This document shows positions 1 to 64,000 of a DNA stretch of 64,000 nucleotides, in pieces. This DNA is from a virus. The DNA is taken from the IMG/VR virus record IMGVR_UViG_3300022698_000267, positions 209,564 to 273,563 of that record. One strand, written 5' to 3'. The first letter of the stretch is position 1, and every line of letters starts with the position of its first letter. Position numbers and translations under genes: made by a program. Below the pieces are notes generated by a model. That model saw nothing but the letters and a program-made list of their open reading frames with translations. It did not search any database and was not told the DNA's origin.

Positions 1-725
1 TTAATGCCGCTCAGAATAGAGGCATTAATGAGATGAAACAGATATTGGTCGAAGCTCCCTATTTTCCATTGCATGGTAAAAGTAAAATATACATGTTTGA
101 TGAAGCACATATGCTTACCCCAGAGGCCCAAAATAGTTTACTGAAATTTTTGGAAGAGCCTCCCAAACATGTCTATATAGCTTTATGTACTACTGAACCT
201 CAAAAGCTATTAAAAACCATGCGAACTAGAAGTACGGCTTTTGTGGTTAAAAAGCAACCACTTCCAACAATAATGAAATTGTTAATGTGGGCTTGTAAAA
301 GAAATGATCTTGCTATTTCAAAGGTTATTCTTAGAAAGATAGCAACTGTTGCTGATGGTTGTCCAAGACAGGCACTTGTGATTTTAGATTCTATCTATTC
401 TTTGACAGATGAAGAACAAATTTTGGATGTAATCGAGACTTATAGCGAAGTTGGAGAGCTTTTGTCTGCTAATACCCTAGAACTTTGTCAAGCCTTACTG
501 GCGCAAAGAAAGTGGGATGTTGTTTCAAAAATACTAAATAATGTTGAGGGGGAACCAGAAAATATCCGTTATGGAATTCTAGCCTATATGACTAAAGTTT
601 TGCTTGGTGGAGATGAGCCACTAGCAGCTGCAGTTATTGAACAATGTAGAGGATCTTATATGTACACAAAGAAAGCAGGATTAGTGTACGATTGCTATAT
701 GATTACTACTCTTGGAGATGAATAA
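1..725 (+). CDS. DnaX-like AAA+ clamp-loader subunit (5' partial)
   Basis: This is the C-terminal part of a DNA polymerase III gamma/tau-like clamp-loader subunit, which would load the sliding clamp at the phage fork. The reading frame is open from base 3, upstream of the first ATG at 33. It encodes NAAQNRGINEMK, equivalent to the DnaX segment that precedes the Walker B strand. Walker B/DEAH follows (YMFDEAHML), then the conserved LLKFLEEPP segment and CTTEPQKL sensor-1 region. The usual SRC arginine-finger motif reads as TRST here. Walker A must lie left of the window. The rest is an all-helical region of about 150 residues. The gene overlaps the next one (ATG at 718). Identification as DnaX family is firm. 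Whether it is the only clamp-loader subunit of this phage cannot be seen. Confidence 0.85.
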   Translation, partial: NAAQNRGINEMKQILVEAPYFPLHGKSKIYMFDEAHMLTPEAQNSLLKFLEEPPKHVYIALCTTEPQKLLKTMRTRSTAFVVKKQPLPTIMKLLMWACKRNDLAISKVILRKIATVADGCPRQALVILDSIYSLTDEEQILDVIETYSEVGELLSANTLELCQALLAQRKWDVVSKILNNVEGEPENIRYGILAYMTKVLLGGDEPLAAAVIEQCRGSYMYTKKAGLVYDCYMITTLGDE

Positions 726-1281
726 AGTGGCAGATGTTGACACAGATTCCTACGAATTTATGCAAACTACCTATAAAGAAGATCTCTTTATAGATAAGTA
801 TAATTTAGATATCGAGTGGTTGAAACAGCCTATGTTATTTGTTAAATGGGCTGAAAGGTGGGCGGAGGCTGTAGAAAGGAGGGATAGAGCCAAGCAGTAC
901 TTAGAAGTTATTAAAGCGGAGATGTATACGAAGATCAAGAAAGATCCAGATGTGTATGGACTTCCGGATAAACCAACGGAAGGTGCAACTAATGCAATAG
1001 TTACCAAAAGTAAAAAATACAGATCAGCCTTCGAAGATTATTTGGATCTAAATGGTCAGGTTAATGTTTTGGCTAGCGCAAAAGAAGCTATGAACCATAA
1101 GAAAAGGGCTTTGGAATACGTTAGTCAATTGATGCTCGGAGGCTTTTATTCAAATCCGAATATTAAAGCCGAAGCAAGACAAAAAGTAGAAAATGAGAAA
1201 GGTTCAGAAATTAGAGGGCACATCAAAGACTCGAATAGGATGCAGGCGCGAAGCCAATTAACCGATACCGAGAATGAATAG
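718..1281 (+). CDS. Probable UvsY-like recombination mediator
   Basis: A 187-residue, highly charged, mostly helical protein whose ATG at 718 overlaps the clamp-loader stop; a TTG at 712 is possible but less likely. Its N-terminus has an acidic segment, then DLFID, a PMLFVKW stretch, and a long charged helix. Later come a VLASAKEAMNHKK helix and a GGF near the end. T4 UvsY shows the same order (DVFID, VMLYSKW, helix, GF) by eye. UvsY loads UvsX onto gp32-coated ssDNA, and this gene sits directly before a gp32-like gene and near a UvsX-like gene, which supports the call. The similarity is weak and visual, and the protein is longer than T4 UvsY (137 residues), so it could be an unrelated helical replication accessory. 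Confidence 0.45.
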   Translation: MNKVADVDTDSYEFMQTTYKEDLFIDKYNLDIEWLKQPMLFVKWAERWAEAVERRDRAKQYLEVIKAEMYTKIKKDPDVYGLPDKPTEGATNAIVTKSKKYRSAFEDYLDLNGQVNVLASAKEAMNHKKRALEYVSQLMLGGFYSNPNIKAEARQKVENEKGSEIRGHIKDSNRMQARSQLTDTENE

Positions 1282-1328
1282 TGTCTAGAAATTAGAAGAA
1301 CCGAGAATTTTGAATAGGAGGTGCTACT

Positions 1329-2354
1329 ATGGCATCAATTAGAGAAAAAATGAAGGAAAAGCTCGCCAATCGTGTAAAACAATCTTACAATAGAAGGGAA
1401 GGGCAAAATAAGTCCTACTTCAAATCAGACATTGACGCTAGCTTTTGGAAGGTGTCAGAGGATGATCATATTATTGATATTATCCCTTATCTGGCAGGTG
1501 AATTCGATCCATTAACCAAACCTGGCGATCCAACCTATGCATTGGAAATTTATGCTCATCAGGGTGTTGGCACAGATGAACGTGCAATGATTTGCATGTT
1601 GGAAAATTATGGCAAACCTTGTCCAATCTGTGAGCATCGAAAGGAACTGAGAAATCAGTATCCAGATGACAAAGATATGTGGAAACATTTGTATCCCAAA
1701 CGTAGAATGGTTTACAATATTGTTTGTTACGACTCCAGAAAAGAAGAGGACAAGGGTGTTCAAATTTGGGAAGTGGCTTGGTGGTTCACTGAAAGGCACT
1801 TTGTTAAACTGGCCAGAGAATCGAAGAGACCGGGACATGGCGACACTACTTATATTCCTTTCGCTGATCCAGATGATGGAAAAATGATCTCCTTTAGTCG
1901 TGAAGGTCAGGGTGCTCAAAATACTTCATTTGTTGCTCATAAATTTGTTGATAGAGATGTTCCAATTTCCAATGAGATTTTGGATGCAGCACATATCTTG
2001 GATGAACTTTTGTATCTACCAACTTACGAAGAAGTTTATGAGTTGTATTACCAACAACCCCCTCCTTCTTCTAAAGAGGAAGAAAAACCAGATGGTCCAA
2101 CTAGGGGAGGTTCTGTGAAACCTGAACCGAAACCTGAACCGAAACCTGAACCGAAACCTGAACCGAAACCTGAACCGAAACCTGAACCAAAACCGGAACC
2201 GGAACAGAAATCTGAATCTACAACTTCCGATGGTGAAGAAATTCCTCAATGTCCTGGTGGAGGGGAGTTTGGAGTTCACACTGATGAACTAGATGCTTGT
2301 GAGAATTGTAGCCTCTGGCCACCTTGTGCGAAGAAGAACGATCAGAACTCATAA
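1329..2354 (+). CDS. gp32-like single-stranded DNA-binding protein
   Basis: A 341-residue phage ssDNA-binding protein preceded by AGGAGG. It has a basic N-terminal segment (about 1-30) suited to cooperative binding. An OB-fold core (about 35-230) carries a gp32-type zinc site built from C89, C98 and C101 (CPIC), with His77 a plausible fourth ligand. A proline-rich acidic/basic KPEP repeat (about 264-292) acts as linker. The tail has a Cys motif (CPGGGEFG ... CENC ... C) of the kind found at the C-terminus of several phage gp32-like proteins. Its role is to coat ssDNA and recruit recombination and replication proteins. The KPEP tract is encoded by a 12-bp tandem repeat that could vary in copy number. 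The gene ends before a hairpin at 2379. Confidence 0.75.
   Translation: MASIREKMKEKLANRVKQSYNRREGQNKSYFKSDIDASFWKVSEDDHIIDIIPYLAGEFDPLTKPGDPTYALEIYAHQGVGTDERAMICMLENYGKPCPICEHRKELRNQYPDDKDMWKHLYPKRRMVYNIVCYDSRKEEDKGVQIWEVAWWFTERHFVKLARESKRPGHGDTTYIPFADPDDGKMISFSREGQGAQNTSFVAHKFVDRDVPISNEILDAAHILDELLYLPTYEEVYELYYQQPPPSSKEEEKPDGPTRGGSVKPEPKPEPKPEPKPEPKPEPKPEPKPEPEQKSESTTSDGEEIPQCPGGGEFGVHTDELDACENCSLWPPCAKKNDQNS
2121..2204 (+). repeat. 12-bp tandem repeat encoding the KPEP linker
   Basis: Seven consecutive 12-bp units: five perfect copies of cctgaaccgaaa, then two diverged copies. They lie in frame in the ssDNA-binding protein gene and encode Pro-Glu-Pro-Lys repeats. Such a repeat can expand or contract by slippage without breaking the frame. 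Confidence 0.9.
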
Positions 2355-2368
2355 TTTCAAATGTTCTG

Positions 2369-2416
2369 AATACTAAATAAATGGTGATATGTCTATTTTG
2401 CGTATCACCATTTTTA
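2369..2416 (+). terminator. AATACTA motif followed by hairpin with T-run
   Basis: An AATACTA heptamer (2369-2375), a recurrent intergenic motif in this genome, is followed by an inverted repeat. Its arms are aaatggtgata (2379-2389) and tatcaccattt (2403-2413), with T-rich sequence after it. The hairpin fits a weak intrinsic terminator for the ssDNA-binding protein transcript. If AATACTA is a promoter -10 element, the hairpin would instead lie in the leader of the caspase gene that starts at 2434. Confidence 0.5.
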
Positions 2417-2433
2417 TTTACGGGGGAATTACG

Positions 2434-3294
2434 ATGAAAAAGGCATTATTAGTTGGTATAAACGAATATCAAGGGTCTCCTTTAAAGGGGTGTGTCAACG
2501 ATTGTTTGTTGATGTATAAAATGCTCACCGAAGAATTTGATTTTGAAACCAAGGACATTAAACTGCTTACAGACCATGAGGCCACACAAGACAGAATATT
2601 GCTTGGTTTGTCAGCTTTGACGAGTGATGTACAACCAGGCGACACTATATACTTCCATTACAGTGGACATGGTTCTCAGGTGGCAGTAAATGATTGGACA
2701 GATAACTTTGAACCTGATGGAAGGGATGAGATTTTATGTCCTGTGAATTTAAATTGGGATTTTCCTCTTAGAGACCAGATGGTTGGCAGTTTTTTCAAAG
2801 ATTTACCAAAGGAAGTAAATGTGGTTGTTGTTTTGGATTGTTGTCATTCTGGTACTGGTCTCAGGGCTCCAATTAATTCAAATTTAGATGGACCAAAGTG
2901 GTTAGCAAACCGGTTTTTGCCACCTCCCCCATCTAAACTTCTTTCTAATCCATTAATTCGAGTTGATGCAGACATGAATTTTATACTTCCAGAACCAACT
3001 GAGGATCTTAGATCTATAAAGCGTCCTTTCTTGGTTGATACAGTAGAACAGGGACATGTCATTTTAATTACTGGTTGTCAAGACAATCAGACTAGTGCAG
3101 ACGCATATCTAGCAGGTACTTATCGTGGAGCTTTAACTTATTGTCTATACTACGTCCTTTCAAAAAGGAAATTTAACATGAGTTATGAAAAACTAGTCAT
3201 AGAGATCAATCGTTTGTTAGATAATAAACGATATGACCAAAATCCACAATTAGAATGTCTTCCTGAATACAAAAACAGAAAATTTTTGGGATAG
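2434..3294 (+). CDS. Caspase-fold (metacaspase-like, peptidase C14) protease
   Basis: A 286-residue protein with the bacterial/orthocaspase p20 layout. It opens MKKALLVGINEY, with a predicted first beta strand and the GINEY signature. The catalytic His79 lies in HYSGHGSQ, and the catalytic Cys137 in LDCCHSG after a hydrophobic strand. An acidic DEILCP loop lies between. The C-terminal half contains GHVILITGCQDNQTS and GALTYCL, as in p10-like regions of metacaspases. The start at 2434 is chosen because GGGGGAA lies just upstream and the caspase fold begins there; the upstream in-frame ATG at 2389 overlaps the hairpin. Metacaspases cleave after Arg/Lys; the substrate here is unknown. It lies inside the recombination cluster, 8 bp before recA/uvsX. 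Family assignment is firm and function is not. Confidence 0.85.
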   Translation: MKKALLVGINEYQGSPLKGCVNDCLLMYKMLTEEFDFETKDIKLLTDHEATQDRILLGLSALTSDVQPGDTIYFHYSGHGSQVAVNDWTDNFEPDGRDEILCPVNLNWDFPLRDQMVGSFFKDLPKEVNVVVVLDCCHSGTGLRAPINSNLDGPKWLANRFLPPPPSKLLSNPLIRVDADMNFILPEPTEDLRSIKRPFLVDTVEQGHVILITGCQDNQTSADAYLAGTYRGALTYCLYYVLSKRKFNMSYEKLVIEINRLLDNKRYDQNPQLECLPEYKNRKFLG

Positions 3295-3302
3295 GAGGAC
3301 TC

Positions 3303-4457
3303 ATGGCAGAATCTAAATTAAAAAGAGATAAAAGGCAGAAGTTAAAAGAAGGCTTAGCCGGAGCAGAGGAAGTGACTAAAAAAGAAGAAGCTAAAGCAAA
3401 AGCGGCTATTGACAAAAAGACCAAAGAACAAATGCAAGAAATTGTTGATGAAGTCATTGAAACTTCTATCGAACAAGACATCAGCGATTTAAACGAACCC
3501 ATACCTTTGGAAGAAGATTACTTAGTTTCTACTGGATCCACTTTATTGGATCTTAATATTTGTGGAAGTAGGATTAGAGGTGGGGGAATACCTGCAGGTA
3601 TTCTATGTGAATTCTTCGGTCCAAGTGGATGTGGAAAAACAGCTGTTCTTTCTGAAATAGCTACTAGTACACAAGTTAGAGGTGGAAGTGTACTTTATGC
3701 TGATCCAGAAGCTCGTTTGGATAGAAATTATGCTGAAACGTATGGGTTGAAAATCAATGAAGATGAGTATTCACGTCCAGATACGGTTTCACAACTCTTC
3801 GAAGTTCTTTGGGGTTGGAAGCCAAAGAATCCGAATGTGATAAATACGATTGCTTCAGATTCTCTTGCAGCTCTTTCCACAGAATTAGAAATGGATTCAG
3901 CAGACAAAATGGGGATGAGAAGAGCAAAAGAGTTCTCAGAAGGTCTTAGAAAGACGTGTAGGATCATTAAGAACAAAAAGTATATCATAGCATGCTCGAA
4001 TCAAATTCGGGGTGGTACAGGGGGTACAGTAACTCCAGGAGGAAATGCAGTGCCTTTCTATGCTTCACTTCGAGTTTCCATGTGGCCTTTACATTCTGAG
4101 AAAGTGCAAATAACCAAGGAACTTCCTAGCGGAAAAAGGGTTCCCAGAGTTATTGGTATTAAATCTTCCTGCGAAATTATTAAATCTTCAATTGATAATC
4201 CTTTTAGGACATGCGACATTTACATTATTTTTAATCATGGAATTGATGACATTCGAGGAAATTTACAATGGAGGAAAGATGTTACTGGTGATACCAAGTA
4301 TGATGTCTTCGATAAAGGTTATGTAGCAATGAATGATGCTATTAGATACATCGAAGCTCAGGATTATGAAGACAAACTTAGAGAGGAGGTGATAGATCTT
4401 TGGGAAGAAATTGAAAAGAAATTTGTGATTACTCGGAAGAAAAAGAAACGTAGATAG
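3303..4457 (+). CDS. UvsX/RecA-like recombinase
   Basis: A 384-residue RecA-superfamily ATPase for phage strand exchange. The first ~65 residues are a charged helix rich in Lys and Glu, longer than in typical UvsX. The core starts at STGSTLLDL and has Walker A GPSGCGKT (106-113). YADPEARLD provides the strand that carries the catalytic acid. A Walker-B-like hydrophobic strand follows (NTIASDSLAAL), then a SNQIR segment and a flexible GGTGGTVTPGG loop matching RecA L2. The tail is strongly basic. AGGAGG precedes the ATG. Its neighbours (gp32-like protein, UvsY-like protein, and further on Mre11/Rad50) make up a T4-type recombination-dependent replication set. Confidence 0.85.
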   Translation: MAESKLKRDKRQKLKEGLAGAEEVTKKEEAKAKAAIDKKTKEQMQEIVDEVIETSIEQDISDLNEPIPLEEDYLVSTGSTLLDLNICGSRIRGGGIPAGILCEFFGPSGCGKTAVLSEIATSTQVRGGSVLYADPEARLDRNYAETYGLKINEDEYSRPDTVSQLFEVLWGWKPKNPNVINTIASDSLAALSTELEMDSADKMGMRRAKEFSEGLRKTCRIIKNKKYIIACSNQIRGGTGGTVTPGGNAVPFYASLRVSMWPLHSEKVQITKELPSGKRVPRVIGIKSSCEIIKSSIDNPFRTCDIYIIFNHGIDDIRGNLQWRKDVTGDTKYDVFDKGYVAMNDAIRYIEAQDYEDKLREEVIDLWEEIEKKFVITRKKKKRR

Positions 4458-4502
4458 AAGTATGCAATCGACGGTACTTCAAAGATTGAGAAGGAGTTGA
4501 TT

Positions 4503-4958
4503 ATGGCAGTGTTTGGAATTGGTGCAAGATACGATACTCAGTGGGTTCACGAAGATTTTATTAGGAACAATATTGCATGTATCGGTCATGAAGAAGAAAA
4601 TGCTCCAGAAATATATCGAGATTTTCGAAGGATTACCAATGGTGATATCATATACATGAAGTCATTGGGTCCTAGATCCGATAAATTGTGTATCATGGGA
4701 GTAGGAATTGTTACAAACTCTAAAGTTCAAGAATTTTATGAGGGCAAAGGCAAAGATAAAATCTACTGGGGAAATGGTGTTAAGGTCTGGTGGATTTGGA
4801 CAGAAGAGATTTACTTTAAAACAAATCCAGAACGTGATTATCATTGGCATAGGCGATTAGGCACTTTTTATGAAGAATGTAACCCTAAAATTCATCGTAA
4901 AGTGATCCGACTTCTTTTAAAACCAAGAGGTCAATGTCCTAAAGGCTTATTCACCTAG
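4503..4958 (+). CDS. Hypothetical protein, possible EVE/PUA-like domain
   Basis: A 151-residue protein starting at ATG 4503, six bases after AAGGAG; a TTG at 4497 is in frame but lies directly on the ribosome site. The middle reads GDIIYMKS then a conserved-looking IMGVGIVTNS strand pair, which resembles the core of EVE/PUA-like domains that bind modified bases. The region around 85-120 is aromatic-rich (YWGNGVKVWWIW, YHWHRR). This is a fold-level impression only. EVE-like domains recognise modified DNA or RNA bases, but no such role can be shown here. It is followed closely by a structured intergenic element. Confidence 0.4.
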   Translation: MAVFGIGARYDTQWVHEDFIRNNIACIGHEEENAPEIYRDFRRITNGDIIYMKSLGPRSDKLCIMGVGIVTNSKVQEFYEGKGKDKIYWGNGVKVWWIWTEEIYFKTNPERDYHWHRRLGTFYEECNPKIHRKVIRLLLKPRGQCPKGLFT

Positions 4959-4969
4959 AACAGTAACTA

Positions 4970-5046
4970 GCCTGTACGTCATTACAACAAATGTAAAGGA
5001 CGTACAGGCGTTTCCGTGTACAGAGGTATGTCATGGTATGGGGATA
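4970..5046 (+). ncRNA. Conserved structured intergenic element, copy A
   Basis: A 77-nt element starting 12 bases after a stop codon. A perfect 11-bp inverted repeat (4970-4980 with 4999-5009) encloses a second stem, TTACA/TGTAA (4982-4986 with 4992-4996). It is followed by the string tacaggcgtttc and a second, weaker hairpin (5027-5032 with 5041-5046). A near-gapless homologue with compensatory pair changes lies at 15755-15831. No good T-run follows the first stem, so a plain intrinsic terminator is not obvious. It could be a transcript-end element, a processing site or a small RNA. The AATACTA motif lies just downstream at 5075. Confidence 0.55.
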
Positions 5047-5074
5047 GTTACAAACTCTAATAGAAATGGATTCT

Positions 5075-5081
5075 AATACTA
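5075..5081 (+). promoter_or_regulatory. AATACTA promoter-like motif
   Basis: The heptamer AATACTA lies about 45 bases before the nuclease start, after the structured element. The same heptamer occurs at several other gene-start regions of this genome and would fit a -10-type element. No consensus -35 box is seen here. Confidence 0.4.
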
Positions 5082-5126
5082 AAACCTTTTGAAAGAATTT
5101 CTTGTAATACTTCAATGGAGTTTCTG

Positions 5127-5690
5127 ATGGCTAAAGGTGGACAATTTGAACGTGATGTTTGTAAAGAACTTTCATTATGGTGGACAGAAGGGGAAAGAGA
5201 TGATATATTTTGGAGAACATCAGGTTCCGGTGCAAGGGCAAAAACTAGATCTAGACAGCAGAATAAAACCACAGCCTATTCATATGGGGATGTAACTTTT
5301 ACCGATCCAATTGGTCAACCACTCATTGCTAAATGTATATTAGAACTTAAAAGAGGTTATGGTAAGTGGTCACCTTTGGATCTGGTGGATAGACCAAAAA
5401 TGCGTAAAAATGCTAAGAAAATGCCGTTACAAACTCTGGAATCTTTTATAGAACAGGTTATGGAGGATGTAACAAATGCTGGAGGCTTTCATCATCCCAT
5501 TTTAATTTGTAGAAGAGATGGAAGAAGGAAGTTTATAGGAATTACAGACAGATTATTTCGAGCAATGGTAAATATGTTTGGATATCCTGAAACAACAATA
5601 CTTAGAATTAACACCAATCCATCTTTTCGATTTATGTCCTACCGATTTTTTCTTGATTGGTGTCATCCAGATTTTTTCAAATCCTGTTAA
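5127..5690 (+). CDS. PD-(D/E)XK nuclease, possible Holliday-junction resolvase
   Basis: A 187-residue protein with a PD-(D/E)XK nuclease signature: E8 in QFERDVCKEL, D55 in YGDVTF and E73-x-K75 in CILELKRG. This order, with a small fold and a basic patch before the Asp (GARAKTRSRQQNK), resembles archaeal Hjc and RecU-type resolvases. It would cut branched or damaged DNA during recombination or packaging. ATG 5127 is preferred over the in-frame ATG at 5115, because ATGGAG at 5115-5120 is its ribosome site. The nuclease class is well supported. The resolvase role is inferred from context. Confidence 0.65.
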   Translation: MAKGGQFERDVCKELSLWWTEGERDDIFWRTSGSGARAKTRSRQQNKTTAYSYGDVTFTDPIGQPLIAKCILELKRGYGKWSPLDLVDRPKMRKNAKKMPLQTLESFIEQVMEDVTNAGGFHHPILICRRDGRRKFIGITDRLFRAMVNMFGYPETTILRINTNPSFRFMSYRFFLDWCHPDFFKSC

Positions 5691-5707
5691 AAACATTCAT
5701 ATAATAC

Positions 5708-5736
5708 TTGAAATAACAATAAAATTCTGTTATACT
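5708..5736 (+). promoter_or_regulatory. Sigma70-type promoter for the ligase gene
   Basis: TTGAAA (5708-5713), a 17-bp spacer and TATACT (5731-5736) form a near-consensus bacterial vegetative promoter 37 bp before the ligase start. The region is AT-rich, and TATACTA resembles the recurrent AATACTA motif. This suggests early transcription by unmodified host RNA polymerase. Confidence 0.75.
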
Positions 5737-5772
5737 AAAATTAAGTTATAAATATAAATGGAGGTTTTATTG

Positions 5773-7644
5773 ATGGGTATACATGAGAGTGTGTTACAAA
5801 ATATGAGTGTAGAGCAACTAAGGGAAGAAATTAAAAAACACGACAATCTTTATTGGAAAGAACAGAATCCCATTATTTCTGATCCAGATTATGACAGATT
5901 AGTCCGAAGACTACAAGAATTAGAACCGGATGACTCTTTGGTTAGTGAGTTTAAAGAAGAGGAAGTAACTTCTTCTGGAAAAATTGAACATGAAAATCCG
6001 ATGTTAAGTTTGGATAAAGTCTACACTTCGGAAGAAGTTTTGAAATGGTGTAGAAAAGTAGCCAGAACAGTTAATGAGTGTTTTCTGCTACAAATTAAGT
6101 ACGATGGTTGTTCTGCAGAACTTGATAATGACATTCTTTCCACTAGAGGTGATGGTCATATTGGAGAAGATATTTCAGATAAAATTCCACACATTCGAAT
6201 TTTGACAGGACCAGATTTTATTCCAGCTATTGGATTTGAAGGCAAAATTAGGGGAGAATTGGTTTTACAAAAATCTGTTTTCTTACAATACAAAGATATT
6301 CTAAAGAGAAAAAGTGGAGAGCCTTATAAAAATTCCAGAAATGCTTGTGCAGGAATTTTAAATACCGATGATTTTGTCAGTCCTGTGAAAGAACCATTTT
6401 TAACCTTTGTTCCATTCGATAATTACACAATGTATAAGACTCTAAAGCAAATGGAGGATTTTATACTTAGTGGAGAATGGGATAAATTCGTTAAAGATTC
6501 TGAAAATCTAGATTATCCAGCAGATGGATTGGTTATAAAACTGGAAGATCAGTCTTATTGTAAAGAATTGGGAATGACCAAACATCATAGAAAATCAGAA
6601 CTTGCTTTCAAATTTGCAAATCCGTCAGCTAAAACTGTTCTTAAAGGTGTGACTCTTAGTTGTGGTAAAGGTTGTGTTACACCAATTGGCAATGTTGAAC
6701 CTGTTGAACTTGGTGGAGTTACAGTTAGCAATGTAAATCTTCACAATTGGAAAAATATCTTGGATATGGGAATCTTCATTGGTGACACTTTGATAGTGGA
6801 AAGGGCGGGAGATGTAATCCCTTACGTTGTTGGAGTTATTCCAGCTCAACATAGAGTTGCAATAGAAATGGATTACTGTCCAGTTTGTCATGGACCATTG
6901 ACATATGAAGAACCTGTAAAAGTTTGTAAAAATCCTGAATGTGGTGGATCTAATCTTAGAAAATTGTCTGATTCCGTTGTACGAATCGGGATTGAAAGAT
7001 TAGGTCGACCCACCCTTAAAGATATGATGAAAATTATAGGTGTTGTAAATTTGATCGATATCTTCCATCTTACAGAAGACGATTTATTAAGACTTCCTAG
7101 ATTTGGAAAAAGGAAGGCACAGAATCTACTTGAAGAAATAGACAAAGTTAAAAAGAATGGAGTGTACGAATGGCAGATTCTTTCAGCCATGAATATTCCT
7201 GGAATTGGCAGTACACTAAGTGAAAAAATACTGGAAGTTTATAATCTCAGAGATCTTATCTTTTTGTGTAGAACAGAACCTGCAATTTCCGAATTAACTT
7301 CTTTAGATGGAATAGAGGTTGAAAGAGCCAGTATTTTAGTAGATGGTGTTTTGGATAATAAAGGATACCTTTTGAAATTGCTTTCTATTCTTCCTATTAA
7401 AGAACCGAAGAAGAAAGATTCGAAAGTTGTAAAGATTTGTTTCAGTGGTAAATTTCCTGATAAAAAGAAAGTATACTACCAGATGTTGGAAGGTAAAAAT
7501 TTCGAGATTATGGAAAAAGTTGATAAAACCTTGGATATTCTAGTTGTAGCAGATTCAACAAAAAATAGTGGTAAGCAGCAAAAAGCTGAAAAATTAGGAA
7601 TTAAGGTCTTAGAACTAGACTCCCTACTAACTTCAATTAAGTAG
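5773..7644 (+). CDS. ligA: NAD+-dependent DNA ligase
   Basis: A 623-residue LigA-family ligase that seals nicks using NAD+ and releases NMN and AMP. Domain order is complete. The Ia NMN-binding region is at the N-terminus (YYDxPxxSDPxYD-like NLYWKEQNPIISDPDYD). The adenylation lysine is K109 in KYDG. Motif III is SRNACAG, motif IV ADGLVIK, and motif V ELAFKF. An OB-fold follows, then a four-Cys zinc finger (CPVC ... CKNPEC), helix-hairpin-helix repeats (LPRFGKRKAQNL, IPGIGSTLSEKI) and a C-terminal BRCT domain (VKICFSGKFPDKK ...). It is slightly shorter than the usual ~670. ATG 5773 follows GGAGG; the ATG at 5758 is part of that site. Its NAD+ use connects to pncB at 15.9 kb. Confidence 0.95.
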   Translation: MGIHESVLQNMSVEQLREEIKKHDNLYWKEQNPIISDPDYDRLVRRLQELEPDDSLVSEFKEEEVTSSGKIEHENPMLSLDKVYTSEEVLKWCRKVARTVNECFLLQIKYDGCSAELDNDILSTRGDGHIGEDISDKIPHIRILTGPDFIPAIGFEGKIRGELVLQKSVFLQYKDILKRKSGEPYKNSRNACAGILNTDDFVSPVKEPFLTFVPFDNYTMYKTLKQMEDFILSGEWDKFVKDSENLDYPADGLVIKLEDQSYCKELGMTKHHRKSELAFKFANPSAKTVLKGVTLSCGKGCVTPIGNVEPVELGGVTVSNVNLHNWKNILDMGIFIGDTLIVERAGDVIPYVVGVIPAQHRVAIEMDYCPVCHGPLTYEEPVKVCKNPECGGSNLRKLSDSVVRIGIERLGRPTLKDMMKIIGVVNLIDIFHLTEDDLLRLPRFGKRKAQNLLEEIDKVKKNGVYEWQILSAMNIPGIGSTLSEKILEVYNLRDLIFLCRTEPAISELTSLDGIEVERASILVDGVLDNKGYLLKLLSILPIKEPKKKDSKVVKICFSGKFPDKKKVYYQMLEGKNFEIMEKVDKTLDILVVADSTKNSGKQQKAEKLGIKVLELDSLLTSIK

Positions 7645-7662
7645 ACAAGGAGGTGTTTTTAC

Positions 7663-7998
7663 GTGATTAATTTAGATAAAAATGATGATATCGATATTAA
7701 GGTTTCGATTATTGGTTTACCACAGAGTGGGAAGTCCACAATAATTTATCTGCTAACAAGAGCATTACAGGATATTGGGATGAAAGTGACTGCTTATGAT
7801 TCAGAACCATTAAAAAATCATGATTCCAATATTCATTTGAAATGTGAAGCTCTAAGAGGAAAAAAGATTTCTATTCATACCATAGCTTTGAAAAGCAAGG
7901 ATTTTAGTAGCATGGCACCGGAAATGCAAGGTGTAGAGGCTCTTCGTGAAAGAGTTCGAGATTCTAAACGTAGAAGGGGTCCAACTGATACTTTTTAA
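7663..7998 (+). CDS. Small P-loop protein (paralogue 1)
   Basis: A 111-residue protein starting with GTG seven bases after AAGGAGGTG. It has a clear Walker A motif, GLPQSGKST (18-26), after a hydrophobic strand. There is no convincing Walker B or GTPase G3/G4 motif, and it is much shorter than ordinary kinases or GTPases. The segment HLKCEALRGKKISIHT matches LRCEAIKDLSVLIKT in the protein at 9040-9291, so the two are paralogues flanking the PRPP synthetase gene. Nucleotide binding is likely. Function is unknown. Confidence 0.7.
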   Translation: MINLDKNDDIDIKVSIIGLPQSGKSTIIYLLTRALQDIGMKVTAYDSEPLKNHDSNIHLKCEALRGKKISIHTIALKSKDFSSMAPEMQGVEALRERVRDSKRRRGPTDTF

Positions 7999-8039
7999 AA
8001 AGAACAGGTTACTTTAACTATTGATTCTGGGGGGACAAA

Positions 8040-8993
8040 TTGGGAAAAAACAATGGTAGAATTCTAAAAATTATTGATGGTTCAGCTAATACTCCTTTGG
8101 TTGATGACATCTGTTTCAATTCTAATTTAATTGGTTCGGAAGTCAAAGATGTTGTTAGTACATTTTCCGATAAAGAAACTCAAATAGAAATCGAAGAAAA
8201 TATGCGAGGTTGTGATGTATTTGTGATTCAACCTACTTCTTCACCAGCCAATGAACATTTGATGCAATTATATTTCATACTAGATGCTTTAAAAAGAAGT
8301 AATTGTTGGCGGGTTACGGCAGTTATTCCTTACTATGGTTATGGAAGACAGGATAAAAAGTTGAAGCCCAGAGTTCCAATCTCTGCCAAATCTGTAGCCA
8401 GTTTAATTGAGTTTGGTGGAGTTAATAGAGTCCTCACTATGGATCTTCATGCTAATCAAATTCAAGGATTTTTTAATTGTCCAGTTGACAATTTATTTGC
8501 ATCTTCCATATTTTTGCCTTATATGCGTAAGCATGTAGACCCAAATTCTGTGATAGTATCACCAGATGAAGGTGGAATTGCCAGGGCGGTTCATTACTCT
8601 AAAGCTTTAGGACTTCCTGCAGCAATGATTCATAAATCAAGACTCATAGCAAATGAAGTTGACAAGATGATACTATTAGGTTCTGTAAGAAATATGCACG
8701 CAATCATTATCGATGATATGTGTGATACAGCAACCACACTTTGTAAAGGTGCTGCTATTTTAAAAGATGCTGGAGCATTAAGTGTGGAAGCTTTTGTAAC
8801 ACATGGTGTATTTTCCGGTAAGGCTTACGAAAAAATAGCAGATTCTGCCTTCGAGGTTGTTAATGTGACAGATTCAATAAAACAGTCGACTATTTACACA
8901 GAAAAAATCAATGTCATCTCTTGTGCAGACCTTTTTGCAAAAGCAATTTTGAATATTCATGATGAAACTTCAGTTAGTTGTCTCTTCGAGTAA
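8040..8993 (+). CDS. prs: Ribose-phosphate pyrophosphokinase (PRPP synthetase family)
   Basis: A 317-residue full-length Prs-family protein starting with TTG after GGGGGGACA. Family motifs are in place: the ANEHLM substrate segment, the PYYGYGRQDKK ATP loop, TMDLHANQIQGFF, VDNLFAS, VSPDEGG, and the PRPP loop DDMCDTATTL, ending ESVSCLFE-like (ETSVSCLFE). The enzyme makes PRPP from ribose-5-phosphate and ATP, feeding purine, pyrimidine and NAD synthesis. Differences from housekeeping Prs include Glu in VSPDEGG, Cys in the PRPP loop, and HKSR instead of the usual DKRR. The ADPR-pyrophosphate synthetases of phage NAD-reconstitution pathways are annotated as Prs, so substrate could differ. Two P-loop paralogues flank it and pncB lies 7 kb away. 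Confidence 0.9.
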   Translation: MGKNNGRILKIIDGSANTPLVDDICFNSNLIGSEVKDVVSTFSDKETQIEIEENMRGCDVFVIQPTSSPANEHLMQLYFILDALKRSNCWRVTAVIPYYGYGRQDKKLKPRVPISAKSVASLIEFGGVNRVLTMDLHANQIQGFFNCPVDNLFASSIFLPYMRKHVDPNSVIVSPDEGGIARAVHYSKALGLPAAMIHKSRLIANEVDKMILLGSVRNMHAIIIDDMCDTATTLCKGAAILKDAGALSVEAFVTHGVFSGKAYEKIADSAFEVVNVTDSIKQSTIYTEKINVISCADLFAKAILNIHDETSVSCLFE

Positions 8994-8998
8994 CAAAA

Positions 8999-9005
8999 AA
9001 TACTA
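8999..9005 (+). promoter_or_regulatory. AATACTA promoter-like motif
   Basis: AATACTA lies just after the prs stop codon and 35 bases before the start of the second P-loop gene. The sequence between them is very AT-rich. It is one of the repeated intergenic heptamers of this genome. Confidence 0.4.
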
Positions 9006-9039
9006 AAATTTATAGAAATTAATTTCAATGGAGGGTAGC

Positions 9040-9291
9040 ATGGGGAAAAAGGAGTTACAAATACTGATAATTGGAGAAGCTGGTAGAGGTAAATCTACAA
9101 TGGCTAGAATTATTCAACATGCTTTACAAGATCGTGAGTTTGATGATGTAACTATTAAAGATGAAATTGTAGAAGGTGTTCCAGATTCTTTCAATGAGGA
9201 CGTCAGTATGAATCTTCGTTGTGAGGCTATAAAGGATCTTTCAGTACTCATTAAAACCAAACAGTCGGTGAAAGGAGGATTCAATGTTTAG
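9040..9291 (+). CDS. Small P-loop protein (paralogue 2)
   Basis: An 83-residue protein with Walker A GEAGRGKST (12-20) and the same layout as the protein at 7663-7998, ending shortly after the shared L(R/K)CEA segment. ATG 9040 is chosen over 9028, because ATGGAGGG at 9028-9035 serves as its ribosome site. It overlaps the transglycosylase start by 8 bases, suggesting translational coupling. It has no visible Walker B. It may be a truncated NTPase or a nucleotide-sensing adaptor; function is unknown. Confidence 0.65.
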   Translation: MGKKELQILIIGEAGRGKSTMARIIQHALQDREFDDVTIKDEIVEGVPDSFNEDVSMNLRCEAIKDLSVLIKTKQSVKGGFNV

Positions 9292-9955
9292 AAAATTTGT
9301 TACAAGCAATACATTTATAGCTATAGTTTTAACTGTTATAGCTATGGGAGTCTTTGCAGTAATGGATTTTTTCCCACGATTGAGTGCTTCAGTTTCTGAG
9401 AATTCTATTGAGAGACCTGACATGCTCTCAGAGGTTTTTTTTGAATCAGAGGTTCCATTTAGGCAAATTGGACCTCTTAGACAACCAGAAACGGATGATC
9501 AGAAAATAATACGTTTTTCCTCTATTATAGAAAAAAGGCAGCCTCGTTTGGATCCAGCTATAGCAGAACAGATTGCTAAGTGTACATTGATATCTTCCAA
9601 ACGTTATGGATTCCCTCCGGAAATGATTCTTGCTTTGATGAAAAGGGAATCTACATTTATTCCAACTTTAGTTTCTAGTGCAGGTTGTAAAGGTTTGATG
9701 CAAGTGTACCCTGAAAAGCATCTGAAGAAATTAAAAAGAAGAGGGATTTCTAAAGATTCACCAAAGATTTTTTACATCGCTCCAAATATTGATATTGGAT
9801 GCGAAATTCTTAGGGAGTATTATGATTCTGCAAAAGGGAATGTTAAACAAGCCCTAAAACAGTATGTTGGTGGGAAACATGATACGTATCTAACCGATGT
9901 CACTGTGGAATTTACTTCCTTAATGTTGGAAAAGTTTGATTCTTCCAACATGTAA
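9284..9955 (+). CDS. Membrane-anchored lytic transglycosylase (SLT family)
   Basis: A 223-residue protein with an N-terminal membrane segment (about 11-29) followed by a ~70-residue linker and a C-terminal lysozyme-like SLT domain. Family features: the catalytic Glu122 in LMKRES, SSAGCKGLMQV matching the S-x-GA-x-GLMQ motif, a central NIDIGCEILREYY helix, and KQALKQYVGG near the end. It would cleave peptidoglycan glycan strands, either in lysis or for membrane-side wall remodelling. The membrane anchor and position among metabolic genes, with no holin next to it, leave its stage uncertain. Confidence 0.85.
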   Translation: MFRKFVTSNTFIAIVLTVIAMGVFAVMDFFPRLSASVSENSIERPDMLSEVFFESEVPFRQIGPLRQPETDDQKIIRFSSIIEKRQPRLDPAIAEQIAKCTLISSKRYGFPPEMILALMKRESTFIPTLVSSAGCKGLMQVYPEKHLKKLKRRGISKDSPKIFYIAPNIDIGCEILREYYDSAKGNVKQALKQYVGGKHDTYLTDVTVEFTSLMLEKFDSSNM

Positions 9956-9967
9956 TAGGAGAAAATC

Positions 9968-10285
9968 ATGAATACCGATCGTATGACAAAAGATGAGAAG
10001 TCAATTCTTCTATATCTAGAATCCTGTGCAACCGATGATATTGGTAGAATAGATTCTAGAAAGATTAATGATATCGATCTGGAAATAATGAAAAAATGGA
10101 ATAAAAGTGGTTTTATTTCATTTGGAAGATTAAGATCTGCCGATATTAAATCTGGGAGTTTCAAAGCCACATGGGTTAAACTGTCTGATGAAGCTTGGGA
10201 AACTGCTTTCAAATTGCGAAAGGAAAGAGCTTTAAGGATGGAGAAGAATTACCCTTATGAAAGGAAAGAGATAGGTGTTCTATAA
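9968..10285 (+). CDS. Hypothetical protein, possibly winged-helix
   Basis: A 105-residue basic protein following AGGAGAAAATC. The order of predicted helices (KDEKSILLYLESCA, DLEIMKKWNKSGFISFGRL) followed by a beta turn and WVKLSDEAWETAFKLR resembles the arrangement of small MarR/winged-helix proteins (wing then LTDKG-like helix). That resemblance is only structural guesswork. The end overlaps the next gene by 11 bases, so the two are probably translated together. Confidence 0.55.
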   Translation: MNTDRMTKDEKSILLYLESCATDDIGRIDSRKINDIDLEIMKKWNKSGFISFGRLRSADIKSGSFKATWVKLSDEAWETAFKLRKERALRMEKNYPYERKEIGVL

Positions 10286-10757
10286 CACACCAGAAAAATT
10301 GGAACCTCTACTTTGGGCTGTGGAACAGACATGGGAAATAACTCAAAGAGAGGATTATCATCCCGAAATTTATGTGCATCTGCACCTTCTACAATGTTTC
10401 TATATAGCTGTTAAGGAAACCAGAGACATAGATATTATAGTTGCTGCCCTAGTTCATGATGTTGGAAAAGTTGGTGGTAGCCATGGACATGAAAAACGTT
10501 CTGTTGATATGCTGGAATGTCACTGTTCTGAGAAGACCCTTTGGTTAATCGAACAACATATTAAAATTTGGTCTCTTTTAACAGGACAAATGAAGAAAAG
10601 GTCAAAGGTTCAGAATCTAATGTCACATCCATGGTTTCTAGATTTAATACTTCTGGCTAGAATTGATAAGATGGGAAGGAATTTGGGCAGGACAGTTTAC
10701 TATGATAAAGAAGAGATTATCAACACCATCCTAGAAGCAAAAATCCATAATTCTTAG
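10275..10757 (+). CDS. HD-domain metal-dependent phosphohydrolase
   Basis: A 160-residue HD-superfamily protein starting with GTG inside the previous gene. Metal ligands are visible: His35 or His37 in YVHLHLLQ, the HD pair H61-D62 in ALVHDVGK, His72 in GHEKRS, His95 in IEQHI and a late Asp in ARIDKMGR. The VHDVGK form is typical of HD phosphohydrolases acting on nucleotides or cyclic nucleotides. A role in dNTP or nucleotide turnover would fit the neighbourhood, but the substrate cannot be told. It does not resemble the YfbR/DatZ branch closely. Confidence 0.75.
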   Translation: MFYNTPEKLEPLLWAVEQTWEITQREDYHPEIYVHLHLLQCFYIAVKETRDIDIIVAALVHDVGKVGGSHGHEKRSVDMLECHCSEKTLWLIEQHIKIWSLLTGQMKKRSKVQNLMSHPWFLDLILLARIDKMGRNLGRTVYYDKEEIINTILEAKIHNS

Positions 10758-10759
10758 TG

Positions 10760-10802
10760 AATTCAAAAAATATTTGAATTAAATTCAAAAAAATACTATA
10801 TT
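10760..10802 (+). promoter_or_regulatory. Promoter with overlapping palindrome upstream of rtcB
   Basis: TTGAAT (10774-10779), a 17-bp spacer and TATATT (10797-10802) form a good sigma70-type promoter ending 25 bp before the rtcB start. An 8-bp palindrome, AATTCAAA (10760-10767) with TTTGAATT (10773-10780), covers the -35 box and would suit a dimeric repressor. The half-site ATTCAAA recurs directly after it. An AATACTA heptamer (10792-10798) overlaps the -10. Confidence 0.6.
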
Positions 10803-10827
10803 TCTATAAAATAAATGGAGAATAAGA

Positions 10828-12012
10828 ATGTTAACTTATCGAGATAAACCAAAAGACTATAAAATATTTGGAATTCCAGGTGTGGATTTTGAGTACGAAG
10901 CTCTTGAACAGATGAATAAAGTTATGTCCATTCCTGTTAGCTTAGAAGGGGCTGTAATGCCTGACGCTCACGTTGGATATGGTATGCCTATTGGTGGAGT
11001 AGCTGCTTTAAAGGATGCAGTAAGTCCCAATTTCGTGGGATATGATATAGCTTGTCGAATGACTCTTACTATTTTGGATATTGACATTCCAGAACTTTTA
11101 AAGAATCGAGAACTTATAGCTGGACATATGTTAGCTTCTTCAAGTTTTGGGGTAGGATCTATTTCTAATCGAAGAACAGATCATCCAGTTATGTATTCTC
11201 CTCTATGGAAAGAGCTTTCACATCTTAAAGAGTTGCAGTCTTTGGCTGAGGAACAATTGGGAACCAGTGGATCTGGAAATCATTTCTTCAATGCTATGAT
11301 AGGTCAGGTAGTAAATGAAGCAGATTGGTTACCTTTGAATGTTGGTGACAAATTTGTTGCTATTATGACACATTCTGGAAGTCGTGGAGTTGGTCATAAA
11401 TTAGCTACTCATTATATTAAATTAGCAAAACAAGAAACTAAGGCTATTGCCAAAGGAATTCCAAGAGATTATGAGTGGTTAGATATCAGAAAAGATTCTG
11501 GTCGTGAATATTTGAAAGTAATGTCTTTAATGGGTGAATACGCGGAAGCAAATCATCAGATTATTCACGATTCTTTTCTGAAAAAGTCAGGATTAAAACA
11601 GATTGTTCGTTATCAAAATCATCATAATTTTGCTTGGGAAGGACCTAATGGAATAGTTATACATCGTAAGGGTGCAACCCCTGCTCAATTAGGACAGATT
11701 GGAATAATTCCAGGTTCAAGTGGAACAGCTTCTTATCTTGTTGAAGGAAGAGGAGAGGTCACTGGTTTATGTTCCTCAAGTCATGGTGCTGGTAGAAAGT
11801 TCAGTAGGAATGAAGCAAAGGCAAAGTATAAAAAGCATATTGTCGATGCTCATATGAAAGATTACGATATTCTTGGTATTGGGATAAACAAAGATGAAAC
11901 TTTGATGGCTTATAAGGATATTGAGCACGTTATGGATTTACAAAAAGATCTTGTTTCTCCAGTAGCAAGAATGCTTCCAAAGGTTGTCATCATGGCTGGA
12001 AAAAGAAATTAG
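10828..12012 (+). CDS. rtcB: RtcB-family RNA ligase
   Basis: A 394-residue RtcB ligase, which joins 2',3'-cyclic phosphate and 5'-OH RNA ends using GTP and Mn2+, as needed to repair tRNA or rRNA cut by ribotoxins. Conserved parts are present: PDAHVGYGMPIGGV, a metal-site Cys76 in VGYDIACRM (a variant of the common DVGCGM), GTSGSGNHF, HSGSRGVGH, HHNFAWE, a PGSSGTASYLVEG loop, and SSSHGAGR containing the His that is guanylylated. Length matches the shorter bacterial RtcB subfamilies. It has its own promoter with a palindrome. A GGQ-domain release-factor-like gene lies 3.4 kb downstream. Confidence 0.92.
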   Translation: MLTYRDKPKDYKIFGIPGVDFEYEALEQMNKVMSIPVSLEGAVMPDAHVGYGMPIGGVAALKDAVSPNFVGYDIACRMTLTILDIDIPELLKNRELIAGHMLASSSFGVGSISNRRTDHPVMYSPLWKELSHLKELQSLAEEQLGTSGSGNHFFNAMIGQVVNEADWLPLNVGDKFVAIMTHSGSRGVGHKLATHYIKLAKQETKAIAKGIPRDYEWLDIRKDSGREYLKVMSLMGEYAEANHQIIHDSFLKKSGLKQIVRYQNHHNFAWEGPNGIVIHRKGATPAQLGQIGIIPGSSGTASYLVEGRGEVTGLCSSSHGAGRKFSRNEAKAKYKKHIVDAHMKDYDILGIGINKDETLMAYKDIEHVMDLQKDLVSPVARMLPKVVIMAGKRN

Positions 12013-12113
12013 ATTTTTTTTCAATAATTACCCGATTAAGTAAGTGAAAAATACTATATATAGAATATAGATTTTTTATTTACTATTTTAAATGTAAACG
12101 AAAGGAGAGAATC
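12013..12113 (+). promoter_or_regulatory. AT-rich intergenic region with AATACTA motif
   Basis: An extremely AT-rich stretch containing AATACTA (12051-12057), directly followed by a short palindrome ctatatatag. A strong ribosome site (AAAGGAGAG) lies before the next ATG. A promoter for the VWA cassette is likely. No convincing -35 box or terminator is visible. Confidence 0.4.
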
Positions 12114-12497
12114 ATGGAAGAAAAAGACAAAAATGGAGCAGTAGCAACCAGCAATCCCTCAGCAGTAGTGGAGGTTCCCGGTGCCTTTATGTATTCCTTG
12201 AAAAGGAACAACAAGCAGATTCGGGATGACAGGGCCATGGCCATCGCTGAGGACACTCAGCTTATCTACAAGCGGACCATGGAAGACCTGGAAGTCGCAT
12301 TGAAGAGAATGCGACGGGAACAGGAAAATATGCTGGATTTGTCACCCACCGACGCCCGGAGCCTGGTTTTGGCAAGCGATTTCGATTCCAAGGAATACGT
12401 CAACAAAGACGTGGAATTGGGAGTAAAAATCCGCAATACCGAAATCAAATTGGAAATTGCCAAGGCCCGATATGAATACCTGTTCGGCGAAGTGTAA
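12114..12497 (+). CDS. Hypothetical coiled-coil protein of a GC-richer cassette
   Basis: A 127-residue, mostly helical protein. A disordered N-terminus (about 1-22) is followed by a long charged helical segment (about 28-80) and a second helix near the C-terminus, with no Cys and no membrane segment. Base composition is clearly richer in G and C than the genes on either side, using codons such as CGG, GCC, GAC and CTG that are rare elsewhere here. Together with the VWA gene it looks like a cassette with a different history. The helix pattern suggests oligomerisation. Function is unknown. Confidence 0.7.
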   Translation: MEEKDKNGAVATSNPSAVVEVPGAFMYSLKRNNKQIRDDRAMAIAEDTQLIYKRTMEDLEVALKRMRREQENMLDLSPTDARSLVLASDFDSKEYVNKDVELGVKIRNTEIKLEIAKARYEYLFGEV

Positions 12498-12501
12498 ACC
12501 A

Positions 12502-12645
12502 ATGAAACCTTTTCGCAACATTCTCATAAAGTTCAAAGAGTTTGTTGCGAAAAAGTGGTTTCAATTTCGTTGTCCACATCAACATTTGCATGTATGGCCT
12601 CATATGTATGTATGTGATCGGTGTGGAAAAACTTTTAAAGATTAA
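12502..12645 (+). CDS. Small Zn-finger-like protein
   Basis: A 47-residue protein with a basic amphipathic N-terminus, then CPHQHLHVWPH and CDRCG, a Cys2/His-rich arrangement likely to bind one zinc ion. The start at ATG 12502 lies 4 bases after the preceding stop. An upstream in-frame ATG at 12457 lies within the previous gene and gives a less natural protein. An imperfect 13-bp inverted repeat (12507-12519 with 12543-12555) falls inside the coding sequence. It is placed between the coiled-coil and VWA genes and may be a partner of either. Confidence 0.5.
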   Translation: MKPFRNILIKFKEFVAKKWFQFRCPHQHLHVWPHMYVCDRCGKTFKD

Positions 12646-12659
12646 AAAGGAGGATTAAA

Positions 12660-13529
12660 ATGGGTGGTGGAACATATTCATCAACAGCCAGAGCTACCAG
12701 GGCATTTCATTCTGGATATCATACGAAGTCGGCCCAAGAAATTTTTACCCAAAGAAACATCAACAATGCCATGAGCCCCTATGGTCTTGGGATTCGGGAA
12801 TCCAGGGATTCAGAAGAGCATCCAAAATCATATCCGATTATACTAGGTCTTGACGTAACTGGATCGATGGGAAGCGTTCCTCATTTTCTGGTAAAGGAAG
12901 GTCTTCCGAAAATCATGGATGGTATTATTGAAGCCGGAATTCCTGATCCTCAGGTTTTGTTTTTGGGGATTGGTGATCATCAAGTCGATGATGCTCCAAT
13001 TCAAGTCGGCCAATTTGAAAGTTCGGATGAACTTCTGGATAAATGGTTGACCGATATTTATTTGGAAGGTGGGGGTGGTGCAAATGCCGGTGAAAGTTAC
13101 TTTTTGGCCTGGTACGTTGCAGCCAAACACACTGAAACGGACAGTTTTATAAAACGTCAACAGAAGGGCATCCTTTTCACAATCGGTGATGAGCCAGATC
13201 TGCGTACTTTTTCTGGAAAGTCTGCAAAAAATATATTTGGTGCTGGTGAATATGCCAAAGAGTATTCGGACTTTGCATTGTTGGAAGAAGCAATGTTGAC
13301 TTACAATGTATTCCATATCAATATCAATGAAACCAGTTCCGGTTCCAGAAGAATGGTCCAAGATGGATGGAAACAAATTCTGGCAGACAACGCTTTATTT
13401 GCGAATCGGAGGGAAGATGTTGTTGGAATCATTACCGATAAGATTGTCGAAATTTACAAGGCCACAGAAACGGCGCCGACCATTGTACCGGAAGAGTACG
13501 TCGAAACATCAGTAGAGGAAATGCTGTGA
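12660..13529 (+). CDS. von Willebrand factor A (VWA) domain protein
   Basis: A 289-residue soluble protein following AAAGGAGGA. Residues about 58-255 form a VWA fold. The first strand ends in a metal-ion site, ILGLDVTGSMGS (MIDAS D65-x-T-G-S), a later Thr/Gly-rich loop contains LEGGGGANAGES, and the third segment ILFTIGDEPDL supplies the distal acidic ligands. The N-terminus is Gly/Ser-rich with an SSTARATRAF stretch. There is no signal peptide or membrane anchor, so it is cytoplasmic or a virion component. VWA proteins mediate protein contacts and often work with AAA+ ATPases; no MoxR-like partner is visible next to it. Its end overlaps the PurA-homologue start by four bases. Composition is GC-richer than flanking genes. 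Confidence 0.85.
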   Translation: MGGGTYSSTARATRAFHSGYHTKSAQEIFTQRNINNAMSPYGLGIRESRDSEEHPKSYPIILGLDVTGSMGSVPHFLVKEGLPKIMDGIIEAGIPDPQVLFLGIGDHQVDDAPIQVGQFESSDELLDKWLTDIYLEGGGGANAGESYFLAWYVAAKHTETDSFIKRQQKGILFTIGDEPDLRTFSGKSAKNIFGAGEYAKEYSDFALLEEAMLTYNVFHININETSSGSRRMVQDGWKQILADNALFANRREDVVGIITDKIVEIYKATETAPTIVPEEYVETSVEEML

Positions 13530-14677
13530 TATCAAAAGCCGTTATTGATTGCGGATTTGGAGATGCTGGCAAAGGAAAAGTTGTAAGTTACCTTTGTCAG
13601 CATTTCAGTAATCCTTTGGTAATTCGTTTTTCTGGTGGACAGCAGGCTGCTCATCATGTCGTGCTGCCTGACGGTCCAGACCACGTTTTTTCCAATTTTG
13701 GTAGTGGTACCCTCCAGGGAGTTCCCACCTATTGGGCTAAATATTGTACAGTGGATCCAGTAGGAATTTTAAATGAATTAGACGTTCTGAAAGAAAAAGG
13801 CATTGAACCGAAATTATACATTGATAGTCTTTGTCCTGTGACAACTCCGTTTGAGAAGTATTTGAATGTTGTTCAAAATCGGAGAAACGAACATGGCAGT
13901 TGTCAAGTCGGTGTTGGACCAACTTATCAACGAGAAGAGGACTTTTTTCATTTGCAGTTCAGGGATCTTTTCAATCCTACTGTTCTCAAAATCAAATTGG
14001 ATATGTTTCAGAAACATTACTATCCAATGTCCAGATATGCCCATTCTACATTACAGGCTGATGATTTTAAAAAAGCTGAAATTGAATTTTTCAGTTGTGT
14101 AGAAGAGTTGGTAAATTGTCCTAATGTAATTCGTGTTAGTCATTTTCCAAGTGGCTATGAAGATTACATTTTTGAATCTTCTCAAGGTCTTCTTTTGGAT
14201 CAACATATTGGTTTTTTTCCTCATGTATCTAGGGGTAACTTTGGAACTAAAAATATACTGAATATGGGGTTTAATAGTTTTTCAGTAACTTTGGTTACAA
14301 GGGCATATCAGACCCGTCATGGAAATGGACCAATGACCAATGAGGACATTCCTCATAAAATAAAGGTAAATCCGTATGAAGAAAATCCCGATGACAATGC
14401 TCAAGGCAAATTTAGGATTTCTTTACTAGATTTGGATTTACTAAAGTATTCTATATACAGTGACCCTTACATTTTGAGTTTTAGAACTGAAGTAGATTTA
14501 ATAATTACCTGTTTGGACTTGATTGATGAAGATTACAGACTTACAGTAGATGGGAAAGTTTGTGAATTTAAAAATGAAAGGGATTTTGTTCAGTGTATAA
14601 AGTCTGAACTTGCGATTGACAAAGTGCGTCTCAGTAGGACACCATTTCCAGAAGTGGAGCTTTTCGACTCTTTATAA
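13526..14677 (+). CDS. Adenylosuccinate synthetase family protein (PurA/PurZ-like)
   Basis: A 383-residue homologue of adenylosuccinate synthetase, about 50 residues shorter than bacterial PurA. It starts with a GTG overlapping the VWA stop. The GTP loop and catalytic Asp are kept: FGDAGKGK with D13. A catalytic His lies in GGQQAAHH (H43, where PurA has GGHNAGH). SQGLLLD preserves the IMP-site Gln. TRHGNGPM corresponds to PurA's TRVGxGPF. Differences are strong: GTTGRGIGP becomes SCQVGVGP, and the Arg-rich loop before the C-terminal domain becomes NAQGKFR. PurA makes adenylosuccinate from IMP; the phage PurZ branch acts on dGMP in making 2-aminoadenine DNA. The retained Asp argues against a classical PurZ, but substrate is open. 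The first ~200 bp are GC-richer than the rest. Confidence 0.85.
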   Translation: MISKAVIDCGFGDAGKGKVVSYLCQHFSNPLVIRFSGGQQAAHHVVLPDGPDHVFSNFGSGTLQGVPTYWAKYCTVDPVGILNELDVLKEKGIEPKLYIDSLCPVTTPFEKYLNVVQNRRNEHGSCQVGVGPTYQREEDFFHLQFRDLFNPTVLKIKLDMFQKHYYPMSRYAHSTLQADDFKKAEIEFFSCVEELVNCPNVIRVSHFPSGYEDYIFESSQGLLLDQHIGFFPHVSRGNFGTKNILNMGFNSFSVTLVTRAYQTRHGNGPMTNEDIPHKIKVNPYEENPDDNAQGKFRISLLDLDLLKYSIYSDPYILSFRTEVDLIITCLDLIDEDYRLTVDGKVCEFKNERDFVQCIKSELAIDKVRLSRTPFPEVELFDSL

Positions 14678-14691
14678 GGAGGGGGTTTTTA

Positions 14692-14844
14692 ATGGCGACA
14701 GCATGTGATTTCACATGGGATTTTTTAATCAAGGAACTTAAACCAATCTTTGGGAATAGAAAAAATTGGAAAAGGTTCTATGCTGTAGCTTCACGATTAC
14801 ATTGGAAAGCATACACCTCCACTCTTTTTCTAACCAAAATATAA
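14692..14844 (+). CDS. Small hypothetical protein, 50 residues
   Basis: A short reading frame beginning ATG at 14692 after a very strong ribosome site (AAGGAGGGGG at 14677-14686) and ending TAA at 14842-14844. The product is basic and aromatic-rich, beginning MATACDFTWDFLIKELK and ending LFLTKI. No motif is recognised. The ribosome site and tight fit between neighbours support it being translated. Confidence 0.6.
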   Translation: MATACDFTWDFLIKELKPIFGNRKNWKRFYAVASRLHWKAYTSTLFLTKI

Positions 14845-14863
14845 AATAATAGAGGATTTTACT

Positions 14864-15172
14864 ATGGCTGGTATTATCTGTGACGTTTGTGGTAAAGATG
14901 ACCTTGACACATTCGTTTGTTCCTGTTCTTTGGGAGCAGCAAGTTTTGCATACTGTGGAGTCTGTTCTGCTATGGGAGCTGAACCACGTGCTGTAGTAGA
15001 AGGCACTGTTGGAATAGCGGGAGGTTTAGAGCATATACATGAGAATTGTCAATTAACCTATTACGATCAATCATCTGATTCTTATATCGATATGAGAGAA
15101 GGACCCCAAAACATTAAATTAAAGGACGGTACGGAGGTTAAAACCAGATCAGAAGTAATAAAACTCATATAG
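14864..15172 (+). CDS. Hypothetical Cys-rich Zn-binding protein
   Basis: A 102-residue protein following AGAGGATTTT. The N-terminal half has six Cys in C-x2-C (C6/C9), C-x-C (C19/C21) and C-x2-C (C31/C34) spacing with short hydrophobic links, suggesting one or two zinc sites. The C-terminal half is acidic and ends with a KDGTEVKTRSEVIKLI helix. It lies in a run of small Zn-ribbon genes before the GGQ protein. A role in RNA or protein binding is plausible but unproven. Confidence 0.6.
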   Translation: MAGIICDVCGKDDLDTFVCSCSLGAASFAYCGVCSAMGAEPRAVVEGTVGIAGGLEHIHENCQLTYYDQSSDSYIDMREGPQNIKLKDGTEVKTRSEVIKLI

Positions 15173-15184
15173 AAGGATGATAAA

Positions 15185-15403
15185 ATGTCACATGGAGCTA
15201 GATTTCATAAATGCACTTGTCCAAGGTGTGGAGAAGAACACAAAAGCAGAATTCATTGGACCTCCAAAAACAAACCCAGAATTTATTGCAAAAGTTGTAA
15301 AGGAATTGTGGAAAGAGCAGGAAGTTCTATGGGACCTTCCAATTATATTACACATGGAAGGATGATTCATTCAGGAAATAGAACAGTATTGGATTCAAAA
15401 TGA
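15185..15403 (+). CDS. Small Zn-ribbon protein
   Basis: A 72-residue basic protein with two Cys pairs, C12-x2-C15 and C35-x2-C38, separated by about 20 residues, which is the classic zinc-ribbon layout seen in RNA- and ribosome-associated small proteins. GAAGGATG precedes ATG 15185. An overlapping longer-looking frame at 15177 lacks the Cys pattern and is rejected. Its stop overlaps the ATG of the GGQ protein (ATGA), so the two are probably co-translated, which hints at a shared role at the ribosome. Confidence 0.7.
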   Translation: MSHGARFHKCTCPRCGEEHKSRIHWTSKNKPRIYCKSCKGIVERAGSSMGPSNYITHGRMIHSGNRTVLDSK

Positions 15404-15738
15404 GAAAGAAACCACTTCTAACATTGACAAAGAAAGATTTTCGAATAGACACTTTTACTTCTGGTGGAAAAGGTGGACAACACCAAAATAAAGTGGCTAC
15501 TGGAGTTCGAATTACTCATATTGAATCTGGGATTTCAGCAGAAGCAAGGGATACCAGGAGCCAAAAACGAAATAAAGATAATGCTTTTCGCCGTCTTGTG
15601 AATAAACCTGAATTTAAGAATTGGTTAAAAGTTGAAAGTATTCACAAGACGGAATTGGAAAAAAAGGTTGATGAACTGATGTCTCCTGAGAATCTTCTAA
15701 TTGAAGTTCAAAAAGGAAACGATTGGGTCTCATTGTAA
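15400..15738 (+). CDS. GGQ-domain release-factor-like protein (RF-H/ArfB type)
   Basis: A 112-residue protein consisting of little more than the peptidyl-tRNA hydrolysis domain of class I release factors. The signature SGGKGGQHQNKV (GGQ at 25-27) is followed by GVRITHIESGISAEARDTRSQKRNKDNAFRRL, matching the RF domain-3 pattern. It lacks the codon-recognition domain of RF1/RF2, as do ArfB and RF-H proteins that free stalled ribosomes. It starts within the stop of the Zn-ribbon gene. Bacterial RF-H is often encoded next to rtcB, and this phage also has rtcB at 10.8 kb. Helping rescue of damaged or stalled ribosomes is the likely role. Confidence 0.85.
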   Translation: MRKKPLLTLTKKDFRIDTFTSGGKGGQHQNKVATGVRITHIESGISAEARDTRSQKRNKDNAFRRLVNKPEFKNWLKVESIHKTELEKKVDELMSPENLLIEVQKGNDWVSL

Positions 15739-15754
15739 GTGCTTAACTTTCACG

Positions 15755-15831
15755 TCTGTACATCTTTCTGCCAACGTAGAAGGTGTTACAGGCGTTTCTG
15801 TGTATGAAGGTATATTCCTGTATTGGGAATA
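15755..15831 (+). ncRNA. Conserved structured intergenic element, copy B
   Basis: A 77-nt homologue of the element at 4970-5046, again starting shortly after a stop codon. Stem 1 pairs CTGTACATC (15756-15764) with GGTGTTACAG (15782-15791) around a single bulged T. The inner stem is TTCT/AGAA (15766-15769 with 15778-15781). The invariant string tacaggcgtttc follows at 15787. Stem 2 is a clean TATTCC/GGAATA hairpin (15813-15818 with 15826-15831). Several substitutions relative to copy A preserve pairing. A doubled ATATACTA motif and pncB lie downstream. No protein-coding frame explains this conservation. Confidence 0.55.
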
Positions 15832-15905
15832 TGAATTATAGATTACAAAGAATATTTGACACTAGAGTGAACATGAAAATCTCAAAAATTTTATTCGAAG
15901 GATGA

Positions 15906-15921
15906 ATATACTAATATACTA
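15906..15921 (+). promoter_or_regulatory. Doubled ATATACTA motif upstream of pncB
   Basis: Two adjacent copies of ATATACTA (15906-15913, 15914-15921) lie 30 bases before the pncB start in an AT-rich stretch. TATACTA is also the -10 region of the ligase promoter, so this is a probable -10 element. The rest of 15832-15905 shows nothing recognisable. Confidence 0.45.
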
Positions 15922-15950
15922 ATATTATTTAAACTTTTCTGGAGATTTTT

Positions 15951-17126
15951 ATGAAATCCTTTATTAAAAGCAAATTAGACAACGATGCCTACATTTTTAC
16001 CATGGCACAAGCTATCCTCCATAATTATCCAAATGTGGAAGTTGAATATGAATATGTTTGTCGTAACTTCGATGAGACTTTTGGAAAATATGAAATAGAT
16101 CCTCATAAACTTAGGAAACTCATTATTCCACAATTGGATCATTTAGCAGGATTATCAATGTCTTCATCCCAAAAAAGTTGGATGAATAATATTAGATATT
16201 ACAAACCAGACTTTGTGCAATTCGTTTACGATTTGAAATTAAAGCCACAATTGTATATTACCTGCGTTGTTTGGGATGATCAATTAAAGATTAATATCAA
16301 AGGTCCATGGATACAAACTATTTGGTTTGAAGTTCCTGTTTTGGCTATAATTAGTGAGAGTTATACTAGATTAATACATGAACGTGGGAATACAGAGGCT
16401 CTCTATAAAAATTTGGAAGATAAAATAAATTTGTATCGTGGAAAGTATAGTCATTTTTTCTTTGGTGACATGGGTACCAGAAGAAGAGATAGTTTCGAAT
16501 TTCAACATCATGTTTGTAAAAGACTGAAAGGGATTCGAACTTTCACTGGAACTTCTAATATGCATATAGCTCATGCTTTAAGACTTAAAGCTCTTGGAAC
16601 AATTGCACACCAATGGTTTCAAGCTCATCAACAACTTGCTCCATTAAAAGATAGCCAAAAAGTAGCTTTAGAAATTTGGGCTCAAGAATTTCGTGGAGAT
16701 CTTGGAATAGCATTGTCAGATACTTTAGGATTCGATCAATTCCTAATTGATTTTGATATGTACTTCGCAAAATTATTCGATGGGTGTCGACATGATTCAG
16801 GTGATCCATATGAATGGACCGAGAAACTTATTCAACACTATCAACAATTAGGAATTGATCCTAGAACTAAAAAAGCAATTTACAGCGATGGATTAAATTT
16901 TGAAGAGGCCAATAAGATATACGAAGCTTTTCGAGGATCAATTCAAACTTCATTTGGAATAGGAACCTGGTTAACCAACGATGGCATCATTACACCTTTA
17001 CAAATTGTCATTAAAATGATTAGATGTGCTGGTGGTCCGGTTGCTAAGATATCAGATAATCCCATTAAGAAGATTTGTGTTGATGAAAATTACTATAAAT
17101 ATCTTTGCAATACCTTTGTCAAATAG
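15951..17126 (+). CDS. pncB: Nicotinate phosphoribosyltransferase
   Basis: A 391-residue full-length PncB (E. coli enzyme 400 residues), which joins nicotinate and PRPP to give nicotinate mononucleotide, the first Preiss-Handler step to NAD+. Motifs match along the whole length: LDNDAY at the N-terminus, FEVPVLAIISE, DMGTRRR, FTGTSNMHIA, the phosphorylatable His220 in IAHQWFQAHQQ, LSDTLGFDQFL, RHDSGDP, YSDGLN, SFGIGTWLTND and AKISDNPIKK. It is clearly not the longer Nampt/NadV type. Ribosome site TGGAG precedes ATG 15951. With the phage prs gene it would convert host nicotinate to NaMN. No phage nadD/nadE is visible in this window. Confidence 0.93.
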   Translation: MKSFIKSKLDNDAYIFTMAQAILHNYPNVEVEYEYVCRNFDETFGKYEIDPHKLRKLIIPQLDHLAGLSMSSSQKSWMNNIRYYKPDFVQFVYDLKLKPQLYITCVVWDDQLKINIKGPWIQTIWFEVPVLAIISESYTRLIHERGNTEALYKNLEDKINLYRGKYSHFFFGDMGTRRRDSFEFQHHVCKRLKGIRTFTGTSNMHIAHALRLKALGTIAHQWFQAHQQLAPLKDSQKVALEIWAQEFRGDLGIALSDTLGFDQFLIDFDMYFAKLFDGCRHDSGDPYEWTEKLIQHYQQLGIDPRTKKAIYSDGLNFEEANKIYEAFRGSIQTSFGIGTWLTNDGIITPLQIVIKMIRCAGGPVAKISDNPIKKICVDENYYKYLCNTFVK

Positions 17127-17135
17127 GAGAAAATA

Positions 17136-17609
17136 ATGAATCATCTTCAAACTTATTGTGGAGCATACTTACGGTTAGATTTGAATGTTCGAGAAATTTC
17201 AGTAGAAGATTATCGATATTGTCCAGAACATTCGAAACATAAGATTCTTGACACCATGATGTTATTTTGTCCCTTCTGTGCAAAAAAATTGGAAATAAAA
17301 TATAAAAGAAAATTGGAACTTCCAAAGTACTGGCAATTAAAACCAAAGAATTTTCCATCCGATGAATGGGAACAATTAGTCACAGTTCTTACGAAAGAAA
17401 ACAGAATTATTTTAATCAGTGAACATGATCTTTTTAACAAAGAATTCTCTGATGATAAAGAGATTTGTAAAGAAATAGATTCCAAATCTATAGAAGTAGC
17501 GAAATTTAACTTTCGAAATATTTATATGAATATTATGGAAGCTTTAGATACTTGTGGAGCAGTAGAAACCTTTTCTCTTCGGTTCGGAATCATACAATAC
17601 TGGAATTAA
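17136..17609 (+). CDS. Hypothetical protein with Cys4 zinc motif
   Basis: A 157-residue protein starting 9 bases after pncB. The N-terminal third carries C8, C28 and C45/C48 in the form ... CPEHS ... FCPFCAKKL, consistent with a small zinc-binding knuckle. The remainder is charged and helical without recognised motifs, and no membrane segment is seen. It appears to be the second gene of the pncB transcription unit. Any link to NAD metabolism is only positional. Confidence 0.6.
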   Translation: MNHLQTYCGAYLRLDLNVREISVEDYRYCPEHSKHKILDTMMLFCPFCAKKLEIKYKRKLELPKYWQLKPKNFPSDEWEQLVTVLTKENRIILISEHDLFNKEFSDDKEICKEIDSKSIEVAKFNFRNIYMNIMEALDTCGAVETFSLRFGIIQYWN

Positions 17610-17625
17610 AAGAATAGGATTTTAA

Positions 17626-17663
17626 AATACTAAATAGAAATGGACCATTTTATCTATTTTTAA
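17626..17663 (+). promoter_or_regulatory. AATACTA motif with following AT-rich hairpin
   Basis: AATACTA (17626-17632) is followed by a weak hairpin formed by AAATAG plus AAAT and ATTT plus CTATTT arms with a T-run, ending about 12 bases before the Rad50 N-half start. It can be read as a promoter with a leader hairpin or as a weak terminator of the pncB unit. The same motif-hairpin pairing occurs at 2369-2416. Confidence 0.4.
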
Positions 17664-17673
17664 TAGGATTACT

Positions 17674-18867
17674 ATGATTAAAGAAATTGAAATTAAAAAT
17701 TTTCAGTCACATGTATATTCAAAAATTCAATTACATCCTGGAGTCAACGTTATTACTGGATCTACAGATTCTGGTAAATCTTCTGTAATACGTGCGTCTA
17801 AATGGCTTATTCAAAATAGACTAAAGAAAGGTATAAAATTATACAGATCTCATCTTGCAGGGAAATCTGAACCAATGAGTGTTACTATGACTTTTTCAGA
17901 TGGCACAAAAATAGAAAGACACTCATCTACAGCTATGAATGCTTATATCATACATCCACATGAACCTCTAAAAGCTATTCGAAGTGAAGTTCCACAAGAG
18001 GTTTTCACAGCTTTAAGGATGAATGAAATTAACATCGAAGAACAACACGACCCTTATTTTCTTCTGGACGACAGTCCTGGACAAGTTGCTTCCAAATTCA
18101 ATGAAGTGATTAAATTGGAGGCTATGGACGAAGTTATGTCTATGGCCAATACAGATATTGATACAACCAAGAAAGAACTTGTAAAGGCTGAACAATCTGC
18201 AAAGGAAAAATTAAAGCAAATAGAAGAATTGGATTGGATTTCAGAAGCTTCTGGACGCATGGAAGATTTGGACTTCTACATGAAGATAAAAACAGATTTA
18301 GAAACCAAAATTCCAGAAATTTCTTCTATTTTAGAAAGGATTAATATTCTTGAATCAGACATTTCTGTATGTAAAGCTGTTCTTGAATTGGATACAATAC
18401 TAACAGAAATAGAACAAACGAACAGCAAAATTTTACAGCTTGAAAAGTTGTTGAAAACAATAGAAGTTTTACAGAACGATTTGCAGCAATTCGATGTGTT
18501 GTCAGAAATAGAAGAAAATTACAATGAACTTAAATCTAAGAATATTAAATACAAACTTCTTCGATCTGATATTGAAAATCTGGAGGGTTTTCTTTTCAAA
18601 TATTCATCTTTGAAGAATGATTTAAATATTCTAAAGAAGTTTGATTCTATAGAAGATCCTCTTAAAAACCTGGAAAATTTGCAAGTCAAAATCTTATCTT
18701 TAAAAAGTAAGATTATTAAACTAGAGAATAATCTTGCTTCAATACTTGAATCACAGGATAGGATAGAATATTTAAAAGATTCTGTCTTGGAGATGGAAGA
18801 GAAATTACATAAAATCATTGGACAGTATGAAATATGTCCTCTATGTGGAAGACAAATTGATGACTAA
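17674..18867 (+). CDS. Rad50/SbcC-like (gp46) ATPase, N-terminal half
   Basis: A 397-residue protein that is only the first half of a Rad50/SbcC/gp46 ATPase. It begins MIKEIEIKNFQSH with Walker A GSTDSGKSS (29-37) and continues through the lobe-I region (EEQHDPYFLLDDSPGQVASKFNEVI). It then runs as a long coiled coil (about 150-380) and ends just after a zinc-hook motif, CPLCG (about 388-392). There is no ABC signature or Walker B; these are on the separate protein at 20111-20779. The break is thus exactly at the hook apex, where the two antiparallel arms of Rad50 meet. It overlaps the following nuclease gene. Confidence 0.85.
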   Translation: MIKEIEIKNFQSHVYSKIQLHPGVNVITGSTDSGKSSVIRASKWLIQNRLKKGIKLYRSHLAGKSEPMSVTMTFSDGTKIERHSSTAMNAYIIHPHEPLKAIRSEVPQEVFTALRMNEINIEEQHDPYFLLDDSPGQVASKFNEVIKLEAMDEVMSMANTDIDTTKKELVKAEQSAKEKLKQIEELDWISEASGRMEDLDFYMKIKTDLETKIPEISSILERINILESDISVCKAVLELDTILTEIEQTNSKILQLEKLLKTIEVLQNDLQQFDVLSEIEENYNELKSKNIKYKLLRSDIENLEGFLFKYSSLKNDLNILKKFDSIEDPLKNLENLQVKILSLKSKIIKLENNLASILESQDRIEYLKDSVLEMEEKLHKIIGQYEICPLCGRQIDD

Positions 18868-19849
18868 AGAAATCCTTAGACGTTATATAACAAGTTCAGA
18901 TTGGCATGTTAGATTTAAAAATCCTAGAAGAAGAAAAGATTTCTTCTATGGATCTCAGAAAATGAAGGTGAGAAAAATCCTTAGGTTGTACGATGAACTT
19001 ACTTGTGATGGACTTCTAGTAGCTGGTGACATTTTTGATTCTAGTACTACTCCGTATCTTTGTGTAGGTGATTACATAAGTATGTTCCTTTCTAGAAGTA
19101 AAGTGAAATTTATTTCTATTTTTGGACAACATGATTTGCGATTTCATTCTTTAAAATCAAAAAAGAACACACCTCTTTGGTCTTTTCTAAAAGCCCTTCG
19201 AACCTCTACAATCGATCAAAATCCATTTCTGGATGAGAAGGTGGGTATTAATATTTATGGAACTAGTTGGTCCCAACAAATCCCTGTAATTAAGTCTGAT
19301 GACGATTCATTCAATATCTTATTGATTCATACTATGGTAACTGAAGACAACCCTTTATTTCCGGGACAGGCTCCACGTAGTTATACAGAAGCTACTAAAT
19401 TATTGAAAAAAGCTTCAGGGTTTAATGTGGTAATTTCTGGTGACAATCATCAATCTTTCAGTCTTTTTAAAAATAATAGGTTGTTGATAAATCCTGGAAC
19501 AATAGTAAGGAAATCATGGTCAGAAAGACATCATCTACCTAGAGTCGGGATATTAACAATCTACTCAGATTATTCTTTTGACTTCGAATGGAAATATATT
19601 CCAGTTGCTCCAATAGAATCAGTTTTTAAGGAAGAAAAAGCTGGTGCTGACGTAGACGATAGTACTTTTGATCCAGAATTAGAAGAGTTCCTAAAGTCTT
19701 TAAAATCACATACGTTAGTAAAACCTGATTTTGTCAATGATCTGGTTTCTAGTTTAGATGTATTAGATGACCAGGAAGTAGTGGATATTATTCTTGACTT
19801 TGCCAGCAGGGTAAGGCAAAAATTTGGAGGTTCTTTAGATGCAGATTAG
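18860..19849 (+). CDS. Mre11/SbcD-like (gp47) nuclease
   Basis: A 329-residue calcineurin-type metallophosphoesterase of the Mre11/SbcD/gp47 family. Metal motifs in order: SSDWHVR (D-x-H), GDIFD, GQHD (variant of GNHD), LLIHTM and GDNHQS (variant of GHxH), then INPGTIVRKS, which is typical of SbcD. It would process DNA ends together with the split Rad50. ATG 18860 is chosen because it overlaps the Rad50 N-half stop and keeps the family start; the in-frame ATG at 18818 would encode an extra tail overlapping the zinc hook. The C-terminal ~80 residues are acidic and helical and may bind the ATPase base. Confidence 0.9.
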   Translation: MTKEILRRYITSSDWHVRFKNPRRRKDFFYGSQKMKVRKILRLYDELTCDGLLVAGDIFDSSTTPYLCVGDYISMFLSRSKVKFISIFGQHDLRFHSLKSKKNTPLWSFLKALRTSTIDQNPFLDEKVGINIYGTSWSQQIPVIKSDDDSFNILLIHTMVTEDNPLFPGQAPRSYTEATKLLKKASGFNVVISGDNHQSFSLFKNNRLLINPGTIVRKSWSERHHLPRVGILTIYSDYSFDFEWKYIPVAPIESVFKEEKAGADVDDSTFDPELEEFLKSLKSHTLVKPDFVNDLVSSLDVLDDQEVVDIILDFASRVRQKFGGSLDAD

Positions 19850-20111
19850 TACTGATACAGAAAAAACTGTTGATGAGAATGAGTTGTTAAAAATACGAAA
19901 GTTTGTTGATGACAAAAAACAAGAGATGACAAGAAAGGAAGGTCAATTGTCCGAACTCTTTAATCGACTAAAAACTGACTTTGATTTTGAAAATATTGAA
20001 GAGGCCAGAACTTCCTTAGAAAGTATGAAGGAACAACTTTCTAATGTTACTAAGCAGTTAAGTGATGGAATTGTTAAATTAAAAGAGGAATTCCCACAAG
20101 TGGATTTATAA
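19839..20111 (+). CDS. Small coiled-coil protein between Mre11 and Rad50 C-half
   Basis: A 90-residue almost wholly charged coiled-coil protein. Its ATG overlaps the nuclease stop, and its own stop shares a base with the next ATG (TAATG). The heptad-like pattern and position raise the idea that it is a detached piece of the Rad50 descending arm, or a clamp joining the two halves. No Cys pair is present, so it does not supply a second hook. Confidence 0.7.
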   Translation: MQISTDTEKTVDENELLKIRKFVDDKKQEMTRKEGQLSELFNRLKTDFDFENIEEARTSLESMKEQLSNVTKQLSDGIVKLKEEFPQVDL

Positions 20112-20779
20112 TGGATGCCATAAATCAAGAATTTGCGAAACTAAAGAAAAACATTGAAGACAAGAAGGTTGAAAGAGTCATTCTTAGAAAGCAGTACAGA
20201 TCTAAGTTACAGGAGATTAGAAAGAAACAACATCTTCTGGAAAAGCAAATTCTTGCTAGAAAGTGGGTACAAAAAATTGTTAAACAAACTCAGAATAGGG
20301 TTTCAGGTGGTATTGAATCTTTAGTAACTAAAGCTTTAAAAACCTCATTGACCAACCCTTATGAGTTCAAATTCGAATTCGAAACACGAAGGAATAAGAC
20401 GGAATGCGATTTATTCTTTCGTCGAAATGGACATGATCTGGACCCTACCAATAGTAGTGGTGGGGGAAGTGCTGATGTAGCAAGTTTTGCTTTACGACTT
20501 ACTTTTTGGGTTTTAAATTCAAACCTCCGTCCTGTTTTATTTATGGATGAACCTTTCAAATTCTTGAGTGTCGATTTGCAAACTTATTGTAGTGAAATGT
20601 TAGCTATGATGAGTGAGGAAATGGGAATTCAGTTGATAATTGTTTCTCATCTTCCAAGGTTAATTGATCATGCAGATCGAATAATCGATATTCATCTTGA
20701 GGATGACATCTCTATATTGGAACAAGACGAGGTCGCAGAATGTCTTACGAAAACTCAGATCCCTGGCAAAAAACTTTAG
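20111..20779 (+). CDS. Rad50/SbcC-like (gp46) ATPase, C-terminal half
   Basis: A 222-residue protein carrying the second half of a Rad50-type ATPase head. An N-terminal coiled coil (about 1-60) leads to lobe II. The ABC signature is NSSGGGSADVASFALRL (114-130), Walker B is PVLFMDEPFKFLS (141-153) with the catalytic Glu147, and the H-loop is IVSHLP (177-182). It has no Walker A. It can make an ATPase only by pairing with the protein at 17674-18867. The coiled coil is far shorter than that of the N-half, so the arm must be completed by other chains or end partway. It overlaps the next gene by 40 bases. Confidence 0.88.
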   Translation: MDAINQEFAKLKKNIEDKKVERVILRKQYRSKLQEIRKKQHLLEKQILARKWVQKIVKQTQNRVSGGIESLVTKALKTSLTNPYEFKFEFETRRNKTECDLFFRRNGHDLDPTNSSGGGSADVASFALRLTFWVLNSNLRPVLFMDEPFKFLSVDLQTYCSEMLAMMSEEMGIQLIIVSHLPRLIDHADRIIDIHLEDDISILEQDEVAECLTKTQIPGKKL

Positions 20780-21153
20780 TAAAACTGTCTAAAGTTAATG
20801 GTAGTTTGGAAATTAAAACTGTCAAAGATAAATCTGATCCAATGCAAAAAGTATTTCTGATTTTTATAAGAATTGCAGTTTTGGGACATAGAAAATCATT
20901 GGTACTTGAAAATGTAAAGAGATTTGAGAAATTAAATCTATCGGAGGGAAGAATAACTTTAGAAATTTCTGATGAAGGTCGAATGGAGTTAGTAGGGATA
21001 ATCAGACCAAAGAAAATAGAGCGTCTTTGGGTTATATCTTTAGGACTCTTCAAAAAGATGTCCACATGTCTATTCAGTTCTGATAATATTGGGGGACCCC
21101 GAAATGAGAGAAGTACAAAAAGAATACGTCAATATAAAAATTCCAGCAAATAG
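20740..21153 (+). CDS. Hypothetical protein downstream of Rad50 C-half
   Basis: A 137-residue protein overlapping the previous gene by 40 bases and the next by about 50. The N-terminal 100 residues look like alternating strands and helices with LEIKTVKDKSDP and GRITLEISDEGRMELVG; the C-terminus is basic and probably disordered. No family is recognised. Long overlaps on both sides are unusual for this genome, but the frame is long and codon use is normal. Confidence 0.55.
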   Translation: MSYENSDPWQKTLVKLSKVNGSLEIKTVKDKSDPMQKVFLIFIRIAVLGHRKSLVLENVKRFEKLNLSEGRITLEISDEGRMELVGIIRPKKIERLWVISLGLFKKMSTCLFSSDNIGGPRNERSTKRIRQYKNSSK

Positions 21154-21580
21154 CTTGCGACAACCCGGATATGCATTAGAACAAAAACCAAAACCCACCA
21201 GAATTAAATTGTTTATATACAAAGGGAATAGTATCAGTAGACAAGAGCATATCTTATTGAACAGGCTTATAATGGTCCGTTTAAAGATAAAGTTTATTGG
21301 AAATTTAAAAGCTTATGTTCCAATGGACTCTTTGATTACAAGGGAAGTTATACAGAGTGCAGATGTGGATTTTAATCTAATAGATATGTTCTTTCGAAGA
21401 AAGCACAATAAATGGAGATGTTTAAAATTACTTGGACCAATTAGAGAGAAATACTTTGGAGTTCAAGTTGGTGAGTATATTGGAACAGTATTTATGGATT
21501 TTGATGAATTCAGACAATTCACAGATTTCATTCGATATTTGTTATACGAACCTCTGAGAAAGGGAGAGGACGTTCTTTAG
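21104..21580 (+). CDS. Hypothetical protein
   Basis: A 158-residue basic protein and the last gene of the rightward recombination block. ATG 21104 follows GGGGGACC; an in-frame TTG at 21089 is less likely. There is a mixed strand/helix pattern with no Cys clusters or nucleotide-binding motif. It converges with the minus-strand operon, whose last small frame ends at 21577. No intrinsic terminator is clear between them. A short hairpin (agctgg/ccagct, 21617-21632) lacks an adjacent T-run. Confidence 0.6.
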   Translation: MREVQKEYVNIKIPANSLRQPGYALEQKPKPTRIKLFIYKGNSISRQEHILLNRLIMVRLKIKFIGNLKAYVPMDSLITREVIQSADVDFNLIDMFFRRKHNKWRCLKLLGPIREKYFGVQVGEYIGTVFMDFDEFRQFTDFIRYLLYEPLRKGEDVL

Positions 21581-21717
21581 AACATTTTATCAGTCAACTT
21601 GGTCAGCAATGTTAAATTAGCTGGCTTCCCAGCTTTCACCTTGCCTTTATTTTTAATCAAATGAGGAGGAGATCCAAACAGATCTTCTGCATGGTTACAG
21701 ATGATCTGTTGAGCCAT
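21577..21717 (-). CDS. Small hypothetical protein, doubtful
   Basis: A 46-residue basic frame on the minus strand after the structural gene at 21758-22600, starting from ATG at 21717; a TTG at 21768 would extend it. GGGAG abuts the ATG with almost no spacing, so initiation would be poor. It ends on the stop codon of the convergent gene. The coding evidence is weak and the interval may only be an untranslated end. Confidence 0.3.
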   Translation of the reverse strand: MAQQIICNHAEDLFGSPPHLIKNKGKVKAGKPANLTLLTKLTDKMF

Positions 21718-21757
21718 CTCCCTTTTACAATTTCTCAGAATTCGTAAAAAGCTTCGA

Positions 21758-22600
21758 CTATTTCGCAATTTTAATATTCATAGTCAATGTTATTGCACAT
21801 TGACCTGTGCTTCCAGAATTTAAAATCAATCCACTTGGAAATAGATCATTAGATACTGATGGATACCTAGATTTCAGCAATAATCTATCCATCAGTGTTG
21901 CATTTGAAACATCGAATGTTTTGGCGTAAATTCCAACTCCTGTAATTGGATCTGTTTCAGCTCCAGAATAGGTGGTTGACATTTCACAAATGTAAATGTT
22001 ATAGTTATTGTCTTCCATCCAATCCAAATTCACAGCAGAATATTCTAGACCTAACTTAGTTGTAAAGTCTGTCATATCTGTAGTGACTACTGAAGCATCA
22101 GTGGCTAAATCAAAGTAGATCGATGTTACTACTGTTGTCCCTCTATCAAAATCCAATGTGATAGCAGTGCCATCTTCTGGAGCGGTTGCAAACTCTAAAG
22201 CTAGAGTTCCATCCTGTGAAATGGTGCCAGATGTAAGTCCGGATCCCGTTAGCGAACCAACAGAATCTGCTGAAGCTGTTTTTGCTCCACTTTCAGTCCA
22301 GTTTAAAACGACAGAATCAATATCTATTGGAGCGAAAGCAGTGAGAGTTTTGTTGAAGGTTGTTGTTGCACCATCACCAATCCCAATTAACACATCTGTA
22401 AAGCCAGATCCAAGAATACTGGGATCTAAAACTTCTGAACCATTGGCAATTTTGTTGAAGAAAACATCTGTCATGTATTTACTGGTTTTGACTGAGTTGG
22501 ACACTTTGTCTATTTGGAATTGTTTATCCCAAACCTCTTCCAGTGAAGCATCCTTTTGACAGACCCGAAGATAACTTTCTATATCTAGATTAAGTCTCAT
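21758..22600 (-). CDS. Probable virion structural protein
   Basis: A 280-residue protein with an excellent ribosome site (GGGAGGT, 7 bases upstream). The first 60 residues are helical and charged. The middle (about 65-165) is a beta-rich domain full of Gly, Ser and Thr with TTTFNKTLTAFAPIDIDSVVLNWTESG and LALEFATAPEDGTAITLDFDRG. This kind of module is common in phage baseplate and tail proteins. The C-terminus is again beta-rich. It is the last firmly supported gene of a leftward operon starting at 27497. Exact position in the virion is unknown. Confidence 0.65.
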   Translation of the reverse strand: MRLNLDIESYLRVCQKDASLEEVWDKQFQIDKVSNSVKTSKYMTDVFFNKIANGSEVLDPSILGSGFTDVLIGIGDGATTTFNKTLTAFAPIDIDSVVLNWTESGAKTASADSVGSLTGSGLTSGTISQDGTLALEFATAPEDGTAITLDFDRGTTVVTSIYFDLATDASVVTTDMTDFTTKLGLEYSAVNLDWMEDNNYNIYICEMSTTYSGAETDPITGVGIYAKTFDVSNATLMDRLLLKSRYPSVSNDLFPSGLILNSGSTGQCAITLTMNIKIAK

Positions 22601-22643
22601 TAAACGTACCTCCCGTTTTAATATGCAAATCTATTTTTATAAA

Positions 22644-23555
22644 CTAATGTTTTAAAATTTTCTTTACAGTATCTTTACAAGACTTGGATATAATATCGTT
22701 CTTCGTTTCTAACGATTTAGAAAGACAAGTTGAATCAAATATTGAAACCAAAAGTCTTTGATCTATCTCTTTTCTATCTGGGTCTTCTCTCTTTCTCAGA
22801 GCTTTCTTTTGTGTATCTACAAGTTCACAAATGCACCCATCCAAAATGAAGAAATCTCTTGCAACTTGTACATCTGGTTCATCTAGTATCAATAGTGAGA
22901 AATCAGATGTTTTAGATTTGAATACGAATGAATCTTCATCTAAATTTTCTGTCATATTGGAATCATTCACAATATTATGTCTGTTTACTAAATGATCCCA
23001 GAATAATTCTTCAATATTTCTACCTTCTCTTTTTGCCAACTCCTGACAGATTTCATAAAGTAGAAATAATGATAGTTTTGCAATGTACCCATCTTCTTGA
23101 AAAATTATATCTGAACAGAAAGAACCTTTGATAATGATTTTTCTCATTTCATTGAAAAATTCGAAAGTTGCAGCTTTGTGTTCTGGATAATCATAAACTG
23201 GAAATTCTTGTCTTGATTCACTGATGAATGATAGTATGTAATTTGTTTTTTCCTTATCGTTGCAATAAGATAGGAGTTTTTCTAATGTATTTTCCGAATA
23301 CTCGTCATTTTTGATGGTTAAGTCTGTTGAGATATAAATCATGGGAAAGATAAATTTCATTACATTCTTTCCTCTAATAGAATCTAATTCAATCATATGT
23401 CCATTTTCCAATTTGCTGCATATGGTTACAATGGAAGAATTTCTTTGTTTGGAAAATAATAATACTGATAAAACTTCTAAATTCCAATCATTCTCCATCA
23501 TAAATTTTCTTCGAACGAAGTCCAAATTTTCATAAGATATTTTCGATAATTCCAT
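22644..23555 (-). CDS. Hypothetical protein of the leftward operon
   Basis: A 303-residue helical, charged protein (start ATG 23555 after CAGGAGGATG; an ATG at 23582 is an alternative with a poor site). It contains a possible structured centre (YPEHKAATFEFFNEMRK) and a Lys-rich tail. It resembles a chaperone or assembly-type protein more than a beta-rich virion protein, but no family is recognised. It lies between two probable structural genes. Confidence 0.6.
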   Translation of the reverse strand: MELSKISYENLDFVRRKFMMENDWNLEVLSVLLFSKQRNSSIVTICSKLENGHMIELDSIRGKNVMKFIFPMIYISTDLTIKNDEYSENTLEKLLSYCNDKEKTNYILSFISESRQEFPVYDYPEHKAATFEFFNEMRKIIIKGSFCSDIIFQEDGYIAKLSLFLLYEICQELAKREGRNIEELFWDHLVNRHNIVNDSNMTENLDEDSFVFKSKTSDFSLLILDEPDVQVARDFFILDGCICELVDTQKKALRKREDPDRKEIDQRLLVSIFDSTCLSKSLETKNDIISKSCKDTVKKILKH

Positions 23556-23589
23556 AGTCAGTACATCCTCCTGAGATTTCATTTAAAAT

Positions 23590-26268
23590 TTACCACGCAT
23601 TTCCTTGTGACCAGTCTGGACCCAATGAATCTGTTAATTGTGTTACAATAGTATCCAGACTGGAAACATGTCCAACAGGTTCCGGCCATGGATATGGTTG
23701 CCATGATGATTCGTAATGAGAATCTAAATTCCTTCGCAAGTCTATCCTTATTAAACCATCTGTTGTGTATGTTGTCAACATTTTATTGACCCCATCATAA
23801 TGTAAGTGTGGTCTACACCACTTTTGACTTGTAAAAGTGGCAATTGAACTCATTTGTTTGCATGTAATTTCTAATTTAGTTAATACTAATGGCATCACTT
23901 GTAAACTGGAGTCGCTCTTATCTATATATAGTACTATAGCGGTAGTACTATTTTGTTGTCCAAAATGCATTTTTTGAACACTCATAATAGACCCTATATC
24001 ATTGCATCCAGTATCATTAAATGAAAAATTCACATCATATACAAATTTAAATATTTCCATTTTAACAAATCCTGGATTATCTCTATACTGTGACCATTTT
24101 TCATAGAACCATCTGGATTTGTTATACAAATGGGCAGAGTTTTCCTCACCTTTTGGACCATAGTAAACGGATGGATAACTCATAACAGCTTTTGGATGTT
24201 CTACATACATGTAAGCAGAGCCTTGTTGCCTATGATAGAATTCTCCTCCTTTTTCTTGTTGTGTAACGACCATTCCATATAGATTTACTATAGCATTTCC
24301 ATTCTCGCAAGGAGAATATGATTTAGGATTATTTTCATCTAATGGCTCTAATCCAAGATAAGCCATAGATAGTCTATGTAATAGATAGTCTAAAGCTCCA
24401 GTTTGCATTGTTACGCCTACTAGAAAGTAGTCACCACTCAAAAATTTTTCCAAACCACTACGTGCTGTTCCTGAGGTACCTTCCGCATTTATTCCTGAAG
24501 CGGAAGTAATTCCTGGGTCTTGCATAAATTCATTTGCTGCTTCTATTGTTAAATTTGTTCCATATATTGGAGGAAAATAATGACATGAATTACAAGAATT
24601 CCCATCCGTTATTGGATCATTGCCACCTCCACCACTACCTGCTATATGATCTGGAATTTTACATTCGACATCTTCGTATATTTTGAGCGTTATACCACCA
24701 GACCCTGGATCCTCGACATTAAAAATTACATCCATAGCATTTAGAAGTATTTTTGGTGCTCCAGGTGGTCTGTACGTATTAAAATCCGGATTGTATTCGT
24801 ACCCACCATAACCATACAATGCTTTCGCAAATAAACAGAAATCAACGCAAATGTATTCTTCAGGACAAGTGTTATTGTAAGCAAATAAAGTGCTACCTGA
24901 GCCATCTAATACTAGTGAACCCTTTCCATCAATAGCATTCCCCCCATTTCCTCCATTCATAGCATCTCCAGGTAAGCAGATTTGGTTCATCCCCCTTACA
25001 TCACCTCCTATTGTAAAGTAAGGAGGGGTTGGTGATGAATATAGATATGAAGCTTTGAAGCTGCTAAATACAAAATCGGAATTTGCGCTTACTAAAGATC
25101 CAAAAAAATTGGTTTTGTCAGTTTGTACTGGATAATACATATATGATCCAACCCACGGGCGATTTGCATGTTGTGCAACACTCCATGCAGTTGTTAATGT
25201 TCCAATTAAAGTTGCACCAAAAGCTACTGGATCTAACATATATGTATCTATGGCTAATGAAAAATCATATACTGGAACTCCACATGTAAACATAAAATAT
25301 CGTGAAAACCAAGGATCTTTTCCAACAAGACCATCAAGCCCCCCGATTCGTAAAAGGTCTGCTATGTGTTCAGTCATTTTAACTGGGTAACCAATTGAAA
25401 TTCTATTTTTAAGAGTTCCTTCAAGTTGTGCTTGTGCTATTGATAAATTGCTTTGTTGCATTAATGCATCATGAGTCATAAATTCCGTCCATAGAGTTAC
25501 ACCAAGTATTGGAATTGCTTTAAAATCTTTTTGCCATGCTTCTCCACCAAATGTTTCTGCTATGGTTTTTTTTGAAAAAGTTGCCGACCTCCCTTTTCCT
25601 ACAAAGTTTTCAAAATATTTATATAAAGATTCTGCATATAAAGCTGGATAATCTGAGCAAACTGGACCTAAATCATTATAAGTGTAAGGTACTGATTCGA
25701 AACCAAATGGTTGTCCTCTGAATCCAGGGTATAGTGTTCCTCTTTTTCCACATACAAAAGCTCCAGTAAAACTGTCTTTTGGGGATGCTATTCCACCTCC
25801 AATTCCACTTCCAGCTTCTGTGTCTTTATCATCGTCGGTCACCCTACTGTTATTCGTTATATCTTGTACAGAAAATCGGTACATCTGGCCACCAAAATGT
25901 CCAGCTGATGAAGCAATAGTCCATCCAACAAAAACAGATTTTCCAGTTATTCCATCTGGCATAGCACTTCCAAATGATGGTCCTGGAAGTGGTGTTGTTT
26001 GTTCACCACCTTGTACATAATTGATAGAAGTTTTACAAAATCCGGGACCATCTTGTTCTTCATCCCATGTTCCTCTATACATTTTAGCCATGACATATAA
26101 ATCTAAAAATACAACTGGTCTCTTTGTAGGAGATTCAGAACTTATGCCAGCTACAATTAACCCATAGGGTTTTGGTAAAGGATCATCTCCCCATTCTGTT
26201 AGTTTTGGACTGCCAGTAGATGATATGTCATCTAATTCAGTTCCAGCAAAATTTGCATGATCATCCAT
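23590..26268 (-). CDS. Large Gly/aromatic-rich virion-like protein
   Basis: An 892-residue protein with a CCGGAG ribosome site. It is unusually rich in Gly, Tyr, Phe, Pro and Asn with many short polar loops, little predicted coiled coil, and scattered Cys pairs (CNSCHYF, CVDFC). Stretches such as GGNGGNAIDGKGS and GSGGGGND look like flexible linkers. These are properties of phage baseplate, tail-tip or adhesin proteins. Nothing resembles a known enzyme. It forms part of the leftward operon and overlaps neither neighbour. Confidence 0.65.
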   Translation of the reverse strand: MDDHANFAGTELDDISSTGSPKLTEWGDDPLPKPYGLIVAGISSESPTKRPVVFLDLYVMAKMYRGTWDEEQDGPGFCKTSINYVQGGEQTTPLPGPSFGSAMPDGITGKSVFVGWTIASSAGHFGGQMYRFSVQDITNNSRVTDDDKDTEAGSGIGGGIASPKDSFTGAFVCGKRGTLYPGFRGQPFGFESVPYTYNDLGPVCSDYPALYAESLYKYFENFVGKGRSATFSKKTIAETFGGEAWQKDFKAIPILGVTLWTEFMTHDALMQQSNLSIAQAQLEGTLKNRISIGYPVKMTEHIADLLRIGGLDGLVGKDPWFSRYFMFTCGVPVYDFSLAIDTYMLDPVAFGATLIGTLTTAWSVAQHANRPWVGSYMYYPVQTDKTNFFGSLVSANSDFVFSSFKASYLYSSPTPPYFTIGGDVRGMNQICLPGDAMNGGNGGNAIDGKGSLVLDGSGSTLFAYNNTCPEEYICVDFCLFAKALYGYGGYEYNPDFNTYRPPGAPKILLNAMDVIFNVEDPGSGGITLKIYEDVECKIPDHIAGSGGGGNDPITDGNSCNSCHYFPPIYGTNLTIEAANEFMQDPGITSASGINAEGTSGTARSGLEKFLSGDYFLVGVTMQTGALDYLLHRLSMAYLGLEPLDENNPKSYSPCENGNAIVNLYGMVVTQQEKGGEFYHRQQGSAYMYVEHPKAVMSYPSVYYGPKGEENSAHLYNKSRWFYEKWSQYRDNPGFVKMEIFKFVYDVNFSFNDTGCNDIGSIMSVQKMHFGQQNSTTAIVLYIDKSDSSLQVMPLVLTKLEITCKQMSSIATFTSQKWCRPHLHYDGVNKMLTTYTTDGLIRIDLRRNLDSHYESSWQPYPWPEPVGHVSSLDTIVTQLTDSLGPDWSQGNAW

Positions 26269-26272
26269 ACTT

Positions 26273-26641
26273 TTACTCCGGCAAAATCATCACAATACCA
26301 TTCTCAAATTCCACTCTAATTCGTTTTTTTGTATCGATGAAGCCAAAGCTAGCATGTTGAAAATCATCTACTGCCATAGACCCTATGAATTTTTGGAAGT
26401 ATTCTATTCCAGTTAACCATTCTAAATCGCCTTTCATAACACAAATGTGTTGATTATTGATAGTCAAAGCAACAGAAACCCATTGTACTTTTTCATCTTT
26501 AAAACTGGCTATTGTAAAGTCTCTCATGACTCTATAAGCCGTTTTTTCAGCAGTAGCTTTGTAATCTTTCAAATTATGCTGCCAGATTTTACTTTGTCCA
26601 TTTTCATCGATAATAGAAATAGAGATAACAAAATCATTCAT
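26273..26641 (-). CDS. Hypothetical small protein of the leftward operon
   Basis: A 122-residue protein, beta-rich at both ends, starting inside the stop of the upstream gene (ATGA overlap) and ending 4 bases before the 892-residue protein's start. It begins MNDFVISISIIDENGQ and has two later strand pairs. This tight coupling with the large structural gene suggests a chaperone or a small virion component; no family is recognised. Confidence 0.6.
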   Translation of the reverse strand: MNDFVISISIIDENGQSKIWQHNLKDYKATAEKTAYRVMRDFTIASFKDEKVQWVSVALTINNQHICVMKGDLEWLTGIEYFQKFIGSMAVDDFQHASFGFIDTKKRIRVEFENGIVMILPE

Positions 26642-27497
26642 TCTCAGACTCCAGTTGGTATTTAAAATGTTTGGATCTACAAATTAATAGAAGGAGATTA
26701 CGTAACGATTTTTCAATCTTTTTATTTCCAGTGTATTCTATGAAATTTTTTAGAAATGTTTCTATTTGATACACTTTAAATTTTTTATCTCCTTTATTAG
26801 TGGCATTTCTTATAATGTATCCTAATAACAAAGCTCTTGTTAGACTTAATTCAAAATCCTTACCAGAAAATTGTGCCTCCAAGACCTGTTGTATAATGTT
26901 CCGTATATACCATTGTAATTGATTCATTCCAGCGTAAGACATTAATGAATTATATTCTGTTTTAATTTCATCATTCGTTAAAAATCGAAAAATATGAAGT
27001 ATTTTGGCTTTTTTCTTCCACCAAGTGAAATAATTTTTAGAATGATACTCTTCTGTTTGTATAAGGTTTTCTTCATTCCAAGATGCTATGATGTAAGGAA
27101 TCTTACTTTTCTTGGAAATTTTGTAGTTGATATATATTGGTATTTTTTCTCCAAGACAAAAAATCGAAAAGATTAAGTATATTGGATAATATTTTCCATA
27201 TCCAATAATTTCTAAAAAATTTTGAACTGCTGCACCACGTTCTTTTCCAAAGGCATGTTTAGAAGAACAGTTTTGACAGAGGGTTTCAAAATAATTTTCT
27301 TGGCATTCTATTGGAAGTGCATTTGTAAACAAAGCTACGTACATTCGTTTTTCACTTAAAGCGCATATTTCTTGCATTTCTTGATGATCAGGATCTTGTG
27401 TTACGTCTATTCCAGACCAATACCTGTCTAGATAATCATAACATCTAGAGTCTTGACTTAATCTTATTCTTTCTATACATGATATTTCGTTTCCCAT
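26634..27497 (-). CDS. Hypothetical protein, first gene of the leftward operon
   Basis: A 287-residue helical protein preceded by TTGGAGGC. It contains a Cys-x2-Cys (CQNC) with another Cys shortly before it, a mildly hydrophobic stretch around 110-125 (YYPIYLIFSIFCLG), and a Lys-rich C-terminus. It could be an assembly factor. The hydrophobic stretch is short and ambiguous as a membrane segment. The recurrent AATACTA motif lies just upstream on the same strand. Confidence 0.6.
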   Translation of the reverse strand: MGNEISCIERIRLSQDSRCYDYLDRYWSGIDVTQDPDHQEMQEICALSEKRMYVALFTNALPIECQENYFETLCQNCSSKHAFGKERGAAVQNFLEIIGYGKYYPIYLIFSIFCLGEKIPIYINYKISKKSKIPYIIASWNEENLIQTEEYHSKNYFTWWKKKAKILHIFRFLTNDEIKTEYNSLMSYAGMNQLQWYIRNIIQQVLEAQFSGKDFELSLTRALLLGYIIRNATNKGDKKFKVYQIETFLKNFIEYTGNKKIEKSLRNLLLLICRSKHFKYQLESENE

Positions 27498-27522
27498 TAT
27501 TTAGAAGCCTCCAACTTTTTTT

Positions 27523-27529
27523 TAGTATT
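27523..27529 (-). promoter_or_regulatory. AATACTA promoter-like motif (minus strand)
   Basis: Read on the minus strand this is AATACTA followed by an A-run and a GGAGG ribosome site 26 bases from the start of the leftward operon. The same heptamer on the opposite strand, in the correct orientation for this operon, supports a promoter role. Confidence 0.45.
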
Positions 27530-27600
27530 CTTGAGGATTTATAATAGGAAATGTCTTAAAAACATTTCATATATTGGTAAAGTTCTGAAGGAGTTTTAAA

Positions 27601-27873
27601 ATTTCTATTACTAATGAGATACAACTTAAAGAATTCACACAAGGTCTTTTAGAATTTTCTAGATCTGTAGAGGAGGGAGATTTAAATGTTAATTTATCTC
27701 CTAATGAAGATCTCAATGTTATTACGAATGAAGAAGTAGAAGAGTTTGTTGCTGTTAATTCTAAAGCTACATTGGAAAAAGGAAATCCTGATGAAATTTC
27801 TAGTGATTGGAGATCTACATTTGGGGAAGAGCTACTTTCCAATGCTAAGATTCGAGCAAAATCCAAACTTTAA
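27601..27873 (+). CDS. Acidic small protein with apparent ATT start
   Basis: An open frame of 90 codons with an ideal ribosome site (GAAGGAG at 27587-27593) seven bases before an ATT codon. The frame is closed upstream by TGA at 27586, and no ATG, GTG or TTG lies near the site. The product is acidic and helical (NEIQLKEFTQGLLEFSRSV; later NEEVEEFVAVNS), with codon use like neighbouring genes. It overlaps the next gene's best start by 83 bases. ATT is a known but rare start (as in infC). The alternative is that this is a chance frame and the ribosome site is unused. Confidence 0.5.
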   Translation: MSITNEIQLKEFTQGLLEFSRSVEEGDLNVNLSPNEDLNVITNEEVEEFVAVNSKATLEKGNPDEISSDWRSTFGEELLSNAKIRAKSKL

Positions 27874-28747
27874 CTTTGAAAAGTACAAGAATTTCTCTAA
27901 TCTCTGGACCTCCAGATCTATAGACTACATAATGAACGTTTTTGATCTAATAAATATCGAGTTTTCAAATCAAGATATAGAAATAGTATTCTTGGGAGAT
28001 GTTTTGGATTCTGCAAAAACTCCTGAAGAAACAATGGATCTGTATTTTAAATTTGGACTACTAGACAAGATGTTAAATAAGAATCCGAATTGTAGAATAT
28101 CCATAGTCGTTGGGAATCATGATAAGAATACAAAACTTCAAAAGATAAATTCTTCTAAATTAAGCAGTTATCATAATTACAGAAGTAGAGTTGTCGTTTA
28201 TGAAGAATCTTACATGAATGAAGAAAGAAATTTATTATACGTTCCTTATATAAGATTTGACCTTTTATTCAAAAACCTATCGCAATACAGTAAACAAACT
28301 TTCAAAGAAATTATAATCTTTTCACATAATCGAATTTACATCAATGATTTTTTTAGAAAATCAAGAACATACAGCAGATCAGAAATTCATAATTTGTTTT
28401 CTCAAACCAAAATAGTAATGTTTAACGGCCATATACATAATCATTATTATGAAAAAGATTTCTTTCTGACTGGTTCTGTTTCTCCAACTTCGATGAAGGA
28501 TGATTTTCAGTCTTCTGGATTGTGTTTTTACGATTCAGAAACTAAAGAATTAAGGACTTACAAAAACAATAAAATTTCTTTTCTGTCTATTTGGTCTAGA
28601 GATCATTTAGAATCTTTGTTTGAGATGTTAAATTTTGCTAAAGAATCTGGATGTCATATAGCTTTAAGATTATCTTCTGACTTAAAAAGAGATTTAAAAG
28701 GGTTATGTAAGAATTTTTCAGAAACTATCGTAGCATTTAGTTATTAG
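27791..28747 (+). CDS. Second calcineurin-like (Mre11/SbcD-type) phosphoesterase
   Basis: A 318-residue metallophosphoesterase with all metal motifs in canonical form: GDLHLG (D8, H10), FLGDVLD, VVGNHD, a lone FSHN histidine and FNGHIHNH. This set is typical of SbcD/Mre11 and related phage nucleases. ATG 27791 is used since the first metal motif begins seven residues later; it follows GGAAA, and the upstream in-frame ATG at 27746 would add 15 residues. It is clearly diverged from the protein at 18860-19849 and no Rad50-like partner is next to it. It is either a free-standing nuclease/phosphatase or an assembly-related enzyme. Confidence 0.85.
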   Translation: MKFLVIGDLHLGKSYFPMLRFEQNPNFNFEKYKNFSNLWTSRSIDYIMNVFDLINIEFSNQDIEIVFLGDVLDSAKTPEETMDLYFKFGLLDKMLNKNPNCRISIVVGNHDKNTKLQKINSSKLSSYHNYRSRVVVYEESYMNEERNLLYVPYIRFDLLFKNLSQYSKQTFKEIIIFSHNRIYINDFFRKSRTYSRSEIHNLFSQTKIVMFNGHIHNHYYEKDFFLTGSVSPTSMKDDFQSSGLCFYDSETKELRTYKNNKISFLSIWSRDHLESLFEMLNFAKESGCHIALRLSSDLKRDLKGLCKNFSETIVAFSY

Positions 28748-28755
28748 GAGTTGTC

Positions 28756-29121
28756 ATGTTACAATTAAGGAAAGTTATAGAAAAAGTTATTTTTCCAAAG
28801 TTGCATGGAATTGAAGAATCACCGACTGTTACAATCTTAGGAATGTCCTCTGAAAATACTAGCAATCCTTTTAGTGGAACTGAACATAACGAAAGTTATG
28901 ATGATTCAAAAACAGTAGATTGCATATTCAGTGAAGAACCAGAAATCATCAGCTCTGGAAATAATGTTACCACTCAAAAAGTTATCTATTTCTATATAAA
29001 AGTTCCAGATTTTCCAGAGTTAAGTTTAAAAAATCGTTTTGTGTTTAAAGGTATTCGTTACAAAGCTATGGATGTACAAGATCTTTTCGGCTTATGGAAA
29101 GTTAAAGTCGTTAAGAGTTAG
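28756..29121 (+). CDS. Hypothetical protein, possible small virion/connector protein
   Basis: A 121-residue protein directly before the structural run, with ribosome site TAGGAG. It has an N-terminal helix, a Ser/Thr/Asn-rich middle, and C-terminal strands ending YKAMDVQDLFGLWKVKVVKS. The size and ending are like small head-tail or tail-completion proteins in which beta strands finish the chain, but this is only a resemblance. Confidence 0.55.
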   Translation: MLQLRKVIEKVIFPKLHGIEESPTVTILGMSSENTSNPFSGTEHNESYDDSKTVDCIFSEEPEIISSGNNVTTQKVIYFYIKVPDFPELSLKNRFVFKGIRYKAMDVQDLFGLWKVKVVKS

Positions 29122-29134
29122 AAGGAGGTTCTAA

Positions 29135-30079
29135 ATGGGTATTTTTGGTGACGATCAAGAAGGTGGAAACCTTGATGGAATGCAATTTGTAGAAGCTAGA
29201 AAGTCATCAGATGGAACTATTACTATAAGTCTTACTGGTTTGCCTGGAGACATGCCTGGTGGAACACTAGGTATTGGAGGTTATAAATTCGTTAGAACAT
29301 CTAGATCTGGAATGGGAACTCTAAAAGAATCTGCTACATATGTGGCAGAAAAATCATCTAATAACTTTGTTAAAATAAGCAATAGCTGTGTTTATAAAAA
29401 TATCCCAAAATCAGTGTTAGATAGTTATAACAGGTCAATAACTCCAAAAGCAATCCTGGCAGATATATCAAACCCAGATTCTGTTGTGAAATTAAAATCC
29501 GTAGACAGTCCCTGGACAGATGACCCAGATGGATGGACTGCACAAGATATACTAAATGATTTAGATTTTGGTGGTGTTACATTGCCTTCCGGCATGGATT
29601 ACTCTATTAATGAGGTTCAAGTGAAAGCTGGAACTCCTCTTGGTAGTTTTATAAAATCTCTCCTTCCAATTCCTGGAATAGTAATTGCAAATACGGCAGG
29701 AGGATTAATTATTAGCACGTCAGGAAGTGCAGGAGGATTGGAGCCTCCTGGTACTCTTTGTTGGCAAAGTGGTGAATCTGAAACGAAACAAGATTTTTCT
29801 AATACCGTAACTGGAGGGAACTCATCACCAATTCAAATAACTGGTGGTTGTACTACAGTGGGAGTTGGAGATGACTCACCTATTTTTGGAGGACCATTTA
29901 ATGAAGACGCAGAGGTTATAGTACATATAAATCAGGTTGGTGGAATGTTTGGAGTTGAATCAGAAAACGTTTCTAGTTACTCTTCCGAATCTTTTATATC
30001 TCATATGTTTTCAATAGGTAGTTCAGTTGGGCCTGGTGGTGGTGGAGGTGGAGGGGGAAGTGGAGTTGGTCCTGCATAA
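29135..30079 (+). CDS. Probable virion protein with Gly-rich tail
   Basis: A 314-residue protein with AGGAGG ribosome site. It is beta-rich and full of Gly/Ser loops, with a central helical piece (DGWTAQDILNDLDFGG), several GGT and GGN turns, and a C-terminal poly-Gly run (about residues 300-310). It has no signal peptide and no catalytic motif. Position before the large PA14-containing protein suggests a tail or baseplate component. Confidence 0.6.
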   Translation: MGIFGDDQEGGNLDGMQFVEARKSSDGTITISLTGLPGDMPGGTLGIGGYKFVRTSRSGMGTLKESATYVAEKSSNNFVKISNSCVYKNIPKSVLDSYNRSITPKAILADISNPDSVVKLKSVDSPWTDDPDGWTAQDILNDLDFGGVTLPSGMDYSINEVQVKAGTPLGSFIKSLLPIPGIVIANTAGGLIISTSGSAGGLEPPGTLCWQSGESETKQDFSNTVTGGNSSPIQITGGCTTVGVGDDSPIFGGPFNEDAEVIVHINQVGGMFGVESENVSSYSSESFISHMFSIGSSVGPGGGGGGGGSGVGPA

Positions 30080-30097
30080 AATAAAATGGGATAGATA

Positions 30098-33028
30098 ATG
30101 GCTTTTAATAAAGTAGAATCTTTAGATTTTAAAGTAGATGTTTTTGTAATTAGAGACTTCGATATGGTTATTCGATTACAAAAACATCAACTAGTTCTAT
30201 ATGATATTGATATAAATGCAGAGGTTCCCTATTACACTCTATATGATCATTTAACAACTGTCATTAGAGTAATGGAAACTACTGCAGACTTGAATGAATA
30301 TGATAAACAGGACACTACTTCATTTTTTCAAGTTTTTGAATCAGAAGAACTTGTACATAACAGATATCTTTCCAGAGATTTACAAATCAGTGAAAGTCCA
30401 TCAACTAGAATGAATACACCTCTTTCTAGATTTATGGAGTTGCAAAGTACTGAAGGTTCTGAATTTTCTGCAACTGCATCCCAGTTGTACTGTGTAGCAG
30501 ATTTTTCTAATGTTGTTGATTTACATAAATTAAAATTTGGTGTTGAGGGATTTTTTCATGTAATTCTAGAAAATTCAGATCCATCATTAGTTCCCACTAA
30601 TCATTCAGAATTCATCCAGAAATTTTCAAATAATGCAGTTTATTGTAAAGGGATTGTTCCTAACACTGAACCTTGGGATATTGCTTGGAGTAGCTATGCA
30701 GCAATGTATTGTGGATACATTTACATAGAGAACACAGGGAATTACTATTTTGGTTTAAAATGTCCAAAACCAGCTGAGATACAAATAGATGATATTTTAG
30801 TAGTTTATCAATATTCGAATTGTACAGACTCTATTATATGGGATTCTATTCAGTTGTCTACCGGTTTTCATTCTATAAAAATTCGATACGTTAAAGACGC
30901 TTCTGAAACTACCAGGTTGTACACTTATTTCAAATTGAGTGAGGGTGGATCAACAATAGATTTAAATGTTACTGAACTACAAAATGCTGGTTTAAATTTA
31001 TATTCTATGGATTTTTCATCTAATGAGGAAATAATTTCTGATGAAAATTTTGTTAATGAACCAACTAAATTGTCAGAAATAGATCCAACTTTATTTCATA
31101 TAAATAAACACCTTCCAATCACTATTTTAACTAAACCAGATAGTCTTCTATTATCCAGCTTTTTACAATATCTACATCAATTTTCTACCCCAGATTCTGT
31201 ACAAGTAAATCCCAGTATAGCTTATGGTTCAGTTGAATCTATGTTATCCTTTGATACATTTCCATATGGAGCAGTTGGTTTAGGAGTAGACATTGAAGAG
31301 GGTCATTGCGAAGAATCATCAATAGACCTGTATTATGAAAATCCAATCCCAATAGACACTTTAGAGATTATTGAGAGTGTTGGATTCACAAATAAATTAA
31401 TGGAAGATTCTTATGCTAGAAGAATCGGTCTTACAATAAGAGATGTTAATAATGAACATGTCTTGGGAAGGGATTTGGAAGAATTGATCGATTTGGAAAA
31501 TTGTCAGAATATAGAAGAAATTCACTGGTCATCCACTTACAAGATTTTCTTCAATAAAATCGATGACACACAAGGGATCTTAGTACGATTTAAAAGGAAA
31601 ATATCTCCAAGATTCATACAGGTTTCACCATTGGATTGTGAAGAACAAGAATCATGGGGAATTATCACTTTCTTAGGAACTTACGATTCAGATGCTGATA
31701 TTCGATTTTTTAATAAACAACGAGGATTTTTGCATAAAAATGACTTTCTTTCATCTATTACAAATAACATTTTAATAGATTACTACAACATTTTTTCTAT
31801 ACCTTCTGTTTTTAATTCCAAAAATCTACCTTTTGATATAACGAAAGGATCAGATTTTATAATGTTTATGTTATTCGACTGTGGAGATATCTCTAACATA
31901 GAAGTTTACGGAAATTCATTTCTATTTGAGAATTCTTTAGAGGAGCCTGTCATTGATAAATCTGTGATTTGTAATGTTAAGTACATCAGTATTTCTGACA
32001 AAAGGTTCATTAATTTCTATGATGATTCTGAAAAAGTTACATTGTTAGATTGGGCAAGAATAGGATATGATAGAACAACAGAATCAATAATTCCTAATGA
32101 CTTTTCCTATTTTACAATAACAATAGATAATACTGGAGGGTCTGAATTAACAGACTACTTAATAGATGCTTTAGTTTACAATACTGGATTTGGTTTTTCA
32201 GGAACACAAGAATCAACACCATTTCCTGTATGTGGATTAAATACTGATGATATATTGGTTATGGATCCGGAAACATGGGATTCTAATGTGGTTAGAATGA
32301 AAATTCCAACTATTCCAGCGGATTCTACAACCACTGTTGTATTGGAACAGTCTGAACTATTTTCTAATCCAGCCCTTGAATTATCTGGTGGAGATTCTGG
32401 TGCTTCCCCAGAACCATCTGTCGTGGAAGATATAATGGGATTGGATTTGTGCGTTGCTTATATAGGAACAGTTTCTGAAAATAGCGTAGAAGACTTATTT
32501 TTAATGAGTTCAGATTCCAGTCAAATGAATACCAGTTTTTCCTATAACATTCCAAAACAATTAACAATTGCCAATATTCTTGTATCTGAGGCTACTGGTT
32601 CAGATATTGATATTGAAATACAAGTTGATATGAAATTAATCTTCGATGTATTTGGAAAATATCCAGTAGTTGTAATTGAATCCTCTAGTCGACAAGTACT
32701 TTCTACAGCTGGATTAACCTCTGGATCTTCTATTACATTTAATTTTAAAGATTGGGATACGAACCAAATACGATTCCTAGCCTCTTTAAAAGGTGGAGAA
32801 ACGAAGCAATTTTTTATTAGAATATCAGACTTCACAGGATCTGCTGGAGATTTTGGAACAAGAACTCTATTAGGAGGAGATGGTGTTCAAGTGAGTACAG
32901 CAAATTCCACTTTATTTCCATATAATAAAATAACTTCATTAAAAGATTATAAAGGATTGACTTGTACACCGAAAATAGTTTACGCATATAGTGGAATCAA
33001 TGAAAGTGTAATAGAAAACATTACGTAA
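30098..33028 (+). CDS. Large structural/adhesion protein with PA14-like domain
   Basis: A 976-residue protein. Residues about 190-290 show a PA14-like pattern: WSSYAAMYCGYIYIENTGNYYFGL, then EIQIDDILVV, then LSTGFHSIKIRYVKDASETT. In PA14 this is a strand for the first sheet, the bound-ligand strand and the I-x-Y strand. PA14 domains bind carbohydrate in adhesins and glycosidases. The remaining regions are beta-rich with acidic loops and resemble baseplate or tail-fibre proteins. It lies in a rightward structural run ending at the terminator at 33789. Confidence 0.65.
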   Translation: MAFNKVESLDFKVDVFVIRDFDMVIRLQKHQLVLYDIDINAEVPYYTLYDHLTTVIRVMETTADLNEYDKQDTTSFFQVFESEELVHNRYLSRDLQISESPSTRMNTPLSRFMELQSTEGSEFSATASQLYCVADFSNVVDLHKLKFGVEGFFHVILENSDPSLVPTNHSEFIQKFSNNAVYCKGIVPNTEPWDIAWSSYAAMYCGYIYIENTGNYYFGLKCPKPAEIQIDDILVVYQYSNCTDSIIWDSIQLSTGFHSIKIRYVKDASETTRLYTYFKLSEGGSTIDLNVTELQNAGLNLYSMDFSSNEEIISDENFVNEPTKLSEIDPTLFHINKHLPITILTKPDSLLLSSFLQYLHQFSTPDSVQVNPSIAYGSVESMLSFDTFPYGAVGLGVDIEEGHCEESSIDLYYENPIPIDTLEIIESVGFTNKLMEDSYARRIGLTIRDVNNEHVLGRDLEELIDLENCQNIEEIHWSSTYKIFFNKIDDTQGILVRFKRKISPRFIQVSPLDCEEQESWGIITFLGTYDSDADIRFFNKQRGFLHKNDFLSSITNNILIDYYNIFSIPSVFNSKNLPFDITKGSDFIMFMLFDCGDISNIEVYGNSFLFENSLEEPVIDKSVICNVKYISISDKRFINFYDDSEKVTLLDWARIGYDRTTESIIPNDFSYFTITIDNTGGSELTDYLIDALVYNTGFGFSGTQESTPFPVCGLNTDDILVMDPETWDSNVVRMKIPTIPADSTTTVVLEQSELFSNPALELSGGDSGASPEPSVVEDIMGLDLCVAYIGTVSENSVEDLFLMSSDSSQMNTSFSYNIPKQLTIANILVSEATGSDIDIEIQVDMKLIFDVFGKYPVVVIESSSRQVLSTAGLTSGSSITFNFKDWDTNQIRFLASLKGGETKQFFIRISDFTGSAGDFGTRTLLGGDGVQVSTANSTLFPYNKITSLKDYKGLTCTPKIVYAYSGINESVIENIT

Positions 33029-33042
33029 ATGGGGGATTTAAA

Positions 33043-33789
33043 ATGCTCACTGCACAAGATATTGTAAATTACTATGCTGCTAATAAACCTTTTGAAATAA
33101 CAGATGATACTCAATATTTGTCGATGTTACAGAATGTTGCACAAATGACAATTATTGAATTCTCTGAAAACGAACCAATTTTAGAAGAGAAAGAGATAAC
33201 GTCTCCAGCTTCTACAGCTGGGAATTACGTTGAGATTGATCTATATACAGATATTGATGAAAATTTTATGAGCTTTGTTTTATTCGAACTCAAAGATCAA
33301 ATTGAATTAACAACCAATAGATTAATTTCTACTTATCTAGGTTCTCCACAGGAACTTCCAGCTATCAGAAGGGCTTTAGATGGTGGTTCACTTCTTGAAT
33401 TTTTGGCAGTCAGAGACTCTCTATATGCAATGGAAGATTGGTTTTATCTTAAATCCAGGAAATTAATTTACAATAATTCGAAGATAAAAGTTCTTCCAGA
33501 GACAGATTACTATTGTCTATATAAAAGGTATAGAAATTTAGATGAAATTCCACCATCTGCTGTAAATTCTTTTAAAAAACTGCTATTACTGAATTTACTA
33601 TTGTCATCTTATCAATCTGACATTTATGCCTCTGAAGCTGGAATTAGATCAGTTTCAATTTCTAGCCTTTCTGTGTCGTTTAACGTTTCTAGTGCTAAAG
33701 ATGTCACAGACGCTTTGTTAAAAGAGAAAGAGAAGTTGATGGGTGAATTAGCAATGGTTTACGACGAAGATATGGTGGGCATAATTTAA
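33043..33789 (+). CDS. Hypothetical structural-operon protein
   Basis: A 248-residue protein, mostly helical with an acidic N-terminal third. It starts after GGGGGA and is the last gene before a strong terminator. Features include a central helix (RRALDGGSLLEFLAVRDSLYAMEDWFYL) and a Leu-rich helix (FKKLLLLNLLLSSYQSD), with no membrane topology obvious. No family is recognised. Position suggests a virion or assembly role. Confidence 0.6.
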   Translation: MLTAQDIVNYYAANKPFEITDDTQYLSMLQNVAQMTIIEFSENEPILEEKEITSPASTAGNYVEIDLYTDIDENFMSFVLFELKDQIELTTNRLISTYLGSPQELPAIRRALDGGSLLEFLAVRDSLYAMEDWFYLKSRKLIYNNSKIKVLPETDYYCLYKRYRNLDEIPPSAVNSFKKLLLLNLLLSSYQSDIYASEAGIRSVSISSLSVSFNVSSAKDVTDALLKEKEKLMGELAMVYDEDMVGII

Positions 33790-33816
33790 CCCGTGGGTTT
33801 CCCCACGGGTCTTTTA
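33789..33816 (+). terminator. Strong intrinsic terminator
   Basis: A perfect 8-bp GC-rich stem, CCCGTGGG (33790-33797) with CCCACGGG (33802-33809), a four-base loop and the run tctttta. It ends the rightward operon. The reverse orientation lacks a strong T-run, so it primarily serves the plus strand; the minus-strand nrdJ ends right behind it at 33818. Confidence 0.92.
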
Positions 33817-33817
33817 T

Positions 33818-36103
33818 CTACGAACAGCTACTAAACAAACAATCTGGATTTATACAAGCTCCTCCTCTACATCCAACACTCTTAGTAAATGTGAACTTAT
33901 TGCATTGAGGACAACGATCAAATCCTCCGGTTTCAGCTGTAAGTCCAGATAAGTTTGTGGTTACTGTTATTCCATTTTTCTCGAAGTGTTCATCTAAAAT
34001 TGTGGCTATTAAATCAACAATTCCAGTTAATTTTCTGGAACGTTTTTCATTTTCATCCACTGTGAGAAACATTATCTCACCACCAGCACCTCTCATAGTG
34101 TCTGTTAATTTTTCTAATGGAACTCCCATCTGTAAACTTTTACTAATCAATCTACCTATGGTATTCAACAACGTATTATCAAAATGTCCTTGATTTCCCA
34201 TGGAAATAAAAACTTCCATGATTTTTTCATCAACATAATTCCCAGTTACATAAATTCTTCCTCTTGGTGTATTTACTTCTAAAGTTTTGCCATAACGCAA
34301 CATGGGTCTTTTTATTCCTTGAACTTCCACACCCTGTTTGCAATCTACAGAGGAAAAACTAACCGGCTGAGATTCTTTACTTCCATCTCTATATATGGTA
34401 ATGCCCTTCAATTTCAAGTCATATGCTAATCTGTAGATTTGATCTACATCTTCTTTGGTAGCTGAATTTGGAAGGTTTACTGTAGAAGATATTGATAACG
34501 TGATATTTTCTTGTGCTGCTGCCTGCATTTTTAATCTGTCTCGCCAGGAAATATCGTGTGCTACACAGAAGATTCTTTGTTCCTCTTCTTTAAATTCGTG
34601 AAGTCCTCTGATACTCCCATTGTTATTGCTGATCTTCTTTATTAAATCGTCTGTGATTTTAATCCCAGTTTTATTACAATATTTTTCGAATGTAGGATTC
34701 ATAAAAGACCATTCTTCATCAGAATCGGATATAACTTTCCTCCAAGCTAGAGCAAATATTGGTTCAAAGGAGTAACTTGCATCCGCTGATATTGCCGTAG
34801 AACCGGTTGGAGCCAATGTTGTTACCGTACAATTGGCTATACCAGTTTGTTTTACTTTCTTGATGTCAGCTTCTGTCAACCCGTAATCTTTTAACAACTT
34901 ATAAAATCGTTTAGCATCCTTTTTTGGTATACTAACTGTCACACCTTCTTCCTTTGCTAATTTTATGGAAGAACGAAAGGCTGTTTTTGTCATTATGGCT
35001 GTAATATTTCTCAACAAGTCCCTAGCATCTTTGGAATTATATGGAATCTCCATTTTGTATAGAACATCTGAGAATCCCATAAGACCTAAACCAATAGGTC
35101 TATTTTTAAGCATTTGATCTTTAAACTTCTTGTTGGGAAAAGTATTTTTGTCGATGATTCTATTCAATAGACGAACGCCTACTTCAATATATTCTTCGAA
35201 TTTTCCAAACAGCTCAAGATTTTTCGTCTCTTCATTAAAAAAACAGTTCAAATTTATATGTCCTAAATCACAGGCAGACCATGGAGGCAAACAAACTTCA
35301 CCACATGGGTTTGTTGTTTCAATATCTCCTCTACTTGGAAATGGATTTAAACTATTGATTCTATCAATGAATAAGAGTCCAGGATCACCACTAGTCCAAG
35401 CAGAATCAACAATAGCTTCCCAAAGTTCTTTATACGTAAATTTCTCAATTTTTTTACCATCTAAAAGATCATTTGGAGACTCCAAAGGTATGCATTCATT
35501 GGAATCCACTTTTTCCATAAAATTTTTATCTACACACATAGAAATATTTATAGCACTGAATCTATCATTACAAACTTTACAGGTAGCAAAGTCTAAAGCA
35601 TCTGGATGTGTGTATTTGAAAGAAGCTAGATTGGCAGCTCTTCTTGAACGTCCACCGGATTTGACTTGATCGGATATTGATTGTACTGTTTCTAGAAATG
35701 AGAGGGGGCCGCTGGAGTAGCCTCCTTCTTTAAGAGGTGATTTTGCTTCCCTAAGATTTGAAATTGGAATTCCAGCTCCACCTCCACCGGCATAGATTCT
35801 TGCACAAGTGGCCCACATTTCAATTATGGAATCCATATCGTCTTCCAGACCTAGTAAAAAACAGGCTGCAAGATTGGGATTATCTACTATTCCTGCATTA
35901 ACCATAGCAGGTGTATTTGGTCTAAAAATTTGATTTTGTAGCAGATAAAAGAATTCCTCTTCCTCTTCCTCCGTTATAGCTAAGAAGTTTGCAACTCTTC
36001 TATTACATTGTTCAATAGTTTCTACCGACTTCTGTGTCAATGGATCTCTTTTTAAATATAATTTTTCATAAGTTTTCTTGGCATTTTCTGAATATTCTGT
36101 CAT
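33818..36103 (-). CDS. nrdJ: Class II (B12-dependent) ribonucleoside-diphosphate/triphosphate reductase
   Basis: A 761-residue reductase of the adenosylcobalamin-dependent class, making deoxyribonucleotides without a separate radical-generating subunit. Landmarks: RPNTPAMVNAG near the N-terminus, ACFLLGLEDDMDSI with the first redox Cys, GGGGAGIPISNLR, the active-site loop NPCGEV (thiyl Cys and Glu), RPIGLGLMGFSDVL, and APTGSTAISADAS. The C-terminal zinc-like CPQC/CRGGACINPDC region ends in CSSCS, a Cys pair for reduction. No NrdB or NrdG is adjacent, as expected for class II. It starts after GGGGGACG, 12 bases behind the ThyA-like gene, forming a two-gene minus-strand operon. Confidence 0.93.
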   Translation of the reverse strand: MTEYSENAKKTYEKLYLKRDPLTQKSVETIEQCNRRVANFLAITEEEEEEFFYLLQNQIFRPNTPAMVNAGIVDNPNLAACFLLGLEDDMDSIIEMWATCARIYAGGGGAGIPISNLREAKSPLKEGGYSSGPLSFLETVQSISDQVKSGGRSRRAANLASFKYTHPDALDFATCKVCNDRFSAINISMCVDKNFMEKVDSNECIPLESPNDLLDGKKIEKFTYKELWEAIVDSAWTSGDPGLLFIDRINSLNPFPSRGDIETTNPCGEVCLPPWSACDLGHINLNCFFNEETKNLELFGKFEEYIEVGVRLLNRIIDKNTFPNKKFKDQMLKNRPIGLGLMGFSDVLYKMEIPYNSKDARDLLRNITAIMTKTAFRSSIKLAKEEGVTVSIPKKDAKRFYKLLKDYGLTEADIKKVKQTGIANCTVTTLAPTGSTAISADASYSFEPIFALAWRKVISDSDEEWSFMNPTFEKYCNKTGIKITDDLIKKISNNNGSIRGLHEFKEEEQRIFCVAHDISWRDRLKMQAAAQENITLSISSTVNLPNSATKEDVDQIYRLAYDLKLKGITIYRDGSKESQPVSFSSVDCKQGVEVQGIKRPMLRYGKTLEVNTPRGRIYVTGNYVDEKIMEVFISMGNQGHFDNTLLNTIGRLISKSLQMGVPLEKLTDTMRGAGGEIMFLTVDENEKRSRKLTGIVDLIATILDEHFEKNGITVTTNLSGLTAETGGFDRCPQCNKFTFTKSVGCRGGACINPDCLFSSCS

Positions 36104-36115
36104 TTACGTCCCCCA

Positions 36116-36958
36116 TTATTTTCCCAATCTAGTTTTTAATACTTCAAGTTGAAATCCATAACAATGAAGACCTTGACTATCGAAAGTTAAAGGTCCCGGT
36201 TCCACCCCTTCAAGTTGAGCGGCAATATACTCATTCAAAAGAGTAAACCCTCCCATATTCTCAGGAAAACCACCGTATAAATCCCAACTTCTAAAGGTGA
36301 TTCCCATAATTAATTTTCCACCTTTTATCTTTAGATCAATGCCTCTAAGACAAGGGGATGTTCCCCTCTCAAATTCTTCTTTCCATGGTCTATCATAAGA
36401 CAGACAAGAATATCTGTCGCCGACTGTAATGTGACAGTGATTGTTGCCATATCCTTTGGTTTGGAAATGATTGATTACCCATTCCAATTGTGTATTGATT
36501 TTCCCGAGTGGACACTTCTTAACATATAGAATAGATGTTTTACTAATCATACAAATTGGGGAATCGTAAGCGCTGCCTTCACCTTCCAAATGCTCGCATT
36601 TCACACATCTACAATATTCTGGATAAGGGAGCATTTGCCCATTAATCCAGGTGGAATATCGGTATTCTTCTTCTGGTGTTAGATTGGGGTCCATTAAATA
36701 ATTTGCAAAGTATTGCTCGATGGCATCATCATCGGTTGGAACTGGAAGTCCAGAACCCTCAGGAACTCTGGGGGCCAATGGCCTTTCATGCACTTTATGA
36801 ATAAATCCGGAAACTTTATCGAATTCCAGCCTTGTATCTCCTGCATAACTTCCTGCAGTAATTTCATATTTTCTCCCAACTTCATTAATGTTATATAATA
36901 GTTGGAACCAAGCATCATCTAATGTTGTTGCCTCTATAAATCGTGGTTTAAATTCCAT
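36116..36958 (-). CDS. Thymidylate synthase-family enzyme
   Basis: A 280-residue protein whose C-terminal two-thirds follows the ThyA fold. PCLRGIDLKI supplies the nucleophilic Cys in the PC motif. FRSWDLYGGFPENMGGF corresponds to ThyA's RSxDxxLGxPxN with the Asn that reads dUMP kept. LLNEYIAAQLEGVEPG and GLHCYGFQLEVL follow where ThyA has its folate/phosphate elements. The N-terminal part is unusual and has a Cys cluster (CRCVKC ... C). Likely reaction: methylation (or hydroxymethylation) of dUMP; the Asn argues against a dCMP hydroxymethylase. The family is reasonably clear, the exact product is open. Ribosome site GGAGGAG. Confidence 0.75.
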   Translation of the reverse strand: MEFKPRFIEATTLDDAWFQLLYNINEVGRKYEITAGSYAGDTRLEFDKVSGFIHKVHERPLAPRVPEGSGLPVPTDDDAIEQYFANYLMDPNLTPEEEYRYSTWINGQMLPYPEYCRCVKCEHLEGEGSAYDSPICMISKTSILYVKKCPLGKINTQLEWVINHFQTKGYGNNHCHITVGDRYSCLSYDRPWKEEFERGTSPCLRGIDLKIKGGKLIMGITFRSWDLYGGFPENMGGFTLLNEYIAAQLEGVEPGPLTFDSQGLHCYGFQLEVLKTRLGK

Positions 36959-37023
36959 AAGACTCCTCCAATTTTTTTATTTAATTTAGTAGATTAGTTT
37001 TAATTTCCAAACTAAGTAAAACA

Positions 37024-37053
37024 TTGACAAAACTTCTAGGGAAGTTCTAGATT
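37024..37053 (+). promoter_or_regulatory. Sigma70-type promoter before the kelch gene
   Basis: TTGACA (37024-37029), an 18-bp spacer and TAGATT (37048-37053) form a plausible promoter in the divergent region between the ThyA-like and kelch genes. A small inverted repeat AACTTC/GAAGTT lies in the spacer and TTCTAG occurs twice, which could be an operator. Confidence 0.5.
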
Positions 37054-37078
37054 CATTTTCGATGTTTTGGAGGCAGAC

Positions 37079-40000
37079 ATGACATTCAGCAACATCTTAT
37101 CCAATGTGCCATACAATATTAAAAACAGAAGTAATTATGGTATAACCAAAGTTGAGACAGAAGATATTGTAGATGTTCCATACTTTCCGGCACAGAACTT
37201 AGTAGATACATCTGGTACTATCAATGTGTACAAACCTATTGGATACCCCATACCATTTTTGGATAGTAATTCTTTAGAAAGATTATTCTACCTTCATAAT
37301 AGAAATGATGTAAGATTTTTATTTACTGAGTTAGCCGATGATGCTAGATATCTTAGATATTCTTTTATCGGCAATAGTTTTCCGCAAGGAAGAGATTATT
37401 TCAGTTACTCATTCGATGGTACAAAATTGTACATTTTTGGTGGTGATGCCAATGGGAGATGTTCAAATGACTTGTGGGAATATGATATAAATTCAAACAG
37501 CTGGAAGAACTTAAATTTTAGTATTGCCACACTCTCTGCCAATACTTGTCCTTCTAGAAGAAGAAAATCTAGCTGTATTGTTCACGGAACTTCTATTTGG
37601 ATTTTTGGAGGAGAAACTGATATCCTCACTGTAAATTCAGAAGAAACTCGAACACTGCTAACTTTGAATGATCTATGGGACTATGATTTAAATTCTGGAG
37701 CTTGGACAAATTACGATTTAGATAGAGCTTTCCCTCATAGACAAGGAAATATAGTTCATATCGACAGTGCATCTGTCAAAGTCTTTATAGAAGGAGGCTT
37801 AAATACAATAGGGCAACAGGAGCCTTTAGCAATATGGACTTTAGATATTGCAACTGATACAGTATCGTATGAAGAAATAACAGCTCAGTTCGAACCATCT
37901 TACGAAAATGTTGTTCTTCTTATAGATGGTGTTATTCATATTCAAGTAGGAACAGATTTATATAAATGGAATAATTCCACTTCTTTATTCGAAGTAGTTA
38001 AACAGGGAATATCTTGTATTAATCCCAATGGTAAGAATTACTGGGTTGTTTCCGATGTATCTAAGAATTTCGGTGAAAATGCCAATATGGGAACCATGGA
38101 AATTTCACAAGCAGCTTTGTATTCCTATGGAGATTCTTTGCTTTCTACCAAAACAATGACTCTTCCTCCAGATTCTGGTCAAAGTATTCCAAGAATTAAT
38201 GTGGATAATGTGCAAACATTTTTCTTTGGTGGATTAACAGACGAAAATACGTTTAATGAAAGCACATACATTTTAAATCATACAACTTTAGATGTAGAAA
38301 AATATGATTTTGATTCTGATGAACGTCCAACAGAAAGAGTGTATACTTCATTAGCCTACGACAAATACAGAGGTAGGATTTGGTTGTTTGGAGGTTCAGA
38401 TGGAACAAAATTCTACAATGATTTATGGTATTTTGATCTAGGATTAAAGACATGGACTGAAGTTTTCGAAAATCAAGAAAACACAGATGAAGAAAATCCT
38501 GATTTTCCACAACCAAGATTTAAAACTGGACTAGCTGTTGTTGCCACCAATTATCTATATTTCCTTGGAGGATATTCAGATGTTAGAAGTTTTAACGATT
38601 TTTGGAGTTACAACATAACAACTCAGGAATGGAAAAAGCTTTTTGTGGTAGATAACATACCTTGGGGATCTATTTACAAAATCTTCGAATGGAGGGATAG
38701 ACTCTGGTTATTCAATGGACAAAAATTGTACAGATTTTTCTTCGATAGAAAGCAATTTGTGCACTCTCCATTTCTAACAGTAAAGACGGAAAAAACCACC
38801 AATGATGAAAAGGTTTCAACAGGAATTATAGCCATTCTTGAATCTAAATCTTATATGGATATTCCTATAAATTGTGCAGTTGTTAATGGAAAATTACTGG
38901 TTCAGAATTCCAAAATCTCATTCCAAGTGGATTTAGAAAGCAAGGTGGTTACTGACTTAAATTTAGAGTTTGGAATGTCTACCAATGTTATCTGGTTAGA
39001 CTCTTATTGGGGGATTGGTTCTGATTTGTTATCTTCCTATTATGTAAATGTTAGTGCTTTACAACCTCTTACGAAAAATCAAGTTCCTAATAGTTACTAC
39101 TGTTCACAATTAAATCGAGTTCTTCCATCTGGTTTATTTTTCTATGATTGGGGAAATGTGTATCCAGATAGCAATTTTATTTATCAGGACAGTTCTGGAA
39201 CATTTACAATACAAAACAGAACAGATGCTTTAAATAAAGCTAAGTTGTTAGTTAATAAAACTGTTTCCTTTTGTGGAAAACAAACTGATTTTCCAAGTTT
39301 CGACTTTGGTGATGAAGAAGCTCTATGGAATGAAACTGTTGATGCTATGATAGACCCAAGAGTCTACCCATATGCTCCATGGTTTTTATATTCTGGTTAC
39401 AACGTGGTTGGAAAAAGCGATACCTATACTGGTGCACAAAGGGTTGTTTTTAATGAAAGTCTAGGAAAGATTTACATCATATATGATAATGGAAACACAA
39501 TGAAGTTAAATCCTGAAGATGGAACGTTCTTCACTTATTTCACTAGTATTTGGCCAGGTTCTGCAATTGGATACCATAAGAACAGGAACATTTTTTATAT
39601 CTTTGGGGGGCTTCGAGAAGACTCAGAAGGAAATGCTACCAGAAAAACTTACTTACAAAATGGCATGGAAGCAGCACCAATAGTTATTCAAGGAGAAAAG
39701 AATACAAGAACTGAAGTATCTCATCCTGGATTAATGCAATTTGATATGAACATAAATGAAATGAATCTGGGGTCTGTGGAAAATTACCTAAGAGACAAAG
39801 AGGTTGCTTCTGTTGATTACACACAAACTAAAGAACATTTAGTTTCATTGATTGAAAAATACATAGAAGATGCAAGTAGCAATATTCTACCCGGAGGAAT
39901 TGATGAAGCAAAACAAAAGATATATGAAGCAACACAACCTATAATTGATGATATGTCACAATTCGATTTTGCTTTTGAAAATGGAACACGTCCACTTTCC

Positions 40001-42541
40001 AGAGCTTATGCAGCTAGTACCCAAGTTGGAAATTTCTTGTACGTTTTTGGTGGAGCTGATAGCTACACAGACTCTTGTATAGTAGTACAAGAGCCAGAAC
40101 CTTATCATTGTTCTAAACCTGGAAGTTTATATAATCAATTCGTAACAGCTAATAATCCTGAGGCAGAACCAGTATTTGATGAATATGAAGAAGGAAGAAG
40201 AGCATTTTCTTTCAATATGGAAACTAGAACGTGGACAGAATTAAATTTCACTTTGTATTGGCAGTACTTAGGTTCCGCTATTCCAAGTCCAGATGAAAGA
40301 TTCATCTATATAGTTGGTGGATTTAAAGGATCAGATTGTACACAACCTTCTTCAGATATAATGGTCTATGATATACAAACCAATACTTATGAAGAGTTGT
40401 CAGGAATTCCAGAAACGTATGCTGGAAGAGCAAAGCCATTATTAAAATGGTTAGATGACAGTAGATTGTTGATAATGTATGGTTTTCGAACAGTAAATAT
40501 ACCTTTACCTAGCGATGAGTGTAGTATAAAACGATACTTTCATATTCCTATCACTGACGCTTGGATTTACGATACTGGAAAGAATATCATGTATAAGTCC
40601 TTCGAAGACCTTCATAGTTTTGGAGCTTTAGTTGTAAAAGACGAATATTATGTGGATGAACAAAGTTCTAGTGTTGAAAATACCTCTTATGTATTAAATC
40701 CTGTTCCAAATAAAGATAATGATGGAAACACAATTCTAAGTGCTTATAAATGGGATTTAACGAATGGTGAAGTTTTTAGTATTCCAATAAAAGCTTCTAG
40801 TGAAATAGTCGAAGATTACAGCCTGTCTGCTGGAGCATCAAGTGATCCGACAAAAGATGCTGTAGAATCTATGATTGGTGGTGAAGCATATCCTGAAACA
40901 ATGCAAGAACTTATTGATTATAGACTAAAAAATTCTAATTTTCGTTTTCGGTATTCTTGGATTGAGCAATATGGAGCAAATAACCATAAACATATGTTTA
41001 TCATTGGTGAAAGAATTGAAGAGTCTGGAATTGAAGCAATTAAAACAGTTGCTAGAGGCTATGGAGAGGCCCATCTTAGATTCTGGTATTCTGATTTAGA
41101 AGTTCTAGATGCAGGCAGGGTTTTAAATAATATCACCTATGAATATCCTATAGCGGTCTCACCCGTTGCATTGGCATATGATGGATCTACGTATGTCTAC
41201 TGTATATACAATAAGTATAATATTTGGAGATTAAATTTCAAAAAAGTTTTAACTGATCCCAATGATTCTTGGTGGTATCAATTGCCTCCATGTATGGATT
41301 GTAATTTCCTTGGGGATTCTAGGACAGATCCAATATGGGATACGTTCTTTATAGAACCAAATTATTTGGCATTGATATCAAAAACAGGAAAAATGGCTAG
41401 AATGGATTTAAATACATTCTCGTGGTTTTTAGATAAATCTGAAGCTCCGAAAGATGATACATCAATTTTATTGGGAATGGTGAATTCTAGAGGGGAGGAA
41501 GAAACTAACATTGAACAAATCAAAGCCTGTAGTGGCGTCGATGGAGAATTTTGCTATCTATATGAACTTGGAGGAATTGCTGGAAAAGTAATGAATGTCT
41601 ATGAAAGACAATGGGATAATTTCTATTTCGATATGCGTTTGACTTCTGCTGTAGCAAAGCAATTTCCAGATATGGTGAACCAGAAATTATGGCCAGCTGT
41701 TTTAAAAAGAAAGCGGATTTATACAATGAACCATGTGGGTCATCTACATTACAGTTGGTTAAGAATAGATGGAGAATATGATGTTGAATTTCAACTAGAA
41801 GAATTTACAAGAGTTGATCAGGTAAGGGTTTATGGTGATTATAATCTTACCAACAATTTTTCGAATGTAGAAATTAAAATATTCGATATTTCCAATGGAT
41901 GGGTTTCAATATCTGGAGATGACATAGATGTTGTCGTTAACGAAATCGATTGGGATTGGGACGGAATTTCAACTAGACGATATGTCAGAACCTTTACTAC
42001 TGGGACAGGTGATACCGGATATCAATATTCAAAAATTCCACCAAATTACGTAGTAGCAGATTTGACCTCTATTTTTGGAGCCCCACTTCCAATATCTAAG
42101 GTAAGAGTTTACTACAAAAATCCAGTGAGACCCTATAATTTTACCAGTAGAATAAACAAAGTGGAGCTCTTAACAGAACAAGATATAATAGCCGCTTATG
42201 ACAGTCCAGAATCTGTGACACCACTAGATGTTCTCTATTTAGAACCATTAGAAGTCGGTTCAGAATATTCGAATGTAGTTGGTGTTGTTATAAAAAATAA
42301 CAACACAGATCCGGTTACGCAAGTTATAGCATACTTGCATGATAATGATTGGTTACAATTTACATTGACTCCAGAAGATGATGAGTCTTGGGGAATTAAA
42401 ACTCAGAGTTCTCCTCTAGCTGTTACAAATGAACTCTCATCTGGTGGACAGATTCAATTTTACATCAGAGCAATTAATATTGACGATAAGCCACATACCA
42501 AAGATCTTGTAGTAAGAGGCATTTATCCATATGAAGCTTAG
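37079..42541 (+). CDS. Giant kelch/beta-propeller virion protein
   Basis: An 1821-residue protein containing at least six kelch-type repeats spread along the chain. Examples are KLYIFGGDANGRCSNDLWEY, IWLFGGSDGTKFYNDLWYFD, YLYFLGGYSDVRSFNDFWSY, YVFGGADSYTDS and YIVGGFKGSD. Each has the double-Gly, aromatic and trailing W that mark a propeller blade; several propellers are probably present. The C-terminal ~350 residues become a beta-sandwich-like stretch (FQLEEFTRVDQVRVYGDYN) resembling discoidin-type modules. Such proteins bind glycans or form tail tips. ATG 37079 follows TTGGAGG (the TTG at 37067 is within that site). It is followed by smaller virion-like genes. Confidence 0.8.
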   Translation: MTFSNILSNVPYNIKNRSNYGITKVETEDIVDVPYFPAQNLVDTSGTINVYKPIGYPIPFLDSNSLERLFYLHNRNDVRFLFTELADDARYLRYSFIGNSFPQGRDYFSYSFDGTKLYIFGGDANGRCSNDLWEYDINSNSWKNLNFSIATLSANTCPSRRRKSSCIVHGTSIWIFGGETDILTVNSEETRTLLTLNDLWDYDLNSGAWTNYDLDRAFPHRQGNIVHIDSASVKVFIEGGLNTIGQQEPLAIWTLDIATDTVSYEEITAQFEPSYENVVLLIDGVIHIQVGTDLYKWNNSTSLFEVVKQGISCINPNGKNYWVVSDVSKNFGENANMGTMEISQAALYSYGDSLLSTKTMTLPPDSGQSIPRINVDNVQTFFFGGLTDENTFNESTYILNHTTLDVEKYDFDSDERPTERVYTSLAYDKYRGRIWLFGGSDGTKFYNDLWYFDLGLKTWTEVFENQENTDEENPDFPQPRFKTGLAVVATNYLYFLGGYSDVRSFNDFWSYNITTQEWKKLFVVDNIPWGSIYKIFEWRDRLWLFNGQKLYRFFFDRKQFVHSPFLTVKTEKTTNDEKVSTGIIAILESKSYMDIPINCAVVNGKLLVQNSKISFQVDLESKVVTDLNLEFGMSTNVIWLDSYWGIGSDLLSSYYVNVSALQPLTKNQVPNSYYCSQLNRVLPSGLFFYDWGNVYPDSNFIYQDSSGTFTIQNRTDALNKAKLLVNKTVSFCGKQTDFPSFDFGDEEALWNETVDAMIDPRVYPYAPWFLYSGYNVVGKSDTYTGAQRVVFNESLGKIYIIYDNGNTMKLNPEDGTFFTYFTSIWPGSAIGYHKNRNIFYIFGGLREDSEGNATRKTYLQNGMEAAPIVIQGEKNTRTEVSHPGLMQFDMNINEMNLGSVENYLRDKEVASVDYTQTKEHLVSLIEKYIEDASSNILPGGIDEAKQKIYEATQPIIDDMSQFDFAFENGTRPLSRAYAASTQVGNFLYVFGGADSYTDSCIVVQEPEPYHCSKPGSLYNQFVTANNPEAEPVFDEYEEGRRAFSFNMETRTWTELNFTLYWQYLGSAIPSPDERFIYIVGGFKGSDCTQPSSDIMVYDIQTNTYEELSGIPETYAGRAKPLLKWLDDSRLLIMYGFRTVNIPLPSDECSIKRYFHIPITDAWIYDTGKNIMYKSFEDLHSFGALVVKDEYYVDEQSSSVENTSYVLNPVPNKDNDGNTILSAYKWDLTNGEVFSIPIKASSEIVEDYSLSAGASSDPTKDAVESMIGGEAYPETMQELIDYRLKNSNFRFRYSWIEQYGANNHKHMFIIGERIEESGIEAIKTVARGYGEAHLRFWYSDLEVLDAGRVLNNITYEYPIAVSPVALAYDGSTYVYCIYNKYNIWRLNFKKVLTDPNDSWWYQLPPCMDCNFLGDSRTDPIWDTFFIEPNYLALISKTGKMARMDLNTFSWFLDKSEAPKDDTSILLGMVNSRGEEETNIEQIKACSGVDGEFCYLYELGGIAGKVMNVYERQWDNFYFDMRLTSAVAKQFPDMVNQKLWPAVLKRKRIYTMNHVGHLHYSWLRIDGEYDVEFQLEEFTRVDQVRVYGDYNLTNNFSNVEIKIFDISNGWVSISGDDIDVVVNEIDWDWDGISTRRYVRTFTTGTGDTGYQYSKIPPNYVVADLTSIFGAPLPISKVRVYYKNPVRPYNFTSRINKVELLTEQDIIAAYDSPESVTPLDVLYLEPLEVGSEYSNVVGVVIKNNNTDPVTQVIAYLHDNDWLQFTLTPEDDESWGIKTQSSPLAVTNELSSGGQIQFYIRAINIDDKPHTKDLVVRGIYPYEA

Positions 42542-42547
42542 TAGGTC

Positions 42548-43903
42548 ATGTTAATATCAACAGAAGATGAAAGAAAAGTATGCATAAATGCCCCAGTATC
42601 CCCATCTACGAAAAGATGGATCTATCTTAGTTATCGAGTATCTTCAGAAAGAACTACAACATACAAAAGAGTAGAACTTGTCTCCACTTATAGATATGTT
42701 CATTTTGAGGAAGCTGTACACTCTACAGATCGCACAATTTTTTATCATGCGTACTTAGGTAACTATTCTACCAATAGATATGTTGTCATTTCTGATCCAT
42801 CGGCCTCTGCTGGTGAAAGATTTGGAATATATCTACCAGGTGGACAGATTTCATTTCTAAGTGTTCCAACTTCTTCTACATTCAGATACATTAGTGAAAG
42901 AACGATAATTGTAGAGGATTCACAAATAACGCAAAGAATTATTATCGTTCCATACACAATAGCTAGTGAAAGAAAAACATCTGTTCTTCTCACTAGATTC
43001 AATGACTACGACACTTTTGATGTAAGCTTTTCTATAAAAATTTTTGCAGAAAGAAGTATTGCTGTATGTATCGGTGCTTTTTACCAAATTCCAATTGTAA
43101 CCGTTTACACAACCTTTAGTGATATACAGACTTCTTGCAAGACAATGGAGGAGATCATTGTTCGTTCTCAACCTGTTATATCTTCAATTGGGGCAATTTT
43201 TCATGATGTAACTTGTGTTTGTCATAGTCTGGCAACGCATACAGAAAGAACATACTTAATAACCACTTCTAGTTTTTCAGAGAGAATGGTATGTCAAAGA
43301 ATCAGGATTTATGATGAAAGATACTGTGCTTCTGTAATAAGTTCTTCTAGACATGTTCATTCTTTCCCAATTATACCTGCCACTCCAAAGTATTATGAAC
43401 TTCTTTGTTGTTATTCCACTATAGAATATAAAACTGAAGTTTACTGCTATATAGAAGTTAAACCTCTTTATGTTTCAAAAACTCCATCTTCTCTATCCAA
43501 TTTACTGGATGTAAAATCTGATAAGGATTCAATTACAGAGGAGGAATTATACTCAGACAGACATTTAGAATCTATCAACGTATATGATCAGGAATCAATC
43601 AAAGATGTAAAATCACAAAGATCTTTACTTATTACAGATTCAGGTACTATAAATCTTTCCACTACAGATACAATGGGAGGTAAAGTTAGTCTGGATGTGG
43701 ACATTGAAAAAACCTTAGTTGGAAGTGCTAGATTCTCATTGAATTTAAATGTTGAATACACTTTCGAAATATCGACGAATTGGTGGTACCCAAAGTATGA
43801 AGAAACCTCAATTTCTTGGAAAATTAATAGTGATGAGGTTGAAGACATAGCATGGAAGATACTTAATACTAAAGAACTAAATTTTTCTTGGAAAATTGAG
43901 TAG
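42548..43903 (+). CDS. Hypothetical beta-rich virion-like protein
   Basis: A 451-residue protein starting 7 bases after the kelch gene. It consists of many short strands with an unusual repeated flavour of (S/T)ERT and ERTI segments (for example SERTTTYKRVE, ISERTIIVED, TERTYLITTS, SERMVCQRIRIYDER), giving the appearance of a degenerate ~25-residue repeat through residues 1-290. The C-terminal part has ISWKINSDEVEDIAWKI and LNFSWKIE, likewise repetitive. A repetitive fibre or whisker-like structural protein is the best guess. Confidence 0.6.
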   Translation: MLISTEDERKVCINAPVSPSTKRWIYLSYRVSSERTTTYKRVELVSTYRYVHFEEAVHSTDRTIFYHAYLGNYSTNRYVVISDPSASAGERFGIYLPGGQISFLSVPTSSTFRYISERTIIVEDSQITQRIIIVPYTIASERKTSVLLTRFNDYDTFDVSFSIKIFAERSIAVCIGAFYQIPIVTVYTTFSDIQTSCKTMEEIIVRSQPVISSIGAIFHDVTCVCHSLATHTERTYLITTSSFSERMVCQRIRIYDERYCASVISSSRHVHSFPIIPATPKYYELLCCYSTIEYKTEVYCYIEVKPLYVSKTPSSLSNLLDVKSDKDSITEEELYSDRHLESINVYDQESIKDVKSQRSLLITDSGTINLSTTDTMGGKVSLDVDIEKTLVGSARFSLNLNVEYTFEISTNWWYPKYEETSISWKINSDEVEDIAWKILNTKELNFSWKIE

Positions 43904-43914
43904 GAGGTTTTGAA

Positions 43915-44157
43915 ATGAGAGTAACTGTGATGGGTTCAGATCTATTTGAGTTGAGTGAGCAAACCAGATATTACAATATGGATAGAGATAGGATTCAAGA
44001 ATATAATAAATATCTTGAGAGCGCAACTCGTGAAGCTCTGGATGATAACTTTGGAATTACTGATAATGGGATTAGTCCCCGTAATAGAGAGTTGTCAGAT
44101 GTGTCTGGTGATGTTTTTACAATGGGTAATGCGTTCCAATGTGGGTCCACTACATAA
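43915..44157 (+). CDS. Small hypothetical protein
   Basis: An 80-residue acidic protein following TAGGAGG. It has a helical N-terminal half (YYNMDRDRIQEYNKYLESATREALDD) and a Gly/Ser-rich end. A competing frame at 43955 is rejected for lack of a ribosome site. It lies in the structural run and could be a small virion or chaperone protein. Confidence 0.6.
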   Translation: MRVTVMGSDLFELSEQTRYYNMDRDRIQEYNKYLESATREALDDNFGITDNGISPRNRELSDVSGDVFTMGNAFQCGSTT

Positions 44158-44222
44158 AAATCGTATGTAAAAACTTTAGGTAGGTCTTAAAATTTTATTT
44201 CTTCGTAGGAGGTTTTTTTACT

Positions 44223-44789
44223 ATGGCAATTTCTTTTCAATGGAAGGGACACGACGGTAGTGGATGGAATTTTAGCGTCGGTACTACAAATGTGATTGGA
44301 TTCTACGGTTCTGGAGGTTATGGCTCTCCAATTCAAGTTGGACAGTATAACGATGCAATGCACGTTCGAACCTCCACATCCGACGACACTGATGCTTGCA
44401 CTCCTCCACACTTGACAAATTTAAAGTATATAAGTAGCACTGAGGTTTCCATTAATGGAGGTTCTCCTGTAGCTCTTACTTCACTTACGGAAGAGAACTG
44501 TTTACAGATTAGTGTCATATCAGATACTACTGTTTCCATAATTGGTTCTCGATTGTATGCTTATGACGGAAGCAATGTTGACAATGCTCCAGCCAACATC
44601 ACATTCAAAACGGTTAAATTGGGTGGTACCACTTGGTCTCAGCCACATGGTAGAGCAAGTGCTATGAGTTGTGGAACTTCTACAACACCTTCTACTACTC
44701 ACACTTTCTACATAGGCCAATCTTTATCTCCGACTGCTACTGGAGCTTCTACTCTATTTATTACCAGAATGGAAGTTGATATTCAGTAA
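44223..44789 (+). CDS. Probable virion protein, beta-sandwich type
   Basis: A 188-residue protein after GTAGGAGG. It is rich in Gly, Ser, Thr with a regular strand pattern (FQWKGHDGSGWNFSVG ... ITFKTVKLGGTTWSQPHG ... FYIGQSLSPTATGAS). The composition resembles tail-fibre, decoration or Ig-like structural proteins. There are no enzymatic motifs. It begins MAISF without a signal peptide, so it enters the virion rather than being secreted. Confidence 0.65.
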   Translation: MAISFQWKGHDGSGWNFSVGTTNVIGFYGSGGYGSPIQVGQYNDAMHVRTSTSDDTDACTPPHLTNLKYISSTEVSINGGSPVALTSLTEENCLQISVISDTTVSIIGSRLYAYDGSNVDNAPANITFKTVKLGGTTWSQPHGRASAMSCGTSTTPSTTHTFYIGQSLSPTATGASTLFITRMEVDIQ

Positions 44790-44812
44790 TTTTCGTTCGG
44801 AGGGGGTAAGAA

Positions 44813-45343
44813 ATGGCTGCAGATCTGAATTTTCGATTAACAGGCGGTTCCTCCAATAGTGATCCAGATTCTTCTATTGGAGGAGTAATGAGTAGTGTCA
44901 ACGTTAGTTCTTCACCAATGAATAATCTTTTTGATGACATCACTGCTGCAGAGGCTGCACAAAGTGTTGGTTATGAAGATTATAGAGCAATTGATATTTA
45001 CAATAGTGGAGATGCTACGGCTGAGTCAGTTTCTATTTGGGTTTCTTCACCAACTGTAAGTGAAGATTCTCATTTAGAAATTGGATATGACACATCTTCT
45101 AAGGATGGTTCCAATTCTGGTGCCACATCACACACAGCTAGTTGGAATGGAGAAGTTTTGTCGTCTGTTCTAGAACCTACTTCCCCATCTATATCTTTTT
45201 CTACTAGATACTCTGGAAGTGAGTTAGCACTCCCGGATATTCCAACGTCAGAAGCTATTCGAGTATGGATAAAAAGAGTCATTGATAGTGGTGCTGGCAA
45301 TTTAGCAAATGACTTGGCCTCCATAAAAATTAAGTATGCTTAA
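44813..45343 (+). CDS. Probable virion protein
   Basis: A 176-residue protein following GGAGGGGG. It is acidic, beta-rich, with the phrase YRAIDIYNSGDATAESVSIWVSSPTVSEDSHLEIGYD, a layout common in phage structural proteins that carry a single Ig-like sandwich, and the closing LANDLASIKIKYA. It directly precedes the 3620-residue gene and may be its partner in the fibre. Confidence 0.65.
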   Translation: MAADLNFRLTGGSSNSDPDSSIGGVMSSVNVSSSPMNNLFDDITAAEAAQSVGYEDYRAIDIYNSGDATAESVSIWVSSPTVSEDSHLEIGYDTSSKDGSNSGATSHTASWNGEVLSSVLEPTSPSISFSTRYSGSELALPDIPTSEAIRVWIKRVIDSGAGNLANDLASIKIKYA

Positions 45344-45372
45344 TAGATTGGAAGACAAGAGACTCATAAATA

Positions 45373-48300
45373 ATGTCCAGAATTTTTATAGATGGTTTTG
45401 AATCTGGTGACACTTCCACTTGGGATGTTGATACAACTAATGGCATAATTATTGATGGAGACGGTTATTCCCCTATTTCTGGAAATTATTCATTAGCCCC
45501 ACCTGGAAATATAGTTAAAACTCTAACATCTCTGACAGATGAAATCTATTTTGGGTTCAATTTATACACCAAACAAGATGTTGGAGTTGTTGGAAATGGT
45601 TCTGGTCTTAAAATAAGCATTACTTTAGAAAACGATCAAGAACTGTTTACTAATGGACTCTATATCATTTCACAAGATGGAAACTTACGGATTTTCTATG
45701 GTGGAGCTTCAGATCCGGCATGGTATGGTTATGTTAGAATAGAAGAACTAGATCCACCAATTCCTCTTCTTTCCGATATAAATAATTATCAATTTAGAAT
45801 TAAACAAAATTCTGATCTATCTGTTGTAATACAAACAAAAGTAAATGGGTCAGTGCAATATGATATTGTGGCTTCCCAATCTTCTTATTTAGCAAATGCA
45901 GTTTCAAATATAAAGAAGATTGGTTTTCAACCATTGTATGAAGACATTGCTGTTAGTTATAAATATGCATGCCTTGATGACATAGTTATTGATTCTTCGG
46001 AATGGCCTGGACAGTCAAGAATTGTAGCACTGCTTACAGAATCAAATGTTTCTGTTGAATGGGAAAAATATCCTACAACAACGGAAAGTAATGCTGTTGC
46101 AGTTCAACCTTTAAATAGCGCAGGAGTTTACTCAGCTACAGATTCTGCTGAGGATTTATATTCAATTGCAGATTTACCAATTGAAGAAACTGATATAATA
46201 AAATCAGTAGCAGTGGGGGCAAAATCTAAAAGTCCAGATTCTAGATATTTAAAAATTTCAGTAAAAACGAACGGTTCAACATATAGGAATTCTTCCCATG
46301 CTTTAACACCCACTTATTCAAAACCAATTGACATTTGGGAAATTAATCCAGATACAGGGTTAGAATGGTCCATTTCTGATATTAATAATCTTCAGATTGG
46401 ATTTATGTTAGTTAATTCTAGTTCATCATCCAGTAGTAGTTCATCATTAAGTTCAAGTAGTTCAAGTAGTAGTAAATCTTCAAGTTCTAGCTCTAGTAGT
46501 TCAAGCTCAAGTAAATCATCGTCTTCAAGCAGTTCAAGCTCAAGTAAATCATCAAGTTCAAGTAGTTCAAGCTCAAGTAAATCATCATCTTCAAGTAGTT
46601 CAAGCTCAAGTAAATCATCGTCTTCTAGCAGTTCAAGCTCAAGTAAATCATCGTCTTCAAGTAGTAGTAAATCATCATCTTCAAGTAGTAGTAAATCATC
46701 ATCTTCAAGTAGTTCAAGTTCAAGTAGTTCAAGTAGTAGTGAATCATCAAGTTCAACTATTCCTTGGCTAGGAAGTTGGGCTAATAGAGTAGAATTGACT
46801 ATAGATTCAACAAAAATTGATGAAACTTTAACAGATTTTCCAGTAACTATTCAATTAGGATCTTCAGTTGGAATAACTTCTGCTGATACAACTGCTGTGT
46901 TTGATGAACTTACTTCGGATGCTAACCGGAAAAAGATTGCCATCACAACCTCCGATGGTACGACACAGTGCTATGCTGAAATAGAAAAATGGGACGATGC
47001 CAACGAGCAAGCCGTCCTCCATGTAAAAGTCCCCTCCGTAAGCGATTCTGCTGACACCATTCTCTACCTGTATTACGATTCAGCACAATCAGACAATACC
47101 TCATATGTCGGTGACACCACCGATGCTGTAACGCATAATGTCTGGGATTCCAATTTTGCTGGTGTTTGGCACATGGCGCAAGATCCGAATGGTGATGTGG
47201 CTGGTGCGATAAAAGATAGTACAGTGAATGCTAACGATGGGACCCCGGCAGGGAGTATGACCACTGCGGATCTTGTGGCAGGACAGGTGGGGGATGGTAT
47301 TGATTTTGATGGATCAGATGATTATATAGAAATTCCTTTCGATACTTCTCTAAATAGTGATTCAACAACAATCGAGGGGATTGCTTCTCCATACAGCACA
47401 CAAGGGGACACATATACGGTACTCACGTATCAAAATTCAGTCAAAGCCACTTACTACAAAAACACAGGCGATTTGCATGGGTGGGTTTTTACGTATGGAA
47501 CTTCCAATCTTCCCAAGGCTGAGTCAACAAATTCACCGTTTATAGATGATCAATTTTCACATTTTGCGATGACTTTTGATCAGTCCGATATTTACTTGTA
47601 TGTTGACTCTGTTCAGAAAGATACACAAACAAAATTAGGCGCAATTGATGATATAGAAAACGCTATTATAATTGGAAGTACTGGGAGCAATGAGTATTTT
47701 AAAGGCATCATCAACGAAGTCCGTATATCATCCACAGCTCGTTCAGCAGCCTGGATAAAAGCCACATACAACAGTCTTTGGGATACGCTGATTACTTTTT
47801 CAGCAGGTTCCAGTTCTTCTAGTTCTTCTTTAAGCAGTTCTAGTAATAGTTCTTCTTCTAGTTCTTCTAGTAACAGTTCTTCTTCTAGTTCATTAAGTAG
47901 TTCAAGTAGTTTAAGCCGTAGTTCTTCTTCAAGTTCTTCTTCCATTGTTTTACATAATGATTTTTCAGGTGATTCTAATTGTGTCGCTCTATATAGATTC
48001 GAATCTGGTGCATTAACGACAGATTCTATTGGAACAAACACTCTTACCGATAATAACACTGTCGGAACATCCCTGGTAGATGTTAAAGAAGGAGGGGCTT
48101 GTGCTGATTTTGAGCGTGACAATGACGAGTATTTTTCCATAACAGATGCCAACCTTGACGCTGATTTTCCATTAAAATCAGGCTATACGAATAAGAAAAT
48201 ATCAATATGCTTTTGGTTCAAAACAGAAACAGTTCCTGTGGCTTATGGGCTGGAGTTCTTCGCCAAATATATGGCTGCTGAAAACACAAGGTCAATTCAG

Positions 48301-51300
48301 TCTCTTGTGCAGTATGGGGGAAATGTAATATTATCCATTGGTCATACCAGTGGAACAGCGGGTGAAGTGTTGCATAATGCAGGAACACTTGTTAATGGTA
48401 GATGGTATCATTATGCTGCAACTTTTGACGATACTGATAAATCATGGAAGCTTATAATATGGGATGATACAGATGGGAGTAAAGTCATAAATGCTTCTGG
48501 TACAGCAACAAATAATATAAGTATAACTGATGCTGGTTTTTATATTGGAGCATCTCCTGCTGCTAATTATGAGTTTGATGGATTGATGGATGAATTTGTA
48601 GTTTTTAAAGACATCCTGACAACAGATGAAATTGATGCTATCCGCACTGGAACATATAATGTGATTAATCCTGCTGATTGGGCTAATAATCTTGAATTAA
48701 CTATTGATTCATCCAAGATCGATTCAGACCTCACAGACTTCCCTGTTACAATTCAACTAGGATCTTCTGTTGGAATTACTTCTGCGGATACTGCTGCTGT
48801 ATTTGATGAACTTACTTCTGATGCTAATAGAAAGAAAATAGCTGTTACAGATTCGTCATATCGGCAATTGTTCGTTGAAATTGAAAAATGGGATGATGCT
48901 AATGAGACCGCTGTTCTTCATGTAAAAGTTCCTTCAATATTAGCAGCTTCAGATACTACTCTTTACCTATTTTACGATTCTACACAATCAGATAATACAT
49001 CATATGTTGGTGACACCACTGATGCCGTAACTCATAACGTTTGGGATTCAAATTTTGAAGCCGTTTATCATATGGCGCAAGATCCTAACGGTGACGGTGC
49101 TGATGCAATAAAAGACAGTACAAGCAACGCCAATGATGGGACTCCTGCTGGAAGCATGACGACTGCTGATTTAGTGGCAGGTAAAATTGGTAATGCCATT
49201 GATTTTGATGGAACAGACGATTATATCAACTGCGGAAACGCAATAGCAACCGCAGCGCCTTCGCTACCTTTTACGCTTGAAGCGGTTGTCTATAAAGACT
49301 CTTCTATTGGCGGTTACAATGACGGTGACGGATATGATGGAATTATAAACCTAGACCAGCACGCCTCTACATATTATGGGTTATGGTTTGGGCTGTCGGC
49401 TAAAAGCACCGATTATAAGTTTAATGCTAATTTTGGAGACGGTACTGGGGCAACAGCAGAAGACAGAAGAAGTGCCAGTACAACAAATTATGTAGTTGAG
49501 GCCGACGCTTGGTCTTGTATCGCAGGCGTAGTCGAGGATGCGACTACTTTTACTCTTTATGATGCAGGGTCTTCTGTTGCAGCACCAACTTCTGGAACTG
49601 GTGGCACTATAGCTTGGAACGGTGGTGATTTTAATATAGGTCGTCAGAGTATAGAATTATCTCGTGTATTCGGTGGTAAAATATGTGAGATTCGTGTTTC
49701 TTCATCAGCCCGTTCAGCAGCATGGATCAAAGCAACATATAATAGTCTTTGGGATTCTTTATTAACATTTACAGAAGAAAGTAGTTCTAGCAGTTCCTCT
49801 AGTTCATTAAGTAGTTCTAGCAGTTCCTCTAGTTCATTAAGTAGCTCTTCTTCTATATATCCTTGGTTAGGAACATGGGCTAATAGAATACAGCTTACAA
49901 TAGATTCTTCTAAAATAGATGAAACTTTAACTGACTTTCCAGTTACGATTCAGCTTGGTACAGCTTCTGGAATTACTTCTGCAGACACAACAGCGGTTTT
50001 TGATGAACTTACTTCTGATGCTAATAGAAAGAAAATAGCTGTTACAGATTCATCATATCGTCAACTATTCGTTGAGATAGAAAAGTGGGATGATGCTAAT
50101 GAAACTGCCGTTCTTCATGTAAAAGTTCCAAGTATATCTTCTTCAGTAGATACCACACTATATCTGTTCTATGATTCTACTCAGGATGATAATACCTCCT
50201 ATGTTGGCGACACCACTGATACCATAACGCACAACGTGTGGGATTCCAACTTCGTAGCCGTTTATCATATGTCACAAGATCCCAACGGAGATGCTTCTGG
50301 GTCGATAAAAGATAGTACCAGTAACACAAATGATGGGACTCCTGCCGGTAGCATGACAACGGCCGATCTTGTGTCTACGCAGGTTGGATATGGGTTAGAC
50401 CTTGATGCTTCAAATGACTATTTAGAGTTAATGTCTGTACCATCCGGTGTTTTGTCCACAGAATATACGGTAGAATCACTAACATATTTAGATTATGCCT
50501 ATCGCCAATCATTGTTTATTCAAGCAGCAGACGGCAACGAAGTTGACATCTGGCTTGGCACTGGCAGTGGCGACCAACTTATTTTTGGAGTAAAGAACAC
50601 GGACCAACAAACTATTGGTGAAACTGTCGTTTCTACAGGCTCTCTTTATGCCGTTGGGACATATGATGGAACTAATTTTAGGCTTTATAAAGATGGGAGT
50701 TTAGATGCAGGACCTACCGAAAGAACTGTAGCATTTCCAGATACGGCAGAATCTGGTTGGGTTGGTACTTTTAATAACAATGAGAGTTGGGCTGGATATT
50801 CTAATCTTAAATCAGATGAAGTCCGCATTTCATCAACCGCCCGTTCAGCGGCATGGATCAAGGCCACCTACAATTCTTTATGGGATTCTTTATTAACATT
50901 TAGTGAATCTAGTAGTAGTTCTTCAAGTAGTTCAAGTTCTTCTTCTAGTTCAAGTAGCAGTTCATCTTCAAGTAGTTCAAGTTCTTCTTCTACTGTTTTA
51001 CATAATGATTTTTCAGCAGATAATAATTGTGTTGCTTTATGGAGATTTGAATCAGGAGCACTAACTACTGATTCTATAGGCACAAATACTTTAACAGAAA
51101 ATAATACAATTACTGCCGACACTTCTAATTTTAAGGAAGGTAATGCTTCAGCTAACCTTTATAATGGTAGTGGATATTTTTCAATTGACGATATTGACTT
51201 AGATTCTGATTTTCCTTTAAAATCTGGTGCAACAAATCCAAAGTTTAGCATTTGTGGATGGTTTTATCCAAATGTTCTTAACGATGATGTGGTTTTTTCT

Positions 51301-54300
51301 AAATGGGATTATGGTACTAATGAGAGAACATTTATTTTTACTATTCATAGTGGAAGTGGACTTGGTGTATCTGCTGGAACAACTGATGGTTCAACTGCTG
51401 AAACCATTTACACAGGAGGATCTTTTGGTTCTAGTCGTTGGTATCACTTTGCATTTACTTATGATGATTCAGACAAATCATGGAAATTAGTTGTTTGGGA
51501 TGATTCGAATCAAATAAAAAATGTTAATGAAAGTGGAACACTGACAAACAATATGTTCTTTGGAGATGCCAAAGTTGGGTTAGGAGAATATTTTAACAAT
51601 GGTAGCGCTCCTGGAGCTAATTTTGGTGGCAGGATAGACGAATTCGTTGTATTCAAAGATGTCCTTACTACTGTTGAAATAGACCAAATAAGATCAGGAA
51701 CTTACGTGGGGACAAGTTCGAGTATGAGTTCTTCAAGCAGTTCAAGCAGTTCAAGCAGTTCAAGCGAATCTTCAAGTTCGAGTAGATCTTCAAGTAGTAG
51801 TGAATCTTCAAGTAGTAGTGAATCTTCAAGTAGTTCAAGCGAATCTTCAAGTTCAAGTAGCATAACGTCTGAATCTCCCTACACAAAAGTTCTACTTCAT
51901 TTTAATGGAACTGATGCAAGTACGGAATTTATTGATGAGACAGGAAAAATATGGACAGCTTATGGTAATGCACAATTAGATACAACCCAAAAGAAATTTG
52001 GAACTGCAAGTGGATATTTTGATGAGAATACTGAAACATACATTCATACAACAACTGATGTTGCTTTTGGAACGAATCCTTTTACAATTGATTTTTGGGT
52101 AAGATTCGCAGCAACAATTTCTGACAGTCAGGCTCTTGTAGAACTTGGTGATTCCAGCGGCTACTCTAGATATTTTTCAATCTATCATTATTCCGATTCT
52201 ACACTTCGAATAATGCGTAGAGAAGAGGGTGGAAGCAGTGTTACTGATACTTTTTCTTGGACTTATACTGAAAATACTTGGTATCACATAGCAATTACTA
52301 GAGATTCTTCAGGTAATTTAAGGGTATTTATAAATGGAACTCAACTTGAATCTACAATTACAGGTGTCACCTATAATTATCCAAATAGTGGTGGTGTTTA
52401 CGTAGGAAGGCACTATGGTTGGAATATACCTCTTCATGGTTGGATAGATGAATTAAGAATTGTTAATGGCATAGCTGAATGGACAGAGAATTTTACACCT
52501 CTTCATATTGAGTATAGAAAAAGTTCAAGTAGTAGTTCATCATCAAGTAGTAGCTCTAGTAGCAGTAAATCTTCAAGTTCAAGTAGTTCTTCAAGCAGCA
52601 GTAAATCTTCAAGTAGTTCATCATTTTCAGAAAGTTCTCAACCATCAGAGGCATCAAGAACATTCTATCCAGTATCTTCAGAGGATGATGGATTCTCCTA
52701 CAATACGTATCTTTATAATGATCGGGATTACTTATCATGGGGATATCAAGGTAATGGAATAAAAACAACCGTCTACTTTAGATTTCCTAATTTTCTAGTA
52801 CCACAAGGAACAGAAATTCTTTCTGCGTATTTAAAGGTAACCAGCAAATCGAATTCAAGTGCGGCAGTTTATTATAATATCTATGGAAATGACATTGATG
52901 ATGCTGTTAATCCAACCGATTATACTTGGATGACTGGGTTTGATAAAACGACAGCCTTTGTGGCATGGGATGTGACTGATGAATGGGTTGCTGGAACTCA
53001 ATATGACTCACCAAGTTTAATAGATATTATACAAGAAATAGTGGATAGACCTGGTTTTGAAAGGGGCAATGCAATACTAATTGGACTTTGGGATGATGGA
53101 TCTTCATCTTTACCGGGAAGACAATTTTCTTCTGTTGACTATAGTAGTGGAAGTCAAAAAGCCGAATTACATGTCACATATGTATCTCAGTCATTGAGTT
53201 CATCTTCAAGTAGCTCATCTTCAAGTAGTAGTGAATCATCAAGCTCGAGTAGCAGTACAAGTTTATCATCCAGTTCCTCTTTTGAATCAACTGATGCAGG
53301 AATTTATTACCCAGCAGCTTCAACTGATGATGGACATTATGCTATTTTAAGATCATTTAATACAGATGGAAATTCTGTAATAATTGGACAGGACAATCAG
53401 GTAAGTGGGACGAGATACACGACTTGGTTCCGTTTTCCGAATGTTACTGCACGTCCCGGATTTACAATAACTTCAGCTTTTATTCGTTTCACTGCATATG
53501 CGTCTAATCCAGATACTGGAGTTAGAAGCACCCACATTTATTTTAATGCTCATGATAATGCAGTTGCTCCTACTGATTCTACTGAATTGTTAGCCCTTGA
53601 TAAAACTACTGCAAAAGTATTGTGGACTGATTCTATTCCATGGGTAGATGGAACAACGTATGATACTCCAGATATTTCTAGTCTAGTCCAAGAAGTTATT
53701 GATAGACCTGGATGGGGTTACAACAAACCTTTAATGGCTATTTTTGTAGAAGAAACTCCTGTCAGTGAAAGTTGGACTCAAAGAGAATGTTCTGCTTTCG
53801 ATTACAATGGAGGCGCAGAAAAAGCCGAACTTCATCTTGAATGGGGTGCAATTTCTGTATCAAGTAGTTCATCATCAAGTTCGTCAAGTTCAAATAGTTC
53901 TTCTAGCAGTTCTAGCAATTCTTCCTCTAGTTCAAGCAGCAGCAAATCATCAAGCAATGGAGATGACGAATACACCAAATCATTATTACACTTTAATGGA
54001 ACAGATCAATCTACAACATTTACAGATGAATCAACTAAAATTTGGACTCCATATGGTGGTGCACAACTTGACACATCTCAAAGAGTTTTTGGAACTGCTT
54101 GTGGATATTTTAATGGAACAGATGGATACATTTCTACCCCAGTTACGAGCGATCATAATTTTGGGACCGGAGATTTTACTATTGATTGTTGGATATGGTT
54201 TGACAGAATTGACACTGATTATCAATTTAGATACTTTACTATTGGGACTTGGGGACAAGGACCGGGAATTCAAGTTGGTAGATCACAAATTTATATAGGA

Positions 54301-56235
54301 GGATACACAGGAAATTGGACTGCTACCTCTTGGGATGATCTTTATACTTGGCATCATTGGGCATTAGTAAGGTATAGTGGAAATGTCAAATTATTCATTG
54401 ATGGAAATCAAGTTGGAAGTACTCTAACTATCACTAATAATATTGCACCTGTTGGGGAATGTTGGATTGGACGTGCAAATACTGGTTACATGCAGGGCAG
54501 GATTGACGAATTTAGAGTAACCAAAGGTATAGCTAGATGGACAAGTAATTTTACACCTCCAACGGTTGAATATGGTGGGACAGGCAGTAGCTTCTTTAGC
54601 TCAAGCAGCAGTTCATCGTCAAGTTCAAGCAGCAGCTCAAGCAGCAGTTCAAGCAGCAGTTCAAGCAGCAGTTCATTATCAAGCTCCAGTAGCAGTTCAA
54701 GTAGCAGTTCATCTAGCAGTTTAAGTTTTTCAAGTTCATCAAGCAGCTTATCATCAAGCTCAAGCAGCTTATCGTCTAGTAACGGTGATGATGAATTTAC
54801 TAAAGTACTTCTTCATTTCAATGGAACAGATGAAAGTACAACATTTACAGATGAATCAGGAAAAACTTGGACTGCTAATGGTAATTCACAACTAGATACT
54901 TCACAAAGGGTATTTGGCACAGCTTCTGGTAAATTCGATGGTTCAATTGATACATTCATCAATACAGCGCTCAGTTCTGATTTTTATTTTGGTACTGGAG
55001 ATTTCACCATTGATTTTAGGCTTTACTCAGAACAATCATTTGCGACCACTAAGGGTTTACTTGACTTAGGTTCTAAGTATAATAATGGTTTAAATTTAGC
55101 TTACCAATCTGGTGCTTTTAGAATAGTGACTGTAAATCAAAATTTTGTGTTTTCCACTTCACTTGATACAGGAACTTGGTATCATATTGCACTTACGAGA
55201 GCAAATGGAAATTTACGATTTTTTGTCGATGGAACACAAATAGGTGCAACTGGATCTTCGACAGATATAATTTCACCAATTGGTGGTTACACCAGGATAG
55301 GTCAAAGTCAAGATGTTGGGGTAACAGCAAATTGTCAGGTAGATGAATTTAGAATTAGTAATATAGCTCGCTGGACTTCTAATTTTACACCACCTACAGT
55401 AGAATATGGTGGAACAGGAAGTAGTTTATTCAGCTCATCTTCTAGCAGTTCAAGTAATAGTTCATCATCAAGTTCAAGTAGCTCATCATCAAGCTCTAGT
55501 AGTTCTAGATCAAGTAGTAGTTCAAGTAGTAGTTCAAGTAGTAGTTCAAGTTCAAGTAGTCAATCTATATCAAGTTCAAGTAGTTCAAGTTCTTCTAGTT
55601 CAAGCAATAGTTCATCTTCTGAATCATCTTCAAGCTCATTTAGCTCAAGTAGTAGCTCTAGCAGTTCAAGTAGTATGTCAATGAGTGTATCCTCTAATAC
55701 ATTCTACGTCACTACTGGCTCTGATGATCTTTATTGGTATATGAGTGGTGGTGGAGATGTCGTGGATGATGCTATCGAAATTTCAATGGCTGGTGAAGAC
55801 AGAGCACTATTTAGATTTAATAATATCAATATTCCTCAAGGCGCAACAATCACTTCTGCAGTATTTAAATTGTATTGTATGGGATGGGGCGATACTTTTG
55901 ATCTAGACATATATGCAAATGATGTCGATAATGTAACTACATTGCCAACCACAGATGCAGAAGGTGATGCATTAACACTAACAAGTGCATCTGTAGCTTT
56001 TACAATTAATGGTTCTTGGGATGAAGATACTCAACGCACTACTCCAAGTTTAGTTAGTATAATACAAGAAATCGTAAGTAGACCTGGTTGGTCATCTGGA
56101 AATTCCATCGCATTACTTGTTTTCAATGATGATCCAAATTACTATTCAGTAGATCTCCTACCCTATGAAGCAGTGGCAGATGAAACGTATACCAATGTTA
56201 CTGCACCAGAATTATACATTGAATGGACAACTTAA
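45373..56235 (+). CDS. 3620-residue modular lectin/poly-Ser giant protein
   Basis: A single frame encoding a modular adhesin-like fibre protein. After a ~340-residue beta-rich head come modules separated by poly-Ser linkers (Ser-rich with occasional K, E, N, R or L). By nucleotide, DUF2341-type modules (WANRxELTIDSxKID..LTDFPVTIQL, QSDNTSYVGDTTD) lie at 46763, 48670 and 49860, each followed by a LamG-like part with GSDDYI. LamG-like modules (DF..D.NCVALYRFESGALTTDS) lie at 47945 and 50996. A second LamG type (LLHFNGTD) lies at 51880, 53961 and 54785. DNRLRE-like modules (TFYPVSSEDDGFS, WxxDxxRPGFxxGN) lie at 52650, 53290 and 55690. Glycan binding is the likely job. The ribosome site is weak. 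Confidence 0.85.
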   Translation: MSRIFIDGFESGDTSTWDVDTTNGIIIDGDGYSPISGNYSLAPPGNIVKTLTSLTDEIYFGFNLYTKQDVGVVGNGSGLKISITLENDQELFTNGLYIISQDGNLRIFYGGASDPAWYGYVRIEELDPPIPLLSDINNYQFRIKQNSDLSVVIQTKVNGSVQYDIVASQSSYLANAVSNIKKIGFQPLYEDIAVSYKYACLDDIVIDSSEWPGQSRIVALLTESNVSVEWEKYPTTTESNAVAVQPLNSAGVYSATDSAEDLYSIADLPIEETDIIKSVAVGAKSKSPDSRYLKISVKTNGSTYRNSSHALTPTYSKPIDIWEINPDTGLEWSISDINNLQIGFMLVNSSSSSSSSSSLSSSSSSSSKSSSSSSSSSSSSKSSSSSSSSSSKSSSSSSSSSSKSSSSSSSSSSKSSSSSSSSSSKSSSSSSSKSSSSSSSKSSSSSSSSSSSSSSSESSSSTIPWLGSWANRVELTIDSTKIDETLTDFPVTIQLGSSVGITSADTTAVFDELTSDANRKKIAITTSDGTTQCYAEIEKWDDANEQAVLHVKVPSVSDSADTILYLYYDSAQSDNTSYVGDTTDAVTHNVWDSNFAGVWHMAQDPNGDVAGAIKDSTVNANDGTPAGSMTTADLVAGQVGDGIDFDGSDDYIEIPFDTSLNSDSTTIEGIASPYSTQGDTYTVLTYQNSVKATYYKNTGDLHGWVFTYGTSNLPKAESTNSPFIDDQFSHFAMTFDQSDIYLYVDSVQKDTQTKLGAIDDIENAIIIGSTGSNEYFKGIINEVRISSTARSAAWIKATYNSLWDTLITFSAGSSSSSSSLSSSSNSSSSSSSSNSSSSSSLSSSSSLSRSSSSSSSSIVLHNDFSGDSNCVALYRFESGALTTDSIGTNTLTDNNTVGTSLVDVKEGGACADFERDNDEYFSITDANLDADFPLKSGYTNKKISICFWFKTETVPVAYGLEFFAKYMAAENTRSIQSLVQYGGNVILSIGHTSGTAGEVLHNAGTLVNGRWYHYAATFDDTDKSWKLIIWDDTDGSKVINASGTATNNISITDAGFYIGASPAANYEFDGLMDEFVVFKDILTTDEIDAIRTGTYNVINPADWANNLELTIDSSKIDSDLTDFPVTIQLGSSVGITSADTAAVFDELTSDANRKKIAVTDSSYRQLFVEIEKWDDANETAVLHVKVPSILAASDTTLYLFYDSTQSDNTSYVGDTTDAVTHNVWDSNFEAVYHMAQDPNGDGADAIKDSTSNANDGTPAGSMTTADLVAGKIGNAIDFDGTDDYINCGNAIATAAPSLPFTLEAVVYKDSSIGGYNDGDGYDGIINLDQHASTYYGLWFGLSAKSTDYKFNANFGDGTGATAEDRRSASTTNYVVEADAWSCIAGVVEDATTFTLYDAGSSVAAPTSGTGGTIAWNGGDFNIGRQSIELSRVFGGKICEIRVSSSARSAAWIKATYNSLWDSLLTFTEESSSSSSSSSLSSSSSSSSSLSSSSSIYPWLGTWANRIQLTIDSSKIDETLTDFPVTIQLGTASGITSADTTAVFDELTSDANRKKIAVTDSSYRQLFVEIEKWDDANETAVLHVKVPSISSSVDTTLYLFYDSTQDDNTSYVGDTTDTITHNVWDSNFVAVYHMSQDPNGDASGSIKDSTSNTNDGTPAGSMTTADLVSTQVGYGLDLDASNDYLELMSVPSGVLSTEYTVESLTYLDYAYRQSLFIQAADGNEVDIWLGTGSGDQLIFGVKNTDQQTIGETVVSTGSLYAVGTYDGTNFRLYKDGSLDAGPTERTVAFPDTAESGWVGTFNNNESWAGYSNLKSDEVRISSTARSAAWIKATYNSLWDSLLTFSESSSSSSSSSSSSSSSSSSSSSSSSSSSSTVLHNDFSADNNCVALWRFESGALTTDSIGTNTLTENNTITADTSNFKEGNASANLYNGSGYFSIDDIDLDSDFPLKSGATNPKFSICGWFYPNVLNDDVVFSKWDYGTNERTFIFTIHSGSGLGVSAGTTDGSTAETIYTGGSFGSSRWYHFAFTYDDSDKSWKLVVWDDSNQIKNVNESGTLTNNMFFGDAKVGLGEYFNNGSAPGANFGGRIDEFVVFKDVLTTVEIDQIRSGTYVGTSSSMSSSSSSSSSSSSSESSSSSRSSSSSESSSSSESSSSSSESSSSSSITSESPYTKVLLHFNGTDASTEFIDETGKIWTAYGNAQLDTTQKKFGTASGYFDENTETYIHTTTDVAFGTNPFTIDFWVRFAATISDSQALVELGDSSGYSRYFSIYHYSDSTLRIMRREEGGSSVTDTFSWTYTENTWYHIAITRDSSGNLRVFINGTQLESTITGVTYNYPNSGGVYVGRHYGWNIPLHGWIDELRIVNGIAEWTENFTPLHIEYRKSSSSSSSSSSSSSSSKSSSSSSSSSSSKSSSSSSFSESSQPSEASRTFYPVSSEDDGFSYNTYLYNDRDYLSWGYQGNGIKTTVYFRFPNFLVPQGTEILSAYLKVTSKSNSSAAVYYNIYGNDIDDAVNPTDYTWMTGFDKTTAFVAWDVTDEWVAGTQYDSPSLIDIIQEIVDRPGFERGNAILIGLWDDGSSSLPGRQFSSVDYSSGSQKAELHVTYVSQSLSSSSSSSSSSSSESSSSSSSTSLSSSSSFESTDAGIYYPAASTDDGHYAILRSFNTDGNSVIIGQDNQVSGTRYTTWFRFPNVTARPGFTITSAFIRFTAYASNPDTGVRSTHIYFNAHDNAVAPTDSTELLALDKTTAKVLWTDSIPWVDGTTYDTPDISSLVQEVIDRPGWGYNKPLMAIFVEETPVSESWTQRECSAFDYNGGAEKAELHLEWGAISVSSSSSSSSSSSNSSSSSSSNSSSSSSSSKSSSNGDDEYTKSLLHFNGTDQSTTFTDESTKIWTPYGGAQLDTSQRVFGTACGYFNGTDGYISTPVTSDHNFGTGDFTIDCWIWFDRIDTDYQFRYFTIGTWGQGPGIQVGRSQIYIGGYTGNWTATSWDDLYTWHHWALVRYSGNVKLFIDGNQVGSTLTITNNIAPVGECWIGRANTGYMQGRIDEFRVTKGIARWTSNFTPPTVEYGGTGSSFFSSSSSSSSSSSSSSSSSSSSSSSSSSLSSSSSSSSSSSSSSLSFSSSSSSLSSSSSSLSSSNGDDEFTKVLLHFNGTDESTTFTDESGKTWTANGNSQLDTSQRVFGTASGKFDGSIDTFINTALSSDFYFGTGDFTIDFRLYSEQSFATTKGLLDLGSKYNNGLNLAYQSGAFRIVTVNQNFVFSTSLDTGTWYHIALTRANGNLRFFVDGTQIGATGSSTDIISPIGGYTRIGQSQDVGVTANCQVDEFRISNIARWTSNFTPPTVEYGGTGSSLFSSSSSSSSNSSSSSSSSSSSSSSSSRSSSSSSSSSSSSSSSSSQSISSSSSSSSSSSSNSSSSESSSSSFSSSSSSSSSSSMSMSVSSNTFYVTTGSDDLYWYMSGGGDVVDDAIEISMAGEDRALFRFNNINIPQGATITSAVFKLYCMGWGDTFDLDIYANDVDNVTTLPTTDAEGDALTLTSASVAFTINGSWDEDTQRTTPSLVSIIQEIVSRPGWSSGNSIALLVFNDDPNYYSVDLLPYEAVADETYTNVTAPELYIEWTT
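46500..46690 (+). repeat. 33-bp-type tandem repeat encoding poly-Ser/Lys linker
   Basis: A run of near-identical units of about 33 bp, each reading as ten Ser codons and one Lys (AAA). They are built from interchangeable agt, tca, tct, agc, tcg codons. Several units are identical over more than 20 bp, so recombination or slippage here would change linker length without breaking the frame. Similar but less regular poly-Ser tracts recur throughout 47806-62210. Confidence 0.85.
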
Positions 56236-56278
56236 GAGGTGAGAATGGAGTTACGACACATTACACATTGAAGATTGA

Positions 56279-56362
56279 ATAAATGCTAAAGAAGATTGTA
56301 ATGTTGTTCCTTCCTCAAGTAGTTCAAGTTCGAGTAGCTCGAGCAAATCATCAGTAAATTAA
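56279..56362 (+). pseudogene. Remnant of a poly-Ser linker coding sequence
   Basis: An out-of-frame short stretch after the 3620-residue gene that still reads as INAKEDCNVVP followed by eleven Ser, then KSSVN and a stop. It is closed upstream by TGA at 56276 with no start codon. It looks like debris of a former extension or of a deleted fibre gene, left between the two giant genes. Confidence 0.6.
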
Positions 56363-56410
56363 AATAAAGCAATTATCAATTCTTTGTATATTCATCTAAA
56401 ATTGTCTTTG

Positions 56411-56468
56411 TATATGCTCTAAGAAGTTAGAACGATAAAATATATACATTCGACTCTTAGAGCATATA
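56411..56468 (+). other. Long perfect inverted repeat between the giant genes
   Basis: Perfect 14-bp arms, tatatgctctaaga (56411-56424) and its complement (56455-56468), flank a 30-base AT-rich loop. There is no T-run after it on either strand, so it is not an ordinary intrinsic terminator. It might be an RNA processing or stability hairpin, or a recombination mark left by fibre exchange. Confidence 0.6.
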
Positions 56469-56557
56469 GAATGAGGTTCATATGAGGAAAAATAGAGGAT
56501 ATAAATCATACCTACGCATCTAAAATTATAAAACAGTAGTGATCTCTAAAATCAAAG

Positions 56558-56636
56558 AATACTACCCACTAAATATCTGTTCCCTCTGATTTATTAAAAC
56601 ATAAGAAAATGTTGTTTTTTAATTAGAGGGATTTTT
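56558..56636 (+). promoter_or_regulatory. AATACTA motif and ribosome-site hairpin before second giant gene
   Basis: AATACTA (56558-56564) lies about 74 bases before the start of the second giant gene. Then CCCTCT (56582-56587) can pair with AGAGGG (56625-56630), which is the ribosome site of that gene, with ATTTTT following. The structure could act as a terminator or hide the ribosome site. The remaining sequence of 56363-56557 holds the long inverted repeat and nothing else recognised. Confidence 0.45.
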
Positions 56637-56637
56637 C

Positions 56638-59600
56638 ATGCCATCAACCAACAATTTTACAAATGATCCTAATTGCGTAGCCCTCTGGCGGTTTGAAGAC
56701 GGGGCGCTGACCACTGACTCAATCGGGACAAATACCCTCACTGATAATAACACTGTCGGCACATCTACGGGCGATTACAAAGAAGGGTCTGCTTGTGCTG
56801 ATTTAGATCATGTAAACAGCGAATATTTTTCTATCGCTGATGATGAGCTTGATTCTGGGTTTCCTATTAAATCTGGTGCTTCTAGTATAAAGTTTAGTTG
56901 TTGTGGATGGTTTAAAGCTGGGACTTTGGGGAACTACTATGGAATTATTTCAAAATACGATTACGGAAACTCTGGTAGAACTTTTATAGTACAAAGTGAC
57001 TCGTCCTCTAATTTTTCAGTTGCAATCGGATATAATTCTGGTCAAAATGGTGAAACCTTAGAAAATTCGTATCATTTATCTTCTGGAAAATGGTATCATT
57101 TTGCATTTACATTTGATAATAGTGACAATTCATATAAAATTGTTCTTTGGGACGATTTTATAGGTTCAAAAGTTGTAAATGTTAGTGGAAATGCAACAAA
57201 TAGTATTTATCCCGCTGCTGGAACATTAGGAATTGGAGCTTATTTCAATTCTGATTCGCCGGTGGCCGTATGGGACGGCCTAATAGATGAAGTAGTAGTT
57301 TTTAAAGACATCCTGACTACTGAAGAAATTGATTTAATAAGACAAGGTCAATATGTAGGAACAAGTTCTTCCAGTATTTCAAGTAGTAGTTCTTCAAGCT
57401 CCAGCAGTTCATCAAGTTCAAGCAGCAGTAGATCATCAAGTTCAAGTAGTTCTTTAAGCAGCAGTAGATCATCAAGTTCAAGTAGTAGTTCAAGTGAATC
57501 ATCAAGCTCAAGTAGCAGTAGAAGTTCTTCTTCTAGTTCTTCTTCCACTGTTTTGCATAATGATTTTTCAGGTGATTCTAATTGTGTTGCTCTATATAGA
57601 TTTGAAGATGGAGCATTAACGACAGATTCTATAGGCACAAATACGCTTACTGACAATAGTACCGTTGGTCAATCTCTGGTAGACGCAAAGGAAGGTGCAG
57701 CTTGTGCTGATTTTGATGAAATCAATTCCGAGTACTTTTCAATAGCCAATGCTGACCTAGACAGTGGTTTTCCTCTCAAAAATGGAGATACAAATAAAGT
57801 AATTAGTATTTGTGCATGGGTAAAATTTGAAAACGTTGTAGCTTCTCACCCTATTTTTTCTTTTTATGAATATGGGCTAAACAAGAAATCTATAGATATA
57901 GCGACTATCAATGCACCGAGTTTTCGTTTCAGAATAAGTTATGACGGTTCAAACACCGAAGTTCTTTATGAGGGTGGGACGCCTCAAACTGGTCGGTGGT
58001 ATCATGTAGGTGCGACATTCAACGATTCGGATAAGTCATGGCAGTTTGTCGTGTGGGACGATACCGCAAGCAGCAAGATAATAGACCAAAGTGGTACTGC
58101 AACCAACAATATTTATGTTACTGATGGCCCTCTTAGTATTGGCGCATGGTTGGATAATGGCAGCCCAGGAGTAGGGCTTCATGATGGCTTAATGGATGAA
58201 GTTGTCGTTTTCAAAGATGTATTAACCACGGATGAAATTGATTTAATAAGACAAGGACTTTATGTTGGAGTTTCATCTTCCAGTAGTTCAAGTAGCTCTT
58301 CTTCAAAATCAAGTAGTTCAAGTAGCTCTTCTAGTTCATTAAGTAGTTCAAGTTCTTCTTCAAGTAGTTCTAGTAGTAAAGCTTCAACAGATTCTGGAAC
58401 TTTTTATCCGGTGGTCGGAGAAGATGATGGATTTGCATATTCAACAACCCTTTATAATGATAAGAATTATTTTGAAATTGGTAGAATTACAACATCTGGA
58501 TCTATTGCATTTATAAGATTTCCAAATCTCAATATTCCAGCAGGATCAACAATTATTACGGCAATGTTGAGACTTACTTGCTATCAAACTTCTTCTTCAA
58601 CTACTGTTAATTTAAAAATTAATTTTAGTGATGTTGATAATGCTACAATTCCAGTTGATAGATATGAGGTGCAAGGTTTAACTTTAACTACAGCTACTAC
58701 AAATTGGAGTTCTGTTCCTGGATTTAGTAATGGAGTGAAATATGATAGTCCAAGTATTATTGCACCTTTACAAGAAATTATAGATAGAGGAGGTTACGAA
58801 TCAGGAAATGCTGTAATGGCTGTCATATCAGACAATGGCAGTTCAAATTATGCTTATAGATTTATATCTACACTGGAATATAATTCAGGAACAGAAAAGC
58901 CAGAATTATATGTTGAGTGGGTTGAACCTTCTACTTCTTCTAGTTCTTCTTCTACTTCTTCTAGTTCTTCTAGTTCTTCTAGTTCTTCTTCTGCTGTTTT
59001 GCATAATGATTTTTCAGCAGATAATAATTGTGTAGCTTTATGGAGTTTTGAATCTGGTGCATTAACTACTGATTCTATAGGAACAAATACGCTCACAGAC
59101 AATAATACTGTAGGAACGTCTACAGGTGATTATAAGGAGGGAGCTGCTTGTGCTGATTTAGAACTTAGCAACTCTGAATACTTTAGCATTACTGATGCTG
59201 ACCTTGACAGTGGATTTCCTTTAAAAAGTAGTTCCTCATCCAAATCCTTTAGTATTTGTGGCTGGTTTAAATGTAGGTCAATAGATGCAAACATGCAGAT
59301 TTTTGCAAAACGGGAGTCAGACTACAGGACCGTTTATTGTTATATATTGAACAGCGGAGATGAATTCCAATTTGCAATTGGAGTCGGCACAGGGACTTCT
59401 GAATTACTTTACAGTGGACTGACACTGACAGTTGGAAGATGGTATCATCTTGGGTTTACATATAATGACGCTAATAGGTCATGGATGTTAGTTCTTTGGG
59501 ACGATACTTCTGGGACTAAGATTGTCAATACAAGCGGAACTGCAACTGATAATATTTTTGTTAATGATGCTACGTTTGCAATCGGGTCGAGAGTTTTAGA

Positions 59601-62600
59601 TGGAACACCTGATAGTTTCTTTGATGGCCTGATAGATGAAGTAGTTGTTTTCAAAGACATCCTGACTACAGATGAAATTGATGCTATTAGGGAAGGAATC
59701 TATATTGGAACAAGTAGTTCTTCAAGTTCTTCAAGTTCTTCTTCCAGTTCAAGTAGTAGTTCAAGTAGCTCTTCTAGTTCTTTGAGTATATCTTCTTCGA
59801 GTTCAATTTATCCTTGGTTAGGGACTTGGGCTAATAGAATAGAATTAACAATAGATTCTTCTAAAGTTGATTCTAATTTAATTGATTTTCCAGTGATGAT
59901 TAAGCTATCAACATCTTCAGGAATAACTTCTGCTGATGTTACTGCTGTATTTGATGAATTAGCTTCAGATGCAAATAGAAAGAAAATAGCTGTTACAGAT
60001 TCTGGTTGTAATCAGCTTTATGTAGAAATAGAACTTTGGGACGATGCAAATGAAGAAGCATGGTTACATGTTTCTGTTCCTTCAGTTTCTAGTTCTGTGG
60101 ATACTACTTTATATTTATTTTATGATTCAACTCAATCAGATAATACTTCTTACGTAGGAGATACTAATGATTTAGCAGCTCAAACTGTTTGGTCAGAAGG
60201 ACAATATAAAGCTGTTTATCACATGGAACAAGATCCTAATGGAGATGTTGCTGATGCTATAAAAGATTCAACAGTAAATGCAAATCACTTAACCCCTTCT
60301 GGATCAATGACTACTGCTGATTTAGTTCCAGCACAAACAGGTAAAGGGATTGATTTAGATGGAATTAATGATAAATTAGTAAATTCATCTTATTCAGAAA
60401 ATATGGGTTATTGGTTGGTTGAAGCAGTTGTTTCTTTTGGTTCTTCATATCGCCAGCCCATAGTTGTACTTGGAGAAGCTAGTGATGCTTTTGATGTTGA
60501 TATAGCTACTGGATCTGGAAGTACGCTTCTTACATCTACAAGAACAAGTGCTACATTCAACACTACTTCTGGGAGTTCAACAGAACCTGCAACAGATGGA
60601 ACATTTTACCATGTGGCAAGTGTATATGATGGAACTGATTTAATTTTATATGTCAATGGAACTGAAGTAGCTTCTACGACAGGAGATGAGTATTCTACTG
60701 GAAGGACTGGATTAGTTTTAGGATATGGGAATAATTTATATGGTTGGGGAGAAGTATGGCATGATGGAATTATATCTGAACTTAGAATAAACGGATCACG
60801 TTCTGCAGGATTTGTTAAGGCTTCTTATAATAGTTTGTTTGATTCTTTGGTTACTTTTTCTGAAAGTGAAGTTTCAAGTTCTTCTTCAAGTTCATTAAGC
60901 ATTTCTTCTTCAAGTTCGAAAGGTTCAGATAGTATTTCCAGTTCTTCTAGCTCTTCAAGCAATTCTTCTTCTAGTTCTTCAAGCTCTAATTATCCTTGGT
61001 TAGGAACATGGGCTAATAGAATACAACTTACAATAGATTCTTCAAAAATTGATGAAACTTTAACTGACTTCCCAGTGACGATTCAGCTTGGCACGGCTTC
61101 TGGTGTTGGTGATGCTGATACGTCAGCAGTTTTTGATGAACTAACCTCCGATGCTAATAGAAAGAAAATAGCTGTTACAGATTCTAGTTATAATCAACTT
61201 TATGTCGAAATTGAAAAATGGGATGATGCAAATGAAATCGCCGTCCTCCATGTAAAAGTTCCTTCCGTCTCAAGTTCTGCTGATACCACTTTATATCTGT
61301 TCTATGATTCTACTCAGGATGATAATACATCCTATGTAGGAGACACCACCGATGCTGTTACGCATAATGTTTGGGATTCTAATTTCGTTGGTGTCTGGCA
61401 CATGGCTCAAGATCCAAATGGTGACGCTTCTGGAGCGATAAAAGATTCTACATCAAACGGAAATGACGGAACTCCTAACGGAACTATGACCACGGCTGAT
61501 CTTGTCGCTGGTAAAATCGGGGATGGAATTGATTTTGATGGGTCTGATGATTGGATAGAATTGACGAATACGGCTGGTTTGTCCCCTGAAGCTGGTAACG
61601 TAACTGTCGAAGCCATCGCGTCAATCGATGCGCTTGGGTCTACCCATCATTTATTTACAAATTACGATTCAGACATAACGTCTGTTTATAATTTATATAT
61701 ATCTTCTGTGAACGTAGGTGGAGCATTCTTTAGGGACGAAGACTCAGATTCCGCATCTGCTGTGGGTTCATCTGGGATTTCTGGCTCTACTTTTTATTAT
61801 TTTGCCGGGGTTCGGGACGGCACAACCGCATATATTTATAAAGATGGTTCACAAGATGGGACAGCCACGAATGCCAGTTTGGGGACTATCAGCACGAACG
61901 TTGGATCACCTCCGGTAATAGGATGCCAAAAATACAACATTGCAGAATATAATCATTGGGATGGTGTTATATGTGAAATTCGCATATCCTCAACAGCCCG
62001 TTCAGCAGCATGGATCAAAGCTACCTACAATAGTCTTTGGGATTCGCTGATTACGTTTTCAGAAGAAAGTAGTTCTTCATCAAGTTCGAGTAGTAGTTCA
62101 AGTAGCAGTAGATCATCAAGTTCGAGTAGTAGTTCATCATCAAGTTCAAGTTCATCTTTTAGTTCATCTTCTAGTAGCTCAAGTGAATCATCAAGCTCAT
62201 CTAGTAGATTAACATTAGGAAATAATGATTTTAGTAGTGATAGTAATTGTGTAGCTTTATGGAAATTTGAAGAAGGTGCATTAACGACTGATTCAATCGG
62301 GACAAATACGCTCACCGATAACAACACAGTAGGTACAAGCACTGGTGACTATAAGGAGGGGTCTGCGTGTGCGGATCTTGAACTTAGTAATTCAGAGTAT
62401 TTTTCTATTACAGATACAAACCTTGATGCTGGATTCCCATTAAAAGATGGTGACTCAAACAAGAAAATAAGTGTCTGTCTTTGGTTTAAAATAGAGAGTT
62501 TAGCATCAACAGGTGTGCTTTTTAACAAATGGGATTATTCATATAGTGATAGATCAATAGTATTAATGGCTACTGATACGCCAAATTTTGTATTAGCTGC

Positions 62601-64000
62601 TGGGCATACTAGCGGAACCGATGGAGAAAATCTGTATCTTGATGGTACTCCTCAAACTGGCAGGTGGTATCATGCCGGATTTACATATGACGACACAGAT
62701 AAAAGTTGGCAATTGGTTATATGGGATGATACGGCTGGTAGTAAAGTTGTTGATACTTCAGGTACAGCAACAAACAATATCAATGTATGCGATGCCCCGC
62801 TTACTATTGGAGCGATGCTTGGGCTTGGGAACCCTGTAAATATTTTTGACGGTTTAATAGACGAAGTAGTTGTCTTCAAAGACATCCTGACCACGGATGA
62901 AATTGACGAAATCCGTGCTGGAACATACGGCATCCTTGATACGGGTAGTTGGGCCAACAGCATCGAACTCACCATCGACTCATCCAAAGTTGATTCCGAT
63001 CTTGAAGATTTCCCCGTTACAATTCAACTTAATTCATCTTCAGGTATTGGTTCTGCTGATGTTACCGCTGTCTTTGATGAACTTGGATCTGACAGCAAGA
63101 AGATCGCTGTCACCGATTCCAGTTATCGCCAGTTATTCGTTGAAATAGAGAAGTGGGACGATACCGGAGAAGAGGCTGTCCTCCATGTAAAAGTACCCTC
63201 TGTTTCAAGTTCTGCCGACACGGTTTTATATCTCTATTACGATTCTACTCAATCAGATAATACTTCATATGTTGGTGACACCACCGATGCTGTAACACAT
63301 AATGTTTGGGACTCTAACTTTGTCGCTGTTTATCATATGTCTCAAGTTCCGAATGGTGATGTTGCAGACGCTATTAAAGATTCAACGTCAAATGCTAATA
63401 ATGGTACACCCGATGGGTCTATGACCACTGCTGATCTAGTGTCAGGTCAAGTTGGTGATGGAATTGAATTTGATGCAGTAGATGATGCCATTATTGTTCC
63501 AAATCATGCTACTCTTAACTTCGGGACCGGAGATTTTACATTTGAGACGATTATTAAAACGTCTGATCCTGTTTCAAGGCTCATCTATAAAGGAATACAT
63601 ACCGATTCAGGTGATGGTTATTATCGAGTGTATTTAAGAAGTTCTGACCCTTATGTTCGTGTTACAGTTGATAATGTATCTACTGAAATCCAATCAGATG
63701 ATCAGCCAATAGATTATGCAGACAATTCTTATCATTATATAGTTGGTCAAAGAGATGGGGATTATTTACGGGTTTTTGGAGATGGTGCTGAGAAAGGAAC
63801 TGCAATATCTGGTGCAAATGCCATTGATGTTGACAATAATAATGCTTTTTATATTGGTAATGATGAAGGTAATTCTGCAACTTCTAAGATAATGGATGAA
63901 GTTCGCATTTCAAATATAGTCCGTTCAGCCGCTTGGATAAAAGCCACCTACAACAGCCTCTGGGATTCTTTATTAGAGTATTCTGTTGAAGCAGTAAGTT
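56638..64000 (+). CDS. Second modular lectin/poly-Ser giant protein (3' partial)
   Basis: A continuous frame from ATG 56638 to the window end, at least 2454 codons with no stop. It repeats the module types of the preceding giant: LamG-like modules (NCVALWRFEDGALTTDSIGTNTLTDNNTVGTS) at 56650, 57546, 58995 and 62219; DUF2341-type modules at 59810, 60990 and 62940, each with a LamG-like part; and one DNRLRE-like module at 58386. They are joined by poly-Ser linkers, except that the last LamG and DUF2341 modules abut directly near 62940. The start follows AGAGGGA. Segments differ sharply in G+C (for example 56680-56780 and 62940-63200 are GC-richer). A glycan-binding tail fibre is likely; the C-terminus is not seen. 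Confidence 0.85.
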   Translation, partial: MPSTNNFTNDPNCVALWRFEDGALTTDSIGTNTLTDNNTVGTSTGDYKEGSACADLDHVNSEYFSIADDELDSGFPIKSGASSIKFSCCGWFKAGTLGNYYGIISKYDYGNSGRTFIVQSDSSSNFSVAIGYNSGQNGETLENSYHLSSGKWYHFAFTFDNSDNSYKIVLWDDFIGSKVVNVSGNATNSIYPAAGTLGIGAYFNSDSPVAVWDGLIDEVVVFKDILTTEEIDLIRQGQYVGTSSSSISSSSSSSSSSSSSSSSSRSSSSSSSLSSSRSSSSSSSSSESSSSSSSRSSSSSSSSTVLHNDFSGDSNCVALYRFEDGALTTDSIGTNTLTDNSTVGQSLVDAKEGAACADFDEINSEYFSIANADLDSGFPLKNGDTNKVISICAWVKFENVVASHPIFSFYEYGLNKKSIDIATINAPSFRFRISYDGSNTEVLYEGGTPQTGRWYHVGATFNDSDKSWQFVVWDDTASSKIIDQSGTATNNIYVTDGPLSIGAWLDNGSPGVGLHDGLMDEVVVFKDVLTTDEIDLIRQGLYVGVSSSSSSSSSSSKSSSSSSSSSSLSSSSSSSSSSSSKASTDSGTFYPVVGEDDGFAYSTTLYNDKNYFEIGRITTSGSIAFIRFPNLNIPAGSTIITAMLRLTCYQTSSSTTVNLKINFSDVDNATIPVDRYEVQGLTLTTATTNWSSVPGFSNGVKYDSPSIIAPLQEIIDRGGYESGNAVMAVISDNGSSNYAYRFISTLEYNSGTEKPELYVEWVEPSTSSSSSSTSSSSSSSSSSSSAVLHNDFSADNNCVALWSFESGALTTDSIGTNTLTDNNTVGTSTGDYKEGAACADLELSNSEYFSITDADLDSGFPLKSSSSSKSFSICGWFKCRSIDANMQIFAKRESDYRTVYCYILNSGDEFQFAIGVGTGTSELLYSGLTLTVGRWYHLGFTYNDANRSWMLVLWDDTSGTKIVNTSGTATDNIFVNDATFAIGSRVLDGTPDSFFDGLIDEVVVFKDILTTDEIDAIREGIYIGTSSSSSSSSSSSSSSSSSSSSSSSLSISSSSSIYPWLGTWANRIELTIDSSKVDSNLIDFPVMIKLSTSSGITSADVTAVFDELASDANRKKIAVTDSGCNQLYVEIELWDDANEEAWLHVSVPSVSSSVDTTLYLFYDSTQSDNTSYVGDTNDLAAQTVWSEGQYKAVYHMEQDPNGDVADAIKDSTVNANHLTPSGSMTTADLVPAQTGKGIDLDGINDKLVNSSYSENMGYWLVEAVVSFGSSYRQPIVVLGEASDAFDVDIATGSGSTLLTSTRTSATFNTTSGSSTEPATDGTFYHVASVYDGTDLILYVNGTEVASTTGDEYSTGRTGLVLGYGNNLYGWGEVWHDGIISELRINGSRSAGFVKASYNSLFDSLVTFSESEVSSSSSSSLSISSSSSKGSDSISSSSSSSSNSSSSSSSSNYPWLGTWANRIQLTIDSSKIDETLTDFPVTIQLGTASGVGDADTSAVFDELTSDANRKKIAVTDSSYNQLYVEIEKWDDANEIAVLHVKVPSVSSSADTTLYLFYDSTQDDNTSYVGDTTDAVTHNVWDSNFVGVWHMAQDPNGDASGAIKDSTSNGNDGTPNGTMTTADLVAGKIGDGIDFDGSDDWIELTNTAGLSPEAGNVTVEAIASIDALGSTHHLFTNYDSDITSVYNLYISSVNVGGAFFRDEDSDSASAVGSSGISGSTFYYFAGVRDGTTAYIYKDGSQDGTATNASLGTISTNVGSPPVIGCQKYNIAEYNHWDGVICEIRISSTARSAAWIKATYNSLWDSLITFSEESSSSSSSSSSSSSSRSSSSSSSSSSSSSSSFSSSSSSSSESSSSSSRLTLGNNDFSSDSNCVALWKFEEGALTTDSIGTNTLTDNNTVGTSTGDYKEGSACADLELSNSEYFSITDTNLDAGFPLKDGDSNKKISVCLWFKIESLASTGVLFNKWDYSYSDRSIVLMATDTPNFVLAAGHTSGTDGENLYLDGTPQTGRWYHAGFTYDDTDKSWQLVIWDDTAGSKVVDTSGTATNNINVCDAPLTIGAMLGLGNPVNIFDGLIDEVVVFKDILTTDEIDEIRAGTYGILDTGSWANSIELTIDSSKVDSDLEDFPVTIQLNSSSGIGSADVTAVFDELGSDSKKIAVTDSSYRQLFVEIEKWDDTGEEAVLHVKVPSVSSSADTVLYLYYDSTQSDNTSYVGDTTDAVTHNVWDSNFVAVYHMSQVPNGDVADAIKDSTSNANNGTPDGSMTTADLVSGQVGDGIEFDAVDDAIIVPNHATLNFGTGDFTFETIIKTSDPVSRLIYKGIHTDSGDGYYRVYLRSSDPYVRVTVDNVSTEIQSDDQPIDYADNSYHYIVGQRDGDYLRVFGDGAEKGTAISGANAIDVDNNNAFYIGNDEGNSATSKIMDEVRISNIVRSAAWIKATYNSLWDSLLEYSVEAVS

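Follow-up and report, generated by a model that had tools for sequence, protein, structure and literature searches.

Two short intergenic segments in the genome of a large uncultured jumbo phage resemble each other, and they raise the question of whether they are copies of one structured RNA element and, if so, what this element would do where it lies. The window that we analysed, a stretch of 64,000 nucleotides, covers positions 209,564-273,563 of a 273,563-base virus record. The genome encodes a portal protein, two DNA topoisomerase II subunits, a DNA polymerase and a tRNA cluster, and no near DNA match to the first 20 kb was found among cultured phages. Few cis-acting RNAs have been described in jumbo phages without cultured relatives. 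An RNA polymerase β subunit was not detected in the phage and a sigma-70 region-2 protein is present, so that transcription probably relies on the polymerase of the host together with a sigma factor of the phage.

The first segment (copy A) occupies positions 4970-5046 and the second (copy B) positions 15754-15831, both on the plus strand. A resembles B from 4970 up to about 5046, which agrees with the limits given for A in the preliminary description, while the start of B had been placed one base off. The alignment is nearly gapless, as had been described, with one single-base indel close to the 3' end, and 67% of the positions are identical across 73 nt, with E 1.6e-5 for the whole genome. 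When all intergenic regions were compared with one another, the pair reached E 1.7e-6 (about 2e-6) and was the only significant one once repeat families are set aside; every pair that scores better comes from the early-promoter repeats, from the tRNA region, or from repetitive sequence within a long ORF at the right end. The relatedness of A and B is thus beyond chance. The shared string noted earlier also stands: the two copies have 17 of the 18 bases of TACAGGCGTTTCyGTGTA in common, this core is found at A and B only, and a 12-mer of it has exactly two occurrences in the genome. A covariance model of the pair (R1), run genome-wide in search of a third copy, returned A and B only. As for the early-promoter repeats (TTCAAATAGTACTTGACA...TATACT), they form a large family before many small genes (G000, about 113-157 kb), and one lone copy precedes the DNA ligase gene (window 5688-5746).

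The 5' half of the element looks like a genuine conserved RNA hairpin when modelled by folding. In A (4970-5009, plus strand) an 11-bp outer stem (4970-4980 with 4999-5009) encloses a 5-bp inner stem (4982-4986 with 4992-4996), with pair probabilities mostly above 0.9. The hairpin of B (15752-15795, plus strand) is bulged and includes G-U pairs, its three helices joining 15752-15759 with 15788-15795, 15761-15764 with 15782-15785, and 15767-15771 with 15776-15780. Compared with shuffled sequences, folding of the plus strand gives z -5.1 for A and -4.5 for B, against -1.7 for the minus strand of B; likewise, the 40-nt hairpin of B is predicted at -17.8 kcal/mol on the plus strand and at -7.9 on the minus strand. 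Since the hairpin of B holds through G-U pairs, and on the plus strand only, an RNA is favoured over a DNA palindrome. Fifteen positions of the first 40 nt are substituted between the copies, yet each copy keeps a stable hairpin; when these 15 positions are mutated at random, 0.3-1.4% of trials match the observed stability (p about 0.003-0.014), the hairpin of B outperforming about 99% of the mutated controls. RNAalifold on the two-row alignment gave a z of -3.0 to -3.5, and shuffling of the columns produced an equally good fold in 3 of 1000 cases. Counted by eye on the predicted pairs, the hairpins differ by 3 double changes and 3 one-sided changes (all towards a plus-strand G-U), 8 pairs being unchanged, a count that depends on a one-base shift of a bulge in B. 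The compensatory changes that had been claimed are borne out in part; the replacement of a G-C by an A-T pair exists only after that shift, and with only two sequences and a result to which bulge placement matters, covariation is weak. The mutation controls, the plus-strand specificity in B and the column shuffles support a two-copy structured RNA; of the proposed architecture (outer stem, inner stem, linker, 3' hairpin), only the first hairpin stands.

The shared 3' hairpin of that plan was not recovered. A and B prefer different most stable 3' pairings, and neither 3' half, folded alone, surpasses shuffled sequences in stability (p 0.06 and 0.12); in A, the pairing of TATGTC with GGGATA is not clean and contains a G-G mismatch. 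B alone has a 3' hairpin of 9 bp (15811-15833, plus strand; pair probability 0.85-1.0 in context), with no clean equivalent in A. Around A, a closing helix GTAACTA/TAGTTAC (4963-5051, plus strand) joins 4963-4969 with 5045-5051 at pair probabilities of 0.74-1.0; it has no clear counterpart in B and is absent from the predicted fold of B. Given the different pairings and the lack of unusual stability, a shared 3' hairpin is not supported, and what the two 3' halves have kept in common is their sequence. Conservation between the copies is densest in the 3' arm and tail, which the alignment and the core pattern delimit as TACAGGCGTTTCCGTGTAcagAGGTAT in A (5003-5029, plus strand) and TACAGGCGTTTCTGTGTAtgaAGGTAT in B (15787-15813, plus strand), the tail following the pattern GTTTCyGTGTAnnnAGGTAT. 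A tail kept in sequence though not in pairing suggests specific recognition. A 14-base exact repeat, GTTACAAACTCTAA, is found inside the gene upstream of A (window 4710-4723) and just past A (5047-5060), perhaps as a small local duplication.

The surroundings of the two copies have features in common. A lies 11 nt after the end of a gene of no known family (4503-4958) and before a gene for a PDDEXK_15/RusA-like nuclease (5115-5690), while B lies 15 nt after a gene for an RF-1-domain (PrfH/ArfB-like) protein (15400-15738) and before one for nicotinate phosphoribosyltransferase (15951-17126), all four on the plus strand. The preliminary description had reported a stop codon shortly upstream and an ATACTA motif downstream of each copy, and both observations were reproduced: on the plus strand, one ATACTA begins 29 nt past A (5076-5081) and the first of two begins 76 nt past B (15908-15921, with motifs at 15908-15913 and 15916-15921). 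Judged by its distribution, the motif is likely to be a promoter: it is enriched in the interval 20-70 nt before gene starts, where it has 40 sites and its reverse complement 11. The near-constant spacing from the stop codon (11 and 15 nt), set against the variable spacing to ATACTA, indicates that the element is tied to where the upstream gene ends and not to the promoter that follows, and its location just past a stop codon and upstream of ATACTA makes the 3' UTR of the preceding transcript its most likely place.

Relatives of the RF-1-domain protein end where the phage protein ends, with the alignment reaching residue 110 of 112, so that the B region is not a missed C-terminus; a frameshifted extension into B was rejected on the same grounds, and recoding of TAG as sense, which would extend the gene before A, was rejected because TAG ends 75 of the 356 called ORFs. 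Nor are the copies intrinsic terminators, that is, G+C-rich hairpins with a U-tract. The intrinsic terminators of the same phage are, like A and B, strong intergenic hairpins shortly past stop codons, and several of its other intergenic hairpins do carry a T-tract; no such tract follows the hairpin of A or B, which have the conserved tail instead, and neither copy appears in a terminator scan. The lack of a T-tract argues that they are not ordinary terminators. A phage RNase III was searched for as a possible processing enzyme and none was found, so that such an enzyme would have to be the host's.

As stated in the preliminary description, the element is not recognisable as a riboswitch or tRNA, since there is no Rfam match above the curated threshold and no ARAGORN tRNA call; tRNA, tmRNA and the Rfam families, riboswitches and ribozymes included, were rejected for this reason. 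Searches of IMG/VR, GTDB genomes, phages, plasmids and E. coli yielded no homologue outside the genome. The covariance-model search that had been suggested was extended to 18 related IMG/VR records and returned nothing, a negative that is weak because the only positive controls were those of this genome. Several candidate matches were discarded: three IMG/VR exact-pattern matches that look like unrelated sequence, 27 further pattern matches that score at chance with the model, a 15.5-bit match inside a coding ORF (L006), and a 21-base match on the opposite strand of an HNH gene in a Pantoea plasmid, the last two being ascribed to chance. A syntenic relative, the 55-kb contig G001, has a RecA 75% and a polymerase 73% identical to those of the phage and carries an orthologue of the gene preceding A. 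At the junction after this orthologue the element is absent, the gene matches between the contig and the phage stop directly after that position, and the contig has no match to the B region. Absence of homologues with covariation had been named in advance as evidence against the element, and this is in part what we found, in searches that were limited and with a relative represented by a 55-kb fragment.

We consider that A and B are best explained as paralogous, lineage-specific copies of a cis-acting plus-strand RNA recognised by a specific factor, a reading to which we give a probability of about 0.45. The element would comprise a hairpin of roughly 40 nt followed by a sequence-conserved tail, and would form part of the untranslated 3' end of the transcript that precedes it. 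Hairpin and tail may be recognised by a phage or host RNA-binding protein, by a nuclease or by the transcribing RNA polymerase, and this recognition could control the end, the stability or the read-through of the upstream transcript into the next unit. Against this reading, there are two sequences from one genome, no outside homologue and a relative without the element. If confirmed, it would provide a compact regulatory RNA where operons meet at two places of the region for replication and nucleotide metabolism; at present it is an orphan motif in two copies, of moderate to low general interest. There is a small chance that it is an RNA, either protein-free or dependent on a phage factor, that directs the host polymerase, or transcript ends, at the junctions between operons in a jumbo phage lineage and is unrelated in sequence to put, nut and any Rfam family.

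Among the alternatives, the least unlikely is a relic, an intergenic fragment that was duplicated or imported and is now functionless. The existence of two copies only, the absence of the element from the sole syntenic relative and the loss of synteny right after A are compatible with it. However, at 67% identity an unconstrained hairpin would be expected to have decayed, while that of B exceeds nearly all of its mutated controls, and conservation focuses on the 3' arm and tail.

Unlikely too, and ranked after the relic, is an antiterminator of the type of HK022 put, in which the nascent hairpin RNA would bind the host polymerase and let it pass the pauses and terminators further downstream. 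The putL and putR sites encode processive antiterminator RNAs, two sequence-related copies of ~70 nt per genome, which act in cis on the host polymerase, consist of two stem-loops and are promoter-proximal (PMC9378689). Their characteristic trait is antitermination through binding of the zinc-binding domain of the RNAP β' subunit. A and B resemble them in being two related copies per genome, about 70-77 nt long, hairpin-rich and presumably used with the host polymerase, so that put RNA may be regarded as the closest working analogue. In contrast to put, A and B have one clearly conserved hairpin, the second pairing differing between copies and being no more stable than shuffles, and they lie after genes and before promoters, with ATACTA directly downstream, rather than just past early promoters. 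Moreover, the sole intergenic-looking plus-strand terminator match in window positions 1-20,000 is upstream of both copies. Model R1 matches nothing in HK022 24,000-40,751, a weak test since putL and putR were not located in that stretch. Phage lambda offers a second comparison, since its nut sites (boxA/boxB) are short paired RNA elements, two per genome, that combine a hairpin with a conserved single-stranded part. The hairpins of A and B are much longer, and no candidate N-like partner was identified in the phage.

Doubtful, and placed below the antiterminator, is a small trans-acting RNA processed from both 3' UTRs, whose conserved tail would serve as a seed or bind a protein. A conserved, single-strand-like tail beside a stable hairpin in probable 3' UTRs would suit it, but neither a U-rich 3' end nor a promoter of its own was seen, and the 12-base core has no exact reverse complement elsewhere in the genome.

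Still less probable is a site acting at the DNA level, an operator or a replication or recombination site bound as a double-stranded palindrome. A contains a perfect inverted repeat of 11 bp, precedes a promoter motif and lies at a break in synteny, as such a site might; the inverted repeat of B, however, is imperfect as DNA and depends on one-strand G-U pairing, the two copies differ in their distance from the promoter downstream, and a GC-skew switch occurs at neither copy.

A riboswitch or attenuator of the downstream genes, possibly NAD-related, is very improbable. Nicotinate phosphoribosyltransferase follows B, and the stretch downstream of A also encodes NAD-dependent DNA ligase and PRPP synthetase, so that nearby NAD-metabolism genes are a feature in common with NAD+ riboswitches (classes I and II). 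But this link was spotted after the fact, A is followed first by a nuclease gene, a copy of the early-promoter repeat stands before the ligase, a promoter motif separates element and gene in both cases, no expression platform is present near the start codon, and no Rfam riboswitch matches. The least credible reading is that the segments encode protein, because, although both copies are stop-free across the element in one frame (GxTGVSVYxG) with several synonymous core differences (by eye), the differences are spread evenly across codon positions (8, 9 and 8, by eye), no Pfam family matches, A would need read-through of two TAG codons where TAG is an ordinary stop, B would need a frameshift, and the relatives of the neighbouring proteins lack any such extension.

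Other features of the genome deserve mention. The genes for NAD-dependent DNA ligase (window 5758-7644), PRPP synthetase (8040-8993) and nicotinate phosphoribosyltransferase (15951-17126) lie within 12 kb and may form an NAD+ maintenance set of the type that phages use against NAD-depleting defences. An RtcB-family RNA ligase (10828-12012) together with the RF-1-domain, PrfH-like protein recalls the bacterial prfH-rtcB pair. A phage-type adenylosuccinate synthetase (13526-14677; phrog_1211) is only weakly similar to PurZ, so that the DNA may, at most, carry modified bases. The replication region also has a gene for a caspase-like peptidase (Peptidase_C14; 2389-3294). In L023, ARAGORN calls a tRNA with a CUA anticodon (9067-9144) as tRNA-Pyl, in spite of the role of TAG as an ordinary stop in the phage, and the phage record encodes a 1183-aa PAS-domain hybrid histidine kinase (L025, 60-3611). 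Finally, the ORF-poor appearance of the right end of the window is due to a single frame of at least 2454 codons (56638-63999), which runs off the window and contains internal repeats of 56-72% identity.

Follow-up and report, generated by a model that had tools for sequence, protein, structure and literature searches.

Two neighboring genes at the end of a phage contig encode long chains of lectin-type modules strung on polyserine. We propose that gene A and gene B, the latter together with its putative continuation C, probably code for virion-surface multi-lectin adhesins of a T4-like huge phage, which most likely sit on the tail or baseplate and grip host glycans by avidity. Each chain would consist of independently folded modules (ConA-like LamG heads, some of them on a DUF2341 frame, and CBM-like DNRLRE domains) that are spaced by disordered polyserine tethers, and the many weak, differing sugar contacts made on these flexible tethers would confer avidity for diverse or changing host-surface glycans. 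The window analyzed here, 64,000 nucleotides in length, covers bases 209564-273563 of a virus record that has 273,563 bp and is classed as linear. Its phage origin, presumed when the protein was first described, is confirmed by the genes for a large terminase (phrog_2, E=5e-27) and a portal protein (phrog_213, E=2e-19) at 20.7-24.6 kb. Across the contig ends, these genes are ~17-20 kb beyond the arrays, and the T4-like terminase has only ~25% identity to its cyanophage homologues.

Gene A (45373..56235, plus strand, as are all modules of both arrays) is a single ATG-started frame of 3620 aa without internal stop. Cut at its serine-rich stretches, it comprises an N-terminal domain and 11 modules of four kinds: three DUF2341+LamG modules (termed D), two modules of a second LamG type (LamG-I, or I), three of a third LamG type (LamG-II, or II) and three DNRLRE-like modules (R). 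They follow the order N-D1-(I1-D2)-D3-I2-II1-R1-R2-II2-II3-R3, with ten polyserine linkers, 30-118 aa in length, between them. The unique N-terminal domain (45373..46407, 345 aa), a candidate virion anchor, has a weak relative in Brevundimonas phages (28% identity, E=3e-7). It is followed by the longest polyserine linker (46408..46761, 118 aa), inside which a 33-bp tandem unit is repeated 5.2 times, and by module D1 (46768..47790). Module I1 (47950..48657) is joined straight to D2 (48685..49770) without a Ser linker, after which come D3 (49867..50895), I2 (50998..51705) and II1 (51871..52512). The remaining part consists of R1 (52654..53181), for which AlphaFold2 and Foldseek indicate a CBM-type fold, R2 (53296..53847), II2 (53962..54579), II3 (54787..55410) and, at the C-terminus, R3 (55696..56232). 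Antisense ORFs across the array (47613-48152 on the minus strand and others) are regarded as chance by-products.

Profile searches against Pfam support this partition. Laminin_G_3 (PF13385) matches gene A in eight stretches, with an E-value of 2.8e-98 and 326.6 bits over a curated cut-off of 27.6, and DUF2341 (PF10102) matches in three, with an E-value of 2e-16 and 60.6 bits over a cut-off of 23.4; DUF2341 is present at seven places across the whole contig. At E<=0.1, genes A and B contain solely the LamG and DUF2341 families, with no glycoside hydrolase, lyase or esterase domain. The sequence-only reading had described a single 3620-residue protein in which eleven modules of four kinds, those of the same kind interleaved, hang on poly-Ser linkers. 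This description is correct for gene A in every point, yet incomplete as an account of the array, as the adjacent gene B and the opposite contig end hold more modules.

Gene B (56638..63999), which encodes a second array of 2454 aa, is open at the contig end and probably resumes at contig bases 9-4111. Its eight modules are of the same kinds as in gene A, in the order I-I-R-I-D-D-(I-D): I3 (56650..57357), I4 (57553..58263), R4 (58399..58926), I5 (58999..59703), D4 (59815..60855), D5 (60997..62055), I6 (62218..62934) and D6 (62944..63994), the last one on this side of the contig. At the other end of the contig (bases 2-4111, termed C), the sequence starts within a polyserine linker and continues with an (I-D) pair, two further linkers and a tail domain of 539 aa. 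The first 8 bp of the contig equal its last 8 bp (AGTAAGTT), and the overlap is in frame and yields a protein of ~3821 aa; gene B and C are thus probably one gene, even though the record is classed linear, and the genome may be circular or circularly permuted. In addition, an exact repeat of at least 40 bp links the contig end to base 1895, and an assembler would stop at such a repeat. Genes A and B(-C) together have 21 modules and 19 linkers. Between genes A and B lies a 17-codon orphan polyserine stretch (SSSSSSSSSSSKSSVN; 56312..56362, plus strand) that has a stop but lacks a start codon. It is the sole polyserine-coding stretch found outside ORFs in the contig, and it resembles a remnant left behind by a lost segment.

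Structure prediction, which had been proposed as a check of the modules, was run with AlphaFold2 on alignments built from the window and fetched viral sequences. The DUF2341+LamG model (pLDDT 87.8) adopts a ConA-like fold and the DNRLRE model (pLDDT 95.3) a CBM-like fold. The LamG part of the former matches domain 4 of AbnA (PDB 5hon), an arabinanase domain whose structure contains its ligand, as well as further lectin domains of the ConA-like type; query TM-scores are ~0.5 or less because the LamG half alone aligns. Matches to the receptor-binding lectin domains of clostridial toxins and to trans-sialidases reflect the common ConA fold only, and a kinship in function was therefore rejected. 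Structural similarity search of the DNRLRE module using Foldseek gave as best match a chondroitin-sulfate-binding CBM (8wab), with an E-value of 8.9e-6 and a TM-score of 0.66-0.68, and among the next-best matches the alginate-binding CBM96 (7vbo), with an E-value of 1.3e-4 and a TM-score of 0.58. The DNRLRE profile NF033679 also matches (E=1.4e-7), with R1 at 31.7 bits, below the curated cut-off of 34, R3 and R4 weaker at 18 and 21 bits, respectively, and R2 without a match. The DNRLRE family has already been tied to CBM96, whose alginate-binding groove includes Arg36 of TM6-N4 (PMC9971899); a sequence comparison toward this groove found no sequence match. Given the fold matches to AbnA domain 4, the chondroitin CBM and CBM96, the label "glycan-binding-type" that all four module kinds had received stands at the level of predicted folds and profile matches.

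The genomic surroundings of array relatives suggest a tail location, and the own neighbors of genes A and B are unassigned. The gene upstream of A (44813..45343, plus strand) is a phrog_13135 relative, and in locus L019 such a relative likewise directly precedes a DUF2341 protein, which indicates a conserved pairing; a search with the upstream gene found relatives at 46% only, without polyserine. The nearest array relative, a 1520-aa polyserine array on the 84-kb contig L055, opens with a module that shares 58-64% identity with LamG-I; genes for a tape-measure protein (phrog_28, E=2e-19) and a minor tail protein stand at the start of the region of this array. On L059, a relative of the central tail fiber J, itself ending in polyserine, is encoded no more than 0.8 kb downstream of a LamG-I/polyserine gene. 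The PHROG families that LamG-II matches bear baseplate-wedge or virion-structural annotations, although these labels stem from the LamG region and any LamG protein could inherit them. The N-terminal domain of gene A and the 539-aa C-terminal tail domain match no tail family, so that tail attachment is deduced from context and analogy, with L055 and L059 as the main ground for placing the arrays of the window's own phage on its tail. LamG-I itself looks phage-borne: a search for a cellular source gave one weak match in 84,980 genomes, in a first look by short exact motifs, which can miss relatives. Neither the T4-type late promoter TATAAATA in the window nor sigma-70 promoters and terminators in the array region occurred above chance level.

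The idea of bacteriophage adherence to mucus provides a precedent for a different target, namely that the arrays bind extracellular polysaccharide, mucus, biofilm matrix or detritus instead of a host receptor. The predicted modules are of kinds typical of binders of abundant polysaccharides, as seen for AbnA domain 4 and the alginate and chondroitin CBMs, and polysaccharide-degrading marine bacteria characteristically use polyserine linkers (PMC2699552). However, the arrays of the relatives reside in tail operons beside tape-measure, minor tail and J-type genes, the usual place of receptor binders, and we therefore consider matrix binding to be unlikely, though it deserves to be kept in mind. 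Less probable still is that the proteins are head decorations or other virion-structural fibers: some of the LamG-II matches in PHROG carry the category "head and packaging, virion structural protein", and on the probable circle the terminase and portal genes are located on the same side, but other LamG-II matches are baseplate wedge proteins, and the best-placed relatives are found in tail modules. A tail or baseplate adhesin that binds host glycans hence remains the preferred interpretation.

Comparison of the seven D copies revealed a conserved frame that holds a variable core. Protein identity is 69-92% over the DUF2341 part and the initial LamG strands, whereas the LamG core aligns poorly, at 10-30%, and the last 40 columns return to 54-69%. 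At fourfold sites in the conserved half, identity is 0.40, compared to 0.33 expected at saturation. With the protein conserved and silent sites near saturation, the DUF2341 frame is old and under purifying selection; recent homogenization among the copies is ruled out by the same value, with the exception of one tract. This gene-conversion tract, which D3 of gene A shares with the D module at contig 857-1927, spans 18 consecutive silent sites (p_global 0.002 in a silent-site run test). Moreover, some pairs of D copies share exact tracts of 53-61 bp.

Phylogenetic trees of the two halves differ. All seven DUF2341 halves cluster with moderate support, whereas the tree of the seven LamG halves, with very long branches, requires four changes and unites them in 0% of bootstrap trees; a single origin of the seven heads is nevertheless not rejected (AU p=0.135). 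For five of the seven heads, the best or only BLAST match is from another phage, and just two of the seven match any sister. The trees suggest head swapping among the D modules, with a single origin still compatible with the AU test. Hypermutation of the heads by a diversity-generating retroelement (DGR) was ruled out, because no reverse transcriptase (PF00078) matched in the 273,563-bp record, which may be incomplete. A possible agent of module exchange is the RecA-family recombinase of the phage (3303..4457, plus strand), a role that we infer. A scan with the N-terminal domain found no close relatives in which gain or loss of modules could be followed, and annotated phages gave no DNA match to the array phage.

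The sequence-only reading had also supposed that recombination between modules of the same kind could reshuffle binding specificity. In favor of it are the single gene-conversion tract, the exact tracts of up to 61 bp, the intergenic relic and RecA; the fourfold identity of 0.40 against 0.33 speaks against recent or frequent exchange. Module reshuffling that left traces in the sequence is thus plausible. The repertoire probably grew when modules were duplicated long ago within the lineage; the LamG cores would then have diverged strongly, or perhaps been replaced, in the conserved DUF2341/LamG frame, with module copies exchanging sequence now and then.

The linkers have an uncommon codon composition. 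The 19 linkers of genes A and B-C average 54.5 aa with 83.1% Ser, and tethers across the arrays are 25-118 aa long. The window contains 81 runs of 18 WSN codons, compared to 0.00 expected in shuffled sequences. AGY codons account for 50% of the 804 codons in runs of at least five Ser, compared to 28% of the 4,444 Ser codons in the rest of the genome; AGY and TCN codons cannot be interconverted by one silent change. Runs of at least four identical Ser codons are absent, against 10.5 expected on codon shuffling (p<0.0005), and the longest run is three, although the short tandem units of 12-33 bp within the linkers lower the number of independent codons in this test. Such mixed Ser codons, never four alike in a row, rule out that the linkers originated by slippage of one codon. 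It is very improbable, then, that the arrays are mainly products of neutral duplication and replication slippage with length and polyserine devoid of function, for although the tandem units and the numerous paralogous modules agree with that account, the missing homocodon runs, the raised AGY share, frames open across 3620 aa and purifying selection on DUF2341 oppose it.

The deficit of homocodon runs is also significant in the phage contigs L164, L177, L186, L187, L169 and L181, and not significant in L055, L111, L207 and L278, where loci from L152 upwards were gathered with a pattern that itself demands mixed codons once per locus. The linker codon pattern is therefore not a quirk of a single genome. 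We hypothesize that the linkers are held as serine at the protein level with codons mixed by selection against microsatellites, which would avoid unstable repeats. Two phage tRNA-Ser (UGA and GCU) possibly supply the linkers, but they are not specific to them, as the phage has ~20 tRNAs of most kinds. A scan of viral contigs with one mixed-codon serine motif, used as a DNA pattern, returned at least 120 stretches; many of the matches listed are polyserine proteins in structural regions, including LamG-polyserine genes on the 548-kb contig L155. A search of a literature library turned up no paper on polyserine phage adhesins. More speculatively, and with considerable doubt, the arrays might represent a widespread, undescribed class of virion adhesins of uncultured phages, in which selection-scrambled polyserine codons (AGY and TCN mixed, homocodon runs excluded) would keep the linkers stable in fast-replicating DNA and the conserved DUF2341 frame would accept swapped lectin heads, forming a modular, recombination-tolerant receptor library.

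Other serine-rich proteins were seen along the way. In the phage contig L278 (3099-9012), several adjoining genes have Ser linkers mixed with cysteine (SSSCSSSSC...). Conserved short genes in the structural regions of L166, L184, L188, L195, L201 and L220 each end in polyserine (e.g., xPAYKCPFKNNxG... followed by poly-Ser), which suggests that polyserine tails are a habit common to a phage group. The phage of the window also encodes a 2442-aa protein with a weak LamG match and a Ser-rich C-terminus (G000 30826-38154), as well as one of 623 aa that has a Ser linker in its interior (G000 170667-172538).

The individual parts of the arrays are already known, whereas their scale and serine-chain make-up are unusual. 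The polyserine-linked (PSL) carbohydrases of Saccharophagus degradans, Teredinibacter turnerae and Cellvibrio likewise carry glycan-binding modules on linkers of ~80-83% Ser, with 83% Ser over 44 aa in Teredinibacter and 80% over 39 aa in Saccharophagus (PMC2699552). Compared to these secreted bacterial enzymes, the arrays are encoded by phage genes, string together as many as eleven binding modules in one chain and lack a recognized catalytic domain. LamG and other lectin domains also occur in jumbo phage fibers, and LamG proteins of the tail fibers and baseplates of jumbo phages and cyanophages share the Laminin_G_3 fold; they are described with one or more LamG domains each, in passages that mention no polyserine spacing (PMC7824862), whereas here 21 modules on polyserine are spread over two neighboring genes. 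The DUF2341+LamG proteins in the tail regions of uncultured phages (L022-L054) show the same frame followed by a LamG head, but they are usually single, ~400-1300 aa long and without polyserine, as opposed to seven copies inside the arrays. Polyserine-spaced lectin modules in phage structural regions are found in L055 (1520 aa), L111, L155, L164 and L207 as well, with fewer lectin modules and other neighbors, and L055 clearly shares LamG-I alone (~60% identity). The arrays had at first been likened to adhesins of complex bacteria more than to normal fibers, which is fair with regard to size and linkers; however, LamG is common in phage tails and baseplates, and the PSL carbohydrases are the nearer match.

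Phage receptor binding is usually pictured as the task of a few rigid trimeric fibers with one specificity at the tip. A flexible string of ~10 different lectin modules per chain would represent another mode of attachment, in which specificity is spread over modules that could diverge or swap singly, with avidity coming from many weak contacts. The most surprising features are the codon pattern of the linkers and the divergence between frame and heads; the former would also provide a testable rule for the persistence of long single-residue linkers in DNA.

The phage has several further genes of note. A few genes upstream of the arrays, a protein of 1824 aa (window 37067-42541) contains many Kelch repeats (Kelch_KLHDC2, E=3.5e-55) that probably fold into β-propellers, and both its size and its domain are unusual for a phage virion region. 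A caspase-domain gene (window 2389-3294; Peptidase_C14, E=1.6e-28) adjoins the replication and recombination genes. The tRNA array includes a tRNA with the amber-reading anticodon CTA (G000 127867-127944, L014:7867-7944); TAG is nevertheless a common stop in the phage genome, terminating 49 of ~200 ORFs. A 1291-aa MASE3-PAS sensor-like membrane protein is encoded at G000 158136-162011. Moreover, the genes for PRPP synthetase (window 8040-8993) and nicotinate phosphoribosyltransferase (window 15951-17126) are suggestive of NAD salvage, which is employed by some phages against NAD-depleting defense.
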